From Xanthomonas cissicola (GTDB lineage: Bacteria > Pseudomonadota > Gammaproteobacteria > Xanthomonadales > Xanthomonadaceae): a DNA stretch of 64,000 nucleotides. Below the pieces are notes generated by a model that saw nothing but the letters and a program-made list of their open reading frames with translations, was not told the DNA's origin and ran no database searches. Below, piece after piece: positions 1 through 64,000 of this stretch (the stretch's first letter is position 1; each line of letters opens with the position of its first letter). The stretch spans positions 62,001 to 126,000 of the forward strand of contig NZ_VZPL01000005.1 in NCBI RefSeq assembly GCF_008801575.1. The letters are read 5' to 3'. The translations under genes and the position numbers were made by a program.

Positions 1-32
1 GCGTGGTGCAGGTCGATGCGCCCTCTCGCTAA
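1..32 (+). CDS. xcsH: C-terminal end of XcsH (GspH pseudopilin), partial
   Basis: The window opens inside a reading frame (codons from position 3) that ends with TAA at 30-32 and encodes VVQVDAPSR. It overlaps the start of the next gene at 16. In every T2SS operon the gene before gspI is gspH, so this is most likely the last codons of the minor pseudopilin GspH. Nothing diagnostic remains in the fragment, so the call rests on position alone. Confidence 0.5.
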   Translation, partial: VVQVDAPSR

Positions 33-396
33 CGCACGCGCATCGGGTGGATTTTCGCTGCTCGAACTGATGGTCGCGCTGGCGATCTTCGGCATGGCGG
101 TGGTCGGCCTGTTGAACCTTTCCGGCGAGAGCACGCGCACAGCGGTGGTGTTGGAAGAGCGCGCGCTTGCCGCGGTGGTGGCAGAAAACCAGGCGATTGA
201 AGCGACGCTGGCGCCGGCTCCGGCAATCCGTGCGCCTGCGAACGGGCAGGTAATGCTCGGCGGGCGCAGCTGGGAGTGGCAACGCCAGTCGCTGCCGGCC
301 GGCGCGGCAGGCCTGTTGCGGATCGAGGTGCGCGTGCGTGCCGCAGGCCAAGTGCAGGACGTTGCCAGCCTGAGCATGCTGCGGAGCGCAGAATGA
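16..396 (+). CDS. xcsI: Type II secretion minor pseudopilin XcsI (GspI)
   Basis: This 126-residue protein has a type IV prepilin leader. Gly12 precedes FSLLE, giving cleavage between G12 and F13 with Glu17 as the +5 residue, followed by a hydrophobic helix to about residue 35. GspI is the minor pseudopilin that nucleates the pilus tip with GspJ and GspK, in the periplasm and inner membrane. The length is normal for the family. The ATG at 16 lies inside the end of the preceding gene, and the stop overlaps the next ATG (ATGA). Assignment to Xcs rather than Xps comes from the absence of a secretin gene after gspN. Confidence 0.88.
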   Translation: MRPLANARASGGFSLLELMVALAIFGMAVVGLLNLSGESTRTAVVLEERALAAVVAENQAIEATLAPAPAIRAPANGQVMLGGRSWEWQRQSLPAGAAGLLRIEVRVRAAGQVQDVASLSMLRSAE

Positions 397-995
397 TCCG
401 CAAACAGCGCACGCGCGGCTTTACTTTGATCGAATTGTTGGTGGCCTTGGCGATATTCGCGTTGGTGGCCGCAGCTGCGGTGGCGGTGATGCGGCAGAGC
501 ATCGATCAGCGCGATGCCGTGCGCGCGCGACTGCAGCAGATTCGCGACTTTCAATTGGCCCATGGCCTGCTGCGCAGCGACCTGCAGCAGGCCGCGGTGC
601 GCCGTACCCGCAACAGCGAGGGCAGCGCCGCACGCAGCGCCTTTGTTGCGAGTGCGTCCGGGACGTACGGGCCCTTGTTCGGGTTTGTGCGACGTGGCTG
701 GAGCAATCCGGACCAGGCGCCGCGTGCGTCGCTGCAATACGTGGAATATCGCATCGTGGATGAGCGGCTGGAGCGCAGCGCACGCTCTGCGCTCGACGGC
801 GGGGCAGCTGGCACGCCGCAAGTGTTGTTGCGCGGCGTACGTTCGGCGTCGGTGGCATTCCATTACCGGGCGCAATGGAGCGATGGCTGGAGCGGTGGGC
901 TTGAAGCGTTGCCGGATGCAGTCGCGCTGGAGCTGGACCTGGAGCACTGGGGGCGCGTACGCCAACTGTTCCTGTTGCCGGAAGGGCGCACGTGA
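393..995 (+). CDS. xcsJ: Type II secretion minor pseudopilin XcsJ (GspJ)
   Basis: This 200-residue protein has a classic prepilin signal: RTRGFTLIELL, with cleavage after Gly9 and Glu14 at +5, then one N-terminal helix. GspJ forms the pseudopilus tip complex with GspI and GspK. I placed the start at ATG 393, which overlaps the gspI stop as ATGA. The frame stays open upstream to 276, but that stretch overlaps gspI and carries no signal. The stop lies next to the gspK start. Confidence 0.9.
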   Translation: MIRKQRTRGFTLIELLVALAIFALVAAAAVAVMRQSIDQRDAVRARLQQIRDFQLAHGLLRSDLQQAAVRRTRNSEGSAARSAFVASASGTYGPLFGFVRRGWSNPDQAPRASLQYVEYRIVDERLERSARSALDGGAAGTPQVLLRGVRSASVAFHYRAQWSDGWSGGLEALPDAVALELDLEHWGRVRQLFLLPEGRT

Positions 996-1984
996 TGGCA
1001 CTGCACGCACCTGCCAGGCAACGCGGCGTAGCCTTGCTCACGGTATTGCTGCTGGTTGCCGTGATGACCTTGCTGATGGCGGCCGTGCTGGAAGACCTGC
1101 GCTTTGGTCTGCGCCGCAGCGGCAATGGCGAAGCCATGACGCAAGCGCAGTGGTACGCCCTGGGCAGCGAGGCCGTTGCGCGGCAACGCTTGCAGGCGCT
1201 GTCCGAGCGGGATCCGCTGCGCACTACGCTGGACGGCGGCTGGAACGACCAGCCGATCGGCTTTCCGCTGGACGACGGTGCGGTGAGCGTGCGTCTGCAC
1301 GATCGCGGCGGCTGCTTCAATCTCAACAGCGTGGTCGTTGGTGCGCCCGAACAATGGCAGCGTAGCGATGAGGGCGCACGCCAATATCGCGCATTGCTCG
1401 ACGTGTTGGGCATCGCCCCGCAACAGGCGCATGCGCTGACCGACGCATTGGTGGACTGGATCGACTCCGACACACAGCCGGGCGTGCACGGTGCCGAAGA
1501 CGACCGCTACCTGCAGGCGGCCGCACCGCAGCGCACCGGTGCAACCTTGCTGGCAGGCGTCAGCGAACTGCGCGCCATCGCCGGTTATACGCCGCAACTG
1601 ATTGCGCAACTGCAGCCGTATGTCTGCGCATTGCCGGAGGGCCGCTTGTCGCCGATCAATATCAACACGCTGCGCCTGGACGATGCGCCGGTGCTGGTGG
1701 CGTTGACCGGAGGAGCGCTGGAGCTGCCGGCCGCGCGACGCGTTATCGCTGCACGGCCGGCTGGAGGATGGCGCGACATCCGGATGTTTCTCAGCCAGCC
1801 GGCGCTGATGCAGGCCGAGTTGTCCAATGCGGTGATGGAACAACTCGCACTGCGCACCCGCTATTTCTCTCTCTACAGCCAGGTCGACCATGCCGGCGCG
1901 CAGGTCATGCTGGAAGCGTTGCTGCAACAGGAAACGGCCGGCCGGATCCGACTGGTCGCGCGCCAATGGAGTTCTGACCAATGA
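995..1984 (+). CDS. xcsK: Type II secretion minor pseudopilin XcsK (GspK)
   Basis: This 329-residue protein is the large pseudopilin that caps the pilus tip. The N-terminus has RQRGVALLTVLLLV, with cleavage after Gly11. The +5 residue is Thr16 instead of Glu, which is typical of GspK among pseudopilins. A long globular domain follows the helix, including LTDALVDWIDSD and SPININT stretches characteristic of GspK. ATG 995 abuts the gspJ stop (TGATG). GTG 992 is a possible alternative start two bases before it. The 3' end overlaps gspL by ATGA. Confidence 0.9.
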   Translation: MALHAPARQRGVALLTVLLLVAVMTLLMAAVLEDLRFGLRRSGNGEAMTQAQWYALGSEAVARQRLQALSERDPLRTTLDGGWNDQPIGFPLDDGAVSVRLHDRGGCFNLNSVVVGAPEQWQRSDEGARQYRALLDVLGIAPQQAHALTDALVDWIDSDTQPGVHGAEDDRYLQAAAPQRTGATLLAGVSELRAIAGYTPQLIAQLQPYVCALPEGRLSPININTLRLDDAPVLVALTGGALELPAARRVIAARPAGGWRDIRMFLSQPALMQAELSNAVMEQLALRTRYFSLYSQVDHAGAQVMLEALLQQETAGRIRLVARQWSSDQ

Positions 1985-3084
1985 CCACCACGTTGTTGTT
2001 GCTGCCAGCCGATGCAGCCGCTGAATCCATTGCGGTGCGTGCAGATGCGCAGGGGCAGGTGCAATCGGTGGGTCAAGCCACCACGCCGCCAGAGCCATCC
2101 GCGCGCACCCTCCTGGTGGTGCCGGGTGTGGATGTGCATCTGCGCTGGTTGCGCTTGCCTGGCCGCAGCATGGCGCAATCACGGGCCGCTGCGCGTCTGC
2201 AACTGGCTGAGCATCTGGCGATTGAGACGCAGGCCCTGCATGTGGTGATCGCCGATAGCGCTGAGGCCGATGGCACACGCCTGGTCGCCGCAGTGGACAG
2301 CGTGGTGATGCAGCAGTGGCTGGCGCGCGCAACGCAACTCGGCTTCGCTCCCGATGCGGTGGTGCCGGATTGCCTATTGCTGGAGCCTGGTGCCGATGCG
2401 ACGGCAGCAGTGATGCACTGGGACGGCCGTTGGCTGATCCGTGGCGCACAGCTGGCCTGCAGCCTGGAGCCAGAGGCAGCGCGTCTGCTGCTGGGCGATC
2501 GTGTGCCGGCAGTGCCGCCGGGGCCCGACCCAACGCACTCCATCGCCGGCTTTGCGCGCTCCGCTGCGCACGTGCCGATCGATCTGCTGCAGCACCCGTT
2601 CGCGAACAAGGCCGCTGCCGAGCAAAAGCGCGCTCCGCGCCGTCTGGCGGTGCTGGCTGCGCTGGTGCTGCTATCGCCGGTGCTGCTATCGCCGGTGTTG
2701 CTGTTGCTGGCGCAGACCTTGCGCTACGAGATCGGTGCGCGTGTACTGCAAGCGCGGACCGCCACGCAGTTGGGTGTGCACGACGCAGCGGCGGTGCCAG
2801 CCGCATTGCAGGCGCGTCGGCAGGCCGGCACGGCGACCGATCGCCTGGCGATGCAGCTGAGCACCTTGTTCGCCGCAGTCGATACCCTTCCAGCGGCAGA
2901 ATTGGATCAGCTGGACTACAACCCCGCACAGCCGTTGCGCGCGACCTTGCTGCACACCGATGACGCCAGCCTGCAGCAGCTCTCGGCGCGGCTTGCGGAT
3001 GCTGGATGGCACCTGGATCCGGGCAGCAGCCAAGTCGAGGACGGTCGCATGCGGACACCGTTCGCGCTGGAGCCATTGCGATGA
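1981..3084 (+). CDS. xcsL: Type II secretion inner membrane platform protein XcsL (GspL)
   Basis: This 367-residue protein has the GspL layout: an actin-like cytoplasmic domain over roughly residues 1-210, one transmembrane helix near 222-242, and a small periplasmic ferredoxin-like domain. GspL recruits the GspE ATPase and partners GspM. The membrane helix contains a perfect 15-bp tandem duplication (2668-2682 and 2683-2697) that yields LLSPV twice. The gene overlaps gspK (ATGA) and gspM (ATGA), so translation is probably coupled. Confidence 0.86.
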   Translation: MTTTLLLLPADAAAESIAVRADAQGQVQSVGQATTPPEPSARTLLVVPGVDVHLRWLRLPGRSMAQSRAAARLQLAEHLAIETQALHVVIADSAEADGTRLVAAVDSVVMQQWLARATQLGFAPDAVVPDCLLLEPGADATAAVMHWDGRWLIRGAQLACSLEPEAARLLLGDRVPAVPPGPDPTHSIAGFARSAAHVPIDLLQHPFANKAAAEQKRAPRRLAVLAALVLLSPVLLSPVLLLLAQTLRYEIGARVLQARTATQLGVHDAAAVPAALQARRQAGTATDRLAMQLSTLFAAVDTLPAAELDQLDYNPAQPLRATLLHTDDASLQQLSARLADAGWHLDPGSSQVEDGRMRTPFALEPLR

Positions 3085-3557
3085 AGGCATCGCTGCAACG
3101 CGGCACGCAATGGTGGCAGACCCGGGCGCCGCGTGAGCGGCGCATGTTGGGCGTGATGTGTGCCGCACTGGCGGCATTCGTCGGTTGGTATGCGCTTTAC
3201 GTCCCATTGCGGCACTGGCATGACCGGGCCTGGGCGCGCTATGCCGATGCTGCGCAGCTGGCGCTCGATGCATCTGCGCAGGCAGCGTCGACCAGACGCG
3301 CCGCCGCACTGGGCTCACCGGCCCTGGCCGAGATCATCGCAAGCAGCGCACGCGATGCCGGCGTCAACATCACCTCCCAACAGCGCAGCGCCGCGGGCGG
3401 GGTGGACGTGCAGATCGAGGCCGTCGGCGCGGCCGCGCTGTTCGGCTGGCTTGAGCGATTGCGACAGGCGCACGGCCTGGCGCCGACACAACTGAGCGTG
3501 GCACGCGAGCAGGGCCAACTCCGCGTACGCTGCGGGTTTGCGGAATCGGGACCGTGA
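3081..3557 (+). CDS. xcsM: Type II secretion inner membrane protein XcsM (GspM)
   Basis: This 158-residue protein has a short cytoplasmic N-terminus, one membrane helix near residues 23-43 (LGVMCAALAAFVGWYALYV) and a periplasmic ferredoxin-like domain, as in GspM. GspM stabilises GspL and the platform. The start is ATG 3081, overlapping the gspL stop. The longer frame back to 3006 is only overlap with gspL. The stop overlaps the GTG of the next gene. Confidence 0.85.
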   Translation: MKASLQRGTQWWQTRAPRERRMLGVMCAALAAFVGWYALYVPLRHWHDRAWARYADAAQLALDASAQAASTRRAAALGSPALAEIIASSARDAGVNITSQQRSAAGGVDVQIEAVGAAALFGWLERLRQAHGLAPTQLSVAREQGQLRVRCGFAESGP

Positions 3558-4273
3558 CACGCATGCGCTGGGCCTTGATCTTGGTGTCGATGGCGGGCGT
3601 CGCGCTGCTGGCATTTGTCCCGTTGCGCCTGGTGCTGCCGCGCGAGGGGCTGCCGTTCTCGGTGCTGGATGTGGAGGGCCCGATCTGGGCCGGCACGTTG
3701 CGGCAGGTGCAATGGCAAGGCATCGTGTTCGGCGATGTGGCGGTGCGGCCGCGGGTCTGGCCGCTGTTGCGTGGCGAACGTCGGGTGCAGTTGCAGTCTA
3801 CACAGTTGCAACTGCTGTTGGTGGACGGCGCGCAACGCGGCATGCGCAATGCACAGGGCCAACTCCTGGTGCGCCAGCCGGGTGGCGTGGCACTGATCGA
3901 TCTGGCGGTGCAGCTGCAGCAGGTCGATCTGCTATTCGATGCCACCGGCTGCGTGCAGGCGCACGGGCGTGTCAGCCTGCAATTGCTGGCAAGCGGGGCG
4001 GGCGCGCTGCCCGGTCTGCCGCCACTGCGCTTGTCCGGGCAGCCGGCGTGCGTGGATCACACCGCCGTGCTGACCTTGCTGCCCGACACCGCATTGCCCG
4101 CCGGCGTGCAGGCCAAGGCGCAGCTGCAACTCTGGCCCGACGGACGCTGGCAACTGCAGTCGCGCGTGGATCCAGCGCAGGACGCAGTGTTGGGTGTCGG
4201 GCTGCAATTGCTGGGCTTCGCTGCTACTCCGGAGCGCGGGTTTTTGCGCAACGATGAAGGTCGATTGCACTAG
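3554..4273 (+). CDS. xcsN: Type II secretion protein XcsN (GspN)
   Basis: This 239-residue protein has an N-terminal signal anchor (residues about 4-24) and a long beta-rich periplasmic region with EGPIWAGTLRQVQW, typical of GspN. GspN is an accessory component found in only some T2SSs, Xanthomonas included. The GTG at 3554 overlaps the gspM stop (GTGA); ATG 3563 is an alternative. It is the last gene of the operon. The missing gspD downstream is the main reason for naming the cluster xcs rather than xps. Confidence 0.8.
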   Translation: MTRMRWALILVSMAGVALLAFVPLRLVLPREGLPFSVLDVEGPIWAGTLRQVQWQGIVFGDVAVRPRVWPLLRGERRVQLQSTQLQLLLVDGAQRGMRNAQGQLLVRQPGGVALIDLAVQLQQVDLLFDATGCVQAHGRVSLQLLASGAGALPGLPPLRLSGQPACVDHTAVLTLLPDTALPAGVQAKAQLQLWPDGRWQLQSRVDPAQDAVLGVGLQLLGFAATPERGFLRNDEGRLH

Positions 4274-4386
4274 AAACGCTATGACTGGCGACGTGCCACA
4301 GCACCCGTCTTCTGCACCATGATCGTGCATGCGTTGCGGCTGATATGTTCGTTGCGGCGATTGGATGGCGTGTAGGCTCATCCGTT

Positions 4387-4398
4387 GACAACGTTGTC
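4387..4398. promoter_or_regulatory. Candidate LacI-family (NagR) operator
   Basis: GACAACGTTGTC is a perfect 12-bp palindrome with the central CG step typical of LacI-family operators. It lies upstream of a receptor gene in a locus that encodes a LacI regulator (16765-17832). A related imperfect site lies upstream of the second receptor. Assignment to NagR is inference. Confidence 0.5.
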
Positions 4399-4701
4399 GT
4401 CGTGGCGCGGCAAGCAGTCATCGCGGCACGGGTTCGCCTGTGCAAGTACCGCGATACGCGCTTTGGAATACACATGAGCACGCCGCGAAGGACGGTGACG
4501 CAGCCAGCAGTGATTGCGACGTCGGGGCCGCGACGTGGACTGCCCAGAATTGGTCTGGTCACAAGGAATTGGTCAGTGACTGGTCATGTGACAACGATGC
4601 CCAGTGCGCTTCCGATATCTTTGCACGCACCGTTGCAGGTCAATGGCGGTAAGGATCGGGTGCATTATCAGAGCGCTATCGAACGCTTTCGAAAGTGACT
4701 G

Positions 4702-4731
4702 TTGACACGATCTTTTAGAGACCATAAGAAT
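4702..4731 (+). promoter_or_regulatory. Possible sigma-70 promoter for the first TonB receptor
   Basis: A perfect TTGACA (4702-4707) is followed after 17 bp by TAAGAAT, a weak -10 match. An AATTGGTACT motif, shared with the nagQ upstream region, follows at 4743. The start codon is 262 bp downstream of the -10 element, so the leader would be long. Confidence 0.3.
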
Positions 4732-4992
4732 CAACTCCACTGAATTGGTACTTTCCAGTCAGGGCCGTTGATCAGCAATGGCATGCGTGCCCGTCCTGGG
4801 ACGGACGCGGCATCGGCACCCACGGGGGGGCTTGCGGGGTGCTCGCAGACAACAGATCGCAGGCGGTTCCGGACATCCGGAACTGGTGACCTGTGCGCGC
4901 GTGGTTGGGTTGCCAGCGCCGGGATCTGTCATCGCTGATCGATCGGAACGCCAGTCGCGTTGTCGTCCAGCCATTCCACTTCAGGATTTCTC

Positions 4993-7701
4993 ATGTCGCC
5001 TCTCCCGCGTGCCTCGCTGCGTTGTTGTTCGCCCTCATCGCTGTCCCTTGCCATTGCGCTGTCGCTGCTTGCCTGCGGCGCCAACGCGCAGACACAGGAC
5101 GCATCGGCGGCGGCATCGGCGCAGATCTCCCAACTCGATGCCATCAAGGTCACCAGCTCGTACCAGAAGAGCCTGATCACCGCGATGGACAACAAGCGCG
5201 ACGACGTGCGCATGACCGACGGCATCTCTGCGCAGGACATCGGCAAGTTTCCTGCCGAAAACATCGCCGAGGCGATCCAGCGCATTCCCGGTGTGCAGAT
5301 TTCCACTATCAACGGGCGCGGTTCCACCATCAGCGTGCGTGGCCTGGGGCCGCAGTATTCGGCCACCACCATCAACGGCCAGGTGATCAAAAGCGCCGAT
5401 TTCACCGATGGCTTCCGCTACGACATCATCCAGCCAGAAGTAGCCGCCGGCATCGAGGTGATCAAATCGCCATCGGCGGACATGGACGCCGGTGGCCTGT
5501 CGGGCACGGTCAACATCAACACCACCAAACCCCTGGACTACCAGCAGACCAAGCTGCTGTTCTCAGCCAAAACGCAGTACTCCGAGTTTGCCGGTGGTTC
5601 GCCAACGCCCAAGGGCGTGCTGACCTATATCGACCAGTTCAAGTTCGGTGGCGGCGATCTTGGCGTGTTTCTCAGCGCCGGCTATCAGAAGCTCAAGGAT
5701 CGCGCCGATTATCTGTGGATCGACCGTTGGTACACGCAGGCCACCGACGCCGGCACGTTGTATATCCCACGCCGTCCGCGCTATCGCTCGATCGAGCGCG
5801 AGACCACGCGCAAGATGTTCAATGGCGGGCTGCAATGGAAGCCTAGCGAACAGCTGGAGATGAACCTCACTGCGCTGTATTCGCAGGACAGGACCGCCAA
5901 CGACATGAACCAGCTGGTGTACTCGTTCGAGCGCAGTCCGCTGACAGTGCTGCAGACCAACGGGCTGACCGCCACACAGGTGTCGGCGTCGGATTACTGG
6001 CTGGAAAATAATCACCAGATCGAACAGCACAATCTGTCCACTCAGTTGCTCACCTACGACTTCAAGTGGAAGGGCGATGCCTGGACGCTGAGTGGCGCGG
6101 CCAATTACACCCAGGGCAAGACCGACGAGAACGAGCGCGCCGCGATCCTGGGACGGATTCCCTCGGCAACGCTGCTGGATACCTCCAATCCCGACGCGAT
6201 CTCGCTGACCACCGATGCCGATGCCAATGACGCCAGTGCGTGGAACAAGACCAATCTGGTGCGCAGCGAATACCCCAACGGTTCCATCCAATCGCTCAGC
6301 AACAAGGAATGGTCGCTGCAACTGGATGCCGAACGGTATCTTGAACTGGGCGCGTTGAACGCGGTGCGCTTCGGTGCCAAATACCGTCGCGAAACCTTCG
6401 ATCGCGATGTGCGCCGGCGCGACTTCCTGTATCTGCTCAGGACCGGTGCGGTGTCCGGCTTCGACATGTTCCCGGAGCTGTCCGCAGCCAGCAGCACGGT
6501 CAGCAACTTCCTTGACGGACAACTCGCCTCGCAGGACAGCTGGGTCACCCCGGACGTGGCGGCTTATGCGCGCTCGCTGGCGGCCGCGGGCATCACCGTG
6601 CCGGTGCTGTTTGCACCGCAGAGCAGCTACAGCATCGAGAACGACATTTCTTCGGCGTATGCGATGGCGCGCATCGACACCGACATCGGCAGCATGCGTC
6701 TGCGCGGCAATGTCGGCATGCGCTACGAAAATACCAAACGCACCACCGATACCTACCTGACTCAGACGCAAGCCGCCAGCGACGACGCCAATGTCGTGGT
6801 CGGCACCGCTCGCGCGCCCTACGAGTATTCCAACTGGTTGCCCAGCCTGAATCTGGTGCTGGATATGCGCGAAAACTTGTTGCTGCGCTTTGCGGCCGCC
6901 AAGGTCCTGGTGCGGCCGATTCTGGACAGCAACACCGCGATCGCTTCGACGATTTCCACCGGCACCAATACTGGCGGCACCACCACCTATGTCGTCGCCC
7001 AGGGCCAGACCGATCTGAAGGCATTGACCGCTGACCAAGCCGACCTGAGCCTGGAGTGGTATTACGGCAACGGCGGCGCGCTGACCGTGGCCGGATTCTG
7101 GAAAAACATCAAGAACGGCACCTTCAATAGCATCGTTTGCCCGGCCGCCTTTAACGGTACCGTGCTCTCCAGCAATGCAGCCGGCGATTGTGTGAGTAGT
7201 AACGGCGATATCTACGAGATCACCGCCACCACCAATGATCCGAGCAAGGTAAAGATTCGCGGTTACGAGCTGGGCTGGACGCAATCGCTGGATGCCTGGT
7301 TGCCGATCGATGGTTTCGGGTTCAACACCAATTTCACCCGGGTGATTCCGCAGCGCGATACCGATTTCAAGATCCGCAACCTGTCAGAACAGACCTGGAA
7401 CGCGACCGCGTACTGGGAGAGCGCGCACTACTCGGCACGCGTGTCGCTCAATCATCGCAGCGAGTACGAACAGGACAGCAGCGACAGCTTCTTCGCGCGC
7501 GAAGGCCACATCATGAAGGCACGCACGCAGCTGGATGCAGTGCTTGGCTACCAGGTCAACGACAAGCTGAGTTTCCAGCTGGGCGGCCTGAATCTCACCA
7601 ACCGAAAGGAAGAAGCGTACAAGGACATCCCCAGCCGCTGGCAGATGACCGGCGTCACTGGTCGAAGCTACTACCTGTCGATGCAGTGGGACATGCTTTG
7701 A
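4993..7701 (+). CDS. TonB-dependent outer membrane receptor
   Basis: This protein of about 902 residues has a signal peptide (ending near ANAQ), a TonB-box-like segment LDAIKVTSS, a plug domain (SAQDIGKFPAENIAEAIQRI, then GRGSTISVRGLG) and a long beta-barrel rich in aromatic strands. It would import a ligand across the outer membrane using TonB energy. I chose ATG 4993 because AGGA sits six bases upstream and a normal signal peptide follows. The frame extends to ATG 4960, which would add a polar tail. Its place beside glycosidase and nag genes marks it as a carbohydrate (CUT-type) receptor for a GlcNAc-containing glycan, which is inference. Confidence 0.9.
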   Translation: MSPLPRASLRCCSPSSLSLAIALSLLACGANAQTQDASAAASAQISQLDAIKVTSSYQKSLITAMDNKRDDVRMTDGISAQDIGKFPAENIAEAIQRIPGVQISTINGRGSTISVRGLGPQYSATTINGQVIKSADFTDGFRYDIIQPEVAAGIEVIKSPSADMDAGGLSGTVNINTTKPLDYQQTKLLFSAKTQYSEFAGGSPTPKGVLTYIDQFKFGGGDLGVFLSAGYQKLKDRADYLWIDRWYTQATDAGTLYIPRRPRYRSIERETTRKMFNGGLQWKPSEQLEMNLTALYSQDRTANDMNQLVYSFERSPLTVLQTNGLTATQVSASDYWLENNHQIEQHNLSTQLLTYDFKWKGDAWTLSGAANYTQGKTDENERAAILGRIPSATLLDTSNPDAISLTTDADANDASAWNKTNLVRSEYPNGSIQSLSNKEWSLQLDAERYLELGALNAVRFGAKYRRETFDRDVRRRDFLYLLRTGAVSGFDMFPELSAASSTVSNFLDGQLASQDSWVTPDVAAYARSLAAAGITVPVLFAPQSSYSIENDISSAYAMARIDTDIGSMRLRGNVGMRYENTKRTTDTYLTQTQAASDDANVVVGTARAPYEYSNWLPSLNLVLDMRENLLLRFAAAKVLVRPILDSNTAIASTISTGTNTGGTTTYVVAQGQTDLKALTADQADLSLEWYYGNGGALTVAGFWKNIKNGTFNSIVCPAAFNGTVLSSNAAGDCVSSNGDIYEITATTNDPSKVKIRGYELGWTQSLDAWLPIDGFGFNTNFTRVIPQRDTDFKIRNLSEQTWNATAYWESAHYSARVSLNHRSEYEQDSSDSFFAREGHIMKARTQLDAVLGYQVNDKLSFQLGGLNLTNRKEEAYKDIPSRWQMTGVTGRSYYLSMQWDML

Positions 7702-7854
7702 TGCTGAGGCAGCGCGCTTCGGGCCGCCGTGCACAGTTGCGTGCGGCGGCCAGCAGTGAGGGCAACAGTGCGGTTTCGTTGGAAGCGTGCCATGCAGTGC
7801 TAGCAGTGCAGGCACCATGTGACGTGCATGCACTGCAGTTGACCAGGCGCTGCC

Positions 7855-10749
7855 ATGCGCAGGCGTGAGTTCCTAGCCGGCAGCGTCTGCGCCTCATCGC
7901 TGCTTAGCGCGCCTGCGCTGGTCTCTGGCGCGGCAGCCGCAGGCACCAGACGTGTCGGTACCAGCGCCAAGCCGCGTCCCAGGCCACAGGGCTCCGCGAC
8001 AGATGCCGGCGGCCAATGGCTGGATCTGGACGATGGGTGGCGCTTCCATGCCGGCGATGTGCCATTTCCGCGCCTGCTGGGGCAGGACGAGACGTACGCC
8101 AATGGCAAGGCGGGCCGGGCCTGGGGCGCAGCGGCGCCGGAGTTCGACGATACCGGTTGGCGGCAGCTGCAAGTGCCGCACGATTTTGTATTGGAGCAAC
8201 CGGTGCGCGCCGACGCCAACGTCGCGCAAGGCTATCGCCCGCGCGGTATCGCCTGGTACCGGCGCACGTTTCGGCTGGAAGATGCAGTGCGCGGCCAGGC
8301 GGTGGAACTGCGTCTGGACGGTGTCGCCAGCCATGCCACGGTGTGGGTCAACGGCATGCTGATGGCGCGCAGTTGGAGCGGCTACAACGGGCTGGTGATC
8401 GACATCACGCCCGTCGCACGTTATGGCAATGCATTGAACTGCATCGCCATCCGCGTCGATGCCGAGGCCATGGATGGGTGGTGGTACGAAGGCGGCGGCA
8501 TCTACCGACACACCTGGCTGGTGCTGCGCGCGCCCCTGCATATCGCCGGCGATGGCCTGGCAGCCGTGCCGCGGGAAGGCCCAGACGATGTTTGGCAGGT
8601 GCCGGTGCAGTTGGACCTTGTCAACAGCGGTGAACAGCCCGCTGATGCGTGGGTCGAGGTCGTCTTGCGCGACACGCATGGCGCTGTCGTGGCGCATGGC
8701 GAGACACAACGACGCGTCGCCGCATTCGGCACGGCACAGGCGGCGCTCAGCATCGCAGTGCCGCAGCCGCAGCGCTGGAGCGTGGACACCCCCGTGCTGT
8801 ATCGCCTGCAAGCCGAAGTGCGCAGCGCGGATGGCCGCAGCGACCGTGCCGCATGCGAGGTCGGTTTTCGTAGCCTGCGCTTCGACGCCGATCACGGGTT
8901 TTTTCTCAATGGGCGTCCGCTCAAGATCATGGGCGTCTGCCTGCATCAGGACCATGCTGGCGTCGGCGTGGCGTTGCCCGATGCGCTGCATGTGTTTCGT
9001 CTGCAGCGGCTGAAATCGATTGGCTGCAACGCCATCCGTCTGCATCACGCAGTGGCGCCGGAACTGCTGCAGGCCTGCGACCGTCTCGGCATGTTGGTGA
9101 TGGCCGAGAACCGCTTGTTCAATCCTGCACCCGACTATGTGGCGTTGCTGCGCAACATGGTGCGGCGCCAGCGCAATCATCCCAGCGTGTTTCTGTGGTC
9201 GCTGCTCAACGAAGAGCCGCTGCAAGGCACCGCCACCGGTTACGCGATCACGGCGCGCGCCGCCAGCGCGGTGCGGGCGCTCGACGACACGCGCCCAATC
9301 ACCGCCGGCATGAACGACGGCATGTTCGCCACCGGCGGCGCGGCCGATGTGGTGGACGTGCTCGGTTTCAACTATCGGCAGTACAACTACGACCGCGTGC
9401 ATGCAGCGCGTCCGCGCACGCCGATGCTGTCCAGCGAAGACACCAGTGCGTTTCAGACGCGTGGTGCGTGGTTCACCGATCTGGATGCGCACGTGGTGGC
9501 CGAAGACGACAGCCTGGCCGCGGACTGGGGCAATACCCATCGCCGCGCCTGGCAGCTGATTGTCGAACGCCCGTTCGTCGCCGGCAGTTTCGTGTGGACC
9601 GGCTTCGATTATCGCGGGGAACCCACGCCGTTCGAATGGCCATCGGTGGGGTCGTTCTTCGGCATCATGGACCAATGCGGATTTGCCAAGGGCGCCTATT
9701 GGCTGCGTCGCGCCTTATGGATCGACGATGCGCCGGTACTGCATCTGTTGCCACACTGGAACTGGCCCGGCCGCGAAGGTCAGCCGATCAAGGTCATGGC
9801 GTTCTGCAATGCCGAGCAGGTGGAGTTGTGGCTCAACGGCCGCTCGCTCGTGAAACAAGCGGTGGATCGTGCGCAATCGAATCAGTGGCAAGTGGACTAC
9901 GCGCCGGGCATGCTCGAAGCGGTGGCCTGGCGTGGGGGACACGAAGTGGCGCGCACGCGCGTCGAAACCACCGGCGCCCCGGTCGCGCTCAAACTCATCC
10001 CCGACCGCAGCGAACTACACGGCGATGGCCGCGATGCGCAACCGGTGACGTTGGAAGCGGTGGACGCGCAGGGGCGCCACGTGCCCGATTGCAATGCACT
10101 GCTGACGCTGCAGATCAGCGGCGGCCGGCTGTTGGGTGTCGGCAATGGCGACCCGAATTCGCATGCAGCGGATCAAAGCACGCAGGTGGCGTTGTTCAAC
10201 GGGCTGGCGCAGGCAATCGTGCAAGCCGGGAGCGGTGCGGGCGTGTTGCGCCTGCAGGCAAGTAGCCCCGGATTGCGCGATGCAGTGCTTGACATCGGCC
10301 GCACGTCGGCGCCGCTGCCGGCATCGGTGCCGATCGCGGCGCCAGTGATGGTGGTCGAAAGCTGGCGCCACACCGCTGCATTCGCGCAGCCGCCCGCACC
10401 GGATCTCCCGCGCCGTCCTAACGACAACAACAGCTGGAGCAACACGTTGCCAGGCACCTTGGAAAGCGCCCCCGAACGTGCCGGCTATGTGTTGTATCGC
10501 AGTCAATTCACACCGTGGCAGGGCATGCAAACCCGCGGCGGCATACTCGACCTGGGCCGCCTCAGCGGGCCGGCGCAGGTATTTCTGGACGGCCGCGCGG
10601 TCGCCCAGGCAGCGGCCGGAACACCGATCACCGTGGCGCTTGCACCCGCGGCCGGCGAGCGCACCCTGGCGGTGATTCTGCATGTCGCTGCCGATCAACC
10701 GTTTGGATTCCACGACGTCGTCACCGTGCATTATCGGAACCTGCCATGA
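7855..10749 (+). CDS. Glycoside hydrolase family 2, probable beta-galactosidase, Tat-exported
   Basis: This 964-residue protein begins MRRREFLAG, a twin-arginine signal, so it is probably exported folded. The GH2 order is visible: a sugar-binding sandwich (about 50-225), an immunoglobulin-like domain, a TIM barrel with acid/base Glu453 in LLNEEP and probable nucleophile Glu528 in MLSSEDTS, then a DUF4982-like segment and further beta domains. GH2 covers beta-galactosidase, beta-mannosidase and beta-glucuronidase; galactosidase is my best guess. The stop overlaps the start of the GH89 gene (ATGA), so the two are translationally coupled and likely act on the same glycan. Confidence 0.85.
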   Translation: MRRREFLAGSVCASSLLSAPALVSGAAAAGTRRVGTSAKPRPRPQGSATDAGGQWLDLDDGWRFHAGDVPFPRLLGQDETYANGKAGRAWGAAAPEFDDTGWRQLQVPHDFVLEQPVRADANVAQGYRPRGIAWYRRTFRLEDAVRGQAVELRLDGVASHATVWVNGMLMARSWSGYNGLVIDITPVARYGNALNCIAIRVDAEAMDGWWYEGGGIYRHTWLVLRAPLHIAGDGLAAVPREGPDDVWQVPVQLDLVNSGEQPADAWVEVVLRDTHGAVVAHGETQRRVAAFGTAQAALSIAVPQPQRWSVDTPVLYRLQAEVRSADGRSDRAACEVGFRSLRFDADHGFFLNGRPLKIMGVCLHQDHAGVGVALPDALHVFRLQRLKSIGCNAIRLHHAVAPELLQACDRLGMLVMAENRLFNPAPDYVALLRNMVRRQRNHPSVFLWSLLNEEPLQGTATGYAITARAASAVRALDDTRPITAGMNDGMFATGGAADVVDVLGFNYRQYNYDRVHAARPRTPMLSSEDTSAFQTRGAWFTDLDAHVVAEDDSLAADWGNTHRRAWQLIVERPFVAGSFVWTGFDYRGEPTPFEWPSVGSFFGIMDQCGFAKGAYWLRRALWIDDAPVLHLLPHWNWPGREGQPIKVMAFCNAEQVELWLNGRSLVKQAVDRAQSNQWQVDYAPGMLEAVAWRGGHEVARTRVETTGAPVALKLIPDRSELHGDGRDAQPVTLEAVDAQGRHVPDCNALLTLQISGGRLLGVGNGDPNSHAADQSTQVALFNGLAQAIVQAGSGAGVLRLQASSPGLRDAVLDIGRTSAPLPASVPIAAPVMVVESWRHTAAFAQPPAPDLPRRPNDNNSWSNTLPGTLESAPERAGYVLYRSQFTPWQGMQTRGGILDLGRLSGPAQVFLDGRAVAQAAAGTPITVALAPAAGERTLAVILHVAADQPFGFHDVVTVHYRNLP

Positions 10750-13142
10750 CCTTTTCACTGTTTTCCTCATCGTCGCCTGCGCGCCTGTTCGCCATGGTGC
10801 TGGGTGCGTTGCTCGCCACTCCCGTCCCCGTGCTGGCGGCACCGCCCGCGCAGGCAGTCGTGCAACGCCTGATCGGCGCGCGTGCCGCCCAGTTCGACAT
10901 GACCGTCGCACCGCGTGGCGATGGTGCAGACTGGTACCGCATCGACGCCGGCGGCGACACGGTGCGCATTGCCGGCTCCTCGCAAGTAGCCTTGGCGCGT
11001 GGCGCCTATGCGTATCTCGGTCAAGCAGGTGCGGCCTCGATGAGTTGGGAGGGCGACCGCGTGGCGCTGCCAGCGCAATGGCCGGCCTACCGCAGTGGTC
11101 AAGTGCGCACGCCATTTGCCCACCGCGCCTATCTCAATACCTGCACCTACGGCTACACCACGCCGTTCTGGGATTGGCCGCGCTGGCAGCGCGAGATCGA
11201 CTGGATGGCCTTGCATGGCATCGACATGCCGCTGGCGATGGAAGGCCAGGAAGCGATCTGGCAAGCGTTGTGGCGCGAGTTCGATGTCGGCGATGACGCG
11301 CTGGCGGAGTATTTTTCCGGCCCGGCGTTCACGCCGTGGCAGCGCATGGGCAATATCGAAGGCTATCGCGCACCGCTGCCGCAACACTGGATCGACAGCA
11401 AACGCGTGCTGCAGAAGCAGATCCTGACGCGCATGCGCGAGTTGGGCATGCAGCCGGTGCTGCCCGCATTTGCCGGCTACGTGCCCAGGGCGTTCGCGCA
11501 GGCCCATCCGCATGCGCGCATCTATCGCATGCGCGCCTGGGAAGGCTTTCACGAGACCTATTGGCTGGATCCGCGCGATCCGCTGTTTGCCAAGCTCGCG
11601 CGGCGCTTCCTTGAGCTGTACGCCCAGACCTACGGCGCAGGCGAGTTCTACCTGGCCGATGCCTTCAACGAAATGCTGCCACCCGTGGCCGACGATGGCA
11701 GCGACGTGGCCGCCGCCAGGTACGGCGACAGCATCGCCAACTCCGATGCTGCGCGGGCAAAAGCGGTACCGCCAGCGCAACGCGATGCACGCCTGGCCGA
11801 GTACGGGCAGGCGTTGTATCGCTCCATCGCGCAGGTGAATCCGAAGGCCACCTGGGTGATGCAGGGCTGGCTGTTCGGTGCCGACCGCCAGTTCTGGCAA
11901 GCGCAGGCGATCGCTGCGTTTCTCGGCAAGGTGCCCGACGCGCGCTTGATGGTGCTTGACATCGGCAACGACCGCTATCCCGGTACCTGGAAGGCATCGC
12001 AGGCCTTCGACAACAAGCAGTGGATCTACGGCTACGTGCACAACTACGGCGCTAGCAACCCGTTGTACGGCGATTTCGCGTTCTATCGGCGCGATCTGCA
12101 AGCCTTGCTGGCCGATCCGGACAAACGCAATCTGCGCGGCTTCGGCGTGTTTCCGGAAGGCCTGCACAGCAACTCGGTGATCTACGAGTATCTCTACGCG
12201 CTGGCCTGGGAAGGCCCGCAACAATCGTGGTCGCAGTGGCTCACGCACTATCTGCGCGCGCGCTACGGCCGCAGCGATGCTGCATTACTGAGCGCATGGT
12301 CTGATCTGGAAGCAGGCATCTACCAGACCCGTTACTGGTCGCCACGCTGGTGGAACAAGCGTGCCGGTGCCTACCTGCTGTTCAAGCGGCCGACTGCCGA
12401 CATCGTCGATTTCGACGATCGTCCTGGCGACCCGCAACGCCTGCGCCGCGCCATCGATGCGTTGCTGCGGCAGGCCAACCGTTATGCAGATGCGCCGCTG
12501 TATCGCTACGATTTGATCGAAGACGCACGCCACTACCTGAGCCTGCAGGCCGACCGTCAATTGCAGGCAGTGGTGCAGGCCTATAATGCCGGCGATTTCG
12601 CGCGCGGCGATGCGCAGCTGGCGCGCACCACGCAACTGGTGCGGGGACTGGATGCGCTGGTTGGCGGTCAACACGAAACCTTGGCCGACTGGACCGGCCA
12701 GGCCGCCGCTGCGGCCGGCCACGATGCCGGATTGCGGCGCGCCTATGTCGGCAATGCGCGAGCGCAGGTCAGTGTCTGGGGCGGCGACGGCCACCTTGCT
12801 GATTACGCGTCCAAGGCGTGGCAGGGCATGTACGCAGACTTCTATCTGCAGCGTTGGACGCGCTTTCTCAGCGCGTATCGTGCTGCACGCAAGGCCGGCA
12901 CGCCGTTCGATGCGGTGGCCGTGGATCACCAGCTTGCAACATGGGAACGCCAATGGTCCGCGCAGGACGAGATGTCGAAGCGTCAGCCGCCACGTGAGCC
13001 ACTGAGCTTGCTGCACACCTTGCTGGCACAGGTAGATGCGCACGATCCAAGGCAACGCGCTTCGCAGGATCGCGGGCCAGACGCGCGGCAAGAAGGTGCA
13101 TCCGGTGGCGTTCACAGCGCCACGCAAGGGGGCGCTCAATGA
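10746..13142 (+). CDS. Alpha-N-acetylglucosaminidase (GH89, NAGLU-like)
   Basis: This 798-residue protein has a Sec signal peptide (about residues 1-31, ending VLAAPP) and all the landmarks of the NAGLU family: NTCTYGYTTPFWDWPRWQREIDWMA-type entry, catalytic Glu309 in DAFNEMLPP, WVMQGWLF, and catalytic Glu471 in FPEGLHSNSVIYE. GH89 enzymes release terminal alpha-linked GlcNAc. Between the two glutamates there is an extra 25-30 residues compared with the human enzyme as I recall it. ATG 10746 overlaps the GH2 stop and was preferred over upstream in-frame codons. The stop overlaps the next small ORF. Confidence 0.9.
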   Translation: MTFSLFSSSSPARLFAMVLGALLATPVPVLAAPPAQAVVQRLIGARAAQFDMTVAPRGDGADWYRIDAGGDTVRIAGSSQVALARGAYAYLGQAGAASMSWEGDRVALPAQWPAYRSGQVRTPFAHRAYLNTCTYGYTTPFWDWPRWQREIDWMALHGIDMPLAMEGQEAIWQALWREFDVGDDALAEYFSGPAFTPWQRMGNIEGYRAPLPQHWIDSKRVLQKQILTRMRELGMQPVLPAFAGYVPRAFAQAHPHARIYRMRAWEGFHETYWLDPRDPLFAKLARRFLELYAQTYGAGEFYLADAFNEMLPPVADDGSDVAAARYGDSIANSDAARAKAVPPAQRDARLAEYGQALYRSIAQVNPKATWVMQGWLFGADRQFWQAQAIAAFLGKVPDARLMVLDIGNDRYPGTWKASQAFDNKQWIYGYVHNYGASNPLYGDFAFYRRDLQALLADPDKRNLRGFGVFPEGLHSNSVIYEYLYALAWEGPQQSWSQWLTHYLRARYGRSDAALLSAWSDLEAGIYQTRYWSPRWWNKRAGAYLLFKRPTADIVDFDDRPGDPQRLRRAIDALLRQANRYADAPLYRYDLIEDARHYLSLQADRQLQAVVQAYNAGDFARGDAQLARTTQLVRGLDALVGGQHETLADWTGQAAAAAGHDAGLRRAYVGNARAQVSVWGGDGHLADYASKAWQGMYADFYLQRWTRFLSAYRAARKAGTPFDAVAVDHQLATWERQWSAQDEMSKRQPPREPLSLLHTLLAQVDAHDPRQRASQDRGPDARQEGASGGVHSATQGGAQ

Positions 13143-13261
13143 ACGAATCCGTGTTGCGCATGGCGTTCATGCCGGAGCGCAGTTGCGTCGATGCAAGAGC
13201 CCAGACCACCAGATGTGCATGTCGCATCCACCTCTATGACGTGGGCGAGGGCGTGCAATGA
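13139..13261 (+). CDS. Small 40-codon ORF coupling GH89 and nagX
   Basis: An ATG overlaps the GH89 stop (ATGA, 13139-13142). A 40-codon frame then runs to a TGA at 13259-13261 that itself overlaps the nagX start (ATGA, 13258-13261). The peptide starts MNESVLRMAF, ends YDVGEGVQ, and contains three Cys. It has no signal or membrane segment. The double overlap suggests real translation, either as a peptide or as a ribosome relay to nagX. It could also be a relic of a longer gene. Confidence 0.4.
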   Translation: MNESVLRMAFMPERSCVDARAQTTRCACRIHLYDVGEGVQ

Positions 13262-14424
13262 GCGCACACACGCCCGCGGCTGCCACTCCCGCTGCAGCCG
13301 CACCGTCAAAGCGCGAACGCTTCCTCTCACTGGATGTGTTCCGCGGCCTGACCATCTTCCTGATGATTCTGGTCAACACCGCAGGGCCGGGCGCGCAGGC
13401 GTACGCGCAGCTGACCCACGCGGCTTGGTTCGGCTTCACGCTGGCCGATCTGGTGTTTCCTTCGTTCCTGTTCGCGGTTGGGAGCGCGATGAGTTTTGCG
13501 CTGGCAACCAACACGCCGCATCTGCAGTTCCTCGGCCGTGTGAGCAGACGCGCCGCGCTGATCCTGCTATGCGGTGTGCTGATGTACTGGTTTCCTTTTT
13601 TCCATCTGCAGCCAGATGGTGGATGGGCGTTCACGACGGTCGATCAACTTCGCCTGACCGGCGTATTGCAACGGATCGGCCTGTGCTATCTGGCGGCGGC
13701 ATTGCTGGTGCGCTATCTGCCACCGCGCGGCATCGCGCCTGTCTGCTTAGCACTGCTGTTGGGCTATTGGGCGTTGTTGTACGCCTTCTGCCAACCTGGC
13801 GCGGAATTGAGCAAGACCGGCAATGCCGGCACTCGCCTGGATCTGTGGCTGTACGGGCGTGATCATCTGTACCGCAAGGATGGCGGCTTCGATCCTGAAG
13901 GCTTGCTCGGCACGCTGTCGGCCACGGTCAATGTGCTGGCCGGTTATCTGTGCGGGCGCTTCCTGCAGCGACATGGCAAGACCATTGCCAGCACGCGCAG
14001 CTTGTTGTTGGCGGGCGCAGGTCTGGTGCTGCTGGCGCTGCTCTGGGCACCGGCCTGGCCGTTGTCGAAGAAGCTCTGGAGCGGCTCGTTCGTCGCCTGC
14101 ACGGTGGGCCTGGATCTGCTGGCGCTGGGTGCACTGGTATACCTGCTGGAATTGCGCGGCTGGACCGGCGGCAGCGGTTTCTTCACCGTTCTGGGGCGCA
14201 ACCCGCTGGCGATCTACCTGTTCTCCGAATTGTTCGTGGTGGTGTTGCGGCTGATCCCGGCCGGAAGCTCCGGGCTGGACCTGTACGCCTGGGCCGGCAT
14301 CGGCGTGTTCCAGACCATTACGCCAGGACCACTCGGCTCGCTGCTGTGCGCGCTGAGCTACACGCTGATGTGCTGCGCGGTGGGTTGGTGGATGGATCGG
14401 CGGCGCTGGTACCTGCGGCTGTGA
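13258..14424 (+). CDS. nagX: NagX, heparan-alpha-glucosaminide N-acetyltransferase-like membrane protein
   Basis: This 388-residue protein has about ten membrane helices. The N-terminal signature RFLSLDVFRGLTIFLMILVN, followed by HAAWFGFTLADLVFP, closely resembles lysosomal HGSNAT. His54 aligns with the HGSNAT acetyl-carrying histidine as I recall it. HGSNAT moves acetyl from acetyl-CoA across a membrane onto terminal alpha-glucosamine, making the substrate of NAGLU, which is exactly the adjacent gene. The COG4299 family is called NagX in bacterial GlcNAc regulons. The start is ATGA-coupled to the preceding small ORF. Acetylation in the periplasm is inferred from the family. Confidence 0.82.
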   Translation: MSAHTPAAATPAAAAPSKRERFLSLDVFRGLTIFLMILVNTAGPGAQAYAQLTHAAWFGFTLADLVFPSFLFAVGSAMSFALATNTPHLQFLGRVSRRAALILLCGVLMYWFPFFHLQPDGGWAFTTVDQLRLTGVLQRIGLCYLAAALLVRYLPPRGIAPVCLALLLGYWALLYAFCQPGAELSKTGNAGTRLDLWLYGRDHLYRKDGGFDPEGLLGTLSATVNVLAGYLCGRFLQRHGKTIASTRSLLLAGAGLVLLALLWAPAWPLSKKLWSGSFVACTVGLDLLALGALVYLLELRGWTGGSGFFTVLGRNPLAIYLFSELFVVVLRLIPAGSSGLDLYAWAGIGVFQTITPGPLGSLLCALSYTLMCCAVGWWMDRRRWYLRL

Positions 14425-14429
14425 TCGCA

Positions 14430-14580
14430 TCGCCCATCCGGCGACGGGCCAGGGTGCAACGCACTGACCAGCTCGGCCATGGCTGCACGATGCCCACCCG
14501 TGGCAGCGGCCAATGTGGCGCGGCCAGGCAATTCACCCGATTGCGTGCGTCGAGGTCGGCCGCGGCCTGATGCGCGTTGC
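14430..14580 (-). pseudogene. Possible ankyrin-repeat gene relic
   Basis: On the minus strand one frame reads AADLDARNRVN and, after a frame change, another reads ATLAAATGGHRAAMAELVSA. Together these resemble one ankyrin repeat unit. There is no start codon or intact frame. The stretch lies between nagX and the nagQ operator. The match is by eye and short. Confidence 0.25.
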
Positions 14581-14583
14581 GCA

Positions 14584-14603
14584 AATTGGTACTATATTGG
14601 ACC
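14584..14603. promoter_or_regulatory. Candidate NagQ (GntR-family) operator/promoter
   Basis: AATTGGTACTATATTGGACC lies 33-52 bases before the nagQ start. It has TTGGTAC and TTGGACC as near-direct repeats and GGT...ACC as inverted ends around an AT-rich centre, and TACTAT/TATATT could serve as a -10 element. AATTGGTACT recurs at 4743. GntR/HutC regulators commonly autoregulate, so NagQ is the expected ligand. Confidence 0.45.
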
Positions 14604-14635
14604 TAACGAATCCCCGTCGGTCCGGAGGACAGGCA

Positions 14636-15403
14636 GTGGTCAAACCGAAAACCAACGCCAGGACGGACGACGACCCCAGGATGGACGCGCTGGCACTGGA
14701 CGCGTCCACGCCGACCCCGCTGTATCTGCAACTGGCCGCCAAGCTTACCGACGCCATCCGTGGCGGGCAGTGGAAGGCCGGCGAGGCGCTGCCGGCCGAG
14801 CGCCAGCTGTGCGAGCGGCTGCAGATCTCGCGGGTGACCCTGCGCCAGGCGGTGGATGTGCTGGTCGAACAAGGCCTGGTCTCGCGCCGGCAGGGCGCCG
14901 GCACCTTCGTCACCACGCAGATCCAGCATCAGCTCAGCGGCCTGACCAGTTTCAGCGAGACGCTGCGCATCAAGGGCTATGAGCCGGGCACGCGCTGGCT
15001 GGAGCGGCGGCTGCGCCCGGCGCATGGCGAAGAGATCCTGCGCCTGGGCCTGTCGCCGGATGCCGCGGTGGCCTCGCTGACGCGGCTGCGCAGTGCCGAC
15101 GACCGGGTCATGGCCTACGAGCACGCGGTGTTGCCGCAACGCATCGTCGCCGACCCGCAGCAGATCGGCGATTCGCTCTACAGCTATCTGGATGCGCAGG
15201 GCACGCCGGTGGTGCGTGCCCTGCAGTACTTCCGCGCCATCAATCTGCCCGCGCGGCTGGCCGAACACCTGCGCATGAAGACCGGCGAGGCGATTTTGCA
15301 TGTGGTGCGCGTGGGCTATGCCCGCGATGGCAGCGCGATCGAATTGACCGACACCTATTGCCACAACGACTTCTACGATTTCGTCGCCGAACTGCGCCGC
15401 TGA
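14636..15403 (+). CDS. nagQ: GntR/HutC-family transcriptional regulator NagQ
   Basis: This 255-residue protein has an N-terminal winged helix (PLYLQLAAKLTDAIRGGQW, then LPAERQLCERLQISRVTLRQAVD) and a UTRA-type effector domain (LTSFSETLRIKGYEP onward). The effector is probably GlcNAc-6-phosphate or a related amino sugar phosphate. I chose GTG 14636 because GGAGG lies seven bases upstream and because an earlier start at 14513 would place the operator inside the gene. It precedes nagP by 43 bp in the same direction. The name follows Xanthomonadales GlcNAc regulons in which a GntR regulator is NagQ. Confidence 0.82.
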   Translation: MVKPKTNARTDDDPRMDALALDASTPTPLYLQLAAKLTDAIRGGQWKAGEALPAERQLCERLQISRVTLRQAVDVLVEQGLVSRRQGAGTFVTTQIQHQLSGLTSFSETLRIKGYEPGTRWLERRLRPAHGEEILRLGLSPDAAVASLTRLRSADDRVMAYEHAVLPQRIVADPQQIGDSLYSYLDAQGTPVVRALQYFRAINLPARLAEHLRMKTGEAILHVVRVGYARDGSAIELTDTYCHNDFYDFVAELRR

Positions 15404-15446
15404 CGCCAACGGCATTCCTTACGACGACCTCAGAGCCAGCCGATCC

Positions 15447-16724
15447 ATGACTACCGCCAGGCCCGCAAACCCCGTTGTCTCGATCGCCATCGTCGGCGTG
15501 CTGTTTTTCATCATCGGCTTTTTCACCTGGATCAACGGGCCGCTGATCACCTTCGTGCGGCTGGCGTTCGACCTCAACGAGGTCAACGCATTCCTGGTGC
15601 TGATGGTGTTCTACCTGTCGTACTTCTTTCTGGCCTTGCCCTCGTCGTGGATTCTCAAGCGCACCGGCATGAAGAAAGGCCTGGCGCTGAGCCTGGTGGT
15701 GATGGCCGTGGGCGCAGCAGGCTTCGGCCAGTTCGCCACGCAGCGTTGGTATCCCGGCGCGCTGGGCGGCCTATTCGTCATCGGCAGCGGCCTGGCCTTG
15801 CTGCAGACGGCGATCAACCCGTACATCAGCATTCTCGGGCCGATCGAAAGTGCCGCGCGGCGTATCGCCTTGATGGGCATCTGCAACAAGATTGCCGGCA
15901 TCCTGGCGCCGATCCTGATCGGCTCGCTGGTGCTGCACGGTATCGGCGACCTGTCCGCGCAGGTGGCCAGCGCCGATGCGACGACCAAGGAAACCTTGCT
16001 CACCGCCTTCGCCGCCAAGATTCACGCGCCGTATCTGGTGATGTCCGGCGTCCTGCTGTTGCTGGCCATTGGCGTGCTGTTCTCGCCATTGCCCGAGCTC
16101 AAGCCCTCCGAAGCCAACGCTACGCCGGGCGCGACCGGTGGCGTGCAGAAATCCAGCATCTTCCAGTTCCCGCACCTATGGCTGGGCGTGCTGTGCCTGT
16201 TCGTCTATGTGGGCGTGGAAGTGATGGCCGGCGATGCCATCGGCACCTACGGACACGGCTTCAATCTCCCGTTGGACATCACCAAGATCTTCACCTCCTA
16301 CACGCTGGGCGCGATGTTGCTGGGCTACATCGCCGGCCTGGTATTGATTCCGCGCGTGATCTCGCAGGCGCGTTACCTGAGCGTGTCGGCGGTGCTGGGC
16401 GTGCTGTTCTCGCTCGGTGCCTTGTTCACCCACGGCTACGTGTCGGTGGGCTTCGTCGCCGCGCTCGGCTTTGCCAACGCGATGATGTGGCCGGCGATCT
16501 TTCCGCTGGCCATTCGCGGACTGGGCCGGTTCACCGAAATCGGCTCGGCATTGCTGGTGATGGGCATCGCTGGCGGCGCGATCATTCCGCAGCTGTTCGC
16601 CATCCTCAAGCAGCACTACGACTTCCAGGTCGTGTTCGCTGCACTGATGGTGCCGTGCTATCTGTACATCCTGTTCTATTCGCTGCGCGGTCATCGCGTG
16701 GGCCTGCCGGCCCAGGCCAAGTGA
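15447..16724 (+). CDS. nagP: N-acetylglucosamine MFS permease NagP
   Basis: This 425-residue protein has about twelve membrane helices, beginning VSIAIVGVLFFIIGFFTWINGPLI, the pattern of the FucP/GluP/NagP sugar:proton symporter group. Cytoplasmic loops carry SSWILKRTGMKK. It would move GlcNAc from periplasm to cytoplasm. It heads the nagP-nagR-nagB-II-nagA run. No GlcNAc kinase is encoded in the window, so phosphorylation must occur through a gene elsewhere. Confidence 0.88.
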   Translation: MTTARPANPVVSIAIVGVLFFIIGFFTWINGPLITFVRLAFDLNEVNAFLVLMVFYLSYFFLALPSSWILKRTGMKKGLALSLVVMAVGAAGFGQFATQRWYPGALGGLFVIGSGLALLQTAINPYISILGPIESAARRIALMGICNKIAGILAPILIGSLVLHGIGDLSAQVASADATTKETLLTAFAAKIHAPYLVMSGVLLLLAIGVLFSPLPELKPSEANATPGATGGVQKSSIFQFPHLWLGVLCLFVYVGVEVMAGDAIGTYGHGFNLPLDITKIFTSYTLGAMLLGYIAGLVLIPRVISQARYLSVSAVLGVLFSLGALFTHGYVSVGFVAALGFANAMMWPAIFPLAIRGLGRFTEIGSALLVMGIAGGAIIPQLFAILKQHYDFQVVFAALMVPCYLYILFYSLRGHRVGLPAQAK

Positions 16725-16764
16725 TCGCGGCGGCATGATGCGTTCCGACGGACAAGGTACATCC

Positions 16765-17832
16765 ATGCGCAGGCCCACAATCAAAGATGTCGCCGAGCGC
16801 GCCAAGGTCTCGTTGAAGACCGTGTCGCGGGTGATCAACAACGAGCCATCGGTGATGCAGGCCACGCGTGCACGCGTGCTGCGCGCCATCGCCGATCTCG
16901 ACTACGAACCCGATCCGTCCGCGCGCAATCTGCGCAGCGGCACGCCGTTCGTGATCGGCCTGGTATACGACAACCCCAACCCGTACCACATCATCGGCAT
17001 TCAGAATGGCGTGCTGGCCGCGTGCCGCGAAACCGGCTTCGGCTTGCAGATCCATCCCTGCGATTCCACCTCGCCGTTGCTGGCCGAAGAACTGGCCGAA
17101 TGGGTGCAGCGCTCGCGCCTGGCCGGCGTGGTGTTGACCGCGCCGATGTCCGAGCGCCCGGAATTGCTGGCCGGTCTGGCCGCGCGCGGCATCAAGAGCG
17201 TGCGCATCATCGCCTCCACCGACGACCCCGGCGATGGCCCGTGCGTGTATATCGACGACCGCGATGCCGCGTATGAAATCACCGAGCACCTGATCCAGCT
17301 CGGCCATCAACGCATCGGCTTCCTGTGGGGCGGCCCGCAGCATCGCTCCAGCGGCGAACGTTACGCCGGCTATGAAGCGGCGTTGAAGGATTACGGCATC
17401 AGCCTGGACAAGCACCTGGTGATTCCCGGCGACTACACGTTCGACGATGGCTTCCGTGGCGCACGCCGGCTGTTGTCGTTGCGCGAGCCGCCCACCGCCA
17501 TCTTCGGCAGCAACGACGAGATCGCTGCAGGCGTGCTGGCCGCGGCCAAGTCCACCGGCATGAACGTGCCGTATCAATTGTCGATCGCCGGGTTCGAAGA
17601 CAGCCCGTTCTCGCGCCATTCGTGGCCGGCACTGACCACTGCCAAGCAGGCCACCGACGACATCGCGCGGCATGCCGCACGCTTGTTGATCAGCCAGCTG
17701 CGCAGCGATGCCTACGACGACCAACCGGCGCAATTGCAGAGCCGCGGCTTCGTGCCGCAGTTGGTGGTGCGCGGCTCCACCGCGCCGGCGCCTGCGTCCA
17801 CCGGCAAACCCCTTCCTCCTGAATCTGCCTGA
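16765..17832 (+). CDS. nagR: LacI-family transcriptional repressor NagR
   Basis: This 355-residue protein has the LacI helix-turn-helix TIKDVAERAKVSLKTVSRVI, the hinge YEPDPSARNLRSG, and a periplasmic-binding-protein-like effector domain. I chose ATG 16765, just before the HTH and with AAGG ten bases upstream, over ATG 16735. It lies inside the nag operon and probably controls it and the TonB receptors. CG-centred palindromes upstream of both receptor genes are candidate targets. Confidence 0.88.
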   Translation: MRRPTIKDVAERAKVSLKTVSRVINNEPSVMQATRARVLRAIADLDYEPDPSARNLRSGTPFVIGLVYDNPNPYHIIGIQNGVLAACRETGFGLQIHPCDSTSPLLAEELAEWVQRSRLAGVVLTAPMSERPELLAGLAARGIKSVRIIASTDDPGDGPCVYIDDRDAAYEITEHLIQLGHQRIGFLWGGPQHRSSGERYAGYEAALKDYGISLDKHLVIPGDYTFDDGFRGARRLLSLREPPTAIFGSNDEIAAGVLAAAKSTGMNVPYQLSIAGFEDSPFSRHSWPALTTAKQATDDIARHAARLLISQLRSDAYDDQPAQLQSRGFVPQLVVRGSTAPAPASTGKPLPPESA

Positions 17833-17838
17833 GCCACG

Positions 17839-18867
17839 ATGAGCCTTCCCTCCGAAACCGAGACCTTGATGTTCCGCGAAGCGGCGCAGACCGCCGATGT
17901 GGTTGCTGCACAGTTCGCGCGTAATGCCGACACCATCGCCGCGCTTGCGCAATCGCTGCGCGAGACGCCGCCGCCGTTCGTGGTGACCTGCGCGCGCGGT
18001 AGCTCCGATCATGCGGCCACCTATGCCAAGTACCTGTTCGAAACCCAGCTCGGCATCGTCACCGCATCTGCGTCGCCGTCGGTGGGCTCGGTCTATGCAG
18101 CGCCGCTGCAACTGCGTGGCGCGCTGTACATCGTGATTTCGCAATCGGGCAAGAGCCCGGATCTGCTGCGCAATGCCGAAGCGGCCAAGGCTGCCGGCGC
18201 GCGCGTGGTCGCGCTGGTCAACGTGGAAGATTCGCCGCTGGCGCAACTGGCCGAGGTGGTGATTCCGCTGGGCGCAGGCCCGGAAAGAAGCGTGGCCGCC
18301 ACCAAGAGTTATCTCGCTTCGCTGGCCGCGGTCCTGCATCTGGGCGCGGTGTGGAAGAACGACCCCGCCTTGCTTGCCGCGCTCGACGCATTGCCGCAGC
18401 AGTTGCGCAGCGCGTGGCAGGCCGATTGGTCCGCGCTCACCGCCGGTCTGGCGCCTGCGCACAATCTGTTCGTGCTCGGCCGCGGCCTGGGCCTGGGCGC
18501 AGCGCAGGAAGCGGCATTGAAGTTCAAGGAAACCTGCGGCTTGCACGCCGAAGCCTACAGCTCGGCCGAGGTCAAGCACGGGCCGATGGCCCTGGTGGGG
18601 CCGGGGTTCCCGGTGCTGGTCTTCGCACAGCCCGACGAAACCGGTGCCGGTACCCGCGCACTGGCCGAAGAATTCCGCGCGCGTGGCGCGCAGGTGTGGC
18701 TGGCCGCGCCCGGTGGCGATTTGCCGCTGGCAGAGGCCGCGCACCCGGCCTGTGCGCCGCTGTTGACCGTGCAGAGCTTCTATCGCGCGATCAATGCATT
18801 GGCATTGCAGCGCGGCAACAATCCCGATCTGCCGCCGCATCTGAACAAGGTCACGGAAACCGTCTGA
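17839..18867 (+). CDS. nagB-II: Glucosamine-6-phosphate deaminase NagB-II (SIS family)
   Basis: This 342-residue protein has two SIS domains and no glutaminase domain. Seen motifs are CARGSSDHAATYAKY, ISQSGKSPDLL, AATKSYLAS and EVKHGPMAL. It would convert glucosamine-6-phosphate to fructose-6-phosphate and ammonia, replacing classical NagB. Its position between nagR and nagA fits that role. An AgaS-like specificity cannot be excluded from sequence alone. It begins six bases after nagR and ends two bases before nagA. Confidence 0.85.
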   Translation: MSLPSETETLMFREAAQTADVVAAQFARNADTIAALAQSLRETPPPFVVTCARGSSDHAATYAKYLFETQLGIVTASASPSVGSVYAAPLQLRGALYIVISQSGKSPDLLRNAEAAKAAGARVVALVNVEDSPLAQLAEVVIPLGAGPERSVAATKSYLASLAAVLHLGAVWKNDPALLAALDALPQQLRSAWQADWSALTAGLAPAHNLFVLGRGLGLGAAQEAALKFKETCGLHAEAYSSAEVKHGPMALVGPGFPVLVFAQPDETGAGTRALAEEFRARGAQVWLAAPGGDLPLAEAAHPACAPLLTVQSFYRAINALALQRGNNPDLPPHLNKVTETV

Positions 18868-18869
18868 TC

Positions 18870-20024
18870 ATGCACGCTCTCACGACTCAGGCACTGTGCA
18901 ATGCACGTGTGCTCACCGACAACGGATTGCAGGACGGCCTGGTCGTGATGCTGGCTGGCACGCAGATCCAGGCGATCGTGCCGGCCGACGATGCGCGCGT
19001 TACGCAGGCCGATACGCGCCTGGACCTGGGTGGCGCCAGCTTGTTGCCGGGCTTTATCGACATCCAGGTCAATGGCGGCGGCGGCGTGTTGTTCAACAAC
19101 GCACGCGACCCCCAGGCACTGGCCACGATCGCCGCCGCGCATCGTCGCTTCGGCACCACCGGCATGCTGCCAACCTTGATCAGCGACACCGCTGAGGTGA
19201 TGGCCGAAGCGATCGATGCCACTCGCCAGGCCATCGCGCAAGGCGTACCCGGCGTGCTCGGCATCCATCTGGAGGGCCCGTACCTGAGTCCTGCGCGCAA
19301 GGGCACGCACGACGCGGACAAGTTCCGCGTACCGGACGCGCACGAGATTGCCGTCGATACCTCATTGGACAATGGCGTCACCTTGATCACGCTCGCACCC
19401 GAGCGCGTTCCGCTGGACGATATCCGTGCCTTCGTTGCCGGCGGCGCGCTCGTGTTCGCCGGCCACACTGCGGCCACCTACGAGCAGGCACGCGATGGCA
19501 TTGCCGCCGGCGTCAGCGGCTTCACGCACGTGTACAACGCGATGTCGCAGCTGGCTGGCCGCGAACCCAATGCGGTGGGCGCGGCACTGGAAGACCCGAC
19601 GATTTGGTGCGGCGTCATCGTCGACGGCGTGCACGTGCATCCGGCCAGCTTGCGTGTGGCGCTCGCGGCCAAGCCACGCGGCAAGTTGCTGCTGGTCACC
19701 GACGCCATGCCGATGGTAGGCAGCGAAAGCGCCAGCTTCGATCTCTACGGCGAAACCATCACCGCCGTGGACGGCGTGGTGCGAAATGCCGATGGTGCAC
19801 TGGCCGGCTCCGCATTGGACATGGCCACCGCCGTGCGCAACAGCGTGCGCTGGCTGGGCGTGGACCTGGCCGAAGCCGCGCGCATGGCTTCTACCTACCC
19901 CGCGCAATGCATTGGCCTGGGCGAACGCCTGGGACGCATCGCCCCCGGCTACCAAGCCGATCTGGTGCTGGTGGATGACGATGTGCAGGTGTTGAGCACG
20001 TGGGTGGCTGGGCAGCGCGACTAA
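18870..20024 (+). CDS. nagA: N-acetylglucosamine-6-phosphate deacetylase NagA
   Basis: This 384-residue amidohydrolase has GFIDIQVNGGGG, metal-binding Glu in GIHLEGPYLSP, His in FAGHTAATY and FTHVYNAM, and the catalytic Asp in LLVTDAMPM. It deacetylates GlcNAc-6-phosphate in the cytoplasm, giving the NagB-II substrate. ATG 18870 is two bases after the nagB-II stop. The frame open upstream to 18351 lies within nagB-II. Confidence 0.93.
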   Translation: MHALTTQALCNARVLTDNGLQDGLVVMLAGTQIQAIVPADDARVTQADTRLDLGGASLLPGFIDIQVNGGGGVLFNNARDPQALATIAAAHRRFGTTGMLPTLISDTAEVMAEAIDATRQAIAQGVPGVLGIHLEGPYLSPARKGTHDADKFRVPDAHEIAVDTSLDNGVTLITLAPERVPLDDIRAFVAGGALVFAGHTAATYEQARDGIAAGVSGFTHVYNAMSQLAGREPNAVGAALEDPTIWCGVIVDGVHVHPASLRVALAAKPRGKLLLVTDAMPMVGSESASFDLYGETITAVDGVVRNADGALAGSALDMATAVRNSVRWLGVDLAEAARMASTYPAQCIGLGERLGRIAPGYQADLVLVDDDVQVLSTWVAGQRD

Positions 20025-20942
20025 GCGCCGCCGCCCACACGCCTGCGTCGCCGCAGCGGAACGCGGCCGGTGCTCGGAGCGGCACGACCACCGGTCCGCT
20101 GCCGTGCGCTGACCGTGCCCAGGTAACTGCTGCTTGAGACCTATCTTGGCCGGCCAACGTATCGTGCGCGCCGCATTGCGTGATGCGGCGCGCGCGTTGC
20201 GTTTGATCCTTGAAATGCAGGGACATGCAGCGGCCCATGCAGTGAGTCGTCGCATGTCGCATGCTTCGCCTTCACCCAACAAACGCGCTGGTCGCCGCCG
20301 GCACGTGATGTACAGGTCTTGTTGCCGGACCGACGGAACTACACCGGACGCTGGCACCGTGCACGCCCTACGGCAGCGATGAAACCAGTCCTACGGTGGA
20401 CAGGTTGTTGTCTAACCCGACACGCGTGCAGCGGGCCATCGGCCATCGGGCGACAGCGCAGCGTTCCAACCTGCGCAAGTTTATGCGCATCATCCACGCG
20501 CGCATGCGCAGCACACTTCGCGTGCGCAGCTACTTTGCGTCGCAACATTTTGGTGTGCCACCGTGTGCGAACAGGGCATAGGGCGCAGTGGTCTGCATCG
20601 ACGTAAAGGGCAGTGAGACGACGATCACGCCATCATCCCGTATCTGCAGGGAAGACGTTGTTTAGCGCATAAAAATGGACGTATGCAGCAACGGGTTGAC
20701 ACTACAAGCCACGGAAGGCACCTTCGCTGGTAACGTTCTCAGCGAAGAAACATCTGCTCGACGTTCGAGAAGACGATAACCGGCCGTTGTTCCAGTGGTC
20801 GGCTTTTACCCGCATGTCGTCACGCAATGCGGGTGGCTGTTCGTATCCGGCACAGGGGACGGATCACGGGCATGGCACGCGCGTCGCGCGCCGTTGTGCA
20901 ACCAGACGGTTGCCATCCGACATCAGTGATGAGGTCCACGCA
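20025..20942. other. Intergenic region of about 920 bp before the second TonB receptor
   Basis: No coding sequence is convincing here. The stretch holds TTGACA at 20696 and a LacI-like near-palindrome at 20725-20744. The rest I cannot explain; a decayed gene is possible, but no family was recognised on either strand. Confidence 0.5.
20725..20744. promoter_or_regulatory. Candidate LacI-family (NagR) operator upstream of second TonB receptor
   Basis: CGCTGGTAACGTTCTCAGCG is a 20-bp inverted repeat with 8 of 10 half-site positions matching and a central AACGTT, the same core as the perfect site at 4387-4398. It lies about 200 bp before the receptor start. Binding by NagR is inferred. Confidence 0.45.
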
Positions 20943-23611
20943 ATGCTGTTTTCCCGTCTGTTCGCTTTGTCCCCTTGTGTTCCGGTATCTGCGTCCGTCA
21001 ACCCACTGCGCCGCTCACCATTGAGCGCGGCTGTCAGGCGTCTGCTCATAGTGGCGCCAGCTTGGCCTGCGTCGCAAGCCTTCCCGCATTTGCGCAGGAG
21101 CAGCCCGCACCCGCGCAGCAACAGACACCACCACAAACCGATCCCTCGGTTTCCACCCTGGACGAAATCAAGGTGGTGGGTTACCAGGCCAGCCTGGGCA
21201 AGGCGCTCAACGTCAAGCGCAACGCCGATGCGATCGTCGACGCGATCAGCGCCGAAGACATCGGCAAGTTTCCAGATACCAATGTCGCCGAATCGCTGTC
21301 GCGGTTGTCCGGTATCACCGTGGACAGGCAGTTCGGCGAAGGCGAAAAAGTCAGCATCCTGGGCACCGATCCGGCGCTCAACCGTGTGTTGCTCAACGGC
21401 CAGACCATTGCATCGACCAGTTGGGGCGGCGACCCCAACGACCCGGACAGCCGCTCGTTCAACTACAGCACCCTGGCGCCGGAAGTGGTCGGCTTGATGG
21501 AGGTCTACAAGACGCCCGAAGCGCGCATCGACGAGGGTTCCATCGGCGGCACCGTGATCGTGCATACGCGCAAACCGCTGGATCTGGATCGCAATACGCT
21601 CACCGGGACCGTGAGCTATGGCTACAACGATCGCTCCGACGAAGGCAAGCCGAATGCCTCGGCGCTGTATAGCTGGAAGAATCAGGACCAAACCCTGGGC
21701 GTGCTTACCTCGGTGATGCATTCGCAGCGTGTCCTGCGCCGCGACGGCGTTGAAATTTTCGGCTACGACAATGTGCAGGGCGCCGGGTTTCCGCCGGGTG
21801 TGGTCGGCAACAACACCGGCGTGTTTCCGACGTCGATCAACACGGCGTTGTTCCAGCAAACGCGCAAGCGCGACGGTGTCAGCGCGGCGCTGCAGTGGAA
21901 GCCGGACAGCGATTTCGAGCTCAATCTGACTGGCCTGTATGTCAAGGAAAGCTTCGATAACTACAACCAGAGCCGCTACGGTTACTGGGGCTCGACGCCG
22001 GGCGATGCGCAGGCCTTGGGCTTCGAGAACGGTATCGCCACCTCGGGTACCTTCGGCGACCAGTCCAACACCTATCTCGACGGCTATCTGCGCAATAGCC
22101 AGGTCAGCACCGGCAGCATCCACCTGCGCACCGACTGGCATGGCGATGGGTGGAACGCCTCCAGCCAGGTGGGTTACACCAGTTCGCAAGGCGGCGCCGA
22201 GCGTATCTACGGCATCCAGTTCCGCAATCTGGCCGGCTACAGCTACACCATCGACGGGCGCCGTACCGCGATGGACTACAGTACCGATCCCACCAATGCG
22301 GCGGCGATGCAGCTCAACAACGCCTCGGCCAGTCACAGCCCGCAGTACGACAAGGAGCGCTATCTGCAGCTGGATTTCGATCATGCGGTGGAGTGGGGGC
22401 CGTTTACGCAGATCCTCACCGGCATCAAGCTCACCAATCACGCCACCGGGCAATCGTCCTACAGCCGCACCTGGACCCCGAACGATGGCAGCACGCTGGC
22501 GGCATTCTCGCCGGGCACCACGCCCTCGGGCTATCTGGATGGGCTGTCGACCAGCGCCGACATGCAACGCTGGTCGACCATCGACAGCGGTGCGATCAGC
22601 CGGTATATCAGCGGACTGGAAGGCGACGACGGTCTGCCGATCAGCTATGCCGGCAACTACAGCATCGAGGAGCAGAACCGTGCGTGGTTCCTGCAAGGCA
22701 ACTTCTCCGGCGAGCGGTATCGCGGCAACATCGGCGTGCGCTATGTGCATTCGCGCGATTCAACAGATGGCTTCAGCTATGCGCCGGGCGGCGGTTACAC
22801 GCCGGTCAACTTTCTCAGCAGCTACGGCAAATGGTTGCCTTCGTTCAATATCGCCTACGACCTGCGCGACGACCTGATGCTGCGATTTGCCGCCTCCAAA
22901 GTGATCGCGCGGCCGCGCTACACCAACATGACGCCGTACGTGGCCACCGACGACACCACGCTGACGGCGTCGACCGGCAACCCAGGACTGAGCCCGTACG
23001 AGTCCACCAACCTCGGTGCATCGCTGGAGTGGTATTTCTCCGACAGCAGCCTGCTCAGCGGCGAATTCTTCTCGCGCGACATCTCCAACTACATCCTGAC
23101 CACGGTGCAGGATCGTGTGTTCTTCAATAACGCCACCGGCGGCTCGAGCACCTACCAGACATCGGTACCTACCAACGCCGGCGATGCCAGGGTGCGCGGT
23201 GTCGCGCTCAATCTGCAGCACAATTTCGGCAATGGCTTCGGCGTGGTGGCCAACTACACCTATTCCGATTCCAAGACCGACGGCGATTACAGCCTGCCGT
23301 ACAACTCGCGCAATGCCTACAACGTCAGCCCGTACTACGAACAAGGCAAGTGGAGCGCGCGGGTGAATCTGGGTTGGCGCTCGGAATACTTCACCCAGAT
23401 TGGCAGGCTCAACGGGCAGCAGATGACCGACGCGTTTACGCAAGTCGATGCGTCATTCGGCTACCAGGCCACCGAGCGACTGCGCGTGGCGCTGGAAGCC
23501 ACCAACCTGCTGGACGAAACCTACTTCAGCTACATCGGCAACAAGAACCAGCCGTACTACATCTACAAGAACGGTCGCTCTTTCATGTTGAGCCTGAATT
23601 TCAAGCTGTAA
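20943..23611 (+). CDS. TonB-dependent outer membrane receptor with a frameshift in the signal peptide
   Basis: The mature protein is intact: a TonB-box-like TLDEIKVVG, a plug (SAEDIGKFPDTNVAESLSRL, then LLNGQTIAS), and a full beta-barrel to LSLNFKL. The signal peptide is split. Frame 3 supplies MLFSRLFALSPCVP from ATG 20943, with GAGG eight bases upstream. Frame 2 supplies SGASLACVASLPAFAQ. The frames would join near 21048-21050 if one base were missing there. Frame 2 alone has only TTG 20975 as a start and no proper leader. Homology to sugar receptors and the nag context suggest GlcNAc or oligosaccharide uptake. Confidence 0.78.
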
Positions 23612-23622
23612 TGCCCGGCCAG

Positions 23623-23650
23623 GGCGGCTGCTTTGTGCAGCCGCCTTTAT
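23623..23650 (+). terminator. Rho-independent terminator after second TonB receptor
   Basis: GGCGGCTGC and GCAGCCGCC form a perfect 9-bp stem around a five-base loop, followed by TTTAT. It starts 11 bases after the receptor stop codon and lies before the convergent cca gene. Confidence 0.75.
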
Positions 23651-23791
23651 CTCGTGGCGGACAACTAGATTTCGCTTGAGTTCCTGGCTTCGAAGGGCAG
23701 ATTCCGTCAGCCGTGCGGTTCGCTGCAATGTCGCTGTTTTTAACGTTGCCGCATCCTGTTGCATGCAGAAAACGGTGCGCGCGAGACGTCG

Positions 23792-25024
23792 CTATGCACC
23801 AGTGTTTCGCGCTGCCGCAATCGCGGCAATGCGCGCCTTCGTCAGTGCCTCGCCGATCTGCGGCCCTTGCAGACCCTCGGCCGCCAGATCCCGCGCATTG
23901 ATCGCCAGTGCGGCGGCGTGCAGCCGTTTGAGCGCTTCGCCCTGCGGGTACGCGGCTTCTTCACTGCCCAGACGGCCACGCTTGTCTGCTTCGCAGACCA
24001 GTGCCAGCTGCGCGATACGCTCCGGCCGGCGAAACGCATCGCAGCGCACCAGCAGCTCGTGCAGGGTGCGGTCGCGGAGCTCGGCCAGACGATGCACGTT
24101 CAAGTGTTCGCGGCAGGCGATGATGGCAAGTTGCCGAAAGTCCTGCGGCACCTTGAGCCGCTCGCACAGCGCCTGCAATGGCGCAACGCCGCGTTGCTCG
24201 TGCATGACATGTCGCGGCCATTGCGCTTGCGGCGTGAGCGCCTTACCCAGGTCGTGGGTCAGCGCAGCAAAGCCCACCAGCGCATCGCCGGGCGCCAGAC
24301 GGGCCGCTATATCGCTGACCATTTCCTGGTGAATGCCCGTGTCGACCTCCGGATGGAAATCGGCGCGCTGCGGCACGCCGTACAGCGCATCGACTTCCGG
24401 CAGGATGACGCGCAGCGCATCGGCATCGTGCAGCGTGCGCAGGAACGCCGAGGGCTGCGCGCAGCTCAATGCGCGCCGCAGCTCCTGCCACACGCGCTCC
24501 GGCACCAGGCTGTCGAGTTCGCCGCCGGCGGCCATGTCCCGCATCAATGCCGCAGTTTCAGCAGCGAGCGAAAAGCCCAGCGGGGCCAGCCGCGCCATGA
24601 AGCGCGCGGCACGCAATACACGCACAGGATCTTCGATGAACGCCGGACCGACATGCCGCAATACGCGCGCCTGCAGATCACGCACACCGTTGTACGGGTC
24701 GAACAATTGGCCCGTGTCCTCATCGCGCGCGATCGCGTTGATGGTGAAGTCGCGGCGCAGCAGGTCTTCTTCCAGGGTCACCGATGGGTCGGCGTCCACC
24801 ACGAAGCCGCGATATCCGCGGCCGGATTTGCGCTCGGTACGCGCCAGTGCGTATTCCTCGCCACTGCGCGGGTGCAGAAACACCGGGAAATCCTTGCCGA
24901 CCGGCTTGAACCCCTGCGCCTCCATCTGCGCCTGATCGGCGCCGACCACCACCCAGTCGCGGTCGCCAGCCGGCTGCTCAAGCAATGCATCGCGGACTGC
25001 GCCGCCAACAAGATAGATCTTCAT
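23792..25024 (-). CDS. cca: Multifunctional CCA tRNA nucleotidyltransferase
   Basis: This 410-residue protein adds or repairs the 3' CCA of tRNAs. It has the class II nucleotidyltransferase pattern: [14 protein letters not shown], the catalytic DRD in [19 protein letters not shown], and [14 protein letters not shown]-terminal HD phosphohydrolase domain ([20 protein letters not shown]-like) marks the long gammaproteobacterial form. The start is ATG at 25024 (KIYLVGG immediately follows). The longer frame to 25045 adds a few residues with no support. It is convergent with the TonB receptor. Confidence 0.95.
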
Positions 25025-25179
25025 CAGCGCATGATGCCCGAGCAATCATGCGCCTGTCTGTGCGCTCTCCCGGCTGCTTGCGGGACCATCGGCGGCGTGG
25101 ACGCCGCTAACGCGCTCATGGACGGGTTCACGGTACATGCCAAAGGGTTCGCGCACCGCACGCTCGACCCGGAGAAAAG

Positions 25180-26850
25180 TCACCCGCGCACAGGGGCATC
25201 GCCGGCAATGTAGTAATCGGCAGTACTGCGCGGTAATGGTGCGCGACCGCGCATGCGGTCGGCGATTTTCTCGGCAATCATGATGGTGGTGGCGTTGAGG
25301 TTGCCGGTGATGATGCGCGGCATGATCGAGGCGTCGATCACGCGCAGGCCCTCCATGCCGTGCACGCGGCCCTGGCCGTCGACAACCGCCATGTCGTCGG
25401 TGCCCATCGCGCAGGAGCAGGAGGGGTGATAGGCGGTTTCTGCGCGAGAGCGGACGAATGCGTCCAGCTCCGCATCGGTCTTGCAGTCCGCACTGGGGCT
25501 GATCTCGCGGCCGCGGTAAGCGTCTAGCGCCGGTTGCGCGATGATCTCGCGGGTGATGCGGATCGCGTCGCGGAATTCCTGCCAGTCCTGGTCGGTGGAT
25601 TGGTAGTTGAACAGGATCGAAGGATGCTGGCGCGGGTCGCGCGATTTGGCGTGCACACGCCCGCGGCTGGGTGTGCGCATCGAGCCGACGTGCGCTTGGA
25701 AGCCGTGCTCCTTGACCGCATTGCTGCCGTTGTAATTGATGGCAACCGGAAGGAAGTGGTACTGGATGTTGGGCCAGTCGAATTCCTCGCGCGTGCGGAT
25801 GAAGCCGCCGGCTTCGAACTGATTGCTGGCGCCGGTACCGGTGCCGGCGAACAACCATTGCGCGCCGATCGCCGGCTGGTTCCACCATTGCAGTGCCGGA
25901 TACAGCGAGACCGGTTTGGTGCACGCATACTGGATATACACCTCCAGGTGGTCCTGCAGATTCTGGCCCACACCGGGCAGATCGTGCACCAGTTGCACAT
26001 CGAGGGCGCGCAGCAGATCGGGTGCGCCCACGCCGGAGCGTTGCAGCAGCTGCGGCGAGGCGATCGCACCTGCGCACACCAGCACTTCGCGGCGCGCATG
26101 CGCATCGATTCCTTCGCTGCTGTGACCCACCAGGTAATGCACGCCGATGGCGCGCTTGCCTGCAAACAAAATGCGATCGGTGGTGGCGTGGGTGACGATA
26201 TGCAGGCCATCGCGCGGCTTGGCCATGTCCAGGTAACCGCGCGCGGTGCTGGCGCGGCGCCCGCGTGGCGTCACCGTGCGGTCCATCGGTCCGAAGCCTT
26301 CCTGCTGGTAGCCATTGAGATCGTCGGTACGCGGGTAGCCTGCCTGGACGCCTGCCTCGACCATGGCATGGAACAACACGTTGTTGTCGTTCTTCGGCGT
26401 TGCCACGCTCACCGGACCGTCGCCGCCGTGATAGTCGTTGGCGCCGATGTCGCGCGTTTCTGCCTTGCGGAAGTACGGCAGGACATCGCGGTAGCTCCAG
26501 TCCTCCAGGCCGGGGCGCTTGGCCCAATGATCGAAGTCGAGCGCATTGCCGCGGATGTAGCACATGCCGTTGATCAGCGACGAACCGCCCAGGCCCTTGC
26601 CGCGACCGCACTCCATGCGCCGGTTGTCCATGTAAGGTTCCGGCTCGGTTTCATAGGCCCAGTTGTAGCGGCGCCCCTGCAACGGGAAGGCCAATGCTGC
26701 CGGCATCTGCGTGCGGAAATCCAGGCGGTAATCCGGCCCGCCCGCTTCGAGCAGCAGCACGGTCACGCCGGGATCTTCGGTCAGGCGTGCCGCCAGCACG
26801 TTGCCTGCCGAGCCGGCGCCGATGATGATGTAGTCGTAGTCGCGTTGCAT
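25180..26850 (-). CDS. betA: Choline dehydrogenase BetA (GMC oxidoreductase)
   Basis: This 556-residue flavoprotein oxidises choline to betaine aldehyde and onward. It shows the FAD dinucleotide fold [18 protein letters not shown] signatures [14 protein letters not shown] and [13 protein letters not shown], and the catalytic His region HPSCSCAMG near the C-terminus. The start is ATG 26850, directly before the FAD motif; upstream frame extends to 27393 inside betB. It is the last gene of betT-betB-betA on the minus strand, 125 bp after betB. Membrane association is expected from the family. Confidence 0.93.
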
Positions 26851-26975
26851 GGTGTCTCCTGATGCGGTAACGGTGCGGTGGCGATCGAGGCGGATGGCAC
26901 AGACGCGGGCGTGCGCGCGGGAAGCGATCGCGGCGCGTCGCTGCCGCCGCGCCTGCCTGCGCCGGCTCCCGGCCG

Positions 26976-28448
26976 TCAGAACACCGACGCGTAACGTTCC
27001 AGTTCGATCTGGACGGATTTGGTGCGCGTGTAGGCCTGCAAGGTCGCCAGGCCGTTTTCGCGCCCCACGCCCGACTGCTTGTAGCCGCCCACCGGCATCG
27101 GGGCCGGCGACTCGCCCCAGGTGTTGACCCAGCAGATGCCCGCTTCCAGGCGATGGATCAGCCGGTGTGCACGCGCCAGGTCCGGCGTGACCACGCCTGC
27201 AGCCAGCCCATACGTGGTGGCGTTGGCGCGCGTCACCGCTTCGTCTTCGTCGTCGTAGGTGAGCAGGCTCAAGACCGGTCCGAAGATTTCCTCGCGCACG
27301 ATGGTCATCACATCGGTGCAATCGCTGAAGATGGTCGGCGCCACGTAATAGCCTTGCGCCAGTGCGCCATCTTGCAGGCGCTCGCCGCCGCATAGAAGAC
27401 GTGCGCCTTCTGCCTTGCCCTGTTCGATATGCTCCATCACGCGCTGCATATGCGCGGCGCTGACCAGCGGACCGAAGGTGGTGCGCTCATCGAGCGGGTC
27501 GCCGATATGGATCCGTTGCACGCGGGCCAGCAGGCGCGCTTCGAATGCGTGACGCAAGGCGCGCGGCACGAACACGCGCGTGCCGTTGGTGCACACCTGC
27601 CCGGAGCTGTAGAAGTTGGCCATCATGGCGATGTCGGCAGCAACGTCCAAATCGGCATCGGCGCAGACAATCAGAGGCGACTTGCCGCCCAGTTCCATGG
27701 TCACCTCCTTCAGCGACGAACTCGATGCGCTGGCCATCACCTTGCGGCCGGTGGCGGTGCCGCCGGTGAAACTGATCTTTTCGATCTGCGGATGCTCGGT
27801 GAGCGCAGTGCCCACGCTGGCGCCATCGCCGGGCAACACGTTGAACACGCCATCGGGCAGGCCGGCCTCGGTAAAGATTTCGGCCAGTTTCAGCGCGGTG
27901 AGCGGGGTGACTTCGCTGGGTTTGAAGATCATCGCGTTACCGGCGGCCAGGGCGGGCGCGGCTTTCCACAGTGCGATCTGGATGGGGTAATTCCACGCGC
28001 CGATCGCACCCACAACGCCCAGCGGTTCGTGGCGCGTGTAGAAAAAGCTGCCTTCGCGCAAGGGCACTTGCGCACCCTGCAGCGCCTGCGCAACGCCAGC
28101 GTAATACTCCAGTACGTCCGCACCGGTGACCACATCGACGCTGCGTGTCTCGCTCAGCGGCTTGCCGGTGTTGAGCGTTTCCAATTGCGCCAGTGCATCG
28201 TTGCGTTCGCGTAGCAACGCCACCGCACGCAGCAGAATGCGCGAGCGCTCCACCGTCGTCAGGGCTGCCCATCGTTGCTGGCCTGCCTTCGCGCTATCGA
28301 CGGCGGCATCCAGATCGTCGACGCCGGCGTTGTGCACGTTGGCCAGCACCTCGCCGGTAGCGGGGTTGACCACTTCGAACGTGTGGCCGCCGCGGGCGGG
28401 AACATAACGGCCGCCGATATACAGCAACTGGTCGGGGAAACGTGGCAT
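26976..28448 (-). CDS. betB: Betaine aldehyde dehydrogenase BetB
   Basis: This 490-residue NAD(P)-dependent aldehyde dehydrogenase has the general base Glu in MELGGKSP and the nucleophile Cys in [12 protein letters not shown], which is typical of Bet[14 protein letters not shown] and [13 protein letters not shown] fit the same subfamily. It converts betaine aldehyde to glycine betaine, an osmoprotectant. The start at ATG 28448 has AGGAGG a few bases upstream. It lies 40 bp after betT. Confidence 0.94.
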
Positions 28449-28488
28449 GACAAACCTCCTGTGGGACGGTCGCCGCAGCGACGCACCT

Positions 28489-30468
28489 TTAGCGGGTGAG
28501 ATGCAGAAACTGCAGGTGACGTTCGTATTGATCGATGATGTCGTTGATGATCTGTTCGCGGCTGTAGCCCACCAGGTCGTAGTCCTGGCTGCCTTCGTAC
28601 AGGTAGACCTCGGCGCGGTAGTAGCGCTGGTTACGGAAGCGCTGCGCGGCAAACGACGGAGTGAGATACCCGCGCATCACGATTTGATAGCGGAAGCCCT
28701 GCTGTTCGCCGTGATCGACGCTGATTTCCATGTCGCCGTCGTCGATGCGGCTGCTCACCTTCCAGCCTTCCTCTTGCAGTTGTGCGGTGACCGCTTCGAT
28801 CGCCGGGCGCACCTGGTCGTGCATGAAGCGATACACCTCATCGCGCGCCGGGAAGTGCATCGCCTGGCCCAACCGCTGACGCCAGCCGCCGTGATGGCGT
28901 GATTGCCCGATCAACGGGCTGGGGCTGTAAAGCTGCGCGCGTTTGCGCTGCGATTCTTCGCTGAGTGCGCGCGACAGGCCCCAGGCCATCAGCAGCAGCA
29001 CTGCAGAGAATGGCAGCGAGGCCAGCACCACCGCCGATTTCAGTGCGTCCATGCTGCCGGCCAGCAACAGGCCTGCCGTGACCACGGCAGTGAGTACGCC
29101 CCAGAACACACGTAGCCAGCGCGGGCCGTCGTCGTGCGGTTCACCGCCGTGAGAGGAGAGCGTGGACAACACCACCGTGCCGGAATCGGCGGAGGTCACG
29201 AAGAACACGAAACTGATCGCCACCGTGACCGTGATGACCGTGCGGCTCCACGGGTAACGCTGCAGCAACGCATACAACACGGTCTGCGGCGCATCGATGG
29301 CCTGCTGCGCCCATGCTGTCTGGCCGTGATGCAGCAGCTGATCCAGCGCGCTGTTGCCGAAGATCGACAGCCATGCCAGCGTAAACCCGAGCGGTATCAG
29401 CAACACCCCCAACACGAATTCGCGAATGGTGCGGCCGCGCGAGATGCGTGCGATGAACAGCCCGACGAAGGGCGCCCAACCGATCCACCAGGCCCAATAG
29501 AACACCGTCCAGTCGCCCAGCCAATCGGCGCGGCCACCATAGGCATACACGTCGAAACTCTTGTTGACCACGCTGCCCAGGTAGTCGCCCAGGTTTTGCA
29601 TCAGCGCATTGAGCAGGTACTGCGTCGGGCCGGCGAACAGCATGAACAACAGCAGCGCCATGGCCAGCAGCATGTTGATGTCCGACATCCAGCGCACGCC
29701 TTTTTCGACGCCGGAGACCGCCACCACAATGGCCGCGCCCATCATCGCCACGATCAGCGCCACCTGCACCCAGTGCGTATGCGGCACGTCCATCAAGGTG
29801 CTCAGGCCGGCGTTGAGATGCAGCACGCCAAAGCCCATGTCAGCGCCCAGGCCGAACACGGTGGCCACGATGCCCAGCGCATCCACGGTGTAGCCGATCG
29901 GCCCATTGATGCGTTTGCCGATCAGCGGATACAACGCCGATCGCAGCGCCAGCGGCAGGTTGTGGCGGAAGGCGAAATACGCCAGCGCCATGGCCGCCAG
30001 CGCGAACACGCCCCAACCATGCAGGCCCCAATGCAGGAACAGCAGCTGCATCGCCTGGCGTGCGGAGGCTTCGCCACTGCCGGTGCCGCCCTGTGGCGGT
30101 TGCAGATAATGCGTGAGCGGCTCGGAAACGCAGAAGAAGAACAGCGTGATGCTGATGCCCGCGGCGAACAGCATGCCGGCCCAGGAGAGGTAACTGAATT
30201 CCGGCTCGTCGTGATCGGCGCCGAGCTTGATGTTGCCGTAGCTGGACAGGGCCGTGGCCAGCACGAACACCAGATACAGCGTCGTCGCCAGCAGGTAGTA
30301 CCAGCCGACATTGCGCGACGCCCAGGTCTGCGCATCCAGCAGCACACGTCCTGATTCCAGCGGAAACAACGACACCAGCAAGGCAAACGTGCACACGACA
30401 GTGGCAGCCAGTACGAACACCGGGCGCAGGGTGCGTACCGGCAAGATGTGCGGCGCTGTCGCACTCAT
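28489..30468 (-). CDS. betT: Choline/betaine BCCT transporter BetT
   Basis: This 659-residue protein has twelve predicted membrane helices, the BCCT core motifs ([24 protein letters not shown]-type [13 protein letters not shown], and a tryptophan-rich [15 protein letters not shown]), and a long C-terminal cytoplasmic domain from about residue 510. Long tails occur in BetT proteins that sense osmolarity. It would import choline by proton or sodium symport. No BetI repressor gene accompanies the cluster, which is unusual for bet operons. Confidence 0.9.
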
Positions 30469-30512
30469 GGCGACACACTCATACGCTGCATATCACGTGC
30501 TGCGCTCCCAAC

Positions 30513-30543
30513 GAAAAACCGCCTGCGTTATCGCACAGGCGGT
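30513..30543 (-). terminator. Rho-independent terminator (minus strand)
   Basis: On the minus strand ACCGCCTG and CAGGCGGT form an 8-bp stem extended by inner pairs, followed by five T (AAAAA at 30514-30518 on the plus strand). It lies about 210 bases after the 30750-31517 gene and only 45 bases before the betT start. Confidence 0.7.
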
Positions 30544-30749
30544 GTCGAGGGGGCGTCAGCGGTCGAGTTCGCCAATGCGAACCGGGCGTCACTTTTCCGG
30601 TTGTTCGGAGTGGCCAACAAAACGTAGCGAGCAGCCGTTAGGTGGGTGTGGGCGGCGCGCTCAGAACTGGAGTGGACGAGTGATACAAGAGGATTCCGAG
30701 CACCGGCCGCGCCCGCCTGGCGGCTGCGCAGGAGTTCTGTTGGCTGCTC

Positions 30750-31517
30750 TTAACGCAGCAATTGCTTTGGTACGTGGATATCCATCCCCACTGCCAGATG
30801 ATCTGAAAACGCGGCCGGAATCGCTTCGGTATGTTCGATCACCAGGCTGTCGCTGACCAGGATGTGGTCGATCGCCCGGTCTGGACGCCAGCTGGGAAAG
30901 GTGTGCACGTCGCAGCTCGGCGGTTGCAGACGGGTATGGCGATAGAGCGACTGCATCTCCGGTCGATCAGCCATGCAATTGAAATCGCCCATCAACATGG
31001 CGTTGGGATGGTCGGACAACAGTTCGGCGATGAAGGCCAGCTGCGCCATGCGCGAATTGGCGCCCAGCGACAGATGCGCCACCGCCACGGCCAGGCCATC
31101 GCGGCCCTCACCGAATTTCGCCAGCAGGATGCCGCGTCCGCCGATGCGGCCGGGCAGGGCATGGTCCTGCACTTCCACCGGTTCGAGCTTGCTCAGCAAA
31201 CCGTTGGCGCTGGAGGCCACCCCACCCATGCGACGGTTGGGTTGGTGGCTCCAGTAATCGAAACCGGCGCGCTCGGCCAGATAGTGGGTCTGGTTGGTGA
31301 AACCCGAGCGCAGGCTGCCGGGGTCGGCCTCCTGCAGGCCGACGATGTCGCGTTCGCCCACCAGCTTGGCGATGCTGTCCAGGCTGGTGCGCTTGCTGCC
31401 CAGCGGCAACGCGTGCGACCAGCTACGCGTCACATAGTCGCTGTAACGGCGGGTGCTGGAGCCAGCCTGGATATTGGCGGTCAGCACCCGCAGGGTGCGC
31501 GAGTCCGAAGCGTTCAC
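30750..31517 (-). CDS. Endonuclease/exonuclease/phosphatase (EEP) family protein
   Basis: This 255-residue protein carries the EEP superfamily metal and catalytic motifs: LTANIQ, GLQEAD, MGDFNC, DHILVS and FSDHLAVGMD. Members hydrolyse phosphodiesters in DNA, lipids or small molecules, and the substrate cannot be told here. There is no signal peptide. The start is probably GTG 31517, twenty bases after the stop of the DsbA-like gene, so the gene is likely in the same transcript. Confidence 0.8.
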   Translation of the reverse strand: MNASDSRTLRVLTANIQAGSSTRRYSDYVTRSWSHALPLGSKRTSLDSIAKLVGERDIVGLQEADPGSLRSGFTNQTHYLAERAGFDYWSHQPNRRMGGVASSANGLLSKLEPVEVQDHALPGRIGGRGILLAKFGEGRDGLAVAVAHLSLGANSRMAQLAFIAELLSDHPNAMLMGDFNCMADRPEMQSLYRHTRLQPPSCDVHTFPSWRPDRAIDHILVSDSLVIEHTEAIPAAFSDHLAVGMDIHVPKQLLR

Positions 31518-31536
31518 GACGTTGCGTTCGCGCGAC

Positions 31537-32355
31537 TCACTTGGCCAGCGTGGCGCGTTCGCGCGCGATCAGGTGATCGGCAATGCGCAGCATGTCCGGG
31601 AAGCTCTGGCCCTTGACCAGATACTTGCCGTTGACGATCAGCGACGGGGTGCCGGTGATCTTGCTGCGGGTGGCGAACTGCTTGGCGCGGTTGGTCTTGG
31701 CCGAGACGCCGAAGCTGCTCATGGTGTCGATGAAGGTCTTCTGGTCCACGCCGTACTTGGCGTAGAACGCGGCGATGTCCTGCACCGAATCCTTGCCGCG
31801 CTCGCCCTTGAGGGTCTGGTCGACGTGGATGGCCTTGTACAAGGCTTCGTGGGTCTTTTCCTGCACGCCCAGCGTCTCGGCAGCATAGAAGGCGCGGCCG
31901 TAGTCATCCCACGGGCCGCCGAACATGGCCGGCACATAGACGAAATGCACGTCCGATGGCAGACCCGCCTTCCATGGCCCGATCAGCGGCTGGAACGCGT
32001 TGCAGGCAGGGCAGACATAGCCGAAGACTTCGGCCACTTCGATCTTGCCGGCGGCCTGCTGATAGGGCTGGCCACCGTCGATGTCCAGATAATCGGTGCC
32101 GGCGACCGGCTCGGGGCCATTCGGTGCGCGCGGGGCAGCGCTGGGGGCGGCGGGCGGCGGAGTGGTGGCGCTTTCGCCGACTGCAGGCGGAGCGGCGGGG
32201 TCTGCGGCCGGGGTAGCGGCAGCAGGAGGGGCGGGCGCCGTTTCGGCAGCTGGGGTGGTGGCGGCAGGTGCGGTGTCGGACGAACCGTCCTGCGCCTTGC
32301 AGGCGACCAGGATCGGCAACAGCGCCATCAGCGTCAGGGCGAAGCGGGTCTTCAT
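31537..32355 (-). CDS. DsbA-family thiol:disulfide interchange lipoprotein (CPAC active site)
   Basis: This 272-residue protein has a lipoprotein signal (LLPILVAC, lipidated Cys near residue 19), a low-complexity Ala/Pro linker of about 60 residues, and a thioredoxin-fold DsbA domain with active site VCPAC and the cis-Pro loop TGTPSLIV. It would be anchored in the envelope, oxidising or isomerising thiols in periplasmic proteins. The flexible linker could let it reach from the membrane. It is a tandem paralogue of the next gene upstream. Confidence 0.88.
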   Translation of the reverse strand: MKTRFALTLMALLPILVACKAQDGSSDTAPAATTPAAETAPAPPAAATPAADPAAPPAVGESATTPPPAAPSAAPRAPNGPEPVAGTDYLDIDGGQPYQQAAGKIEVAEVFGYVCPACNAFQPLIGPWKAGLPSDVHFVYVPAMFGGPWDDYGRAFYAAETLGVQEKTHEALYKAIHVDQTLKGERGKDSVQDIAAFYAKYGVDQKTFIDTMSSFGVSAKTNRAKQFATRSKITGTPSLIVNGKYLVKGQSFPDMLRIADHLIARERATLAK

Positions 32356-32446
32356 CGGATTGGATCTCCAGCGTGGGGCGAGAAAAGGGCCGGACGGCCG
32401 CGGGGCGCATGATGCCACGCGCGGCCGTCGCTGGCGGTTATGCGGT

Positions 32447-33097
32447 TCAGCGCTTGGCCGGCGCGGCGTGCTCGCGGGCGATCAGGTAGTCGGCAATGCG
32501 CAGCATGTCCGGGTAATTGCGTGCGCCGATCAGGTAGCGGCCGTTGACGATGATGGCCGGTGTGCCGGGGATCTTGCTGCGCAGCGCGAACTCGCGCGCG
32601 GCCTTGAGCTTGGCATCCACCGCCTCGCTCTTGTAGGTCTCGATGAAGCGCTGCTGCGGGATGCCGTAACTGGCGTAGAACGCGGCCAGTTCTTCCGGCG
32701 CCACGTTCTGGGTGGGCACGGTCTGCTTTTCATGGATGGCGTCGAACATGGCGCGGTGACTGCGCTTGGCCACGCCCAGGATGTCGGCAGCGAAGTAGGC
32801 GCGTGCGAACGCGTCCCAGAAGCCACCAAAGGCCGCCGGCACCGGGGTGAAGCGCACATACGCCGGCTGCTTGGCCACCCAGGCTTCCAGCACCGGTTCG
32901 AAATGCGCGCAGTGCGGACAGGTGTAGCCGAAGACTTCGGTCACTTCGACCTTGCCGGCAAGCGGGGCGTACGGCTGGCCGCCGTCGATCAGGGTGTAGT
33001 CCTCGCCTTCGACCGGCGCGGCGTTCTTGTCGGCGGCGCAGGCCACCAGCGGCAACAGCAACAACAACAGCAGGGGCAGACGGGAAAGCAATTTCAT
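32447..33097 (-). CDS. dsbA: DsbA-family thiol:disulfide interchange lipoprotein (CPHC active site)
   Basis: This 216-residue protein has a lipobox (LLLPLVAC), the canonical DsbA active site TCPHC, and the cis-Pro loop PGTPAIIV. It is close in sequence to its downstream paralogue but lacks the long linker. CPHC is the classical oxidase motif, so this is probably the main oxidant of the pair. ATG 33097 was chosen because the lipoprotein signal follows directly. It lies 94 bp after the cytochrome gene. Confidence 0.9.
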   Translation of the reverse strand: MKLLSRLPLLLLLLLPLVACAADKNAAPVEGEDYTLIDGGQPYAPLAGKVEVTEVFGYTCPHCAHFEPVLEAWVAKQPAYVRFTPVPAAFGGFWDAFARAYFAADILGVAKRSHRAMFDAIHEKQTVPTQNVAPEELAAFYASYGIPQQRFIETYKSEAVDAKLKAAREFALRSKIPGTPAIIVNGRYLIGARNYPDMLRIADYLIAREHAAPAKR

Positions 33098-33191
33098 GCG
33101 GGCTCCGTGGGGGGCGAGGGGCGAGCGGTAAACGACGACGCCGGTCGCGGGACCGGCGTCGTGAAGCGGTGTGGCGACGGCAGGGATCAGC

Positions 33192-33989
33192 TCACGAACG
33201 TGCGGGCGCTCCTGCAGGCGGCTGCGCCGCTGCCGCGTCGTCGGCACGACCATGCAGGCCTTGCAGGTAGCTGGCCAGCGCCTGGATCTCCTGCTCGGTC
33301 AGCGGATGCGCCACCTGCGCCATGATATTGAACAGCGCTGGATTGCGCTCCTGGGTGGTGCCGGCCTGGTATTCCTTCAGGCGCCGCGCCACGTACTCGG
33401 CGTGCTGTCCGCCCAGGCGCGGATAGGCCGGGCCCGGATTGCCGCTGCCGGACGGCCCATGGCAGGCCATGCAGGCCGGCACACCGCGGGCGATGTCGCC
33501 GCCGCGGTAGAGCTTTTCGCCGACCTCGTAGAACTTCATGCCCTGGTAGGGGCCCTCGGCGATCGCCGCGTCGTCGGCGACACCGGCAGAGGCCTTCTGG
33601 GTGGCGAAATAGGCGCCCAGATCGCGCATGTCCTGGGCGGTGAGGTCCTTGACGAAGGGCACCATCACCGCCGACATGCCGGTATTACGCTCGCCGCTGG
33701 CAATCAGCGCCACCTGATGCGCGACGTAGCGCTCGGTTTGCCCGGCAATGCGCGGGTACATCGCCACTGCCGGATTGCCGTCCGGCCCATGGCAGGCTGC
33801 GCAGGCAGCCGCCTTGGTCTGGCCGGCCTTGGCATCTCCCCAGGTGGTCTTGGCCAGGTCCACCTCCAGCGGCGCAACGCGCACCGGCGGCGGATCGGGG
33901 ATCGGCGTGACTGCCGATTGCGCAAACGCCACGGCCGCAATGACCGGGACGGCGAGGGCGGCGAGGACTAGCACACGAGCATGGCGCAT
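33192..33989 (-). CDS. Diheme cytochrome c4
   Basis: This 265-residue protein has a signal peptide (cleaved near AFAQ) and two heme c sites, CAACH and CMACH, in two similar halves, as in cytochrome c4. Methionine ligands are plausible (MSAVMVPF, NIMAQVAHPL). It would carry electrons in the periplasm to a terminal oxidase. A C-terminal tail of Ala/Pro is low complexity. Its position before the dsbA genes suggests a shared envelope redox theme, but no cytochrome assembly gene is present. Confidence 0.9.
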   Translation of the reverse strand: MRHARVLVLAALAVPVIAAVAFAQSAVTPIPDPPPVRVAPLEVDLAKTTWGDAKAGQTKAAACAACHGPDGNPAVAMYPRIAGQTERYVAHQVALIASGERNTGMSAVMVPFVKDLTAQDMRDLGAYFATQKASAGVADDAAIAEGPYQGMKFYEVGEKLYRGGDIARGVPACMACHGPSGSGNPGPAYPRLGGQHAEYVARRLKEYQAGTTQERNPALFNIMAQVAHPLTEQEIQALASYLQGLHGRADDAAAAQPPAGAPARS

Positions 33990-34132
33990 CAGCTAAAGCT
34001 CCGTATGGACCCGGCCCGCGCGCGTTGGGTACTGGCAGTGGCAGGCGTGCTTCGATTATCGACACGCCTTTGCGCCAGGGTCAACGAACAGTGCAGCAAA
34101 ACGACCAGGCCCGAACGTGCGATCCTAAGGGG

Positions 34133-34777
34133 ATGTCGCTCCTTATCGAACAAGCCCGCTACCACCTGTCCGCCCACAACGCCCGGCAATTGCCCGACGA
34201 TGGCGGCTACGAGGTGGCCTTTGCCGGCCGCTCCAACGCCGGAAAATCCAGCGCGCTCAATGCGCTGACCCGCCAGAACGCGCTGGCGCGCGTGTCCAAG
34301 ACGCCCGGCCGCACCCAGCAGCTGGTGTTCTTCCAGATCCAGCCCGAGCGCTACCTGGTGGACCTGCCCGGCTATGGCTACGCCAAGGTGCCGCAGGACC
34401 TGCAGGCGCACTGGCAGGCCTTCATCGACCGCTATTTCCGCACCCGCGAGGCCTTGCGCGGGCTGGTGGTGGTGATGGATATCCGCCACCCACTGAAGGA
34501 TTACGACCTGCAGATGCTCGGTTACGCCGCCGAGCGCGGCCTCCCCGCGCACGGCTTGCTGACCAAGGCCGACAAGCTCGGCCGTGGCCAGCAGATGCAG
34601 ACCCTGCAGAAGGTCAAGAAAGAAGTGACCTCGCGCTTCGGCGACAGCGTGACCGTGCAGACCTACTCCGGCGAATCGCGCCAGGGCGTGGACGAACTGC
34701 GCGGGATCGTCGGTGGCTGGCTGGGCCTGGATGGTGCACCGCCTGCAGCGGAGGGTGAACCGGGCCAGGCGCCATGA
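34133..34777 (+). CDS. engB: Ribosome biogenesis GTPase EngB (YsxC/YihA)
   Basis: This 214-residue GTPase has P-loop GRSNAGKSS (residues 32-40), switch region TPGRTQ, G3 DLPGYGY and G4 TKAD, the standard EngB set. It binds the large ribosomal subunit during assembly. ATG 34133 has AAGGGG directly upstream. The frame continues back to 34025 with no motif. It is divergent from the cytochrome c4 gene. Confidence 0.95.
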   Translation: MSLLIEQARYHLSAHNARQLPDDGGYEVAFAGRSNAGKSSALNALTRQNALARVSKTPGRTQQLVFFQIQPERYLVDLPGYGYAKVPQDLQAHWQAFIDRYFRTREALRGLVVVMDIRHPLKDYDLQMLGYAAERGLPAHGLLTKADKLGRGQQMQTLQKVKKEVTSRFGDSVTVQTYSGESRQGVDELRGIVGGWLGLDGAPPAAEGEPGQAP

Positions 34778-35019
34778 CGCCCGTCCCGGCGGGCAGTTCA
34801 GGACGGCGAGCCAGGGCTCGTCGTTTTCAGATGCGGCATCGGTGGGCACAGGGGCCGGGTTGCGCCTAGGGAGCGGGCTGCCGCGACTGGTTCGTCTTGC
34901 GACCGGTCGCCGGCCAGGTTCTCATGCGCTGAACCGGCTCGATCCTCGTGCCGGCGCGGTCTGCGCGCCGGTTGTCGCAGCGCATCAGGCGGCGATGCGA
35001 TCTGCGCTGGCGACCTCCT

Positions 35020-36000
35020 TCAAGGCGTCGCCGGCACCGGGCCGAATTCGGTCGGCACCCAGGCGAACGCGTTGCCCTCGCGGCGCACATGACCCAGACC
35101 GGGGAATGGCAGGTGCGCGCCGGCCACCCACCAGCGGCCGTCGGCTGCCTGCACCAGCAGGCGACGGCGTGAGGCGATGGCCTGGGTGCGATCGCTGTCG
35201 GCCTCAAACGACGCGTCCGGCTGGGCGAACTGCACGGCGTGATAGTGCAGGACATCGCCCCACACCAGCAGTGTGTTGCCGGCGCCGCCGTCGAAGCGAT
35301 AGGACACGTGGCCGGGCGTGTGACCCCGGCTGTCCAAAGCCGTGATGCCGGCCGGCAAGGCGGTCTTGCCGGGCTGGAAACGGCGCAGCCGACCCTGGGC
35401 CAGATAAGGCGCCACCGCGGCACGCGCCAACGGGAAGGCGAACCGCACCATCGGCATGGCATCGGCCTCCGAAGCGGGATCCAGCCAGTACGCGGCATCG
35501 GCGTCGGACAGCCACACCGTGGCGTTGGGAAACGCCGGTGCGCCGTGCGCATCGAGCAGGCCGCACAGGTGATCCGGATGCGCATGGGTCAGCAACACAT
35601 CGTCGACCTGGGCAGGGTCGTAACCGGCCGCGCGCAAGTGACTCAGCACCTGACCCAGGCCGGGCCCCATGCACTGCGCGGTGCCGGTGTCGACCAGGCT
35701 GAGGTGGCTGCCATCCTGGATCAGGTATGCGTTGACGGCAGTCTGCACGCCGTTCTCGTCTTCGGGTACGTAAGCGTGCGCGAGCAGACGGTCGCGCTCG
35801 GCCGGGTCCACATTCGTCAGCTCTTGCCGCGTCAATGCCACGCGACCGTCGAACAAGGCGGCCACGCGTAGGCTGCCGATACGCTGCAGGTAAAAGCCGG
35901 GAACCTGTGCGTGGGGGGAGGTGGGCGCAGCGGCGTGTGCGAGCGTGGCGCTGACGGCGAGTACCAGCGGCGCCAGCCCACGCAGGGCGGAAACGGACAT
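35020..36000 (-). CDS. Exported metallo-beta-lactamase-fold hydrolase
   Basis: This 326-residue protein has a signal peptide (about 1-25, ending AHAAA) and an MBL-fold zinc site: THAHPDHLCGL (HxHxDH), an Asp in DSRGHTPGHVSY, and a His region near WGDVLHYHAV. Members include lactonases, sulfatases and glyoxalase II-like enzymes; the substrate is not clear. ATG 36000 has GGAG six bases upstream. The upstream frame to 36042 is unlikely. An AraC regulator lies 105 bp upstream on the same strand and may control it. Confidence 0.85.
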   Translation of the reverse strand: MSVSALRGLAPLVLAVSATLAHAAAPTSPHAQVPGFYLQRIGSLRVAALFDGRVALTRQELTNVDPAERDRLLAHAYVPEDENGVQTAVNAYLIQDGSHLSLVDTGTAQCMGPGLGQVLSHLRAAGYDPAQVDDVLLTHAHPDHLCGLLDAHGAPAFPNATVWLSDADAAYWLDPASEADAMPMVRFAFPLARAAVAPYLAQGRLRRFQPGKTALPAGITALDSRGHTPGHVSYRFDGGAGNTLLVWGDVLHYHAVQFAQPDASFEADSDRTQAIASRRRLLVQAADGRWWVAGAHLPFPGLGHVRREGNAFAWVPTEFGPVPATP

Positions 36001-36104
36001 GAGCAACTCCAGAGCAGGCGGCAACCGCCGCGATGTCGCCATGTTGGCGCCAGCGAGTTGCGCGCTTCGCTCATTGTGCTGCGCGAAGCGCTCGCTCCGG
36101 CGAT

Positions 36105-36941
36105 CTAGCGGCTATTGCCGATGCTGGCAGGATCCAGTCCGTAACGCTGCTGAAACCGCTGACTGAAGCTGCGGGTAGAGCGATAACCGGCACGCGCGGC
36201 CACGGTCTTGAGCGGCCAGCGCGTGCTGTAGAGCAGGCCCATCGCGTGCGCCAGTCGCGCGTCGGTGATCAGTTCGCGCAGCGAGCGTTGTTCGGCGGCC
36301 AGATGGCGGCGCAAGGTGGCGCCACTGATGCCCAGGCGGTCTTCGATATCGCGCGAGCGCCACCCTCGCTGCGGTTGCGCGGCGATCAGCGCGCGTACCT
36401 GCTCGGCGATGCCTGGTGCCGGCGGCAGCAGCAGGCCACCGTGGCCGCGACGACAGACATTGACGACCAATGCGGCCAACGCCAGGCGTGCTTCGGTGTA
36501 CAGACCGTGTTGCAGCGCATCGCGCCATTGCCGCAGCGCCAACTCGAAATCGATCGCCGGCAACCGTGCAATGTCGGCGCCGGCCTCAGGCAGCGGCTCG
36601 GTCCATAAGGCGCGCGCAGCGGCCAGCGCCTCTTCGCAGAGAGGGACCACCGCGCTCATGTAGAGCCCGGTCTGCGGGTCGGGCGTATTGATCACATCGA
36701 TCCGGCAACGGCGCGTCGCCAGAAACAGATCGCCCGGCAGCAGCTGCAGCGATTGCGTCGCGCTGCTCACCTGCTGGCGGCCTTGCAGCAGAATCGCGAA
36801 CTGCGGCTGGATCAGATCCACCGAACGGGCCCCATGTTCGCGCCGCGCGCTCACGCAGGCGAAGCCTTCTGCGCGCTCGCAGTGCATCAGGCTGGTCATC
36901 TGCGCGAGCAGGGTGTCGGTGGGTGTGGGTGCAGCGGTCAT
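36105..36941 (-). CDS. AraC-family transcriptional regulator
   Basis: This 278-residue protein has an N-terminal cupin-like ligand domain (about 1-170) and a C-terminal AraC double helix-turn-helix ([20 protein letters not shown], then [32 protein letters not shown]). The N-terminal part resembles the AraC_N type of CmrA/YqhC-like regulators. It is upstream of, and codirectional with, the metallo-beta-lactamase-fold gene, which may be its target. Ligand unknown. Confidence 0.85.
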
Positions 36942-37227
36942 GGCTGGGCGATGCTACAGGATTGCGGGTGCGCGGCCGGGGGCGAACCTGGTGCATCTCC
37001 TCCCGGTGGATGCCTGCGTGCTGCAGCCCGAGGCGACGCCCGACATCGGGCGGTGCGGTCGCGCCCGTGCCTGCTGCGGCGTCGGCGACCCAGTGCGCAT
37101 GGATGGAAATCTCAGACGTGGCCGATGGCGGCAATTCTTTCCATGCCCTGCGGTTATAGTGCGGGCCTTGCGGTGGCAGGGGAGTATCCCCACATCGTCC
37201 CCCCCCCTTTCGTTTGCGAGCCTGCCC

Positions 37228-38592
37228 TTGTCGAGTCCTAGCCACGTTGCCGAAACGCCGATCACCGAACGTGCGGAGCTGGCCCAGGTGCTGGCTTCCG
37301 GCGAGAAGCCGAGTGCGGACTGGCGGATCGGCACCGAGCACGAGAAGTTCGGCTTCCAGTTGGATGACCTGCGTGCGCCTACTTTCGACGGTGCACGCGG
37401 TATCGAGGCCTTGCTGACCGGTCTGACCCGTTTCGGCTGGGAGCCGGTCCAGGAAAACGGCCGCACCATCGCGCTGCTGCGCGACGGCGCATCGGTCACG
37501 CTGGAGCCGGCCGGACAGCTGGAGCTCTCCGGCGCGGCGGTGGAAACCCTGCACCATACGTGCGTGGAAACCGGTACCCATCTGGACGAAGTGGCGCAGG
37601 TCGCCGGCGAATTGCAGCTGGGCTTTCTGGGCATGGGCTTCCAGCCCAAGTGGCGTCGCGACCAGATGCCGTGGATGCCCAAGGGCCGCTACCAGATCAT
37701 GAAGAACTACATGCCCAAGGTCGGCTCGCTCGGCCTGGACATGATGACGCGCACCTGCACGGTGCAGGTCAACCTGGATTACGCCACCGAAGCGGACATG
37801 GTGAAGAAGTTCCGCGTGTCGCTGGCGTTGCAGCCGATCGCCACCGCGTTGTTCGCCGATTCGCCGTTCACCGACGGCAAGCCGAACGGCTATCTCAGCT
37901 ACCGCTCGCACATCTGGACCGACACCGACGGCGATCGCACCGGCATGCTGGATTTCGTGTTCGAAGACGGCTTCGGCTACGACCGCTACGTCGATTACCT
38001 GCTCGATGTGCCGATGTATTTTTCCTACCGCGATGGCGTGTATCACGATGCCAGCGGGCAGAGCTTCCGCGATTTCATGCAGGGCAAGCTGCCTGCGCTG
38101 CCGGGCGCGTTGCCGACATTGCGCGATTGGTCCGACCACATGACCACCGCATTTCCGGAAGTGCGTTTGAAGAAGTATCTGGAAATGCGCGGTGCCGATG
38201 CCGGCCCCTGGGATCGGTTGTGCGCGTTGTCGGCGTTCTGGGTCGGCCTGCTGTACGACCAGACCGCGCTGGATGCGGCCTGGGACCTGGTCAAGGATTT
38301 CAGCCCGACCGAGCGGCACGCGCTGCGCGACGGCGTGCCCAAGCATGCGCTGGGCCTGCCGTTCCGCAATGGCACCGCGCGCGATCTGGCAGTGGAGGCG
38401 GTCAACATCGCGCGCGAAGGCCTGCGTCGCCGCGCACGCCTGAATCGCGACGGGCAGGACGAAACCGGCTTTCTGGATGTGATCGCCGAGATCGCCGAAA
38501 GCGGCGTCACCGCTGCCGAACGCAAGCTGGCGCTGTATCACGGCGCATGGAACGGCGATATCGACCGCGTGTTCCGCGACTTCGCTTACTGA
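37228..38592 (+). CDS. gshA: Glutamate-cysteine ligase GshA (plant/alphaproteobacterial type)
   Basis: This protein of about 454 residues makes gamma-glutamylcysteine, the first step of glutathione synthesis. The type is the second (plant-like) GCL family: [32 protein letters not shown] and [12 protein letters not shown]-like segments are present. There is no good ATG near the conserved start. The best start is TTG 37228, giving an N-terminus [11 protein letters not shown]. The frame is open upstream to 36688 but that part looks non-coding. Glutathione made here feeds the formaldehyde pathway at 43484-46468. Confidence 0.9.
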
Positions 38593-38784
38593 GCGCGCCT
38601 TGGCCGGTTGCCAGCGCGTGTTGGCGCTGGCGATCCGGTGGGCGTCGGTGATGGCTGGCGGCGCCGGTGTCGCCGCGTCAGCCGATGTAGCCCCACGCGC
38701 AAGGCTAGTGCCGGAACAGCTGTGTCGGGTCGTATCAGCACAGCTGCCGCTTGCGCGGCCCGGCAGGCCGCACTCCATCTCAGG

Positions 38785-40293
38785 TCAGCGTCGCTCCGGC
38801 ATGCAGGGCAGTCGTACGGTCACGCGCAATCCGCCATGCGGCCGATTGTCCAGACGTAGGTCGCCGCCGTGCGCCAGCACGATGCTGTGCGCCACCGACA
38901 AGCCCAGCCCGATGCCGCCGGTGTCGCGATTGCGCGAGGACTCGCCACGCACGAACGGCAGCAACAATTGTTCGCGCTGGGTGGGATCGATGCCGGGGCC
39001 GTCGTCGTCGATCCACAACACGCCGTCCTCGCCGTCGCGCTGCAGTTGCAGACGGGCGCGCTTGCCGTATTTCAACGCGTTTTCGAGCAGATTCATGACG
39101 GCGCGGCGCAATGCCAGCGGGTCGCCGTCCAGGGTAATTTCCGGGCCGGGCAGCAGCTCGGCGTCGGCGCCGATATCGGTGGCGTTGTCGACCACGCTCT
39201 CCACCAGCAAGCGCAGATCCAGCGGCGCGCGTTCGCCGCGATGACGGTCGTTCTGGATGAAGTCCAGCGCTGCGGAAATCATCGCCTTCATCTCGTTGAT
39301 ATCGGCCAGCGCCTTGTCGCGCAGCGGTGGTTGCAGGCCATCCAGACGAAACGACAGCCGCGCCAGCGGCGTGCGCAAGTCGTGCGCGATCGCTGCGACC
39401 ATGTGCGTGCGTTCGTTGATCAGGCGGTTCAGGCGCGCCTGCATCGCGTTGAACGAATCGGCCGCGCGCACGATTTCCGGCGGGCCGCTGCGTTGCAGGG
39501 CCGCGGCATCAGGATTACGGCCCAGGCGGTCGGCAGCCTCGGCAAAGCGCTTGATCGGTGCCGACAGCGCGCGCGAAAACCACCATGCCAGCGGCACGTT
39601 GGCCAGCAGGCCGGCCAGGAACAGCAGCACGACATGCGTCTTGAACTCGCCCGAGAGGCGTCGACGCGGCGATTCCACCGTACGCCAACGGCCATCGGGT
39701 TGTTGCAGGGCGGCGGTGAACCCGTCCAGCAGCGGTACGCCCGGGGTCAGGCGCTCGCTTTCCCATGCGCCGGGTAGCTCGTCCGGCCGCAGCCCGTCGC
39801 CGGACAGCGCAGCGGGGTGGCTGTCGCGCGGCCAGTCGTCCGGAAACGGCGGCAGAGGTTGCGTGCCCAGGCGTTCGTGCGCCCCGCCACCGCCACCGCC
39901 GTCGCCGGCGTGGTCCCGGTTGGACCAACGCTGCGGCGGCAGCATGCCTGGCTGCGGGCCTTCACGATCATTGGCGTTGCGATAGAACCGCACCTGGCGT
40001 TCGGGCACATCCAGCCAGTGCGCAAGCAGCATTTCGGCGAAGGGGTCGCGCACCTGGCCTGTCGGCGGCACCGGGGCTTGCGCCGATTCATGCACTTTCA
40101 GGGTCTGGGTCCCGGCCGGCATGCGGGTGGAGAGCAGCGCCACCACTTCCGGCGGATGGACGGGAGGCTCGTAGACGGGGGTACGCATCACCAGCAGGGC
40201 GATGCCCACCGCCTGGGCGGTGAGCAGGGCCACCGCCAGCAATACAAAGGTCCGCGCAAAGATCGACAGCCCGCGCCGTGCCGGTTTGCTCAC
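38785..40293 (-). CDS. Sensor histidine kinase
   Basis: This 502-residue kinase has a membrane helix near residues 11-36, a periplasmic domain with a Gly-rich run (GDGGGGGGAHER), a second helix near 220, a HAMP domain, the H-box AIAHDLRTPLARL, the N-box NLLENALKYGK, and G-boxes DDGPGIDP and GIGLGLSVAHS. The order is that of EnvZ-like kinases. Its start overlaps the response regulator stop (40290-40293, ATGA), so the pair is co-translated. The signal is not known; metal or acid sensing is only a guess. Confidence 0.92.
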   Translation of the reverse strand: MSKPARRGLSIFARTFVLLAVALLTAQAVGIALLVMRTPVYEPPVHPPEVVALLSTRMPAGTQTLKVHESAQAPVPPTGQVRDPFAEMLLAHWLDVPERQVRFYRNANDREGPQPGMLPPQRWSNRDHAGDGGGGGGAHERLGTQPLPPFPDDWPRDSHPAALSGDGLRPDELPGAWESERLTPGVPLLDGFTAALQQPDGRWRTVESPRRRLSGEFKTHVVLLFLAGLLANVPLAWWFSRALSAPIKRFAEAADRLGRNPDAAALQRSGPPEIVRAADSFNAMQARLNRLINERTHMVAAIAHDLRTPLARLSFRLDGLQPPLRDKALADINEMKAMISAALDFIQNDRHRGERAPLDLRLLVESVVDNATDIGADAELLPGPEITLDGDPLALRRAVMNLLENALKYGKRARLQLQRDGEDGVLWIDDDGPGIDPTQREQLLLPFVRGESSRNRDTGGIGLGLSVAHSIVLAHGGDLRLDNRPHGGLRVTVRLPCMPERR

Positions 40294-41009
40294 AGGCGCG
40301 AGACGCTCGGCAGCAGCATGTAGCCCTCGTTGCGTACGGTGCGAATCAATTCGGTATGGACGCGCTCATTGATTTTGCGGCGCAGGCGGCTGATCTGGCT
40401 GTCGATGGCGCGGTCGTAGACGTCGGTGTCGCGGCCACGGGCGTAGTCCAGTAACTGGTCGCGGCTGAGCACGCGCTGCGGGTGTTCGACGAAGGTGCGC
40501 AGCAGCGCGAACTCGCCGTCGGACAGATTGATGAAGATGCCGGTAGGGTCGCGCAGGTCGCGGCGTACCACGTCCAGCCGCCAGCCGGCGAATTCGTAGA
40601 CGTTTCCGCGCTGGTCGGCCTGTTCGTTGCTGGCCTGGCTGCGCCGCAGCAGGGCGCGCACACGCGCCAGCAATTCGCGCGGATTGCAGGGCTTGGCGAG
40701 GTAATCGTCGGCGCCGACTTCCAGCCCGATGATGCGGTCGGTGTCGTTACCCAGCGCGCTGAGCATGATGACCGCAGGTGAACCGCGCTCGCTGGCCAGG
40801 GCGCGCGCTGCACTCAGCCCATCTTCTCCCGGCATCATCACGTCGAGTACGATGAGGTCCGGGCGGCGCTGCGCCATGACAGAGCGCATCTCCGCCACGT
40901 TTTCGGCCATATCCACCTGGTAGCCGTGGGCGCTCAGAAATTCGCCGATCAGCTTGCGCAGGTCCGGGTCGTCGTCGACCACGAGAACGCAGGGTTGTTG
41001 CAGGTCCAT
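40290..41009 (-). CDS. OmpR-family response regulator
   Basis: This 239-residue protein has a receiver domain with acidic pocket DDD (12-14), phospho-acceptor Asp56 in VLDVMMPGEDG, Thr/Ser and Lys positions in MLSALG and AKPCNPRELLARV, and a C-terminal winged helix (RVLSRDQLLDYARGRDTDVYDRAIDSQISRLRRKI). It pairs with the kinase through a four-base overlap. I chose ATG 41009; ATG 41018 would add three residues. Target genes are unknown. Confidence 0.93.
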   Translation of the reverse strand: MDLQQPCVLVVDDDPDLRKLIGEFLSAHGYQVDMAENVAEMRSVMAQRRPDLIVLDVMMPGEDGLSAARALASERGSPAVIMLSALGNDTDRIIGLEVGADDYLAKPCNPRELLARVRALLRRSQASNEQADQRGNVYEFAGWRLDVVRRDLRDPTGIFINLSDGEFALLRTFVEHPQRVLSRDQLLDYARGRDTDVYDRAIDSQISRLRRKINERVHTELIRTVRNEGYMLLPSVSRL

Positions 41010-41146
41010 AGGGATCATCGTCTGTGGCGCGGCGCTTGGCCCGCGCAAGGTGGTGGCTGCCGGATACATGGTGCTCGCAATTGCAGGGCTGGAGCACGCA
41101 TCATAATGATCGAATTTGTCAACCATTGGCACACGTGTAACGCACC

Positions 41147-42246
41147 ATGACAGACCAAGACATCGCGCAGGAAGCCACGGCATCGACACTATGCGGTTGT
41201 ACTGGCGCGTGCGTGCATGACAAGGCATTTCCAATGATGCGGGTGATCAGTCGCGACAACGGCGTGGGGCTGACCCGCGACATGGTGCTGATGGCCAACA
41301 CGCTGCGCGCTGGCGGCGTGCCGGTGCAGGAAGTGGGATTCACCAGTCAGCGCCTGCACGACACTGGGCGCGAGGCGCGCCTGTGGGCCAGCCGCATGCT
41401 GTTCGGGCGGGTGCCGCTGCAGATCTTTTCAGAGCGCGTGTACAAGCGCTGCCTGCCGCTGGGGCAGATCAACCTGCTGGTGCCCAACCCGGAGTGGCTG
41501 CTGCCCAAGCGGCTGCCATTGCTGCCGCGCTTCGATGCGGTGCTGTGCAAGACCCACCATGCCGAGCGAATCTTCCGCAGCCTCGGGTGCGCCACACGCT
41601 TCATTGGCTTCACCAGCCCGGATCGGTACGACGCACGCGTGTTTCGTCAGCGCGCTTTCTTCCACCTGGCCGGGCGCAGTACCGCCAAGGGCACGCGCGT
41701 CTTGCTGGACACCTGGCAGCGGCATCCGGAGTGGCCGCTGCTGACGGTGGTGCAGACCCGCGCACCGCCGGCAAACCGGTCGTGGCCCCGAACATCGACC
41801 ACCGCGTGGGGTATCTGGACGATGCCGAACTGCGCCGCATGCAGAACGCGCATCTGTTCCATCTATGCCCCTCAGAGGCCGAAGGGTTCGGGCACTACCT
41901 GATGGAAGCGCTAAGCGTGGGCGCGGTGACGCTGGCGACCGACGGCGAGCCGATGAATGAATTGATCAGGCCCGAACACGGGGTGCTGATTCCGGTGGCC
42001 GAGGTGCGTCAGCGCCGTCTGGCATCGTATTACTACGTGGACGCGGCAGGCATCGCACAGGCAGTGGAAACCGCCCTGGCATTGCCACAGGCCCAACTGG
42101 ACCAGTTGTCGGCCAACGCGCGCGCGTTCTACCAAGGCAACGATGCGGCATTTGCCGCGCGCTTTCGCGCTGCGGTGCTGGCCTCGCTACCGGAGCATGC
42201 AGTGGACGCTGCGGTCGCCGCGGCGCCGGCTGCCGTCGAAAACTGA
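41147..42246 (+). pseudogene. Glycosyltransferase, frameshifted
   Basis: Two overlapping frames make one GT4-like glycosyltransferase of about 366 residues. The first half (MMRVISRDNGVGLTRDMVLMANTL) holds the N-terminal domain up to LLTVVQTRAP. The second half, in the next frame, has AGKPVVAPNIDHRVGYLDDAEL, HLCPSEAEGFGHYLMEAL and a C-terminal helix. The frames join at 41762-41772, where GCACCGCCGGC would be in phase if it read GCACCGGCCGGC. The start may be ATG 41147 or 41234. A sequencing error or a recent inactivation are equally possible. Confidence 0.75.
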
Positions 42247-42496
42247 CAGCGACAGCATCTGCGTCGCCACCTGTCGGACCAGCTGCATCTTCCGACGCGT
42301 CAGCCGAAGCATGCGTTGCACGCACCTTGCATCTGCGCTGCGCATGCCGGCAAGCGCCAATCCTCGCCGGCGCGCGGCGCGCGGTGGCAAATGCGCAGCA
42401 CAGTCAGCTGCAACGCTTTCCGGACGAGCGCGGCCCAGCCCGCGTCCGCCGTCTGCATGCCGTGCGCAGATGTGCCATCCAGCCAGGGAGATCACG

Positions 42497-43156
<660 letters not shown>

Positions 43157-43483
43157 TGCGGGGACGCCACATCGGCGGTCGGCAACGGTAGGGATGATCG
43201 AAGGGTCAGGTGTTGCGGTCATGGCCCGCAGCCATCGTTGTGCTGGGTATCTCGCGCGTCTGCGGCGTGCGAGGTGTCGCCACCTCTGCGCAATGTGCGT
43301 GCTGCACTGCGGTTACAGGTGGCCTCTTCACCCATGTGCTGCCAGCGCGCAACTCGCGCATCCCCCAATCTGCCAACGAGGGGCGGTGATCGCGCTCAAC
43401 AAGACGACCGTCAGCAGGCCGCTGGGCATAGCTTTTTTCGAAACAATCCATATACTGCCCCCCAGTATTTCGCTGGAGCCGTC
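43157..43483. other. Intergenic region of about 330 bp before frmR
   Basis: I see no gene here. The last 40 bases carry the frmR operator and promoter (43451-43468). The remaining sequence is unexplained. Confidence 0.5.
43451..43468 (+). promoter_or_regulatory. FrmR operator overlapping the -10 element
   Basis: ATACTG and CAGTAT (43452-43457 and 43463-43468) flank five C residues, the AT-C/G-AT inverted repeat recognised by FrmR/RcnR-type repressors. TATACT at 43451-43456 is a good -10 element, so bound FrmR would block the promoter. The frmR ATG is 16 bases downstream. Confidence 0.75.
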
Positions 43484-43759
43484 ATGCCGCATTCGCCGCA
43501 CGAGAAAAAGCGAGCGCTGGCGCGCGTGCGCCGGTTGCGCGGGCAATGCGACGCGCTGGAGCGGGCGCTGCAGGCGGGCGCAGACTGCGCTCCGGTCTTG
43601 CAGCAGATCGCCGCGATTCGGGGTGCCGTGAACGGGCTGATGTCGCAGGTGCTTGAAGCGCATATCCGCGAAGACTTCGGGCACGCCGCCGCATCCGATG
43701 CGCAACGCGCCGAGCGGGTGCAGGACCTGCTCGGTCTGGTCCGGTCCTACCTCAAATAA
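43484..43759 (+). CDS. frmR: Formaldehyde-responsive repressor FrmR
   Basis: This 91-residue CsoR/RcnR-family protein has the residues used by FrmR to sense formaldehyde: Pro2, Cys35 (GADCAPV) and His60 (VLEAHIRED). Formaldehyde crosslinks the Pro2 amine and Cys35 thiol, releasing DNA. The rest is the DUF156 helical bundle (RVRRLRGQCDALERAL). A metal-responsive paralogue is possible, but the downstream formaldehyde genes and the operator make FrmR likely. Confidence 0.9.
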   Translation: MPHSPHEKKRALARVRRLRGQCDALERALQAGADCAPVLQQIAAIRGAVNGLMSQVLEAHIREDFGHAAASDAQRAERVQDLLGLVRSYLK

Positions 43760-44935
<1,176 letters not shown>

Positions 44936-45003
44936 CCAGGCGGCCAGGAGCGGCGCGCGGCCGCTTCCGCGCACGTGGTACCCGACACTCCGGGAGGAGC
45001 GTA

Positions 45004-45579
45004 ATGACTAACGTGTCGATTCATCCTTCGGTAGATGATGGTGTTGCGCGAGATGGTGCAGAACATTTTCAAGGCGGCACGCTTGAATGCCACTGCGCCA
45101 GCGACAAGGTGACCGTCGAGGTGTCTGCGCAGACCGCGCATAACCATGCTTGCGGTTGCAGTAAATGCTGGAAACCCGATGGCGCGAAGTTCTCGGTCGT
45201 GGCGGTGGTTCCGCGCGACAACGTCGAGGTCACCGCCCACCAGGAAAAGTTGAAGATCGTCGACGAAAGCGCGACGATCCAGCGCCATGCGTGCACCGGT
45301 TGCGGCGTACACCTGTATGGGCGGATCGAAAACAAGGACCATGCGTTCTACGGTCTGGATTTTGTGCACACCGAGTTGTCGAAACAACAGGGCTGGTCGG
45401 CACCGGGCTTTGCCGCGTTCGTCTCGTCGATCATCGAAACCGGCACGCCGCCGGAGCAGATGGATGACGTACGCGCGCGTCTGACCGAACTGGGATTGCC
45501 GCCCTACGACTGCCTCTCCCCAGCGTTGATGGATGCCCTGTCGGCCCATGTGGCACGCAAGAAGGGTCTGTTGCATTGA
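45004..45579 (+). CDS. gfa: S-(hydroxymethyl)glutathione synthase Gfa
   Basis: This 191-residue GFA-family protein has the zinc cysteine pairs [12 protein letters not shown] and HACTGCG. It speeds the addition of formaldehyde to glutathione, making the FrmA substrate. ATG 45004 has GGAGG six bases upstream. It sits between frmA and fghA, an arrangement that strengthens the call. Confidence 0.93.
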
Positions 45580-45637
45580 TGGTCCAACCCTGCAACCGGC
45601 GATCCGGCTGCAGGGTTTTCTCTTCGTAAGGAATCTC

Positions 45638-46468
45638 ATGGAACGTATCGAACACCGCGCCTGCTTCGGCGGCTGGCAGGATGTCTATCGGCATCAGTCG
45701 CACACCTTGAACTGCAACATGCAGGTGGGCGTTTACCTGCCGCCGCAAGCCGCGGACGGCCCGTTGCCGGTGCTGTACTGGTTGAGCGGTTTGACCTGCA
45801 CCGAACAGAATTTCATCAGCAAGGCCGGCGCGCAGCGCTATGCGGCCGAACATGGCGTGATCCTAATTGCGCCCGACACCAGCCCACGGGGCGAGGATGT
45901 GGCGGATGCGGACGGTTACGACATCGGCAAGGGCGCCGGCTTCTACGTTGATGCCACGCAAGCGCCATGGGCGGCGCATTACCGCATGTACGATTACGTG
46001 GTGAACGAATTGCCGGCGTTGATCGAAGCGACTTTCGCCACCACCGGTGCGCGTGCGATCAGTGGCCATTCGATGGGTGGGCACGGCGCCTTGACCATCG
46101 CACTGAAGAACCCGGGCCGCTATCGCAGCGTGTCGGCGTTTTCGCCGATCGTGGCGCCCAGCCAGGTGCCGTGGGGCGAGAAAGCATTTGGCCAGTATCT
46201 GGGCAACGACCGCGCGACCTGGAAAGCCTACGATGCCACCGCATTGATTGCCGACGCTCAGGAGCGTTTGCCGCTGCTGATCGATCAGGGCGATGCGGAC
46301 GAATTTCTGCAAAACCAGCTGAAAACCGCGCTATTTGAAGGCGCCGCCAAGGTCGCGGGCTACCCGGTGACGGTGCGGCTGCAGCCCGGTTATGACCACA
46401 GCTACTACTTCATTTCCAGCTTCATCGGCGAGCACATTGCGCATCATGCTGCGGCCTTGCGTGGGTGA
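45638..46468 (+). CDS. fghA: S-formylglutathione hydrolase FghA
   Basis: This 276-residue esterase has the nucleophile elbow GHSMGGHG, the catalytic Asp in DQGDADEF and His in GYDHSYYF, and the [11 protein letters not shown] signature. It splits S-formylglutathione into formate and glutathione, ending the pathway. It is the last gene of the cluster. No formate dehydrogenase is nearby. Confidence 0.96.
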
Positions 46469-47007
46469 GTGCAGGCGCTCGCGTGCATGACCTAAAGACG
46501 CGCAGCGCAGCTGGGAGTTGCATGACACAGACATCGGTTGCGCCTGTACGCTGCCGCACCCTGGCTATCTCATCGCCGCGTTCGCCGAACTGCTGGCTCC
46601 GGGTTTCGCTGCGATGATCACGCCGGGCATTGTGTTGCCGGTGCTGGTTGGCGAAACGACGCCGTGCCAGTGGCCGCTGATCAAAAGCGTCGATCGCGCG
46701 CGCTGGGATGCCAGGAGTTTTTGCAACGTGGATCTGTTTTGGAGCGGCTGCCAGAACGTTGCGAGTCGTCGTTACGTCCGCATGGGCCGCGCTTGGGCGA
46801 CAGAATGTAAGCTTGATGCACGCCGCACCGAGGGCCGGGCACAGCCGCCTGGCGGCGAGCGCAGTCATTCTGCCAGTCCGCCGAGCGCGGCCCTTTGCAG
46901 CAGTCGCGTATTGATCGAAAACGCAGTTTGATGGACAACGCAGTGTCGGTGCGAACCAGCCACCTGCGTGATGCCTGTGAACGTCCGCGGGCGGCGTTTC
47001 AACGCGG
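46469..47007. other. Intergenic region of about 540 bp
   Basis: Open frames exist on both strands, including 46518-46931 (+), but none resembles a known family or has a good ribosome site. I do not annotate a gene. It may contain decayed sequence. Confidence 0.4.
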
Positions 47008-48408
47008 TCATCGTGCAGCCAGTTTGCCCAGCCGGCGCATTGCCGCTTCCAGGGTGTCGCTCCACGGCTGGCCGCAGCTCAGACGCAGGTGGTCGGCGTA
47101 GTCGCCACGGCTGGAATACAAATGCCCGGGCGAGGTGCCGATGCGTTCGGTCAGTGCCGCTTCGAACAACGCCTGGCCGCTGCCGCCTGCGGGCAATTGC
47201 AGCCAGAGCGACAATCCGCCAGCGGGGTCGCCGACGCGCGTGCCGTGTGGCCAGTACCGCACGATCGCATCGCGCAGGCGTTGCCCGTTGTTGGCCAGTG
47301 TGCGCCGCAGCTTGCGCAGGTGGCGTTCCAGATCGTGATGCGCCAGGTAATCGGCCAGCGCCAGTTGCGGCAGGCTGGCACCGCCAACTGTGGAAAAATA
47401 TTTGGCGCGCACCAGTGCGTCGGTCCAGTCGCCTCCGAGCAACCAGCCCACGCGCAGGCCCGGGGCCAGCACCTTGGAGAACGAGCCGCAGGTGATCACG
47501 TTGGCATGCGTATCGAAGTGGCGCAGCGGACGTGGGCGCTGGCCCGACCAATCGAGCTCGCCGTAGATGTCGTCTTCGATCACCACCGTGCCATGTCGCG
47601 CGCAGCTGTCGAGCAGGGCGCGCTTGGCGCTGTCGGGAGTGAGGCTTCCAATGGGATTATTGAAATTGGGCACCAGCACGGCAGCGCGCACCTTCGTGCG
47701 TTGCAGTAGCGACTCCAGGCGCGCGATATCGATCCCCTGGCCGCTGCGGTTGGGCACCTCCAGCACCTTGAGACGCAATGCGGCCATCGCCTGCAAAATG
47801 CCGTGATACGTGGGAGTTTCCACCAGAACGACATCGCCGGGCATGGTGAGTGTGCGCAATGCCAGGCTGATGGCCTCCATCGCGCCGGCGGTGATTACCA
47901 CTTCGTCCGCAGCCACGCTGGTGGCGCAATGCGCGTAGCGTTGTGCGATTTGCCGCCGCAGCGCGGCATGACCTTGCGGTGGCGCGTAATCCAGTGCGGC
48001 AGTGCGCTGGCGCCGCACCTGACGCGACAATGCGGCGGCCAGGTGCGCGGCGGGTAACAGGGCCGGCGCAGGAGTGGCGGTGTGCAGCGGCAACAGGTCG
48101 GTGCGCGCCACGGTGTCGAGCACGCGCTGCAATGCCGGATGATCGACCATACCAGGCGTGCGTCGACGCGGCGCAGGTAGCGCGGCAGGCGATGCAACGG
48201 CCGTGGCGCGCACGAAGTAACCCGCGCGCGGCCGCGCCTGTACGCGTCCTTCGCGCTCGAGTTGCAGACACGCCTGCACCGCCGTGGCCGCGCTGATGCC
48301 GTGATTGGCGGCCAGCTGCCGGATCGAGGGCAGCCGCTCGCCGGCGCGCAACGTGCCACGCTCGATCTGCTCGCGCAGCCGCATGGCGAGCGATTCGTAC
48401 AAGAGCAT
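47008..48408 (-). CDS. MocR-family regulator (GntR HTH fused to aminotransferase domain)
   Basis: This 466-residue protein joins an N-terminal GntR winged helix (ESLAMRLREQIERGTLRAGERLPSIRQLA) to a PLP-dependent fold type I domain with NPIGSLTP, IEDDIYGELDW, and the PLP-Lys region SFSKVLAPGLRVG. MocR proteins sense PLP or an amino compound. It is divergent from the PhzF gene, and two perfect repeats between them are likely operators. PdxR-like function is possible, but no pdx gene is adjacent. Confidence 0.9.
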   Translation of the reverse strand: MLLYESLAMRLREQIERGTLRAGERLPSIRQLAANHGISAATAVQACLQLEREGRVQARPRAGYFVRATAVASPAALPAPRRRTPGMVDHPALQRVLDTVARTDLLPLHTATPAPALLPAAHLAAALSRQVRRQRTAALDYAPPQGHAALRRQIAQRYAHCATSVAADEVVITAGAMEAISLALRTLTMPGDVVLVETPTYHGILQAMAALRLKVLEVPNRSGQGIDIARLESLLQRTKVRAAVLVPNFNNPIGSLTPDSAKRALLDSCARHGTVVIEDDIYGELDWSGQRPRPLRHFDTHANVITCGSFSKVLAPGLRVGWLLGGDWTDALVRAKYFSTVGGASLPQLALADYLAHHDLERHLRKLRRTLANNGQRLRDAIVRYWPHGTRVGDPAGGLSLWLQLPAGGSGQALFEAALTERIGTSPGHLYSSRGDYADHLRLSCGQPWSDTLEAAMRRLGKLAAR

Positions 48409-48420
48409 TGAGGGCGCCTT

Positions 48421-48463
48421 ATCTGTACTGGTTGATTTGTAGCGTATCTGAATCTGTACTGGT
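48421..48463. promoter_or_regulatory. MocR operator, two 12-bp direct repeats
   Basis: ATCTGTACTGGT occurs at 48421-48432 and again, identical, at 48452-48463, 31 bp apart (three helical turns). It lies between the divergent MocR and PhzF genes. Direct repeats on one helix face are typical of MocR sites. Confidence 0.7.
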
Positions 48464-48535
48464 CGGGGGGCAGCGCTGCACACTGCTGCTGTGCCGGCCC
48501 GCGTGTCGGCGTTCCCGTTGTGTGCGAGGCCGGTC

Positions 48536-49327
48536 ATGCCGCTTTCCGTGTTCGTCATCGATGCGTTCACCACGCTCCGCTTCAAGGGCAATCCGGCTGC
48601 GGTGGTGCCGCTGCAGGCCTGGTTGCCGGATGCGCTGATGCAGGCCATCGCCAGCGAAAACAACCTGTCGGAGACGGCATTCTTCGTACGCGATGCCGAT
48701 GGCGTGTTCGCGATCCGCTGGTTCTCGCCGCTGAAGGAGGTCGGCTTCTGCGGTCACGCGACGCTGGCCAGCGCGTTCGTGATCGCCACCCAGCAACTCG
48801 CACCGTTCCCGTTGCGTTTGTGTGCGGCCGCGGTCGGCGAACTGGGTGTGGAACGGCTTGCCGACGGCAGCTTCGAGATGCGCTTTCCGAACCAGGCGCC
48901 GGCCTTGGTGGCAGCGGTACCGCAGGCCCTGCTCGATGCCTTGTCGATCGCGCCGCAGGCGGTCTACGCCAATCGGCAGGCGTACATCGCGGTGTACGCG
49001 GACGAGCGCCAGGTGCGCGAGGTGGTGCCGGATCTGACGCGCATGTTGGCGTTGGCGCCGCGGGATGTTGCGGTGACCGCGCCCGGCAGCGGCCACGATT
49101 TCGTATCGCGCTATTTCTGGCCGGCCAATGGCGGCGCCGAAGATCCGGTGACCGGCTCCATCCATGCGGCGTTGGCGCCGTTGTGGGCGCAGACCCTGGG
49201 CAAGGCGCAGCTGACCGCACTGCAAGCTTCGGCGCGTGGCGGCGAGCTTGGCTGCCGGGTCGAGGGGCCGCATGTCTATGTGCGCGGCAGCGCGGTGCAG
49301 TACCTGCATGGGACGATCGCGTTGTGA
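48536..49327 (+). CDS. PhzF-family isomerase-like protein
   Basis: This 263-residue protein has the PhzF fold: FVIDAFTTLRFKGNPAAVV, catalytic Glu in NNLSETAFF, FCGHATLASAFV, and GAEDPVTGSIHAAL in the second half. Family members catalyse isomerisation in phenazine and related pathways, yet most genomic copies have unknown substrates. No phz genes are near, so phenazine synthesis is not implied. ATG 48536 starts right before the conserved motif. The stop overlaps the EamA gene start. Confidence 0.88.
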   Translation: MPLSVFVIDAFTTLRFKGNPAAVVPLQAWLPDALMQAIASENNLSETAFFVRDADGVFAIRWFSPLKEVGFCGHATLASAFVIATQQLAPFPLRLCAAAVGELGVERLADGSFEMRFPNQAPALVAAVPQALLDALSIAPQAVYANRQAYIAVYADERQVREVVPDLTRMLALAPRDVAVTAPGSGHDFVSRYFWPANGGAEDPVTGSIHAALAPLWAQTLGKAQLTALQASARGGELGCRVEGPHVYVRGSAVQYLHGTIAL

Positions 49328-50235
49328 GCGCGGCCGTCGCCGTTGCTACCGGCGTAGCGCGCCGTGCCGTCTGGCAATTGCTGGTGGCCGAAGTGCTGAT
49401 CGGCTCGGTCGGTGTGTTCGTGCATGAAAGCCGCCAGGATCCAGTCACCGCCGTGTTCTATCGCTGCCTGTTCGGTGCGCTGTTTCTCACCGTGTGCGGT
49501 GTGTTCGGCGGCCAGTTGCGGGGTCTGTGGCACGAGCGCGCATTGCTGCGCGATGCGACCATCAGTGGTGTATTGCTGGTGCTCAACTGGGTGGCATTGT
49601 TCGCCGGCATGGCGCGCTCGTCGATCGGCGTGGCGACGATGGTCTATCACGTGTTCCCGTTCGTCATGCTCATCCTGGCGGCGGTATTACAGGGCGAGCG
49701 TACGCGGCGCGCGGATCTGGGCTGGACGCTGCTGGCATTCGTCGGGGTGGCGTGCTCCGCCGATCCGGCGCGGCTGTGGCAGGCGGCCGATCGCGGCTAT
49801 CTGCTCGGCATCGCGCTGACCCTGCTGGCAGCCTTGCTGTGCGGCGCATCGCTGCTGATGTCGCGTCGCATCAGCCGCGAGCGCCCGCTGGCGGTCGTGA
49901 CCGTGCAGTGCTGGGTCGGCACGCTGCTGTTGGCCGGCTTCTCCAGCAGTGCGGCGCTGCATCCAGGGCTGCATTGGGTCTGGCTGGTCGGGTTGGGCGT
50001 GATCCACAGCGGCGTGGTGTACGTGCTGTTCTATTCGTCGTATCGCCATCTGCACGTGGCCACGATCGCCGTGTTGGCGTTTGTGTACCCGTTGGTCACG
50101 CTGCTGCTGGATTACCTGCTCTACGGCCACGCCTTGGTACCGGTGCAGTGGCTGGGGCTGGCGCTGATCGTGGTCGGCACGCTGGCGGTGAATCTGAAAT
50201 GGCGATGGCCACGCCGCGCAGGGACGACGGCATGA
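49324..50235 (+). CDS. EamA-family (DMT) transporter
   Basis: This 303-residue protein has about ten membrane helices in two EamA halves, with no signal peptide. It may export a small metabolite linked to the PhzF reaction. The GTG at 49324 overlaps the PhzF stop (GTGA), so the pair is translationally coupled and probably shares the MocR control. Confidence 0.85.
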   Translation: MSAAVAVATGVARRAVWQLLVAEVLIGSVGVFVHESRQDPVTAVFYRCLFGALFLTVCGVFGGQLRGLWHERALLRDATISGVLLVLNWVALFAGMARSSIGVATMVYHVFPFVMLILAAVLQGERTRRADLGWTLLAFVGVACSADPARLWQAADRGYLLGIALTLLAALLCGASLLMSRRISRERPLAVVTVQCWVGTLLLAGFSSSAALHPGLHWVWLVGLGVIHSGVVYVLFYSSYRHLHVATIAVLAFVYPLVTLLLDYLLYGHALVPVQWLGLALIVVGTLAVNLKWRWPRRAGTTA

Positions 50236-50272
50236 CCTCGGCCTGCCACGCAGGGCGCGTGGCGATGCAGCT

Positions 50273-50611
50273 TCAGCGAACGTCGCGCATTTGCCAGTGC
50301 GAGCCAGCCAGTGCCTGCATGCGCTGCTTGAAGAGCTCGCCCGGGAGACTGGTGGTGGCGACCAGGTCGATGCGCAGATCGTGCTGCTTGCCGGTGACCG
50401 TGGCGGCCGGGTCGGTAATGCCCAGGCTGGGGTCCACCTCGTCCGGGTCGGTCTGCAGCTGGCGCCAACGATCGAACCAGGCCGGGTCGCGCAGCGCCGC
50501 CTGCAATTGCTCGGCAAAGGCTTCGGCGCCATTGGCGGTGAAGCTCACCGAGGGCGCGCTACCGCGGGCGAGCTTGGGATCGGGCAGGCTGATCGAATAG
50601 CTGACAGGCAT
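50273..50611 (-). CDS. Conserved hypothetical protein
   Basis: I do not recognise this 112-residue protein. It is soluble, has no signal, and begins PVSYSISLPDPKLARG. The central part reads FTANGAEAFAEQLQAAL, and a Trp-containing helix follows (DPAWFDRWRQLQTDPDE). Codon use is like the neighbours. Start ATG 50611 was preferred to 50617. It is convergent with the EamA gene. Confidence 0.6.
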   Translation of the reverse strand: MPVSYSISLPDPKLARGSAPSVSFTANGAEAFAEQLQAALRDPAWFDRWRQLQTDPDEVDPSLGITDPAATVTGKQHDLRIDLVATTSLPGELFKQRMQALAGSHWQMRDVR

Positions 50612-50753
50612 GTGCAAGGCTCAGATGGATGACGCCGGCACGGTAGTGCAGCGTAAGTGAGCATGCCGTCGACGGGAGAACAGGCGACTGCACAGGCGCA
50701 GGTGGACGGCGATAGCAGCCAACAGCCAAGCACCCGTCCGATGACATCGCAGA

Positions 50754-50782
50754 TAAAAAAGGCGCCTTTCGGCGCCTTTTTC
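50754..50782. terminator. Bidirectional Rho-independent terminator
   Basis: GGCGCC TTTC GGCGCC with A-runs on the left and T-runs on the right can end transcription from either side. It lies directly after the ettA stop (minus strand). Confidence 0.85.
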
Positions 50783-50797
50783 TACTCCGACGACGAC

Positions 50798-52459
50798 TTA
50801 CTTCAACGCTTTGAAGCGCAGGCGCTTGGGGCCGGCGTCGTCGCCCATGCGGCGGCGCTTGTCTTCTTCATACTCGCGATAGTTGCCCTGGAAGAACTCC
50901 ACGTGCGAATCGCCTTCGAAGGCCAAGATGTGCGTGGCGATGCGGTCCAGGAACCAGCGGTCATGCGAAATCACGAAGGTATTGCCAGGGAATTCCAGCA
51001 ACGCATCTTCCAGCGCACGCAGGGTTTCGATGTCCAGGTCGTTTGACGGTTCGTCGAGCAGCAGTACGTTGCCGCCCTGCAGCAGGGTCTTGGCCATGTG
51101 CAGACGACCGCGCTCACCACCGGACAGCGAACCGACCATCTTCTGCTGGTCCTGGCCCTTGAAGTTGAAGCGGCCGATGTAGGCGCGCGACTGGATCTCG
51201 ATGCCGTTGATGTTGAGGATGTCCAGGCCCCCAGCGATTTCCTGGAACACATTGTGGTTGCCTTCCAGCGCGTCGCGGCTCTGGTCCACGTACGACAGCT
51301 GCACGGTCGGTCCGACCACGATCTCGCCGGAGTCCGGCTTTTCCTGGCCGGTAATCATCTTGAACAGGGTCGACTTACCGGCACCGTTGGGGCCGATGAT
51401 GCCGACGATGGCGCCCGGCGGCACGATCATCGACAGGTTGTCGATCAACAGGCGGTCGCCGAACTTCTTGGACACGTTCTTGAACTCCATCACCGCGTTG
51501 CCCAGGCGTTCGCCCGGCGGGATGAAGATCTCGTTGGTTTCGTTGCGCTTCTGGTAATCGACCGATTGCAGCTCTTCCAGGCGGGCCAGACGTGCCTTGC
51601 CCTTGGTGCGGCCGCCCTTGGCGTTCTGGCGCGACCATTCCAGTTCCTTCTGGATCGCCTTCTGGCGGGACTTCTCCTGGTTGTCTTCCTGCTTGAGGCG
51701 CTCGTCCTTCTGGGTCAGCCAGTCGGTGTAGTTGCCCTTCCACGGAATGCCGCGGCCGCGGTCCAGTTCCAGGATCCACTCGGCGGCGTTGTCGAGGAAG
51801 TAGCGATCATGCGTCACCGCCACCACGGTGCCGGTGTAGCGCGCCAGGAACTGCTCCAGCCATTCCACCGACTCGGCGTCCAGGTGGTTGGTGGGTTCGT
51901 CGAGCAGCAGCATGTCCGGCTTTTGCAACAGTAGGCGGCACAGCGCCACGCGACGCTTTTCGCCACCGGAGAGCTTGCCGACGATGGCGTCCCACGGCGG
52001 CAGGCGCAGCGCATCGGCGGCCACATCCAGCTGGTTTTCCAGGGTGTGCGCATCGCCGGCGGCCAGGATCGCTTCCAGGCGTTCCTGTTCCTTGGCCAGC
52101 GCGTCGAAATCGGCGCCTTCTTCGGCATAGGCCAGATACACCGCGTCCAGCGCGGCCTGGGCCTGCAGCACGTCGCCCACGCCCTCTTCCACCGCCTCGC
52201 GCACGGTGTGCTCGGGATTGAGCTGCGGTTCCTGCGCCAGGTAGCCGACCTTGATGCCCGGTTGCGGGCGTGCCTCGCCTTCGAAATCGGTGTCCACCCC
52301 GGCCATGATCTTCAGTACCGTGGACTTGCCCGCGCCGTTCAGGCCCAGCAGGCCGATCTTGGCGCCCGGGAAGAAGCTCAGCGAGATGTCCTTGATGATC
52401 TGCCGCTTGGGCGGGACCACCTTGCTGACGCGGTTCATGGTGTAGATGTATTGCGACAT
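50798..52459 (-). CDS. ettA: Energy-dependent translational throttle protein EttA (ABC-F)
   Basis: This 553-residue ABC-F protein has two nucleotide-binding domains: Walker A GLNGAGKST and GPNGAGKST, signatures LSGGEKRR and LSGGERGR, and Walker B LLLDEPTNHLD and LLLDEPSNDLD. A basic linker (EKSRQKAIQKELEW onward) joins them, as in EttA. It binds the ribosomal E site and gates the first peptide bond according to ATP level. ATG 52459 gives MSQYIYTMNRVSK, the family start. Confidence 0.95.
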   Translation of the reverse strand: MSQYIYTMNRVSKVVPPKRQIIKDISLSFFPGAKIGLLGLNGAGKSTVLKIMAGVDTDFEGEARPQPGIKVGYLAQEPQLNPEHTVREAVEEGVGDVLQAQAALDAVYLAYAEEGADFDALAKEQERLEAILAAGDAHTLENQLDVAADALRLPPWDAIVGKLSGGEKRRVALCRLLLQKPDMLLLDEPTNHLDAESVEWLEQFLARYTGTVVAVTHDRYFLDNAAEWILELDRGRGIPWKGNYTDWLTQKDERLKQEDNQEKSRQKAIQKELEWSRQNAKGGRTKGKARLARLEELQSVDYQKRNETNEIFIPPGERLGNAVMEFKNVSKKFGDRLLIDNLSMIVPPGAIVGIIGPNGAGKSTLFKMITGQEKPDSGEIVVGPTVQLSYVDQSRDALEGNHNVFQEIAGGLDILNINGIEIQSRAYIGRFNFKGQDQQKMVGSLSGGERGRLHMAKTLLQGGNVLLLDEPSNDLDIETLRALEDALLEFPGNTFVISHDRWFLDRIATHILAFEGDSHVEFFQGNYREYEEDKRRRMGDDAGPKRLRFKALK

Positions 52460-52683
52460 GGGGGCTCCGTGGACGCAGGCAGCCCGCCGGCCGAGGCCGG
52501 AGGCAGCGGAAAAGGGATTGCGCCAATTATACGGGCAAGTGGCTTGGGTCGCGGCAGCGCCCCGGCAGTTAAACGGCACCTTACTTTCGACCTGAATAGG
52601 CTTTTTCGTAATCGATTCCAGCAAGAATGCGTTAAGGCGGTCCGTCCCTTAATGAAATTACGACACCGCGAACAGGAACCGTC

Positions 52684-53181
52684 ATGAACCGCAAACGCAT
52701 CGTTACCGTTGTGCTTTCCTCCATCCTGGCGCTGGGTGCCTTCGCACCTGCTGCGTTCGCCGGGGATTGGGACCGCGACCACGATCGGCGCGGCCATGAT
52801 CGCCACCATGGCCCCGACCATCGAAGGGACTGGCGCGACGACCGCCGTGACGACCGTCGCGAGTGGCGCCAGGACCGCCGCTACTACAGCAATGGCTATC
52901 GCGAGGGCTACCGCGATGCCCGCTACCAGGACCGCCGCTACGACCGCAATCGCGTCTACGTCTACGACCGCCCCGCGTACTACCGCGCCGGCCCGCCGCC
53001 GCGTCCGTACTGGGCCCGTGGCCAGCGCTACCATGGCCCGGTCTATGTGGTGAACGATTACGACCGCTACGACCTGCGCCGCCCGCCGTACGGCTATCGC
53101 TGGCAGCGCGACGACCGCGGCAATCTGCTGTTGGTGGCTATCGCCACCGGCATCATTGCCGACCTGGTGCTCAACAACTAA
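52684..53181 (+). CDS. RcnB-family periplasmic protein, Arg/Asp-rich
   Basis: This 165-residue protein has a signal peptide (ends AFAGDWD) followed by a segment rich in Arg, Asp and His, then an RcnB-like end ([25 protein letters not shown]). RcnB helps Ni/Co balance in E. coli; here the His and Asp could bind metal, but this is inference. The gene stands alone between ettA and glyA, with its own terminator. Confidence 0.75.
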
Positions 53182-53239
53182 CTCGGCGCGGCCACCGGGT
53201 CATTCCCGGCCGCGACCGGCCGTCGGGCCAGTCATCGCA

Positions 53240-53270
53240 CAAAGGCGCATCTCCGGGTGCGCCTTTGTCA
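53240..53270 (+). terminator. Rho-independent terminator after RcnB-like gene
   Basis: CAAAGGCGCA and TGCGCCTTTG form a perfect 10-bp stem around an 8-base loop, with T-residues in the 3' arm, 60 bases after the stop. Confidence 0.55.
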
Positions 53271-53378
53271 TGTGCGCAGTACGGGGGCACCGGCCGTGCC
53301 GGCTGCGCGGTTGGTCACCCGTGCGGCAGGGGCTTACAATCGGCGACCCTACTGGCAATAGCTGCCCCGGAGCTTCGA

Positions 53379-54632
<1,254 letters not shown>

Positions 54633-54635
54633 TAC

Positions 54636-54724
54636 GGAATGGGGAATGGGGAGACGAGAATGGTAAAAGCGACGCTGCGATAGCTCTGCTGGCCCGATTC
54701 CCTATTCCCCTCTCCCTATTCCCG
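54636..54724. repeat. Dispersed inverted-repeat element, copy 1
   Basis: Left arm GGAATGGGGAATGGGGAGAC and right arm (54695-54724) of CGATTCCC/ATTCCC units can pair into a long hairpin around a loop with TAAAAGCGACGCTGCGATA. A related copy lies at 61156-61253. It sits between glyA and nrdR. Confidence 0.75.
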
Positions 54725-54732
54725 GACGTCTG

Positions 54733-55257
54733 ATGCATTGCCCCTTCTGCCAGCACAACGACACCCGCGTGATCGATTCGCGGGTGTCCGAAGACGGCAC
54801 GACGATCCGTCGGCGCCGCGAGTGCGAGGCGTGCGGCGAACGGTTCAGTACGTTGGAAACGATCGAGCTGAAGCTGCCCACCGTGGTCAAGAGCGATGGT
54901 GGACGCGAGGCGTTCGATGCACGCAAGCTGCGCACCAGCTTCGACCGCGCGCTGCAAAAGCGGCCGGTGGCCGAAGAGCAGATCGAAGCGGCGGTGCGCG
55001 CGGTGGTGCACCAGCTGCGCATGTCCGGCGAGCGCGAAGTGGGTTCGCTGCGGGTAGGCGAATACGTGATGGTGGAGCTGCGCAAGCTCGATCATGTCGG
55101 CTATGTGCGCTTTGCCTCGGTGTATCGCAGTTTTCAGGACGTGGCCGACTTCCGCGAGGAAATCGAAAAGCTCGAACGCGAACTGCCGGTCGGCAGCGAA
55201 CAACTGCCGCTGCTGGAAGCGGCATTGGAACGCGCCGGCAAACCCGGCAAGCGATGA
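54733..55257 (+). CDS. nrdR: Transcriptional repressor NrdR
   Basis: This 174-residue protein has an N-terminal zinc ribbon ([16 protein letters not shown], then CEACGERF) and an ATP-cone domain ([20 protein letters not shown]). It represses ribonucleotide reductase genes in response to dATP/ATP. ATG 54733 begins the zinc ribbon. The stop overlaps the next gene (ATGA), so it is coupled to the acetyltransferase. Confidence 0.96.
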
Positions 55258-55739
55258 GCGCGATGCGCATCGCCTGCGTTGCGCAAACGCCGCAGTACCT
55301 GCCTGCGATTGCGCAAGCGCATCTACAGGCCTTCGGCGCGCTGTTGCCGGAGTGGAACATCGATGAGGCGCTGAGCGAGTTGCGCAGCCATGCGCGCGAT
55401 GGCGTCATTCCGACGACCTGGGTGGCGCTGGATCAAACGCAGTGGCTGGGCTCGGTGAGCCTGCTCGAAAACGACGACGCACGCATCCGACGATGGTCGC
55501 CTTGGTTAGCGTCGTTGTATGTGCAGCCGCAAGCGCGCGGGCAGGGCATCGGGGAGGCGTTGGTGGCGCACTGTGTGCAGGCCGCCGCGCAGCTGGGCGT
55601 GCCGCTGCTCTATCTGTATTGCCAGCCGGGATTGGTGCCGTTCTACCAGCGCCTGGGATGGCAGACACATACCGAATTATTGCTGGGCCCGATGCAGATC
55701 GTGGTGATGCGCATTGCGCCGGGAGTGGTGACGCAATGA
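55254..55739 (+). CDS. GNAT-family N-acetyltransferase
   Basis: This 161-residue protein has the GNAT acetyl-CoA loop [12 protein letters not shown] and the following helix and strand ([20 protein letters not shown]). Substrate unknown. It is wedged between nrdR and ribD by ATGA overlaps on both sides, so it is probably co-translated with both. The context does not show its role. Confidence 0.85.
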
Positions 55740-56845
55740 GTGAGGCCGCAACGACCGCCAGTGCCGACGACCATCGCTGGATGGCGCAGGCGTTGCGTCT
55801 GGCCGAGCGCGGCGCCTACACCACCCGCCCCAATCCGATGGTGGGCTGCGTGATCGTGCGCGATGGCGTATGCGTGGGCGAGGGCTTTCATCAACGTGCC
55901 GGCGGCCCGCATGCCGAAGTCTTCGCGCTGCGTGCAGCGGGTGAGTTGGCGCGCGGTGCCACCGCGTATGTGACGCTGGAGCCATGCGCGCATTACGGAC
56001 GCACGCCGCCGTGTGCGCTGGCTTTGATCGAGGCAGGCGTCAGACGTGTGGTCGCGGCGATGGCCGACCCGTTTCCGCAGGTCAATGGCGGCGGTTTCGC
56101 GTTGCTGCGCGAGGCAGGGATCGAAGTGCTGAGCGGCGTGATGCAGGCGCAGGCGCGCACGCTTAACCGGGGATTTCTATCGCGGGTGGAGCGTGGGCGG
56201 CCGTGGTTGCGGGTCAAACTCGGCGCCAGCCTGGACGGCCGTACCGCGCTGGCCAGCGGCGAATCCAAATGGATCACCAGTGCCGATGCGCGTGCAGATG
56301 TGCAGCGCTGGCGCGCACGTGCGGGCGCGGTCCTGACCGGTGCAGGTACGGTGATGGCCGACGACCCATCCATGACGGTGCGGCTGGGCGAGGACACGTC
56401 GGTCGTGCCGCCGTTGCGCGTGGTGCTCGATGCCGGGCTGCGGACGTTGGCGTGCAGGAACATTCGTCAGGGCGACGCGCCGACGCTGTATCTGCATGGC
56501 GAGGATGTGTCCGCACCTTTGCCGACCGATGCGCAGTTCCTTGCGATGCAGCTGCATGCTGGACGTTTCGATCTGACCGCGGTGCTGGCGCTGCTGGCCG
56601 AGCGCGGCATCAACGAAGTCCACGTGGAAGGCGGCGCCACGCTGAGCGGTGCGCTGCTGCAGGCCGGGCTGGTCGACGAACTGCTGGTCTACATGGCCCC
56701 GGTGTTGCTGGGCGACACCGCAAAGCCCTTGCTCGCTGGCCTTGGCATCGAAACGATGGCGCAGCGCGCTGCGCTGCAGCTGCTGGATGTGCGCCAGCTG
56801 GGCCAGAATCTGCGTCTGCGCTATGCGCCGGTTGTTGCCGGGTGA
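55736..56845 (+). CDS. ribD: Bifunctional riboflavin deaminase/reductase RibD
   Basis: This 369-residue protein has the N-terminal deaminase zinc site (HAEVFAL, then EPCAHYGRTPPC) and a C-terminal reductase (KLGASLDGRTAL, EGGATLSGALL). It acts on the second and third steps of riboflavin synthesis. ATG 55736 overlaps the GNAT stop. The other rib genes lie beyond the Ax21-like gene, under an FMN riboswitch; ribD itself is not behind that riboswitch. Confidence 0.95.
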   Translation: MSEAATTASADDHRWMAQALRLAERGAYTTRPNPMVGCVIVRDGVCVGEGFHQRAGGPHAEVFALRAAGELARGATAYVTLEPCAHYGRTPPCALALIEAGVRRVVAAMADPFPQVNGGGFALLREAGIEVLSGVMQAQARTLNRGFLSRVERGRPWLRVKLGASLDGRTALASGESKWITSADARADVQRWRARAGAVLTGAGTVMADDPSMTVRLGEDTSVVPPLRVVLDAGLRTLACRNIRQGDAPTLYLHGEDVSAPLPTDAQFLAMQLHAGRFDLTAVLALLAERGINEVHVEGGATLSGALLQAGLVDELLVYMAPVLLGDTAKPLLAGLGIETMAQRAALQLLDVRQLGQNLRLRYAPVVAG

Positions 56846-56892
56846 GCGCTGCATGGGGCGCGCGATGCTGCGCGGCCGTGCCGTTACGCGCA

Positions 56893-56924
56893 TAAAAAAG
56901 GCCCCGCATGCGGGGCCTTTTTTT
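56893..56924. terminator. Bidirectional Rho-independent terminator
   Basis: GGCCCCGC AT GCGGGGCC with an A-run before and a T-run after serves ribD (+) and the convergent Ax21-like gene (-). Confidence 0.88.
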
Positions 56925-56939
56925 CATGCGCGACGCCGA

Positions 56940-57563
56940 TCAGAAGCTCGCGCGCACGCCGACCTTGTACTGGTTGGCGTCGTCGACGAACTGCGCTTCG
57001 GCGACCAGGCCCCAGGTGCGGGTGAAGTTGACCTGGCCACCCAGGGTGCCGACGAACTCACCCTTGTCCACGTCGCTACCGTCGATGTAGCCGGCCTTGA
57101 TCCAGGCTTCGGTGCGCGGCGAAGGCTTGCCGCGCAGACCCAGGTTGGCGAAGCCCAGGTTGCTCGAATCCGACGCATCGTCGACCGAACGGCCGCGCAG
57201 GCGCAGGTCGGATTCGACCTTGGCGCGCAACACGCTGATGTCGGCGGTGAACTCGACGCGCTCGGTCATTTCCTGGCGGTACCCAATACCCAACGTGGCC
57301 TGCTGCAGCGTGCCTTCGAGCACGAAGCCGCCACCGAGGGTGTAATCCTTGTTGGCGCGCTCATAGCTGGCCAACAGGTAGACCGGCTGGGCAATCTGCC
57401 AGGAACCGCGGATGTAGCCGCCGTCGATATCGTCCGAATCGCCGTTGACGCTGATTTCGGTACGGTTCCAGCCACCTTCGACATAAGTGTAGCTCAGGCC
57501 TTCCGCAGACGCGGCAAACGGTGCGGCCGCCAGCAGCGCAGCCAGAATCAGGGTCTTACGCAT
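56940..57563 (-). CDS. Ax21-like outer membrane beta-barrel protein
   Basis: This 207-residue protein has a signal peptide (MRKTLILAALLAAAPFAASA) and alternating beta strands ending in Phe (KVGVRASF), an outer membrane assembly signal. LSYTYVEGGWN, LLASYERAN and TRTWGLVAEAQF resemble the Ax21 family of Xanthomonas. Ax21 was once proposed to trigger XA21 immunity, a claim later withdrawn; barrel function remains unclear. ATG 57563 starts the signal peptide. It is convergent with ribD. Confidence 0.8.
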   Translation of the reverse strand: MRKTLILAALLAAAPFAASAEGLSYTYVEGGWNRTEISVNGDSDDIDGGYIRGSWQIAQPVYLLASYERANKDYTLGGGFVLEGTLQQATLGIGYRQEMTERVEFTADISVLRAKVESDLRLRGRSVDDASDSSNLGFANLGLRGKPSPRTEAWIKAGYIDGSDVDKGEFVGTLGGQVNFTRTWGLVAEAQFVDDANQYKVGVRASF

Positions 57564-57786
57564 TGGATGTCTCTCTCCGAATTGATGTCCGTGTCTCCAC
57601 CCCGTTGCGAGGTGGAAAAGAACGACGTCTCCCGTCGCGGCGCGTAAATTAACAGATCCTTCACAATCCTGGCTATGGGGGGATTTCCTGACATGACGCA
57701 GTGTCCTGCCAGACTTCTTCCACACTCAGCCTTCGCGCCGATGTGCCCTGTTAAACTTTGCGCGCCGGTTCGCCGGTACTCACGAA

Positions 57787-57959
57787 CGTCTTCAGGGCGG
57801 GGTGCGATTCCCCACCGGCGGTAGGCATGCGCAAGCATGCGAGCCCGCGAGCGCTTGCACTCCAGGGTTGAGCGGACTAACGCCAAACCCCTGCTGCGCA
57901 AGGTCAGCAGATCCGGTCCGATGCCGGAGCCGACGGTATAGTCCGGATGAAAGAAGACG
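57787..57959 (+). promoter_or_regulatory. FMN riboswitch (RFN element)
   Basis: The conserved RFN sequence is present: GGGCGGGGTGCGATTCCCC with ACCGGCGGT after it, and GATGCCGGAGCCGACGGTAT near the end. P1 is a perfect 7-bp stem, CGTCTTC (57787-57793) with GAAGACG (57953-57959). It precedes ribE, ribBX, ribH, and would lower expression when FMN is high. A stable hairpin at 57966-57985 is a possible expression platform. Confidence 0.95.
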
Positions 57960-57965
57960 GCCACC

Positions 57966-57985
57966 GCACAGCCTTGCGGCTGTGC
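57966..57985 (+). promoter_or_regulatory. Hairpin after the riboswitch, possible expression platform
   Basis: GCACAGCC and GGCTGTGC form an 8-bp stem around a TTGC tetraloop six bases after the aptamer. No clear T-run follows, so it may act by Rho or by translation rather than by intrinsic termination. Confidence 0.45.
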
Positions 57986-58044
57986 GCGCGCCTGTTTGCT
58001 TTGCCTTGCGGCGTTTTTCGCTCAACTCCTGCGAGAAACGACTA

Positions 58045-58131
58045 ATGTCCATGCACCACTTGCCGCGCTGCGCCGCGGCCTTCCAGCGCTCCACCACGGC
58101 AGCCTTGCTGCTGCAAGCGGGGGCACGCTAA
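58045..58131 (+). CDS. 28-codon leader ORF upstream of ribE
   Basis: ATG 58045 starts a 28-codon frame ending TAA at 58129-58131, whose last A is the first base of the ribE ATG (TAATG). The peptide runs MSMHHLPRCAAAF to LLLQAGAR. It could couple ribE translation to the riboswitch. No family match is recognised and the ribosome site is weak (GCGAGAAACG). Confidence 0.4.
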   Translation: MSMHHLPRCAAAFQRSTTAALLLQAGAR

Positions 58132-58733
58132 TGTTCACCGGCATCATCGAAGGCGTCGGCCAGCTGGCCGCGCGACAGCCGCAGGGCGGCGATGTGCGTT
58201 TCACCTTCGCCACCGGCACGCTGCCGTTCGAAGCGGTCCAGTTGGGCGAGAGCATCGCGGTCAATGGCGTGTGCCTGACCGTGATCGCGTTCGACGCGGA
58301 CAGTTTTCAGGCCGATGCCTCGACCGAGACGCTGTCGCTGACCACCCTGGGCGCGTTGCCGGAGGGCGCATTGCTCAATCTGGAACGCGCGATGCGACCC
58401 ACCGATCGGCTTGGCGGGCACCTGGTCAGCGGACATGTGGATGGCCTGGGCCAGGTGCAGTCGGTCCATGACGATGCGCGTGCGCAGCGCTGGCGGTTTG
58501 CCGCGCCGGCGTCGGTGTTGCGCTATGTGGCCAAGAAGGGCTCGATTTGCGTGGACGGCGTGAGCCTCACCGTCAACGACGTAGACGAAGACGGCTTCGA
58601 GGTCGCGTTGATTCCGCACACCGTAGCCCACACCGCGTTTGCGCAGACTGCGGTCGGTGCGGCGGTGAACCTGGAAATCGATCTGGTGGCGCGCTACGTC
58701 GAACGCCTGCTCGGCACGCGGGGGGCAGCATGA
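58131..58733 (+). CDS. ribE: Riboflavin synthase alpha chain RibE
   Basis: This 200-residue protein has the duplicated lumazine-binding domain, beginning MFTGIIEGVGQ, with LGGHLVSGHVDG between repeats and GSICVDGVSLTV in the second. It turns 6,7-dimethyl-8-ribityllumazine into riboflavin. ATG 58131 is preceded by the short leader ORF, and the stop overlaps the ribBX start (ATGA). Confidence 0.95.
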   Translation: MFTGIIEGVGQLAARQPQGGDVRFTFATGTLPFEAVQLGESIAVNGVCLTVIAFDADSFQADASTETLSLTTLGALPEGALLNLERAMRPTDRLGGHLVSGHVDGLGQVQSVHDDARAQRWRFAAPASVLRYVAKKGSICVDGVSLTVNDVDEDGFEVALIPHTVAHTAFAQTAVGAAVNLEIDLVARYVERLLGTRGAA

Positions 58734-59869
58734 ATTTCGCGCCCGTTCCGGAACTGATCGAAGAACTGCGCGCCGGACGCATGGTGGTCATCGTCGATGA
58801 CGAAGACCGCGAAAACGAAGGCGATCTGATCATGGCCGCCGAGTTGGTGAAGCCGTCGGACATCAACTTCATGGTCACCCACGCGCGCGGGCTGGTGTGC
58901 CTGTCGCTGACCCGCGAGCGCTGCGCGCAGCTGGGTCTGGCGCCGATGGTGCGCAACAACACCGCGCAGTTCCAGACCAACTTCACTGTCAGCATCGAAG
59001 CGGCCGAAGGGGTGACCACCGGCATTTCGGCCTACGACCGCGCGCACACCGTGCGCACCGCAGTCCGCCCGGATGCCCGGCCACAGGATTTGAGCCAGCC
59101 CGGGCATATTTTCCCGTTGATCTCCCAGCCCGGTGGCGTGCTGACCCGCGCCGGCCACACCGAAGCGGCCAGCGATCTGCCGATGCTGGCCGGACTGGAA
59201 CCGGCCGGTGTGCTGGTGGAAGTGCTCAACCCGGACGGCAGCATGGCGCGTCGCCCGCAGCTGGAAGTGTTCGCGCGCGAGCATGGGCTGAAGATGGGCT
59301 CGATCGCCGACCTGATCGCATATCGGCTTGCCAATGAGCACACCGTCGAGCGCGTGGACGAGCGCGAGATCACCACCGAATTCGGTGCGTTCAAGCTGGT
59401 GACCTACCGCGACCGCATCGCGCACGACCTGCACTTTGCGCTGTTGCGCGGGCGTGCCGATCCGCAGACGCCGACGCTGGTGCGCGTCCAGGTGGAAAAC
59501 CCATTGGCCGACCTGCTGCACTGGCAGCGCGATGACTTCGGCGTGGCAGCCACTGATGCCTTGCGCGCGATCGCCGCCGAGGGGCAGGGCGTGATGGTGG
59601 TGCTGTCGGCGCCACGCGACAGCGAATCGCTGCTGGCACGGCTGCGCCAGCAGCCCGAAGCCGCCGCCAATGCCAAGGACGTGAGTCAGTGGCGGCGCAA
59701 CGGCGCCGGTGCGCAGATCCTGGCCGACCTCGGCCTGGGCAAGTTGCGCGTGCTGGGCACCCCCCGGCGCCAGGTGGGGTTGGCCGGATTCGGGCTGGAG
59801 GTGGTCGAGTATTTGGAGTGCCATGCCGGTGAAGGCGTGCGCTCGGTGCCGCCGTCTGCCGTTCCCTGA
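58730..59869 (+). CDS. ribBX: DHBP synthase fused to an inactive GTP cyclohydrolase II-like domain (RibBX)
   Basis: This 379-residue protein has a complete N-terminal DHBP synthase (VDDEDRENEGDLIMAAE, HTEAASDLPMLAG). The C-terminal half follows the GTP cyclohydrolase II layout, but the zinc Cys motif HSECLTGD is replaced by QVENPLADLL and CDCG by DDFG. It is therefore unlikely to be cyclohydrolase-active. This form is the RibBX variant of Proteobacteria. A separate ribA must exist elsewhere. It overlaps ribE by ATGA. Confidence 0.9.
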   Translation: MNFAPVPELIEELRAGRMVVIVDDEDRENEGDLIMAAELVKPSDINFMVTHARGLVCLSLTRERCAQLGLAPMVRNNTAQFQTNFTVSIEAAEGVTTGISAYDRAHTVRTAVRPDARPQDLSQPGHIFPLISQPGGVLTRAGHTEAASDLPMLAGLEPAGVLVEVLNPDGSMARRPQLEVFAREHGLKMGSIADLIAYRLANEHTVERVDEREITTEFGAFKLVTYRDRIAHDLHFALLRGRADPQTPTLVRVQVENPLADLLHWQRDDFGVAATDALRAIAAEGQGVMVVLSAPRDSESLLARLRQQPEAAANAKDVSQWRRNGAGAQILADLGLGKLRVLGTPRRQVGLAGFGLEVVEYLECHAGEGVRSVPPSAVP

Positions 59870-60207
59870 GATGGCTGCGAGCGGTTGCCGCAATCACTTG
59901 GCCGGTCGCGGTGGTCTCGACTGTTGCGTTGCTGACGGCGCGCAGCTGTCAGCAACGCGGTGCGTGTGCCGGCAACGCAGTGGCCTGGTGTCGCTACCAA
60001 TCCAGCCATGGCCTGCGCTGGCTGGCTGTGCAGGCGCAAGAGCCTGGTGGCGCTGGGCGATGTCCTCAATAACTTCGGCCGATTGCCATGGCCTGTGTTG
60101 TTGACGCGCATGGCTGGGTCTGCTTTGGCCGACCCGGCCCACACGCGTCGGCCAGGCCTGGGCCCGGCAGCTGTTAAACTTCCCGCCCCCTCGAGTTGCC
60201 GACCCGC
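59870..60207. other. Intergenic region of about 340 bp between ribBX and ribH
   Basis: It has two hairpins: CGTTGCTGAC/GTCAGCAACG (59927-59957, 10-bp stem) and TGGCCGAC/GTCGGCCA (60126-60154, 8-bp stem). A TGTTAAACTT decamer near 60172, also found before the riboswitch (about 57749), may be a promoter core. No gene seen. Confidence 0.5.
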
Positions 60208-60672
60208 ATGACCCACTACGAAGGCGATCTTCGCCCCACCACCGCGCGCTTTGCGATCATCGCCAGCCGCTGGAATGCCCGTATCACCGACGTGCTGGTT
60301 GCCGGCGCGCGCCAGAGCCTGGCCGGCAACGGCATCGGCGAAGACGCCATCGACGTGATCCGCGTGCCGGGCGCCTGGGAGATCCCGATCGCCGCCAATC
60401 GCGTAGCGCAGTCCGGTCAGCACGGCGCGATCATCGCGCTGGGCTGCGTGATTCGTGGCGATACCCGCCATTACGAGCACGTGGCCGACCTGTGTGCCGA
60501 AGGCCTGATGAGCGTGCAGTTGCAGACCGGCGTGCCGGTGCTCAATGGCGTGCTGGCGGTCGAACGCGTGGAAGATGCCGAAGCCCGTGCTGGCGGCAGC
60601 CACGGCAATAAGGGCGAGGAATGCGCGCTTGCAGCGCTGGAACTGGTGAATTTGATGGAGTTGCTGCCATGA
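60208..60672 (+). CDS. ribH: 6,7-dimethyl-8-ribityllumazine synthase RibH
   Basis: This 154-residue protein has the lumazine synthase motifs: [45 protein letters not shown], and [11 protein letters not shown]. It makes the RibE substrate. ATG 60208 was chosen over TTG 60196. The stop overlaps nusB (ATGA), a common arrangement. Confidence 0.96.
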
Positions 60673-61148
60673 GCAAGCCCGGTGGGCATTCGCGCCACGG
60701 CCGTCGCGACGGCATCGACCCGGTGCTGCGGTCGCGCGCACGTCGGCGCGCCTTGCAGGCGGTCTATGCCTGGCAGATCTCCGGCGGTTTCGCCAAGCAG
60801 GTGATCGCGCAGTTCGCGCACGAGCAGGCGCACGAAGTGGCCGATCTGGCGTACTTCGAGAACCTGGTGGAAGGCGTGCTGAGCAATCGCGCCGAGCTGG
60901 ATACCGCGCTGACGCCGTACCTGGATCGCAGCGTGGAAGAGGTCGATGCGATCGAACGCGCCGTGCTGCGCCTGGCCGCCTACGAATTGCTGTACCGCCA
61001 GGATGTGCCGTACCGCGTGGTGATCAACGAAGCGATCGAAACCGCCAAGCGCTTCGGCTCCGAGCACGGCCACACCTACGTCAACGGGGTACTGGGCCGC
61101 GCCGCGGTGGAGTGGCGCAAGGTGGAGTCGGGCGCCAGCGGCGCCTGA
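60669..61148 (+). CDS. nusB: Transcription antitermination factor NusB
   Basis: This 159-residue helical protein has [16 protein letters not shown], then [33 protein letters not shown] and [17 protein letters not shown], the NusB landmarks. It binds boxA RNA with S10 during rRNA transcription. ATG 60669 overlaps the ribH stop. Confidence 0.95.
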
Positions 61149-61155
61149 GCGCCGC

Positions 61156-61253
61156 GGGAAATGGGGAGTCGGGAATGGGGAATCGTAAGAGCACCGTTTC
61201 CGATACCTGCTGAGGCGCTTTTGCGATTCCCGATTCCCTTTTCCCGATTTCCG
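61156..61253. repeat. Dispersed inverted-repeat element, copy 2
   Basis: GGGAAATGGGGAGTCGGGAA (left, from 61156) pairs with CGATTCCCGATTCCC (right, 61224 onward). The loop shares TAAGAGC...GCTGAGGC with copy 1 at 54636-54724. It lies between nusB and thiL. Confidence 0.75.
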
Positions 61254-61258
61254 TCGCC

Positions 61259-62233
61259 ATGCCCGAATTCGATCTAATTGCCCGTCTGGGTGCGCGCATT
61301 GCAGCGCGTGCCGATGTGCCGTTGGGCATTGGCGACGATGCAGCATTGCTGCAGCCGCCGGCCGGCGAGCAGTTGGCGATCACCGCCGATACGCTCAATG
61401 CCGGCGTGCATTTTCCGCATGAGACGCGCGCTGACGATCTGGGCTGGAAGACGCTGGCTGTCAATCTCTCCGATCTGGCGGCGATGGGCGCGCAACCGCG
61501 TTGGTGCACCTTGTCGTTGTCGTTGCCGCACGACGATGCGGCATGGGTGGATGGGTTTGCTGATGGCTTCTTCGCGCTGGCTGATGCACACGACATCGTG
61601 CTGGTCGGTGGCGACACCACGCGCGGGCCGTTGTCGTGCGCGGTGACTGCGATCGGCAGCCTGCCGCCTGGCGCAGCATTGCGGCGCGATGGTGCGCGCG
61701 TTGGCGATGACGTGTGGGTAACCGGTGCGCCGGGTGAAGCCGCCGCCGCGTTGGCGTTGTGGCAGGCCGGCCAGCTGGATGTGACCTGCGCGGCTGCCGA
61801 CCCGTTGCACGAGCGCTGGCGCGGCCGCCTGCTGCGTCCGCAGCCCCGTGTGCAGGCGGGGCTGCGCCTGCGCGGGCTTGCGCATGCCTGCGTGGACATT
61901 TCCGACGGTCTGCTGGCCGATCTGGGACATCTATGCGAACGCAGCGGCGTGGGGGCGCGCCTGTTGCTTGCGGCCTTACCGGCGCTGCCGCGCAGTGCCG
62001 GAATCGACGTGGTGCAATGCCTTGGCTGGCAACTCGGCGGTGGCGACGATTACGAGTTGTGTTTCACCGCCGCGCCGCAGCATCGCGATGCCGTGGCGCA
62101 GGCAATGGAATTTGCACAGGTGGCTGCAACCCGCATCGGCCAGATTGTCGCCGCGCCCGGTGTGGTGGTGCACGACGCCGAAGGCAACCCCTGGCACCCA
62201 CCGCAGCGCGGGTACCAGCATTTCGTCGGTTGA
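61259..62233 (+). CDS. thiL: Thiamine-monophosphate kinase ThiL
   Basis: This 324-residue kinase has GIGDDAALL, VGGDTTRGPLS, DISDGLLADLGHLCE and GGGDDYELCF, the ThiL/PurM pattern. It makes thiamine pyrophosphate from the monophosphate. ATG 61259 is directly after the dispersed repeat. nusB is the usual neighbour. Confidence 0.94.
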   Translation: MPEFDLIARLGARIAARADVPLGIGDDAALLQPPAGEQLAITADTLNAGVHFPHETRADDLGWKTLAVNLSDLAAMGAQPRWCTLSLSLPHDDAAWVDGFADGFFALADAHDIVLVGGDTTRGPLSCAVTAIGSLPPGAALRRDGARVGDDVWVTGAPGEAAAALALWQAGQLDVTCAAADPLHERWRGRLLRPQPRVQAGLRLRGLAHACVDISDGLLADLGHLCERSGVGARLLLAALPALPRSAGIDVVQCLGWQLGGGDDYELCFTAAPQHRDAVAQAMEFAQVAATRIGQIVAAPGVVVHDAEGNPWHPPQRGYQHFVG

Positions 62234-62402
62234 GGCGTGGGGTTGGAGCGTGCAGCGGATGTGGGCGGTGTCGGTGCACTGCGCTGAGACGATGCTGCTG
62301 CGCTGATCGCTGAGCGCTGATCGCTGGGTGCGTATGGGCGCGGCGGTGGCGCCTTCTGTGAAGTTGGGTGGAGCGCATTGGGAACGACGGGTGCTGCCAG
62401 CG

Positions 62403-62447
62403 CCCTCATCCGCCCTTCGGGCACCTTCTCCCGCAAGCGGGCGAAGG
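62403..62447. repeat. REP-like hairpin sequence
   Basis: CCCTCATCCGCCCTTCGGGC is followed by CTTCTCCCGCAAGCGGG; each folds (GCCC/GGGC and CCCGC/GCGGG). This sentence-like block is one I associate with dispersed repeats in Xanthomonas genomes, from memory, without a second copy in the window. Confidence 0.4.
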
Positions 62448-62535
62448 TCGCAAGCCGGTCTGCCTGACCGCTCCTGAGCCGGCGGACCCGCACACGCACT
62501 TTAACCGATCCCGCATCCCGGCCCTTGAGCCATAC

Positions 62536-62551
62536 CGTACCGTCTGGTACG
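62536..62551. promoter_or_regulatory. Palindrome CGTACCgtctGGTACG, possible TetR-type operator
   Basis: CGTACC and GGTACG are perfect inverted repeats around four bases, 85 bp before the hydrolase gene. Arms of this size and spacing are common for TetR-family repressors. No regulator gene is in view. Confidence 0.4.
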
Positions 62552-62636
62552 TTCGCCACGTTCTCCCCCCCAACCACGGATGTATCGCAGTTGCCGCTGG
62601 GCCATCCCGGCCCGGCTTTGCGTGGGAGACAGCAGC

Positions 62637-64000
62637 ATGAGCAAGCGTTGGATCGGGAGCATCGCCGTACTGGCGTTGCTGTTGGCATCGGCATCGGCGT
62701 CGGCCGTGGCGGGCGCCTTCAGCAAGACCTATGAACGCATTCCAGGCTGGGACGGCGCCCAAATGGGCGCATTGGTGCTGGTGCCGCAAGGGCAGGGCGC
62801 CGGGCCGTTTCCGCTGATCGTGATGCCGGCCAGCTGGTCGCTGCCCAATCTGGAATATCTGGGGCGCGCCACCCAACTGGCCAGCGACGGCTACGTGGTG
62901 GTCAGCTATACCTCGCGTGGATTCTGGGATTCGGCTGGGCAGATCGATATCGCCGGGCCGGACACGGTGGAAGACGTCAGTGCGGTGATCGACTGGGCAT
63001 TGGCGCATACACCGGCCAATCCCAATGCGATCGGCGCGTCGGGCATCTCGTACGGCGCAGGCATCAGCCTGCTGGCGGCCGAGCGCGACCCGCGTATCAA
63101 GGCGGTGGCCGCGCTCAGCGGTTGGGCCGATCTGGAAGCCTCGCTGTATTCCAATCGCACGGTGAGCCAGCAGGGCGTGGGACTGCTGGTGAGTGCGGGC
63201 GCACTGACCGGCCGGGCCGGCCCGGATCTGGCGCAGATTGGCGCACGCGTGGCGCAAGGCGATTACGACGGCGCGGTGCAGGGCTTCCTGCCGCAGGCCG
63301 CCTCGCGCAGCCCCTCGACCGATGTGGCAGCGCTCAATGCGCGTGGTGCCGCGGTCCTGTTGGGTAACGCCTTCAACGACGGATTGTTTCCGCCCAATCA
63401 GACCACTGCGTTCTTCAACCAGTTGCGTGGCCCCAAACAACTGCTGCTCAGCCAGGGCGATCACGCCACCGCAGAGCTGCCCGGCGCATTGGGTTTACCG
63501 AATGAGATCTATACCGCGACCACGCGCTGGTTCGATCGCCATCTCAAGCAGCTTCGCAACGGCGTGGATGCAGAAGCGCCAGTGCGGCTATCGCCACGTG
63601 CGGGCCAATGGCTGGACTATCCGGACTGGGCATCGGTCCAACAGGCCACGACACAGCTTGGTCTGTCCGCACCAGCAGGGTTGCTGAGCCCCACTGGTGG
63701 ATTGACCGGAGGGACGGCGAGCGGTTGGCAATGGCGCATCGCCACCGACGTGCCGACCGTGGCCGATTCCGGGGTGGTGCTGGTCAGCGGTTTGCTGCAA
63801 GGCATCGGCCTGCCGGTGAGCACCTCCATTCCGCTGGTCAACCGCGCCGCCGCCGCAGTGTGGGTCGGCTCGCCATCGAACGGCACCCGGCGCCTGGCCG
63901 GTCGCCCGTCGCTACGCGTCACAGTGGTGCCCAGTCAGTCCAACGTCAGCCTTTTCGCGTATCTCTACTGCATGGATGCGCTGGGCGTGGCGAAACTGAT
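62637..64000 (+). CDS. CocE/NonD-type alpha/beta hydrolase, partial at window end
   Basis: At least 454 residues are in frame, with no stop before the end. A signal peptide (MSKRWIGSIAVLALLLASAS) leads into an alpha/beta hydrolase fold, with nucleophile elbow GASGISYG, Asp in NAFNDGLFPP and His in SQGDHATAEL. The later part looks like the jelly-roll domain of the S15/CocE group. It is an exported esterase or peptidase; the substrate is unknown. Confidence 0.82.
   Translation, partial: MSKRWIGSIAVLALLLASASASAVAGAFSKTYERIPGWDGAQMGALVLVPQGQGAGPFPLIVMPASWSLPNLEYLGRATQLASDGYVVVSYTSRGFWDSAGQIDIAGPDTVEDVSAVIDWALAHTPANPNAIGASGISYGAGISLLAAERDPRIKAVAALSGWADLEASLYSNRTVSQQGVGLLVSAGALTGRAGPDLAQIGARVAQGDYDGAVQGFLPQAASRSPSTDVAALNARGAAVLLGNAFNDGLFPPNQTTAFFNQLRGPKQLLLSQGDHATAELPGALGLPNEIYTATTRWFDRHLKQLRNGVDAEAPVRLSPRAGQWLDYPDWASVQQATTQLGLSAPAGLLSPTGGLTGGTASGWQWRIATDVPTVADSGVVLVSGLLQGIGLPVSTSIPLVNRAAAAVWVGSPSNGTRRLAGRPSLRVTVVPSQSNVSLFAYLYCMDALGVAKL

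What the first reader, a model, noticed from the sequence alone, without database searches (positions are those of the whole stretch)
7855..14424. GH2 / GH89 / NagX coupled chain that mirrors the NAGLU-HGSNAT step of heparan sulfate breakdown
Seen: GH2, GH89, a 40-codon ORF and NagX run in one strand with ATGA overlaps at every junction. Known: human NAGLU (GH89) needs HGSNAT to acetylate terminal alpha-glucosamine first, and NagX is HGSNAT-like. Inference: the cluster trims a glycan in the order beta-galactose, then acetylation of alpha-GlcN, then alpha-GlcNAc. A plant target that fits is the sphingolipid headgroup (GIPC), which carries alpha-GlcN or GlcNAc on glucuronic acid. A bacterial or insect glycan is also possible.
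Basis: partly seen in the sequence, partly recalled or inferred. Interest (0 to 1): 0.72.

Follow-up and report, generated by a model that had tools for sequence, protein, structure and literature searches.

The report
Acetylate-then-cut sugar-eating gene cassette
A gene cassette in a Xanthomonas-type bacterium pairs a membrane enzyme that probably acetylates glucosamine with one that probably cuts the acetylated sugar off a glycan, the same two steps that fail in human Sanfilippo disease; some relatives keep the pair beside glucuronic-acid and inositol genes, which points to plant membrane sphingolipid heads as food.

Summary
In detail: GH2, GH89, a 40-codon ORF and a NagX/HGSNAT-like gene lie on one strand with ATGA at all three junctions. 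Of 80 GH89 loci (xanthomonads, Caulobacterales, Sphingomonadales, Alteromonas), 79 carry a NagX-type gene, 77 within 400 nt; the 80th ends at a contig edge. In 35 Xanthomonas genomes NagX and GH89 occur in the same 16, the GlcNAc regulator NagQ in all 35. HGSNAT's catalytic and glucosamine-binding residues are kept. GH89-NagX coupling is well supported; the order (acetylate, then cut) is inferred from the human pathway.

The target guess gains support. In alphaproteobacterial relatives the pair sits with GH115 alpha-glucuronidase genes (19 of 80 loci) and, in 8 of 12 genomes that have iolC, within 16 kb of the myo-inositol operon. That matches GlcN(Ac)-GlcA-inositol, the plant GIPC headgroup. 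Xanthomonas lacks iolB above cut-off in 35 of 35 genomes, so it would harvest only outer sugars. A GPI-type glycan, or NagX acting only on free glucosamine (Price 2022), remain rivals. No activity has been shown.

The parts
4702..4757 (+). Probable promoter of the cassette: TTGACA-N17-TAAGAAT (4702-4731), followed by a TTGG...CCA inverted-repeat-like element (4745-4757)
   Evidence: Promoter block conserved in the window and 9 other Xanthomonas loci aligned, X. maliensis included; coordinates. Regulator not tested.
4960..7701 (+). TonB-dependent receptor (TBDR1); ORF as listed, a later start is likely
   Evidence: PF00593 115.5 bits, PF07715 60.2 bits; in Xanthomonas present or absent with GH2-GH89-NagX at this locus; a receptor of this type lies within 500 nt upstream of GH89 in 42 of 80 loci, 47% identical in Caulobacter vibrioides
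7855..10749 (+). GH2, beta-galactosidase type, Tat-like RR start (by eye)
   Evidence: Best PDB hits are GH2 beta-galactosidases 7cwd, 4ypj, 8q2h; the glutamates of the NE and SE motifs align; 51% identical GH2 next to GH89-NagX in Sphingomonas L213
10746..13142 (+). GH89 alpha-N-acetylglucosaminidase (NAGLU-like), probably exported (by eye)
   Evidence: PF05089/PF12972/PF12971; best PDB hit human NAGLU 4xwh E 2.4e-103; E309 and E471 invariant in 11 rows
13139..13261 (+). 40-codon ORF, probably a translational relay and not a functional peptide
   Evidence: Frame open and both ATGA junctions kept in the window and 12 other Xanthomonas loci, but substitutions nearly even over codon positions against a GH89 control of 342/174/2310; absent in X. 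maliensis
13258..14424 (+). NagX/HGSNAT-like transmembrane N-acetyltransferase, subfamily linked to GH89
   Evidence: PF07786; HGSNAT 8vkj E 8.8e-24; equivalents of R275, N286, H297, D307, R345, R372 invariant in 79 of 79 and of E499 in 78 of 79, the exception being a frameshifted row
14513..15403 (+). GntR/UTRA regulator, nagQ
   Evidence: PF00392, PF07702; best match of 87-100% identity in 35 of 35 genus genomes
15447..16724 (+). MFS transporter, nagP-like
   Evidence: PF07690; found at the locus in 34 of 34 other genomes
16735..17832 (+). LacI-family regulator, nagR-like
   Evidence: 34 of 34
17839..18867 (+). SIS-domain aminosugar deaminase, nagB-II-like
   Evidence: PF01380; 34 of 34
18870..20024 (+). 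nagA-like amidohydrolase (GlcNAc-6-P deacetylase), 384 aa
   Evidence: PF01979 on the longer frame 18351-20024; start

Best explanation
The cassette is a periplasmic 'acetylate, then cut' module bolted onto a GlcNAc-utilisation locus. TBDR1 imports a small glycan whose hexosamine is alpha-linked and occurs both as GlcN and as GlcNAc. GH2 removes a beta-linked cap (probably galactose). NagX moves acetyl from cytoplasmic acetyl-CoA onto the exposed alpha-GlcN, and GH89 then releases it as GlcNAc, which enters the cell through NagP and is used by the nag enzymes. The most likely source is the plant GIPC headgroup, (Gal-)GlcN(Ac)-alpha1,4-GlcA-alpha1,2-inositol. Some alphaproteobacterial relatives seem to digest the whole headgroup (GH115 for GlcA, phosphatase, inositol uptake and catabolism); Xanthomonas seems to take only the outer sugars. 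Shown: gene linkage, co-occurrence, conserved residues. Inferred: localisation, activities, order of steps, substrate.
For: NagX-type gene in 79 of 80 GH89 loci, 77 within 400 nt, 75 downstream on the same strand; a 4-nt stop/start overlap is possible in 49 of 79 (nearest ATG, GTG or TTG counted as start). Same 16 of 35 Xanthomonas genomes hold both, NagQ is in 35 of 35. HGSNAT catalytic dyad and both glucosamine-contact residues conserved (residues from PMC11199644, passages). GH89-linked NagX is a separate subfamily (379 bits or more to an HMM built from it, two pieces of the frameshifted L170 aside; 195-246 for 15 other NagX-like proteins). GH115 in the held flank (up to 10 kb) of 19 of 80 loci, and of 18 of the 46 genomes searched, which hold 79 GH115 matches in all. 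IolC within 16 kb of GH89, and GH115 within 24 kb, in 8 of the 12 genomes that have IolC, with iolG, C, D, E, B and A assigned above NCBIfam cut-offs on members from several clusters. Papers: tobacco PSL1 has GlcNAc and PSL2 has GlcN; structure GlcNAc-a1,4-GlcA-a1,2-Ins-P-Cer (PMC8099651, passages); in barley, 25 and 35 of 102 GIPCs are HexN-HexA-IPC and Hex-HexN-HexA-IPC (PMC12201980, passages).
Against: No activity is shown for any protein here. Price 2022 (PMC9007349, section 7) proposes free glucosamine as the NagX substrate from fitness data. G142 and G213 keep this NagX next to nagQPRB with no GH89 found in the genome. NagX lacks the luminal domain that HGSNAT is thought to use for long chains. 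In Xanthomonas no iolB passes its cut-off in 35 of 35 genomes; GH115 is in only 8 of 35 (6 of the 16 with the cassette, 2 of the 19 without; Fisher p 0.11; two of the eight are in pieces) and the two Xanthomonas copies put in the tree belong to the clade of 12 unlinked copies. 8 of the 20 unlinked GH115s in the tree lie on the side of the linked ones. 34 of the 46 genomes have no IolC, and 42 of 61 non-xanthomonad loci show no GH115 in the held flank. GH89s below 50% identity were hardly sampled; two divergent ones (28-29%, G202 and G433) have no NagX near them.
Confidence: 0.52

Rival explanations
1. NagX acetylates only free glucosamine in the periplasm, and GH89 independently clips alpha-GlcNAc; they are neighbours because both feed the GlcNAc pathway.
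For: Fitness data in five bacteria and the transacetylase proposal (Price 2022). C. vibrioides DSM 9893 has two PF07786 proteins, of which only the GH89-adjacent one matches the NagX HMM, so the C. crescentus fitness result probably concerns this very gene. G142 and G213 keep NagX without GH89.
Against: 19 of 35 Xanthomonas genomes keep nagQPRB but no NagX match; NagX is present only where GH89 is. Coupling to GH89 in 79 of 80 loci is tighter than a shared product requires.
Confidence: 0.25
2. The target is a GPI-anchor glycan (Man-Man-Man-GlcN-inositol), for example of GPI-anchored arabinogalactan proteins: GH92 trims mannose, NagX and GH89 take the GlcN, a phosphatase and iol genes take the rest.
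For: GH92 (9 of 75 scanned neighbour proteins), phosphatases and iol genes lie in the clusters; GPI glucosamine is unacetylated (recall). The two linked GH115s searched are nearest to BtGH115A 5by3, which I recall as active on arabinogalactan.
Against: GPI has no GlcA (recall), yet GH115 is in all 8 iol-linked clusters and also near GH89 without iol genes. GPI glucosamine is capped by alpha-mannose (recall), not by a beta-galactoside as the GH2 suggests.
Confidence: 0.13
3. The target is a heparan-sulphate, heparosan or bacterial capsule glycan with alpha-GlcN(Ac)-1,4-GlcA.
For: Similar alpha-hexosamine-uronic acid unit to the human NAGLU-HGSNAT pathway; NAGLU is the closest solved structure.
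Against: No sulfatase, lyase or GH88 family among the 25 commonest families of 75 neighbour proteins (46 rarer families not shown). Inositol genes and alpha-glucuronidases are unexplained.
Confidence: 0.06

Closest known systems
Human lysosomal HGSNAT-NAGLU step of heparan sulphate breakdown
   Same: GH89 of NAGLU type plus a transmembrane acetyltransferase with the same H297-D307 dyad, N286, R372 and E499 equivalents
   Different: Bacterial inner membrane and periplasm (inferred), adjacent and probably co-translated genes, no luminal domain in NagX, no sulfatase seen among the commonest neighbour families, likely other glycan
NagX of chitin/glucosamine operons (Price et al. 2022; NCBIfam NF046061)
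   Same: Same superfamily and GlcNAc-locus setting; proposed trans-membrane glucosamine acetylation
   Different: Window protein scores 136.5 bits against the equivalog cut-off of 480; it belongs to a separate GH89-linked subfamily
Xanthomonas GlcNAc CUT locus (NagR/NagQ regulons, Boulanger et al. 2014; recalled, not found in the library)
   Same: nagQ, nagP, nagR, nagB-II, nagA and a TonB-dependent receptor
   Different: Extra upstream cassette TBDR1-GH2-GH89-NagX, present in 16 of 35 genomes
GH115 xylan alpha-1,2-glucuronidases (4c90, 7pug, 7pxq, AxyAgu115A 6nps)
   Same: Family of the enzymes beside GH89-NagX in alphaproteobacteria
   Different: The two linked ones searched are nearest to BtGH115A 5by3; 18 linked ones form two clades plus one row, apart from a clade of 12 of the 20 unlinked copies

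Membership tests
GH89 (NAGLU) | NAGLU N, TIM-barrel and C domains above Pfam cut-offs | tested here: met
   67.3, 410.7 and 167.6 bits against 28.3, 25.5 and 25
GH89 (NAGLU) | Two catalytic glutamates | tested here: met
   The E of FNE and the E of PEG align with human NAGLU (that these are the catalytic pair, human E316 and E446, is recalled); E309 and E471 invariant in 11 rows
GH89 (NAGLU) | Hydrolysis of terminal alpha-GlcNAc | not testable with these tools
   needs an assay
HGSNAT family (PF07786) | Catalytic-domain match | tested here: met
   35.2 bits, cut-off 22; E 8.8e-24 to 8vkj
HGSNAT family (PF07786) | H297-D307 dyad, N286 and GlcN contacts R372, E499 | tested here: met
   window H54, D64, N40, R132, E214
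HGSNAT family (PF07786) | Luminal domain and TM1 of animal HGSNAT | tested here: not met
   388 aa; the two significant stretches align to HGSNAT 266-391 and 463-617. PMC11199644 says ECD and TM1 occur only in higher metazoans
NagX equivalog NF046061 | Score above curated cut-off | tested here: not met
   136.5 against 480
GH2 beta-galactosidase | GH2 domains and both catalytic glutamates | tested here: met
   that the NE and SE glutamates are the catalytic pair is recalled
GH2 beta-galactosidase | Galactose specificity | not testable with these tools
   nearest solved relatives are annotated beta-galactosidases
GIPC-headgroup utilisation locus (proposed kind) | alpha-GlcN(Ac), alpha-GlcA and inositol steps encoded together | tested here: inconclusive
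   Met by gene content in 8 alphaproteobacterial genomes; not met in Xanthomonas

The most novel reading that the evidence does not exclude
GH89-NagX is the heart of a bacterial system that eats the sugar heads of plant glycosyl inositol phosphoryl ceramides. In Caulobacter, Asticcacaulis and Sphingomonas one cluster removes mannose or galactose, acetylates and cuts the glucosamine, cuts glucuronic acid off inositol with a dedicated GH115, removes phosphate, and imports and burns the inositol. Xanthomonas carries a shortened, outer-sugar version.
Probability: 0.45. Interest if true: 0.87.

Novelty: new variant of a known kind. Interest (0 to 1): 0.72.

Why it matters
GIPCs are major plant plasma-membrane sphingolipids, implicated in salt sensing and in recognition by microbial toxins (PMC8158104, passages), yet I saw no described microbial route for using their heads (search listings only: all 16 papers, 20 of 52, 15 of 23; open-licence library). 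A tightly coupled GH89-NagX pair would be a bacterial counterpart of the HGSNAT-NAGLU step, usable as a model for the Sanfilippo enzymes, and would supply enzymes to strip and map GIPC headgroups, whose structures are called largely unknown (PMC8099651, passages).

Tried and rejected
Rejected: (a) the 40-codon ORF as a functional small protein. tblastn recognised it in 5 of 15 other cassettes; one search then showed the frame open in 13 of 13 sequences with both ATGA junctions but nearly even substitutions by codon position (705/838/933), so I read it as a relay. X. maliensis, which lacks it, was left out of that count. The first GH89 control was not codon-aligned and is not used; the anchored control is (12 of 13 sequences carried the anchor). 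(b) Exo-beta-glucosaminidase for the GH2: domains and PDB hits are of beta-galactosidase type. (c) Shared operator motifs between TBDR1, nagQ and TBDR2 upstream regions: best matches were within the shuffled range for the two TBDR1 comparisons and 1 above the shuffled maximum for TBDR2-nagQ (16 against 15). (d) GH115 as a partner in Xanthomonas: not linked. (e) One search listed no matches because of a column slip in my script (one search found it); repeated correctly. (f) All-against-all clustering was swamped by shadow frames; I annotated chosen loci with Pfam instead.

Limits: the 80 loci are the best of 359, so distant GH89s (for example Bacteroidota) were not examined; 46 of the 61 non-xanthomonad loci were given; 75 of 98 unlabelled cluster genes were given; chance figures treat genomes as independent, which they are not. 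Gene calls in relatives are my own simple ORF picks. TBDR1 and GH2 absence in Xanthomonas was tested at the nag locus only. No control family was run for distance to iol genes.
Full report
OBSERVATION. All three junctions read ATGA. The own genome has one GH89 and one protein that matches this NagX. The window lies in a Xanthomonas-type genome: nearest named GH89s are X. vasicola and X. prunicola at 92%.

CASSETTE. In 35 genomes of the genus, GH89 is in 16, NagX in the same 16, and a NagQ match of at least 87% identity in 35. Fetching the nag locus of the 34 other genomes and comparing proteins showed TBDR1, GH2, GH89 and NagX present together in 15 and missing together in 19, with nagQPRB kept in all 34. 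NagX in this genus therefore follows GH89, not GlcNAc catabolism. A few copies are broken: GH89 and TBDR1 in L171 (G023), NagX in L170 (G004) and in G021; decay or sequencing error cannot be told apart.

BEYOND THE GENUS. In 198 family genomes, GH89 is in 15 and PF07786 proteins in 105. Of the 10 GH89s outside the genus, 8 have the NagX gene directly downstream, one (G063) ends at a contig edge while another contig of that genome starts with a GH89 tail followed by NagX, and one divergent GH89 (G202, 28% identical) has none nearby. In 398 phylum genomes, GH89 is in 6 including the window: three of the other five have NagX adjacent, one in the same cluster, and the divergent one (G433) none. 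A scan of the genome-contig collection with an 11-row GH89 alignment found 359 relatives and kept the best 80: 19 xanthomonad, 61 other. A NagX-type gene is in 79 of 80, within 400 nt of GH89 in 77; a 4-nt stop/start overlap is possible in 49 of 79 if the nearest ATG, GTG or TTG is taken as start. The one exception ends inside GH89. A TBDR1-type receptor is within 500 nt upstream in 42 of 80. Two genomes, G142 and G213, keep this NagX beside nagQPRB but show no GH89; G142 has a GH20 and a glucokinase-type gene nearby.

NAGX. Its closest solved relative is human HGSNAT (8vkj, E 8.8e-24). Using residues named by Zhao et al. 2024 (PMC11199644, passages), the acetyl-CoA contacts R275 and R345, the carbonyl-binding N286, the dyad H297-D307 and the glucosamine contact R372 are identical in 79 of 79 GH89-linked NagX (window and 78 loci), and E499 in 78 of 79, the exception being a frameshifted row. 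The pore residue F310 is F in 64 and Y in 15. The protein lacks the luminal domain. It fails the NCBIfam NagX equivalog cut-off (136.5 against 480), is just under the Pfam DUF5009 cut-off (22.3 against 25), and belongs to a subfamily well apart from other NagX-like proteins (the HMM was built from the GH89-linked kind). Price et al. 2022 (PMC9007349, section 7 read) propose from fitness data in five bacteria that NagX acetylates free periplasmic glucosamine. C. vibrioides DSM 9893 has two PF07786 proteins, of which one, the GH89-adjacent one, is of NagX type, so that work probably bears on this subfamily; I did not see their Caulobacter locus tag.

GH89 AND GH2. GH89 is closest to human NAGLU, with both catalytic glutamates kept. 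GH2 is closest to GH2 beta-galactosidases. A 51% identical GH2 is next to GH89-NagX in Sphingomonas L213, on the other strand; some GH2 of the two types searched is in the held flank of 33 of 80 loci. The partnership thus arose, or was kept, in different arrangements.

THE SUBSTRATE CLUE. Annotating neighbours turned up GH115 alpha-glucuronidases and inositol genes. GH115 is in the held flank (up to 10 kb) of 19 of 80 loci, all among the 61 non-xanthomonad ones, in Sphingomonas (12), Novosphingobium (3), Asticcacaulis (2) and Caulobacter (2). In 46 of those genomes there are 79 GH115 matches, so by rough reckoning about 0.8% of genomes would have one that near by chance; 18 of 46 do. IolC is in 12 of the 46; in 8 of the 12 it lies within 16 kb of GH89 on the same contig, with GH115 within 24 kb: three Caulobacter, four Asticcacaulis, one Sphingomonas. 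In the other 4 it does not (in G637 the GH89 contig is a different one from the contig with GH115 and IolC). In Caulobacter Root655 the order is iolC-D-E-B-A-GH89-NagX on one strand, with GH89 about 100 nt after iolA, and GH115, two GH92, a histidine phosphatase, an ABC transporter and iolG upstream. NCBIfam models place iolG, iolC-aldolase, iolD, iolE, iolB and iolA (as MMSDH) above their cut-offs (members from several clusters). GH92 is in 6 of the 8 clusters; phosphatases (His_Phos_2 or alkaline) in 5 of the 8, and a His_Phos_2 lies between NagX and GH115 in C. vibrioides. GH43 and GntR/FCD regulators also recur. In a tree of 38 GH115s the 18 linked ones fall in two well-supported clades plus one row; 12 of 20 unlinked copies, both Xanthomonas ones included, form a separate clade, and the other 8 lie on the linked side.

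WHAT IT MATCHES. Hexosamine, alpha-GlcA and inositol together are the plant GIPC headgroup. Passages of PMC8099651 give GlcNAc-alpha1,4-GlcA-alpha1,2-inositol for tobacco, a GlcN form (PSL2) and longer forms with Man, Gal and Ara. Plants are thought to add GlcNAc and then deacetylate it (PMC9113257, passages). In barley grain 25 of 102 GIPC species are HexN-HexA-IPC and 35 are Hex-HexN-HexA-IPC, against 13 and 12 acetylated (PMC12201980, passages). A consumer that cuts with a GlcNAc-specific GH89 would need an acetyltransferase for exactly these. Solved GH115 enzymes are named xylan alpha-1,2-glucuronidases. I infer, and have not shown, that the linked GH115 acts on GlcA-inositol.

THE WINDOW'S ORGANISM. 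Xanthomonas lacks iolB above cut-off in 35 of 35 (the 27-33-bit matches in 32 of them are far below the 205-bit cut-off), and its GH115 (8 of 35 genomes) is on other contigs than the nag locus or far from it; the two copies put in the tree are of the unlinked clade. I read its cassette as a shortened version that takes galactose and GlcNAc and leaves GlcA-inositol. For the window alone the GIPC reading therefore rests on homology to the longer clusters.

THE SMALL ORF. It is open in 13 of 13 Xanthomonas cassettes compared, 42 codons in 12 and 40 in the window, with both ATGA junctions kept, while the two other frames are open in 0 and 1 of 13. Yet substitutions are nearly even over codon positions (705/838/933), against 342/174/2310 in a GH89 control, and amino-acid identity falls to 31%. 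In X. maliensis it is absent and GH89 overlaps NagX directly. The best reading is a translational relay that preserves GH89-NagX coupling after an insertion.

NOVELTY SEARCH. Library searches for GIPC with headgroup terms, for GIPC with glycoside hydrolases, for GH89 with Xanthomonas, and for GH89/NagX with inositol terms (listings only, 16 of 16, 20 of 52, 9 of 9 and 15 of 23 papers shown) showed no paper whose title or abstract opening tells of a bacterial GIPC-utilisation locus or of GH89-NagX linkage. Only open-licence papers are searchable here, and Boulanger 2014 was not found.

Noticed in passing
13139-13261: A 40-42 codon ORF between GH89 and NagX keeps its frame and both ATGA junctions in 13 of 13 Xanthomonas cassettes compared without conserving its peptide: a candidate translational relay ORF.
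   Followed up: yes
4702-4757: Conserved promoter-like block upstream of the receptor, with a TTGG...CCA element just downstream of the -10; possible NagQ or NagR site, not tested.
   Followed up: partly
L171, L170: Receptor and GH89 split over frames in Xanthomonas sp. LMG 31884, NagX split in X. arboricola pv. guizotiae CFBP 7408; NagX also split in G021. Decay or sequencing error.
   Followed up: no
L150:8330-10096 and L151:8024-9340: GH89-type NagX kept beside nagQPRB in genomes with no GH89 found (G142, G213); in G142 a GH20 gene is close by.
   Followed up: partly
L279:7610-14903: In Caulobacter vibrioides GH89, NagX, a histidine phosphatase and GH115 follow one another on one strand.
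   Followed up: yes
25180-30468: GMC oxidoreductase, aldehyde dehydrogenase and BCCT transporter in a row, probably choline-to-betaine genes betA, betB, betT (names by recall).
   Followed up: no
992-3084: Type II secretion genes of GspK and GspL type border the cassette; in 15 of 19 cassette-less Xanthomonas loci they lie about 1.5 kb upstream of nagQ.
   Followed up: no
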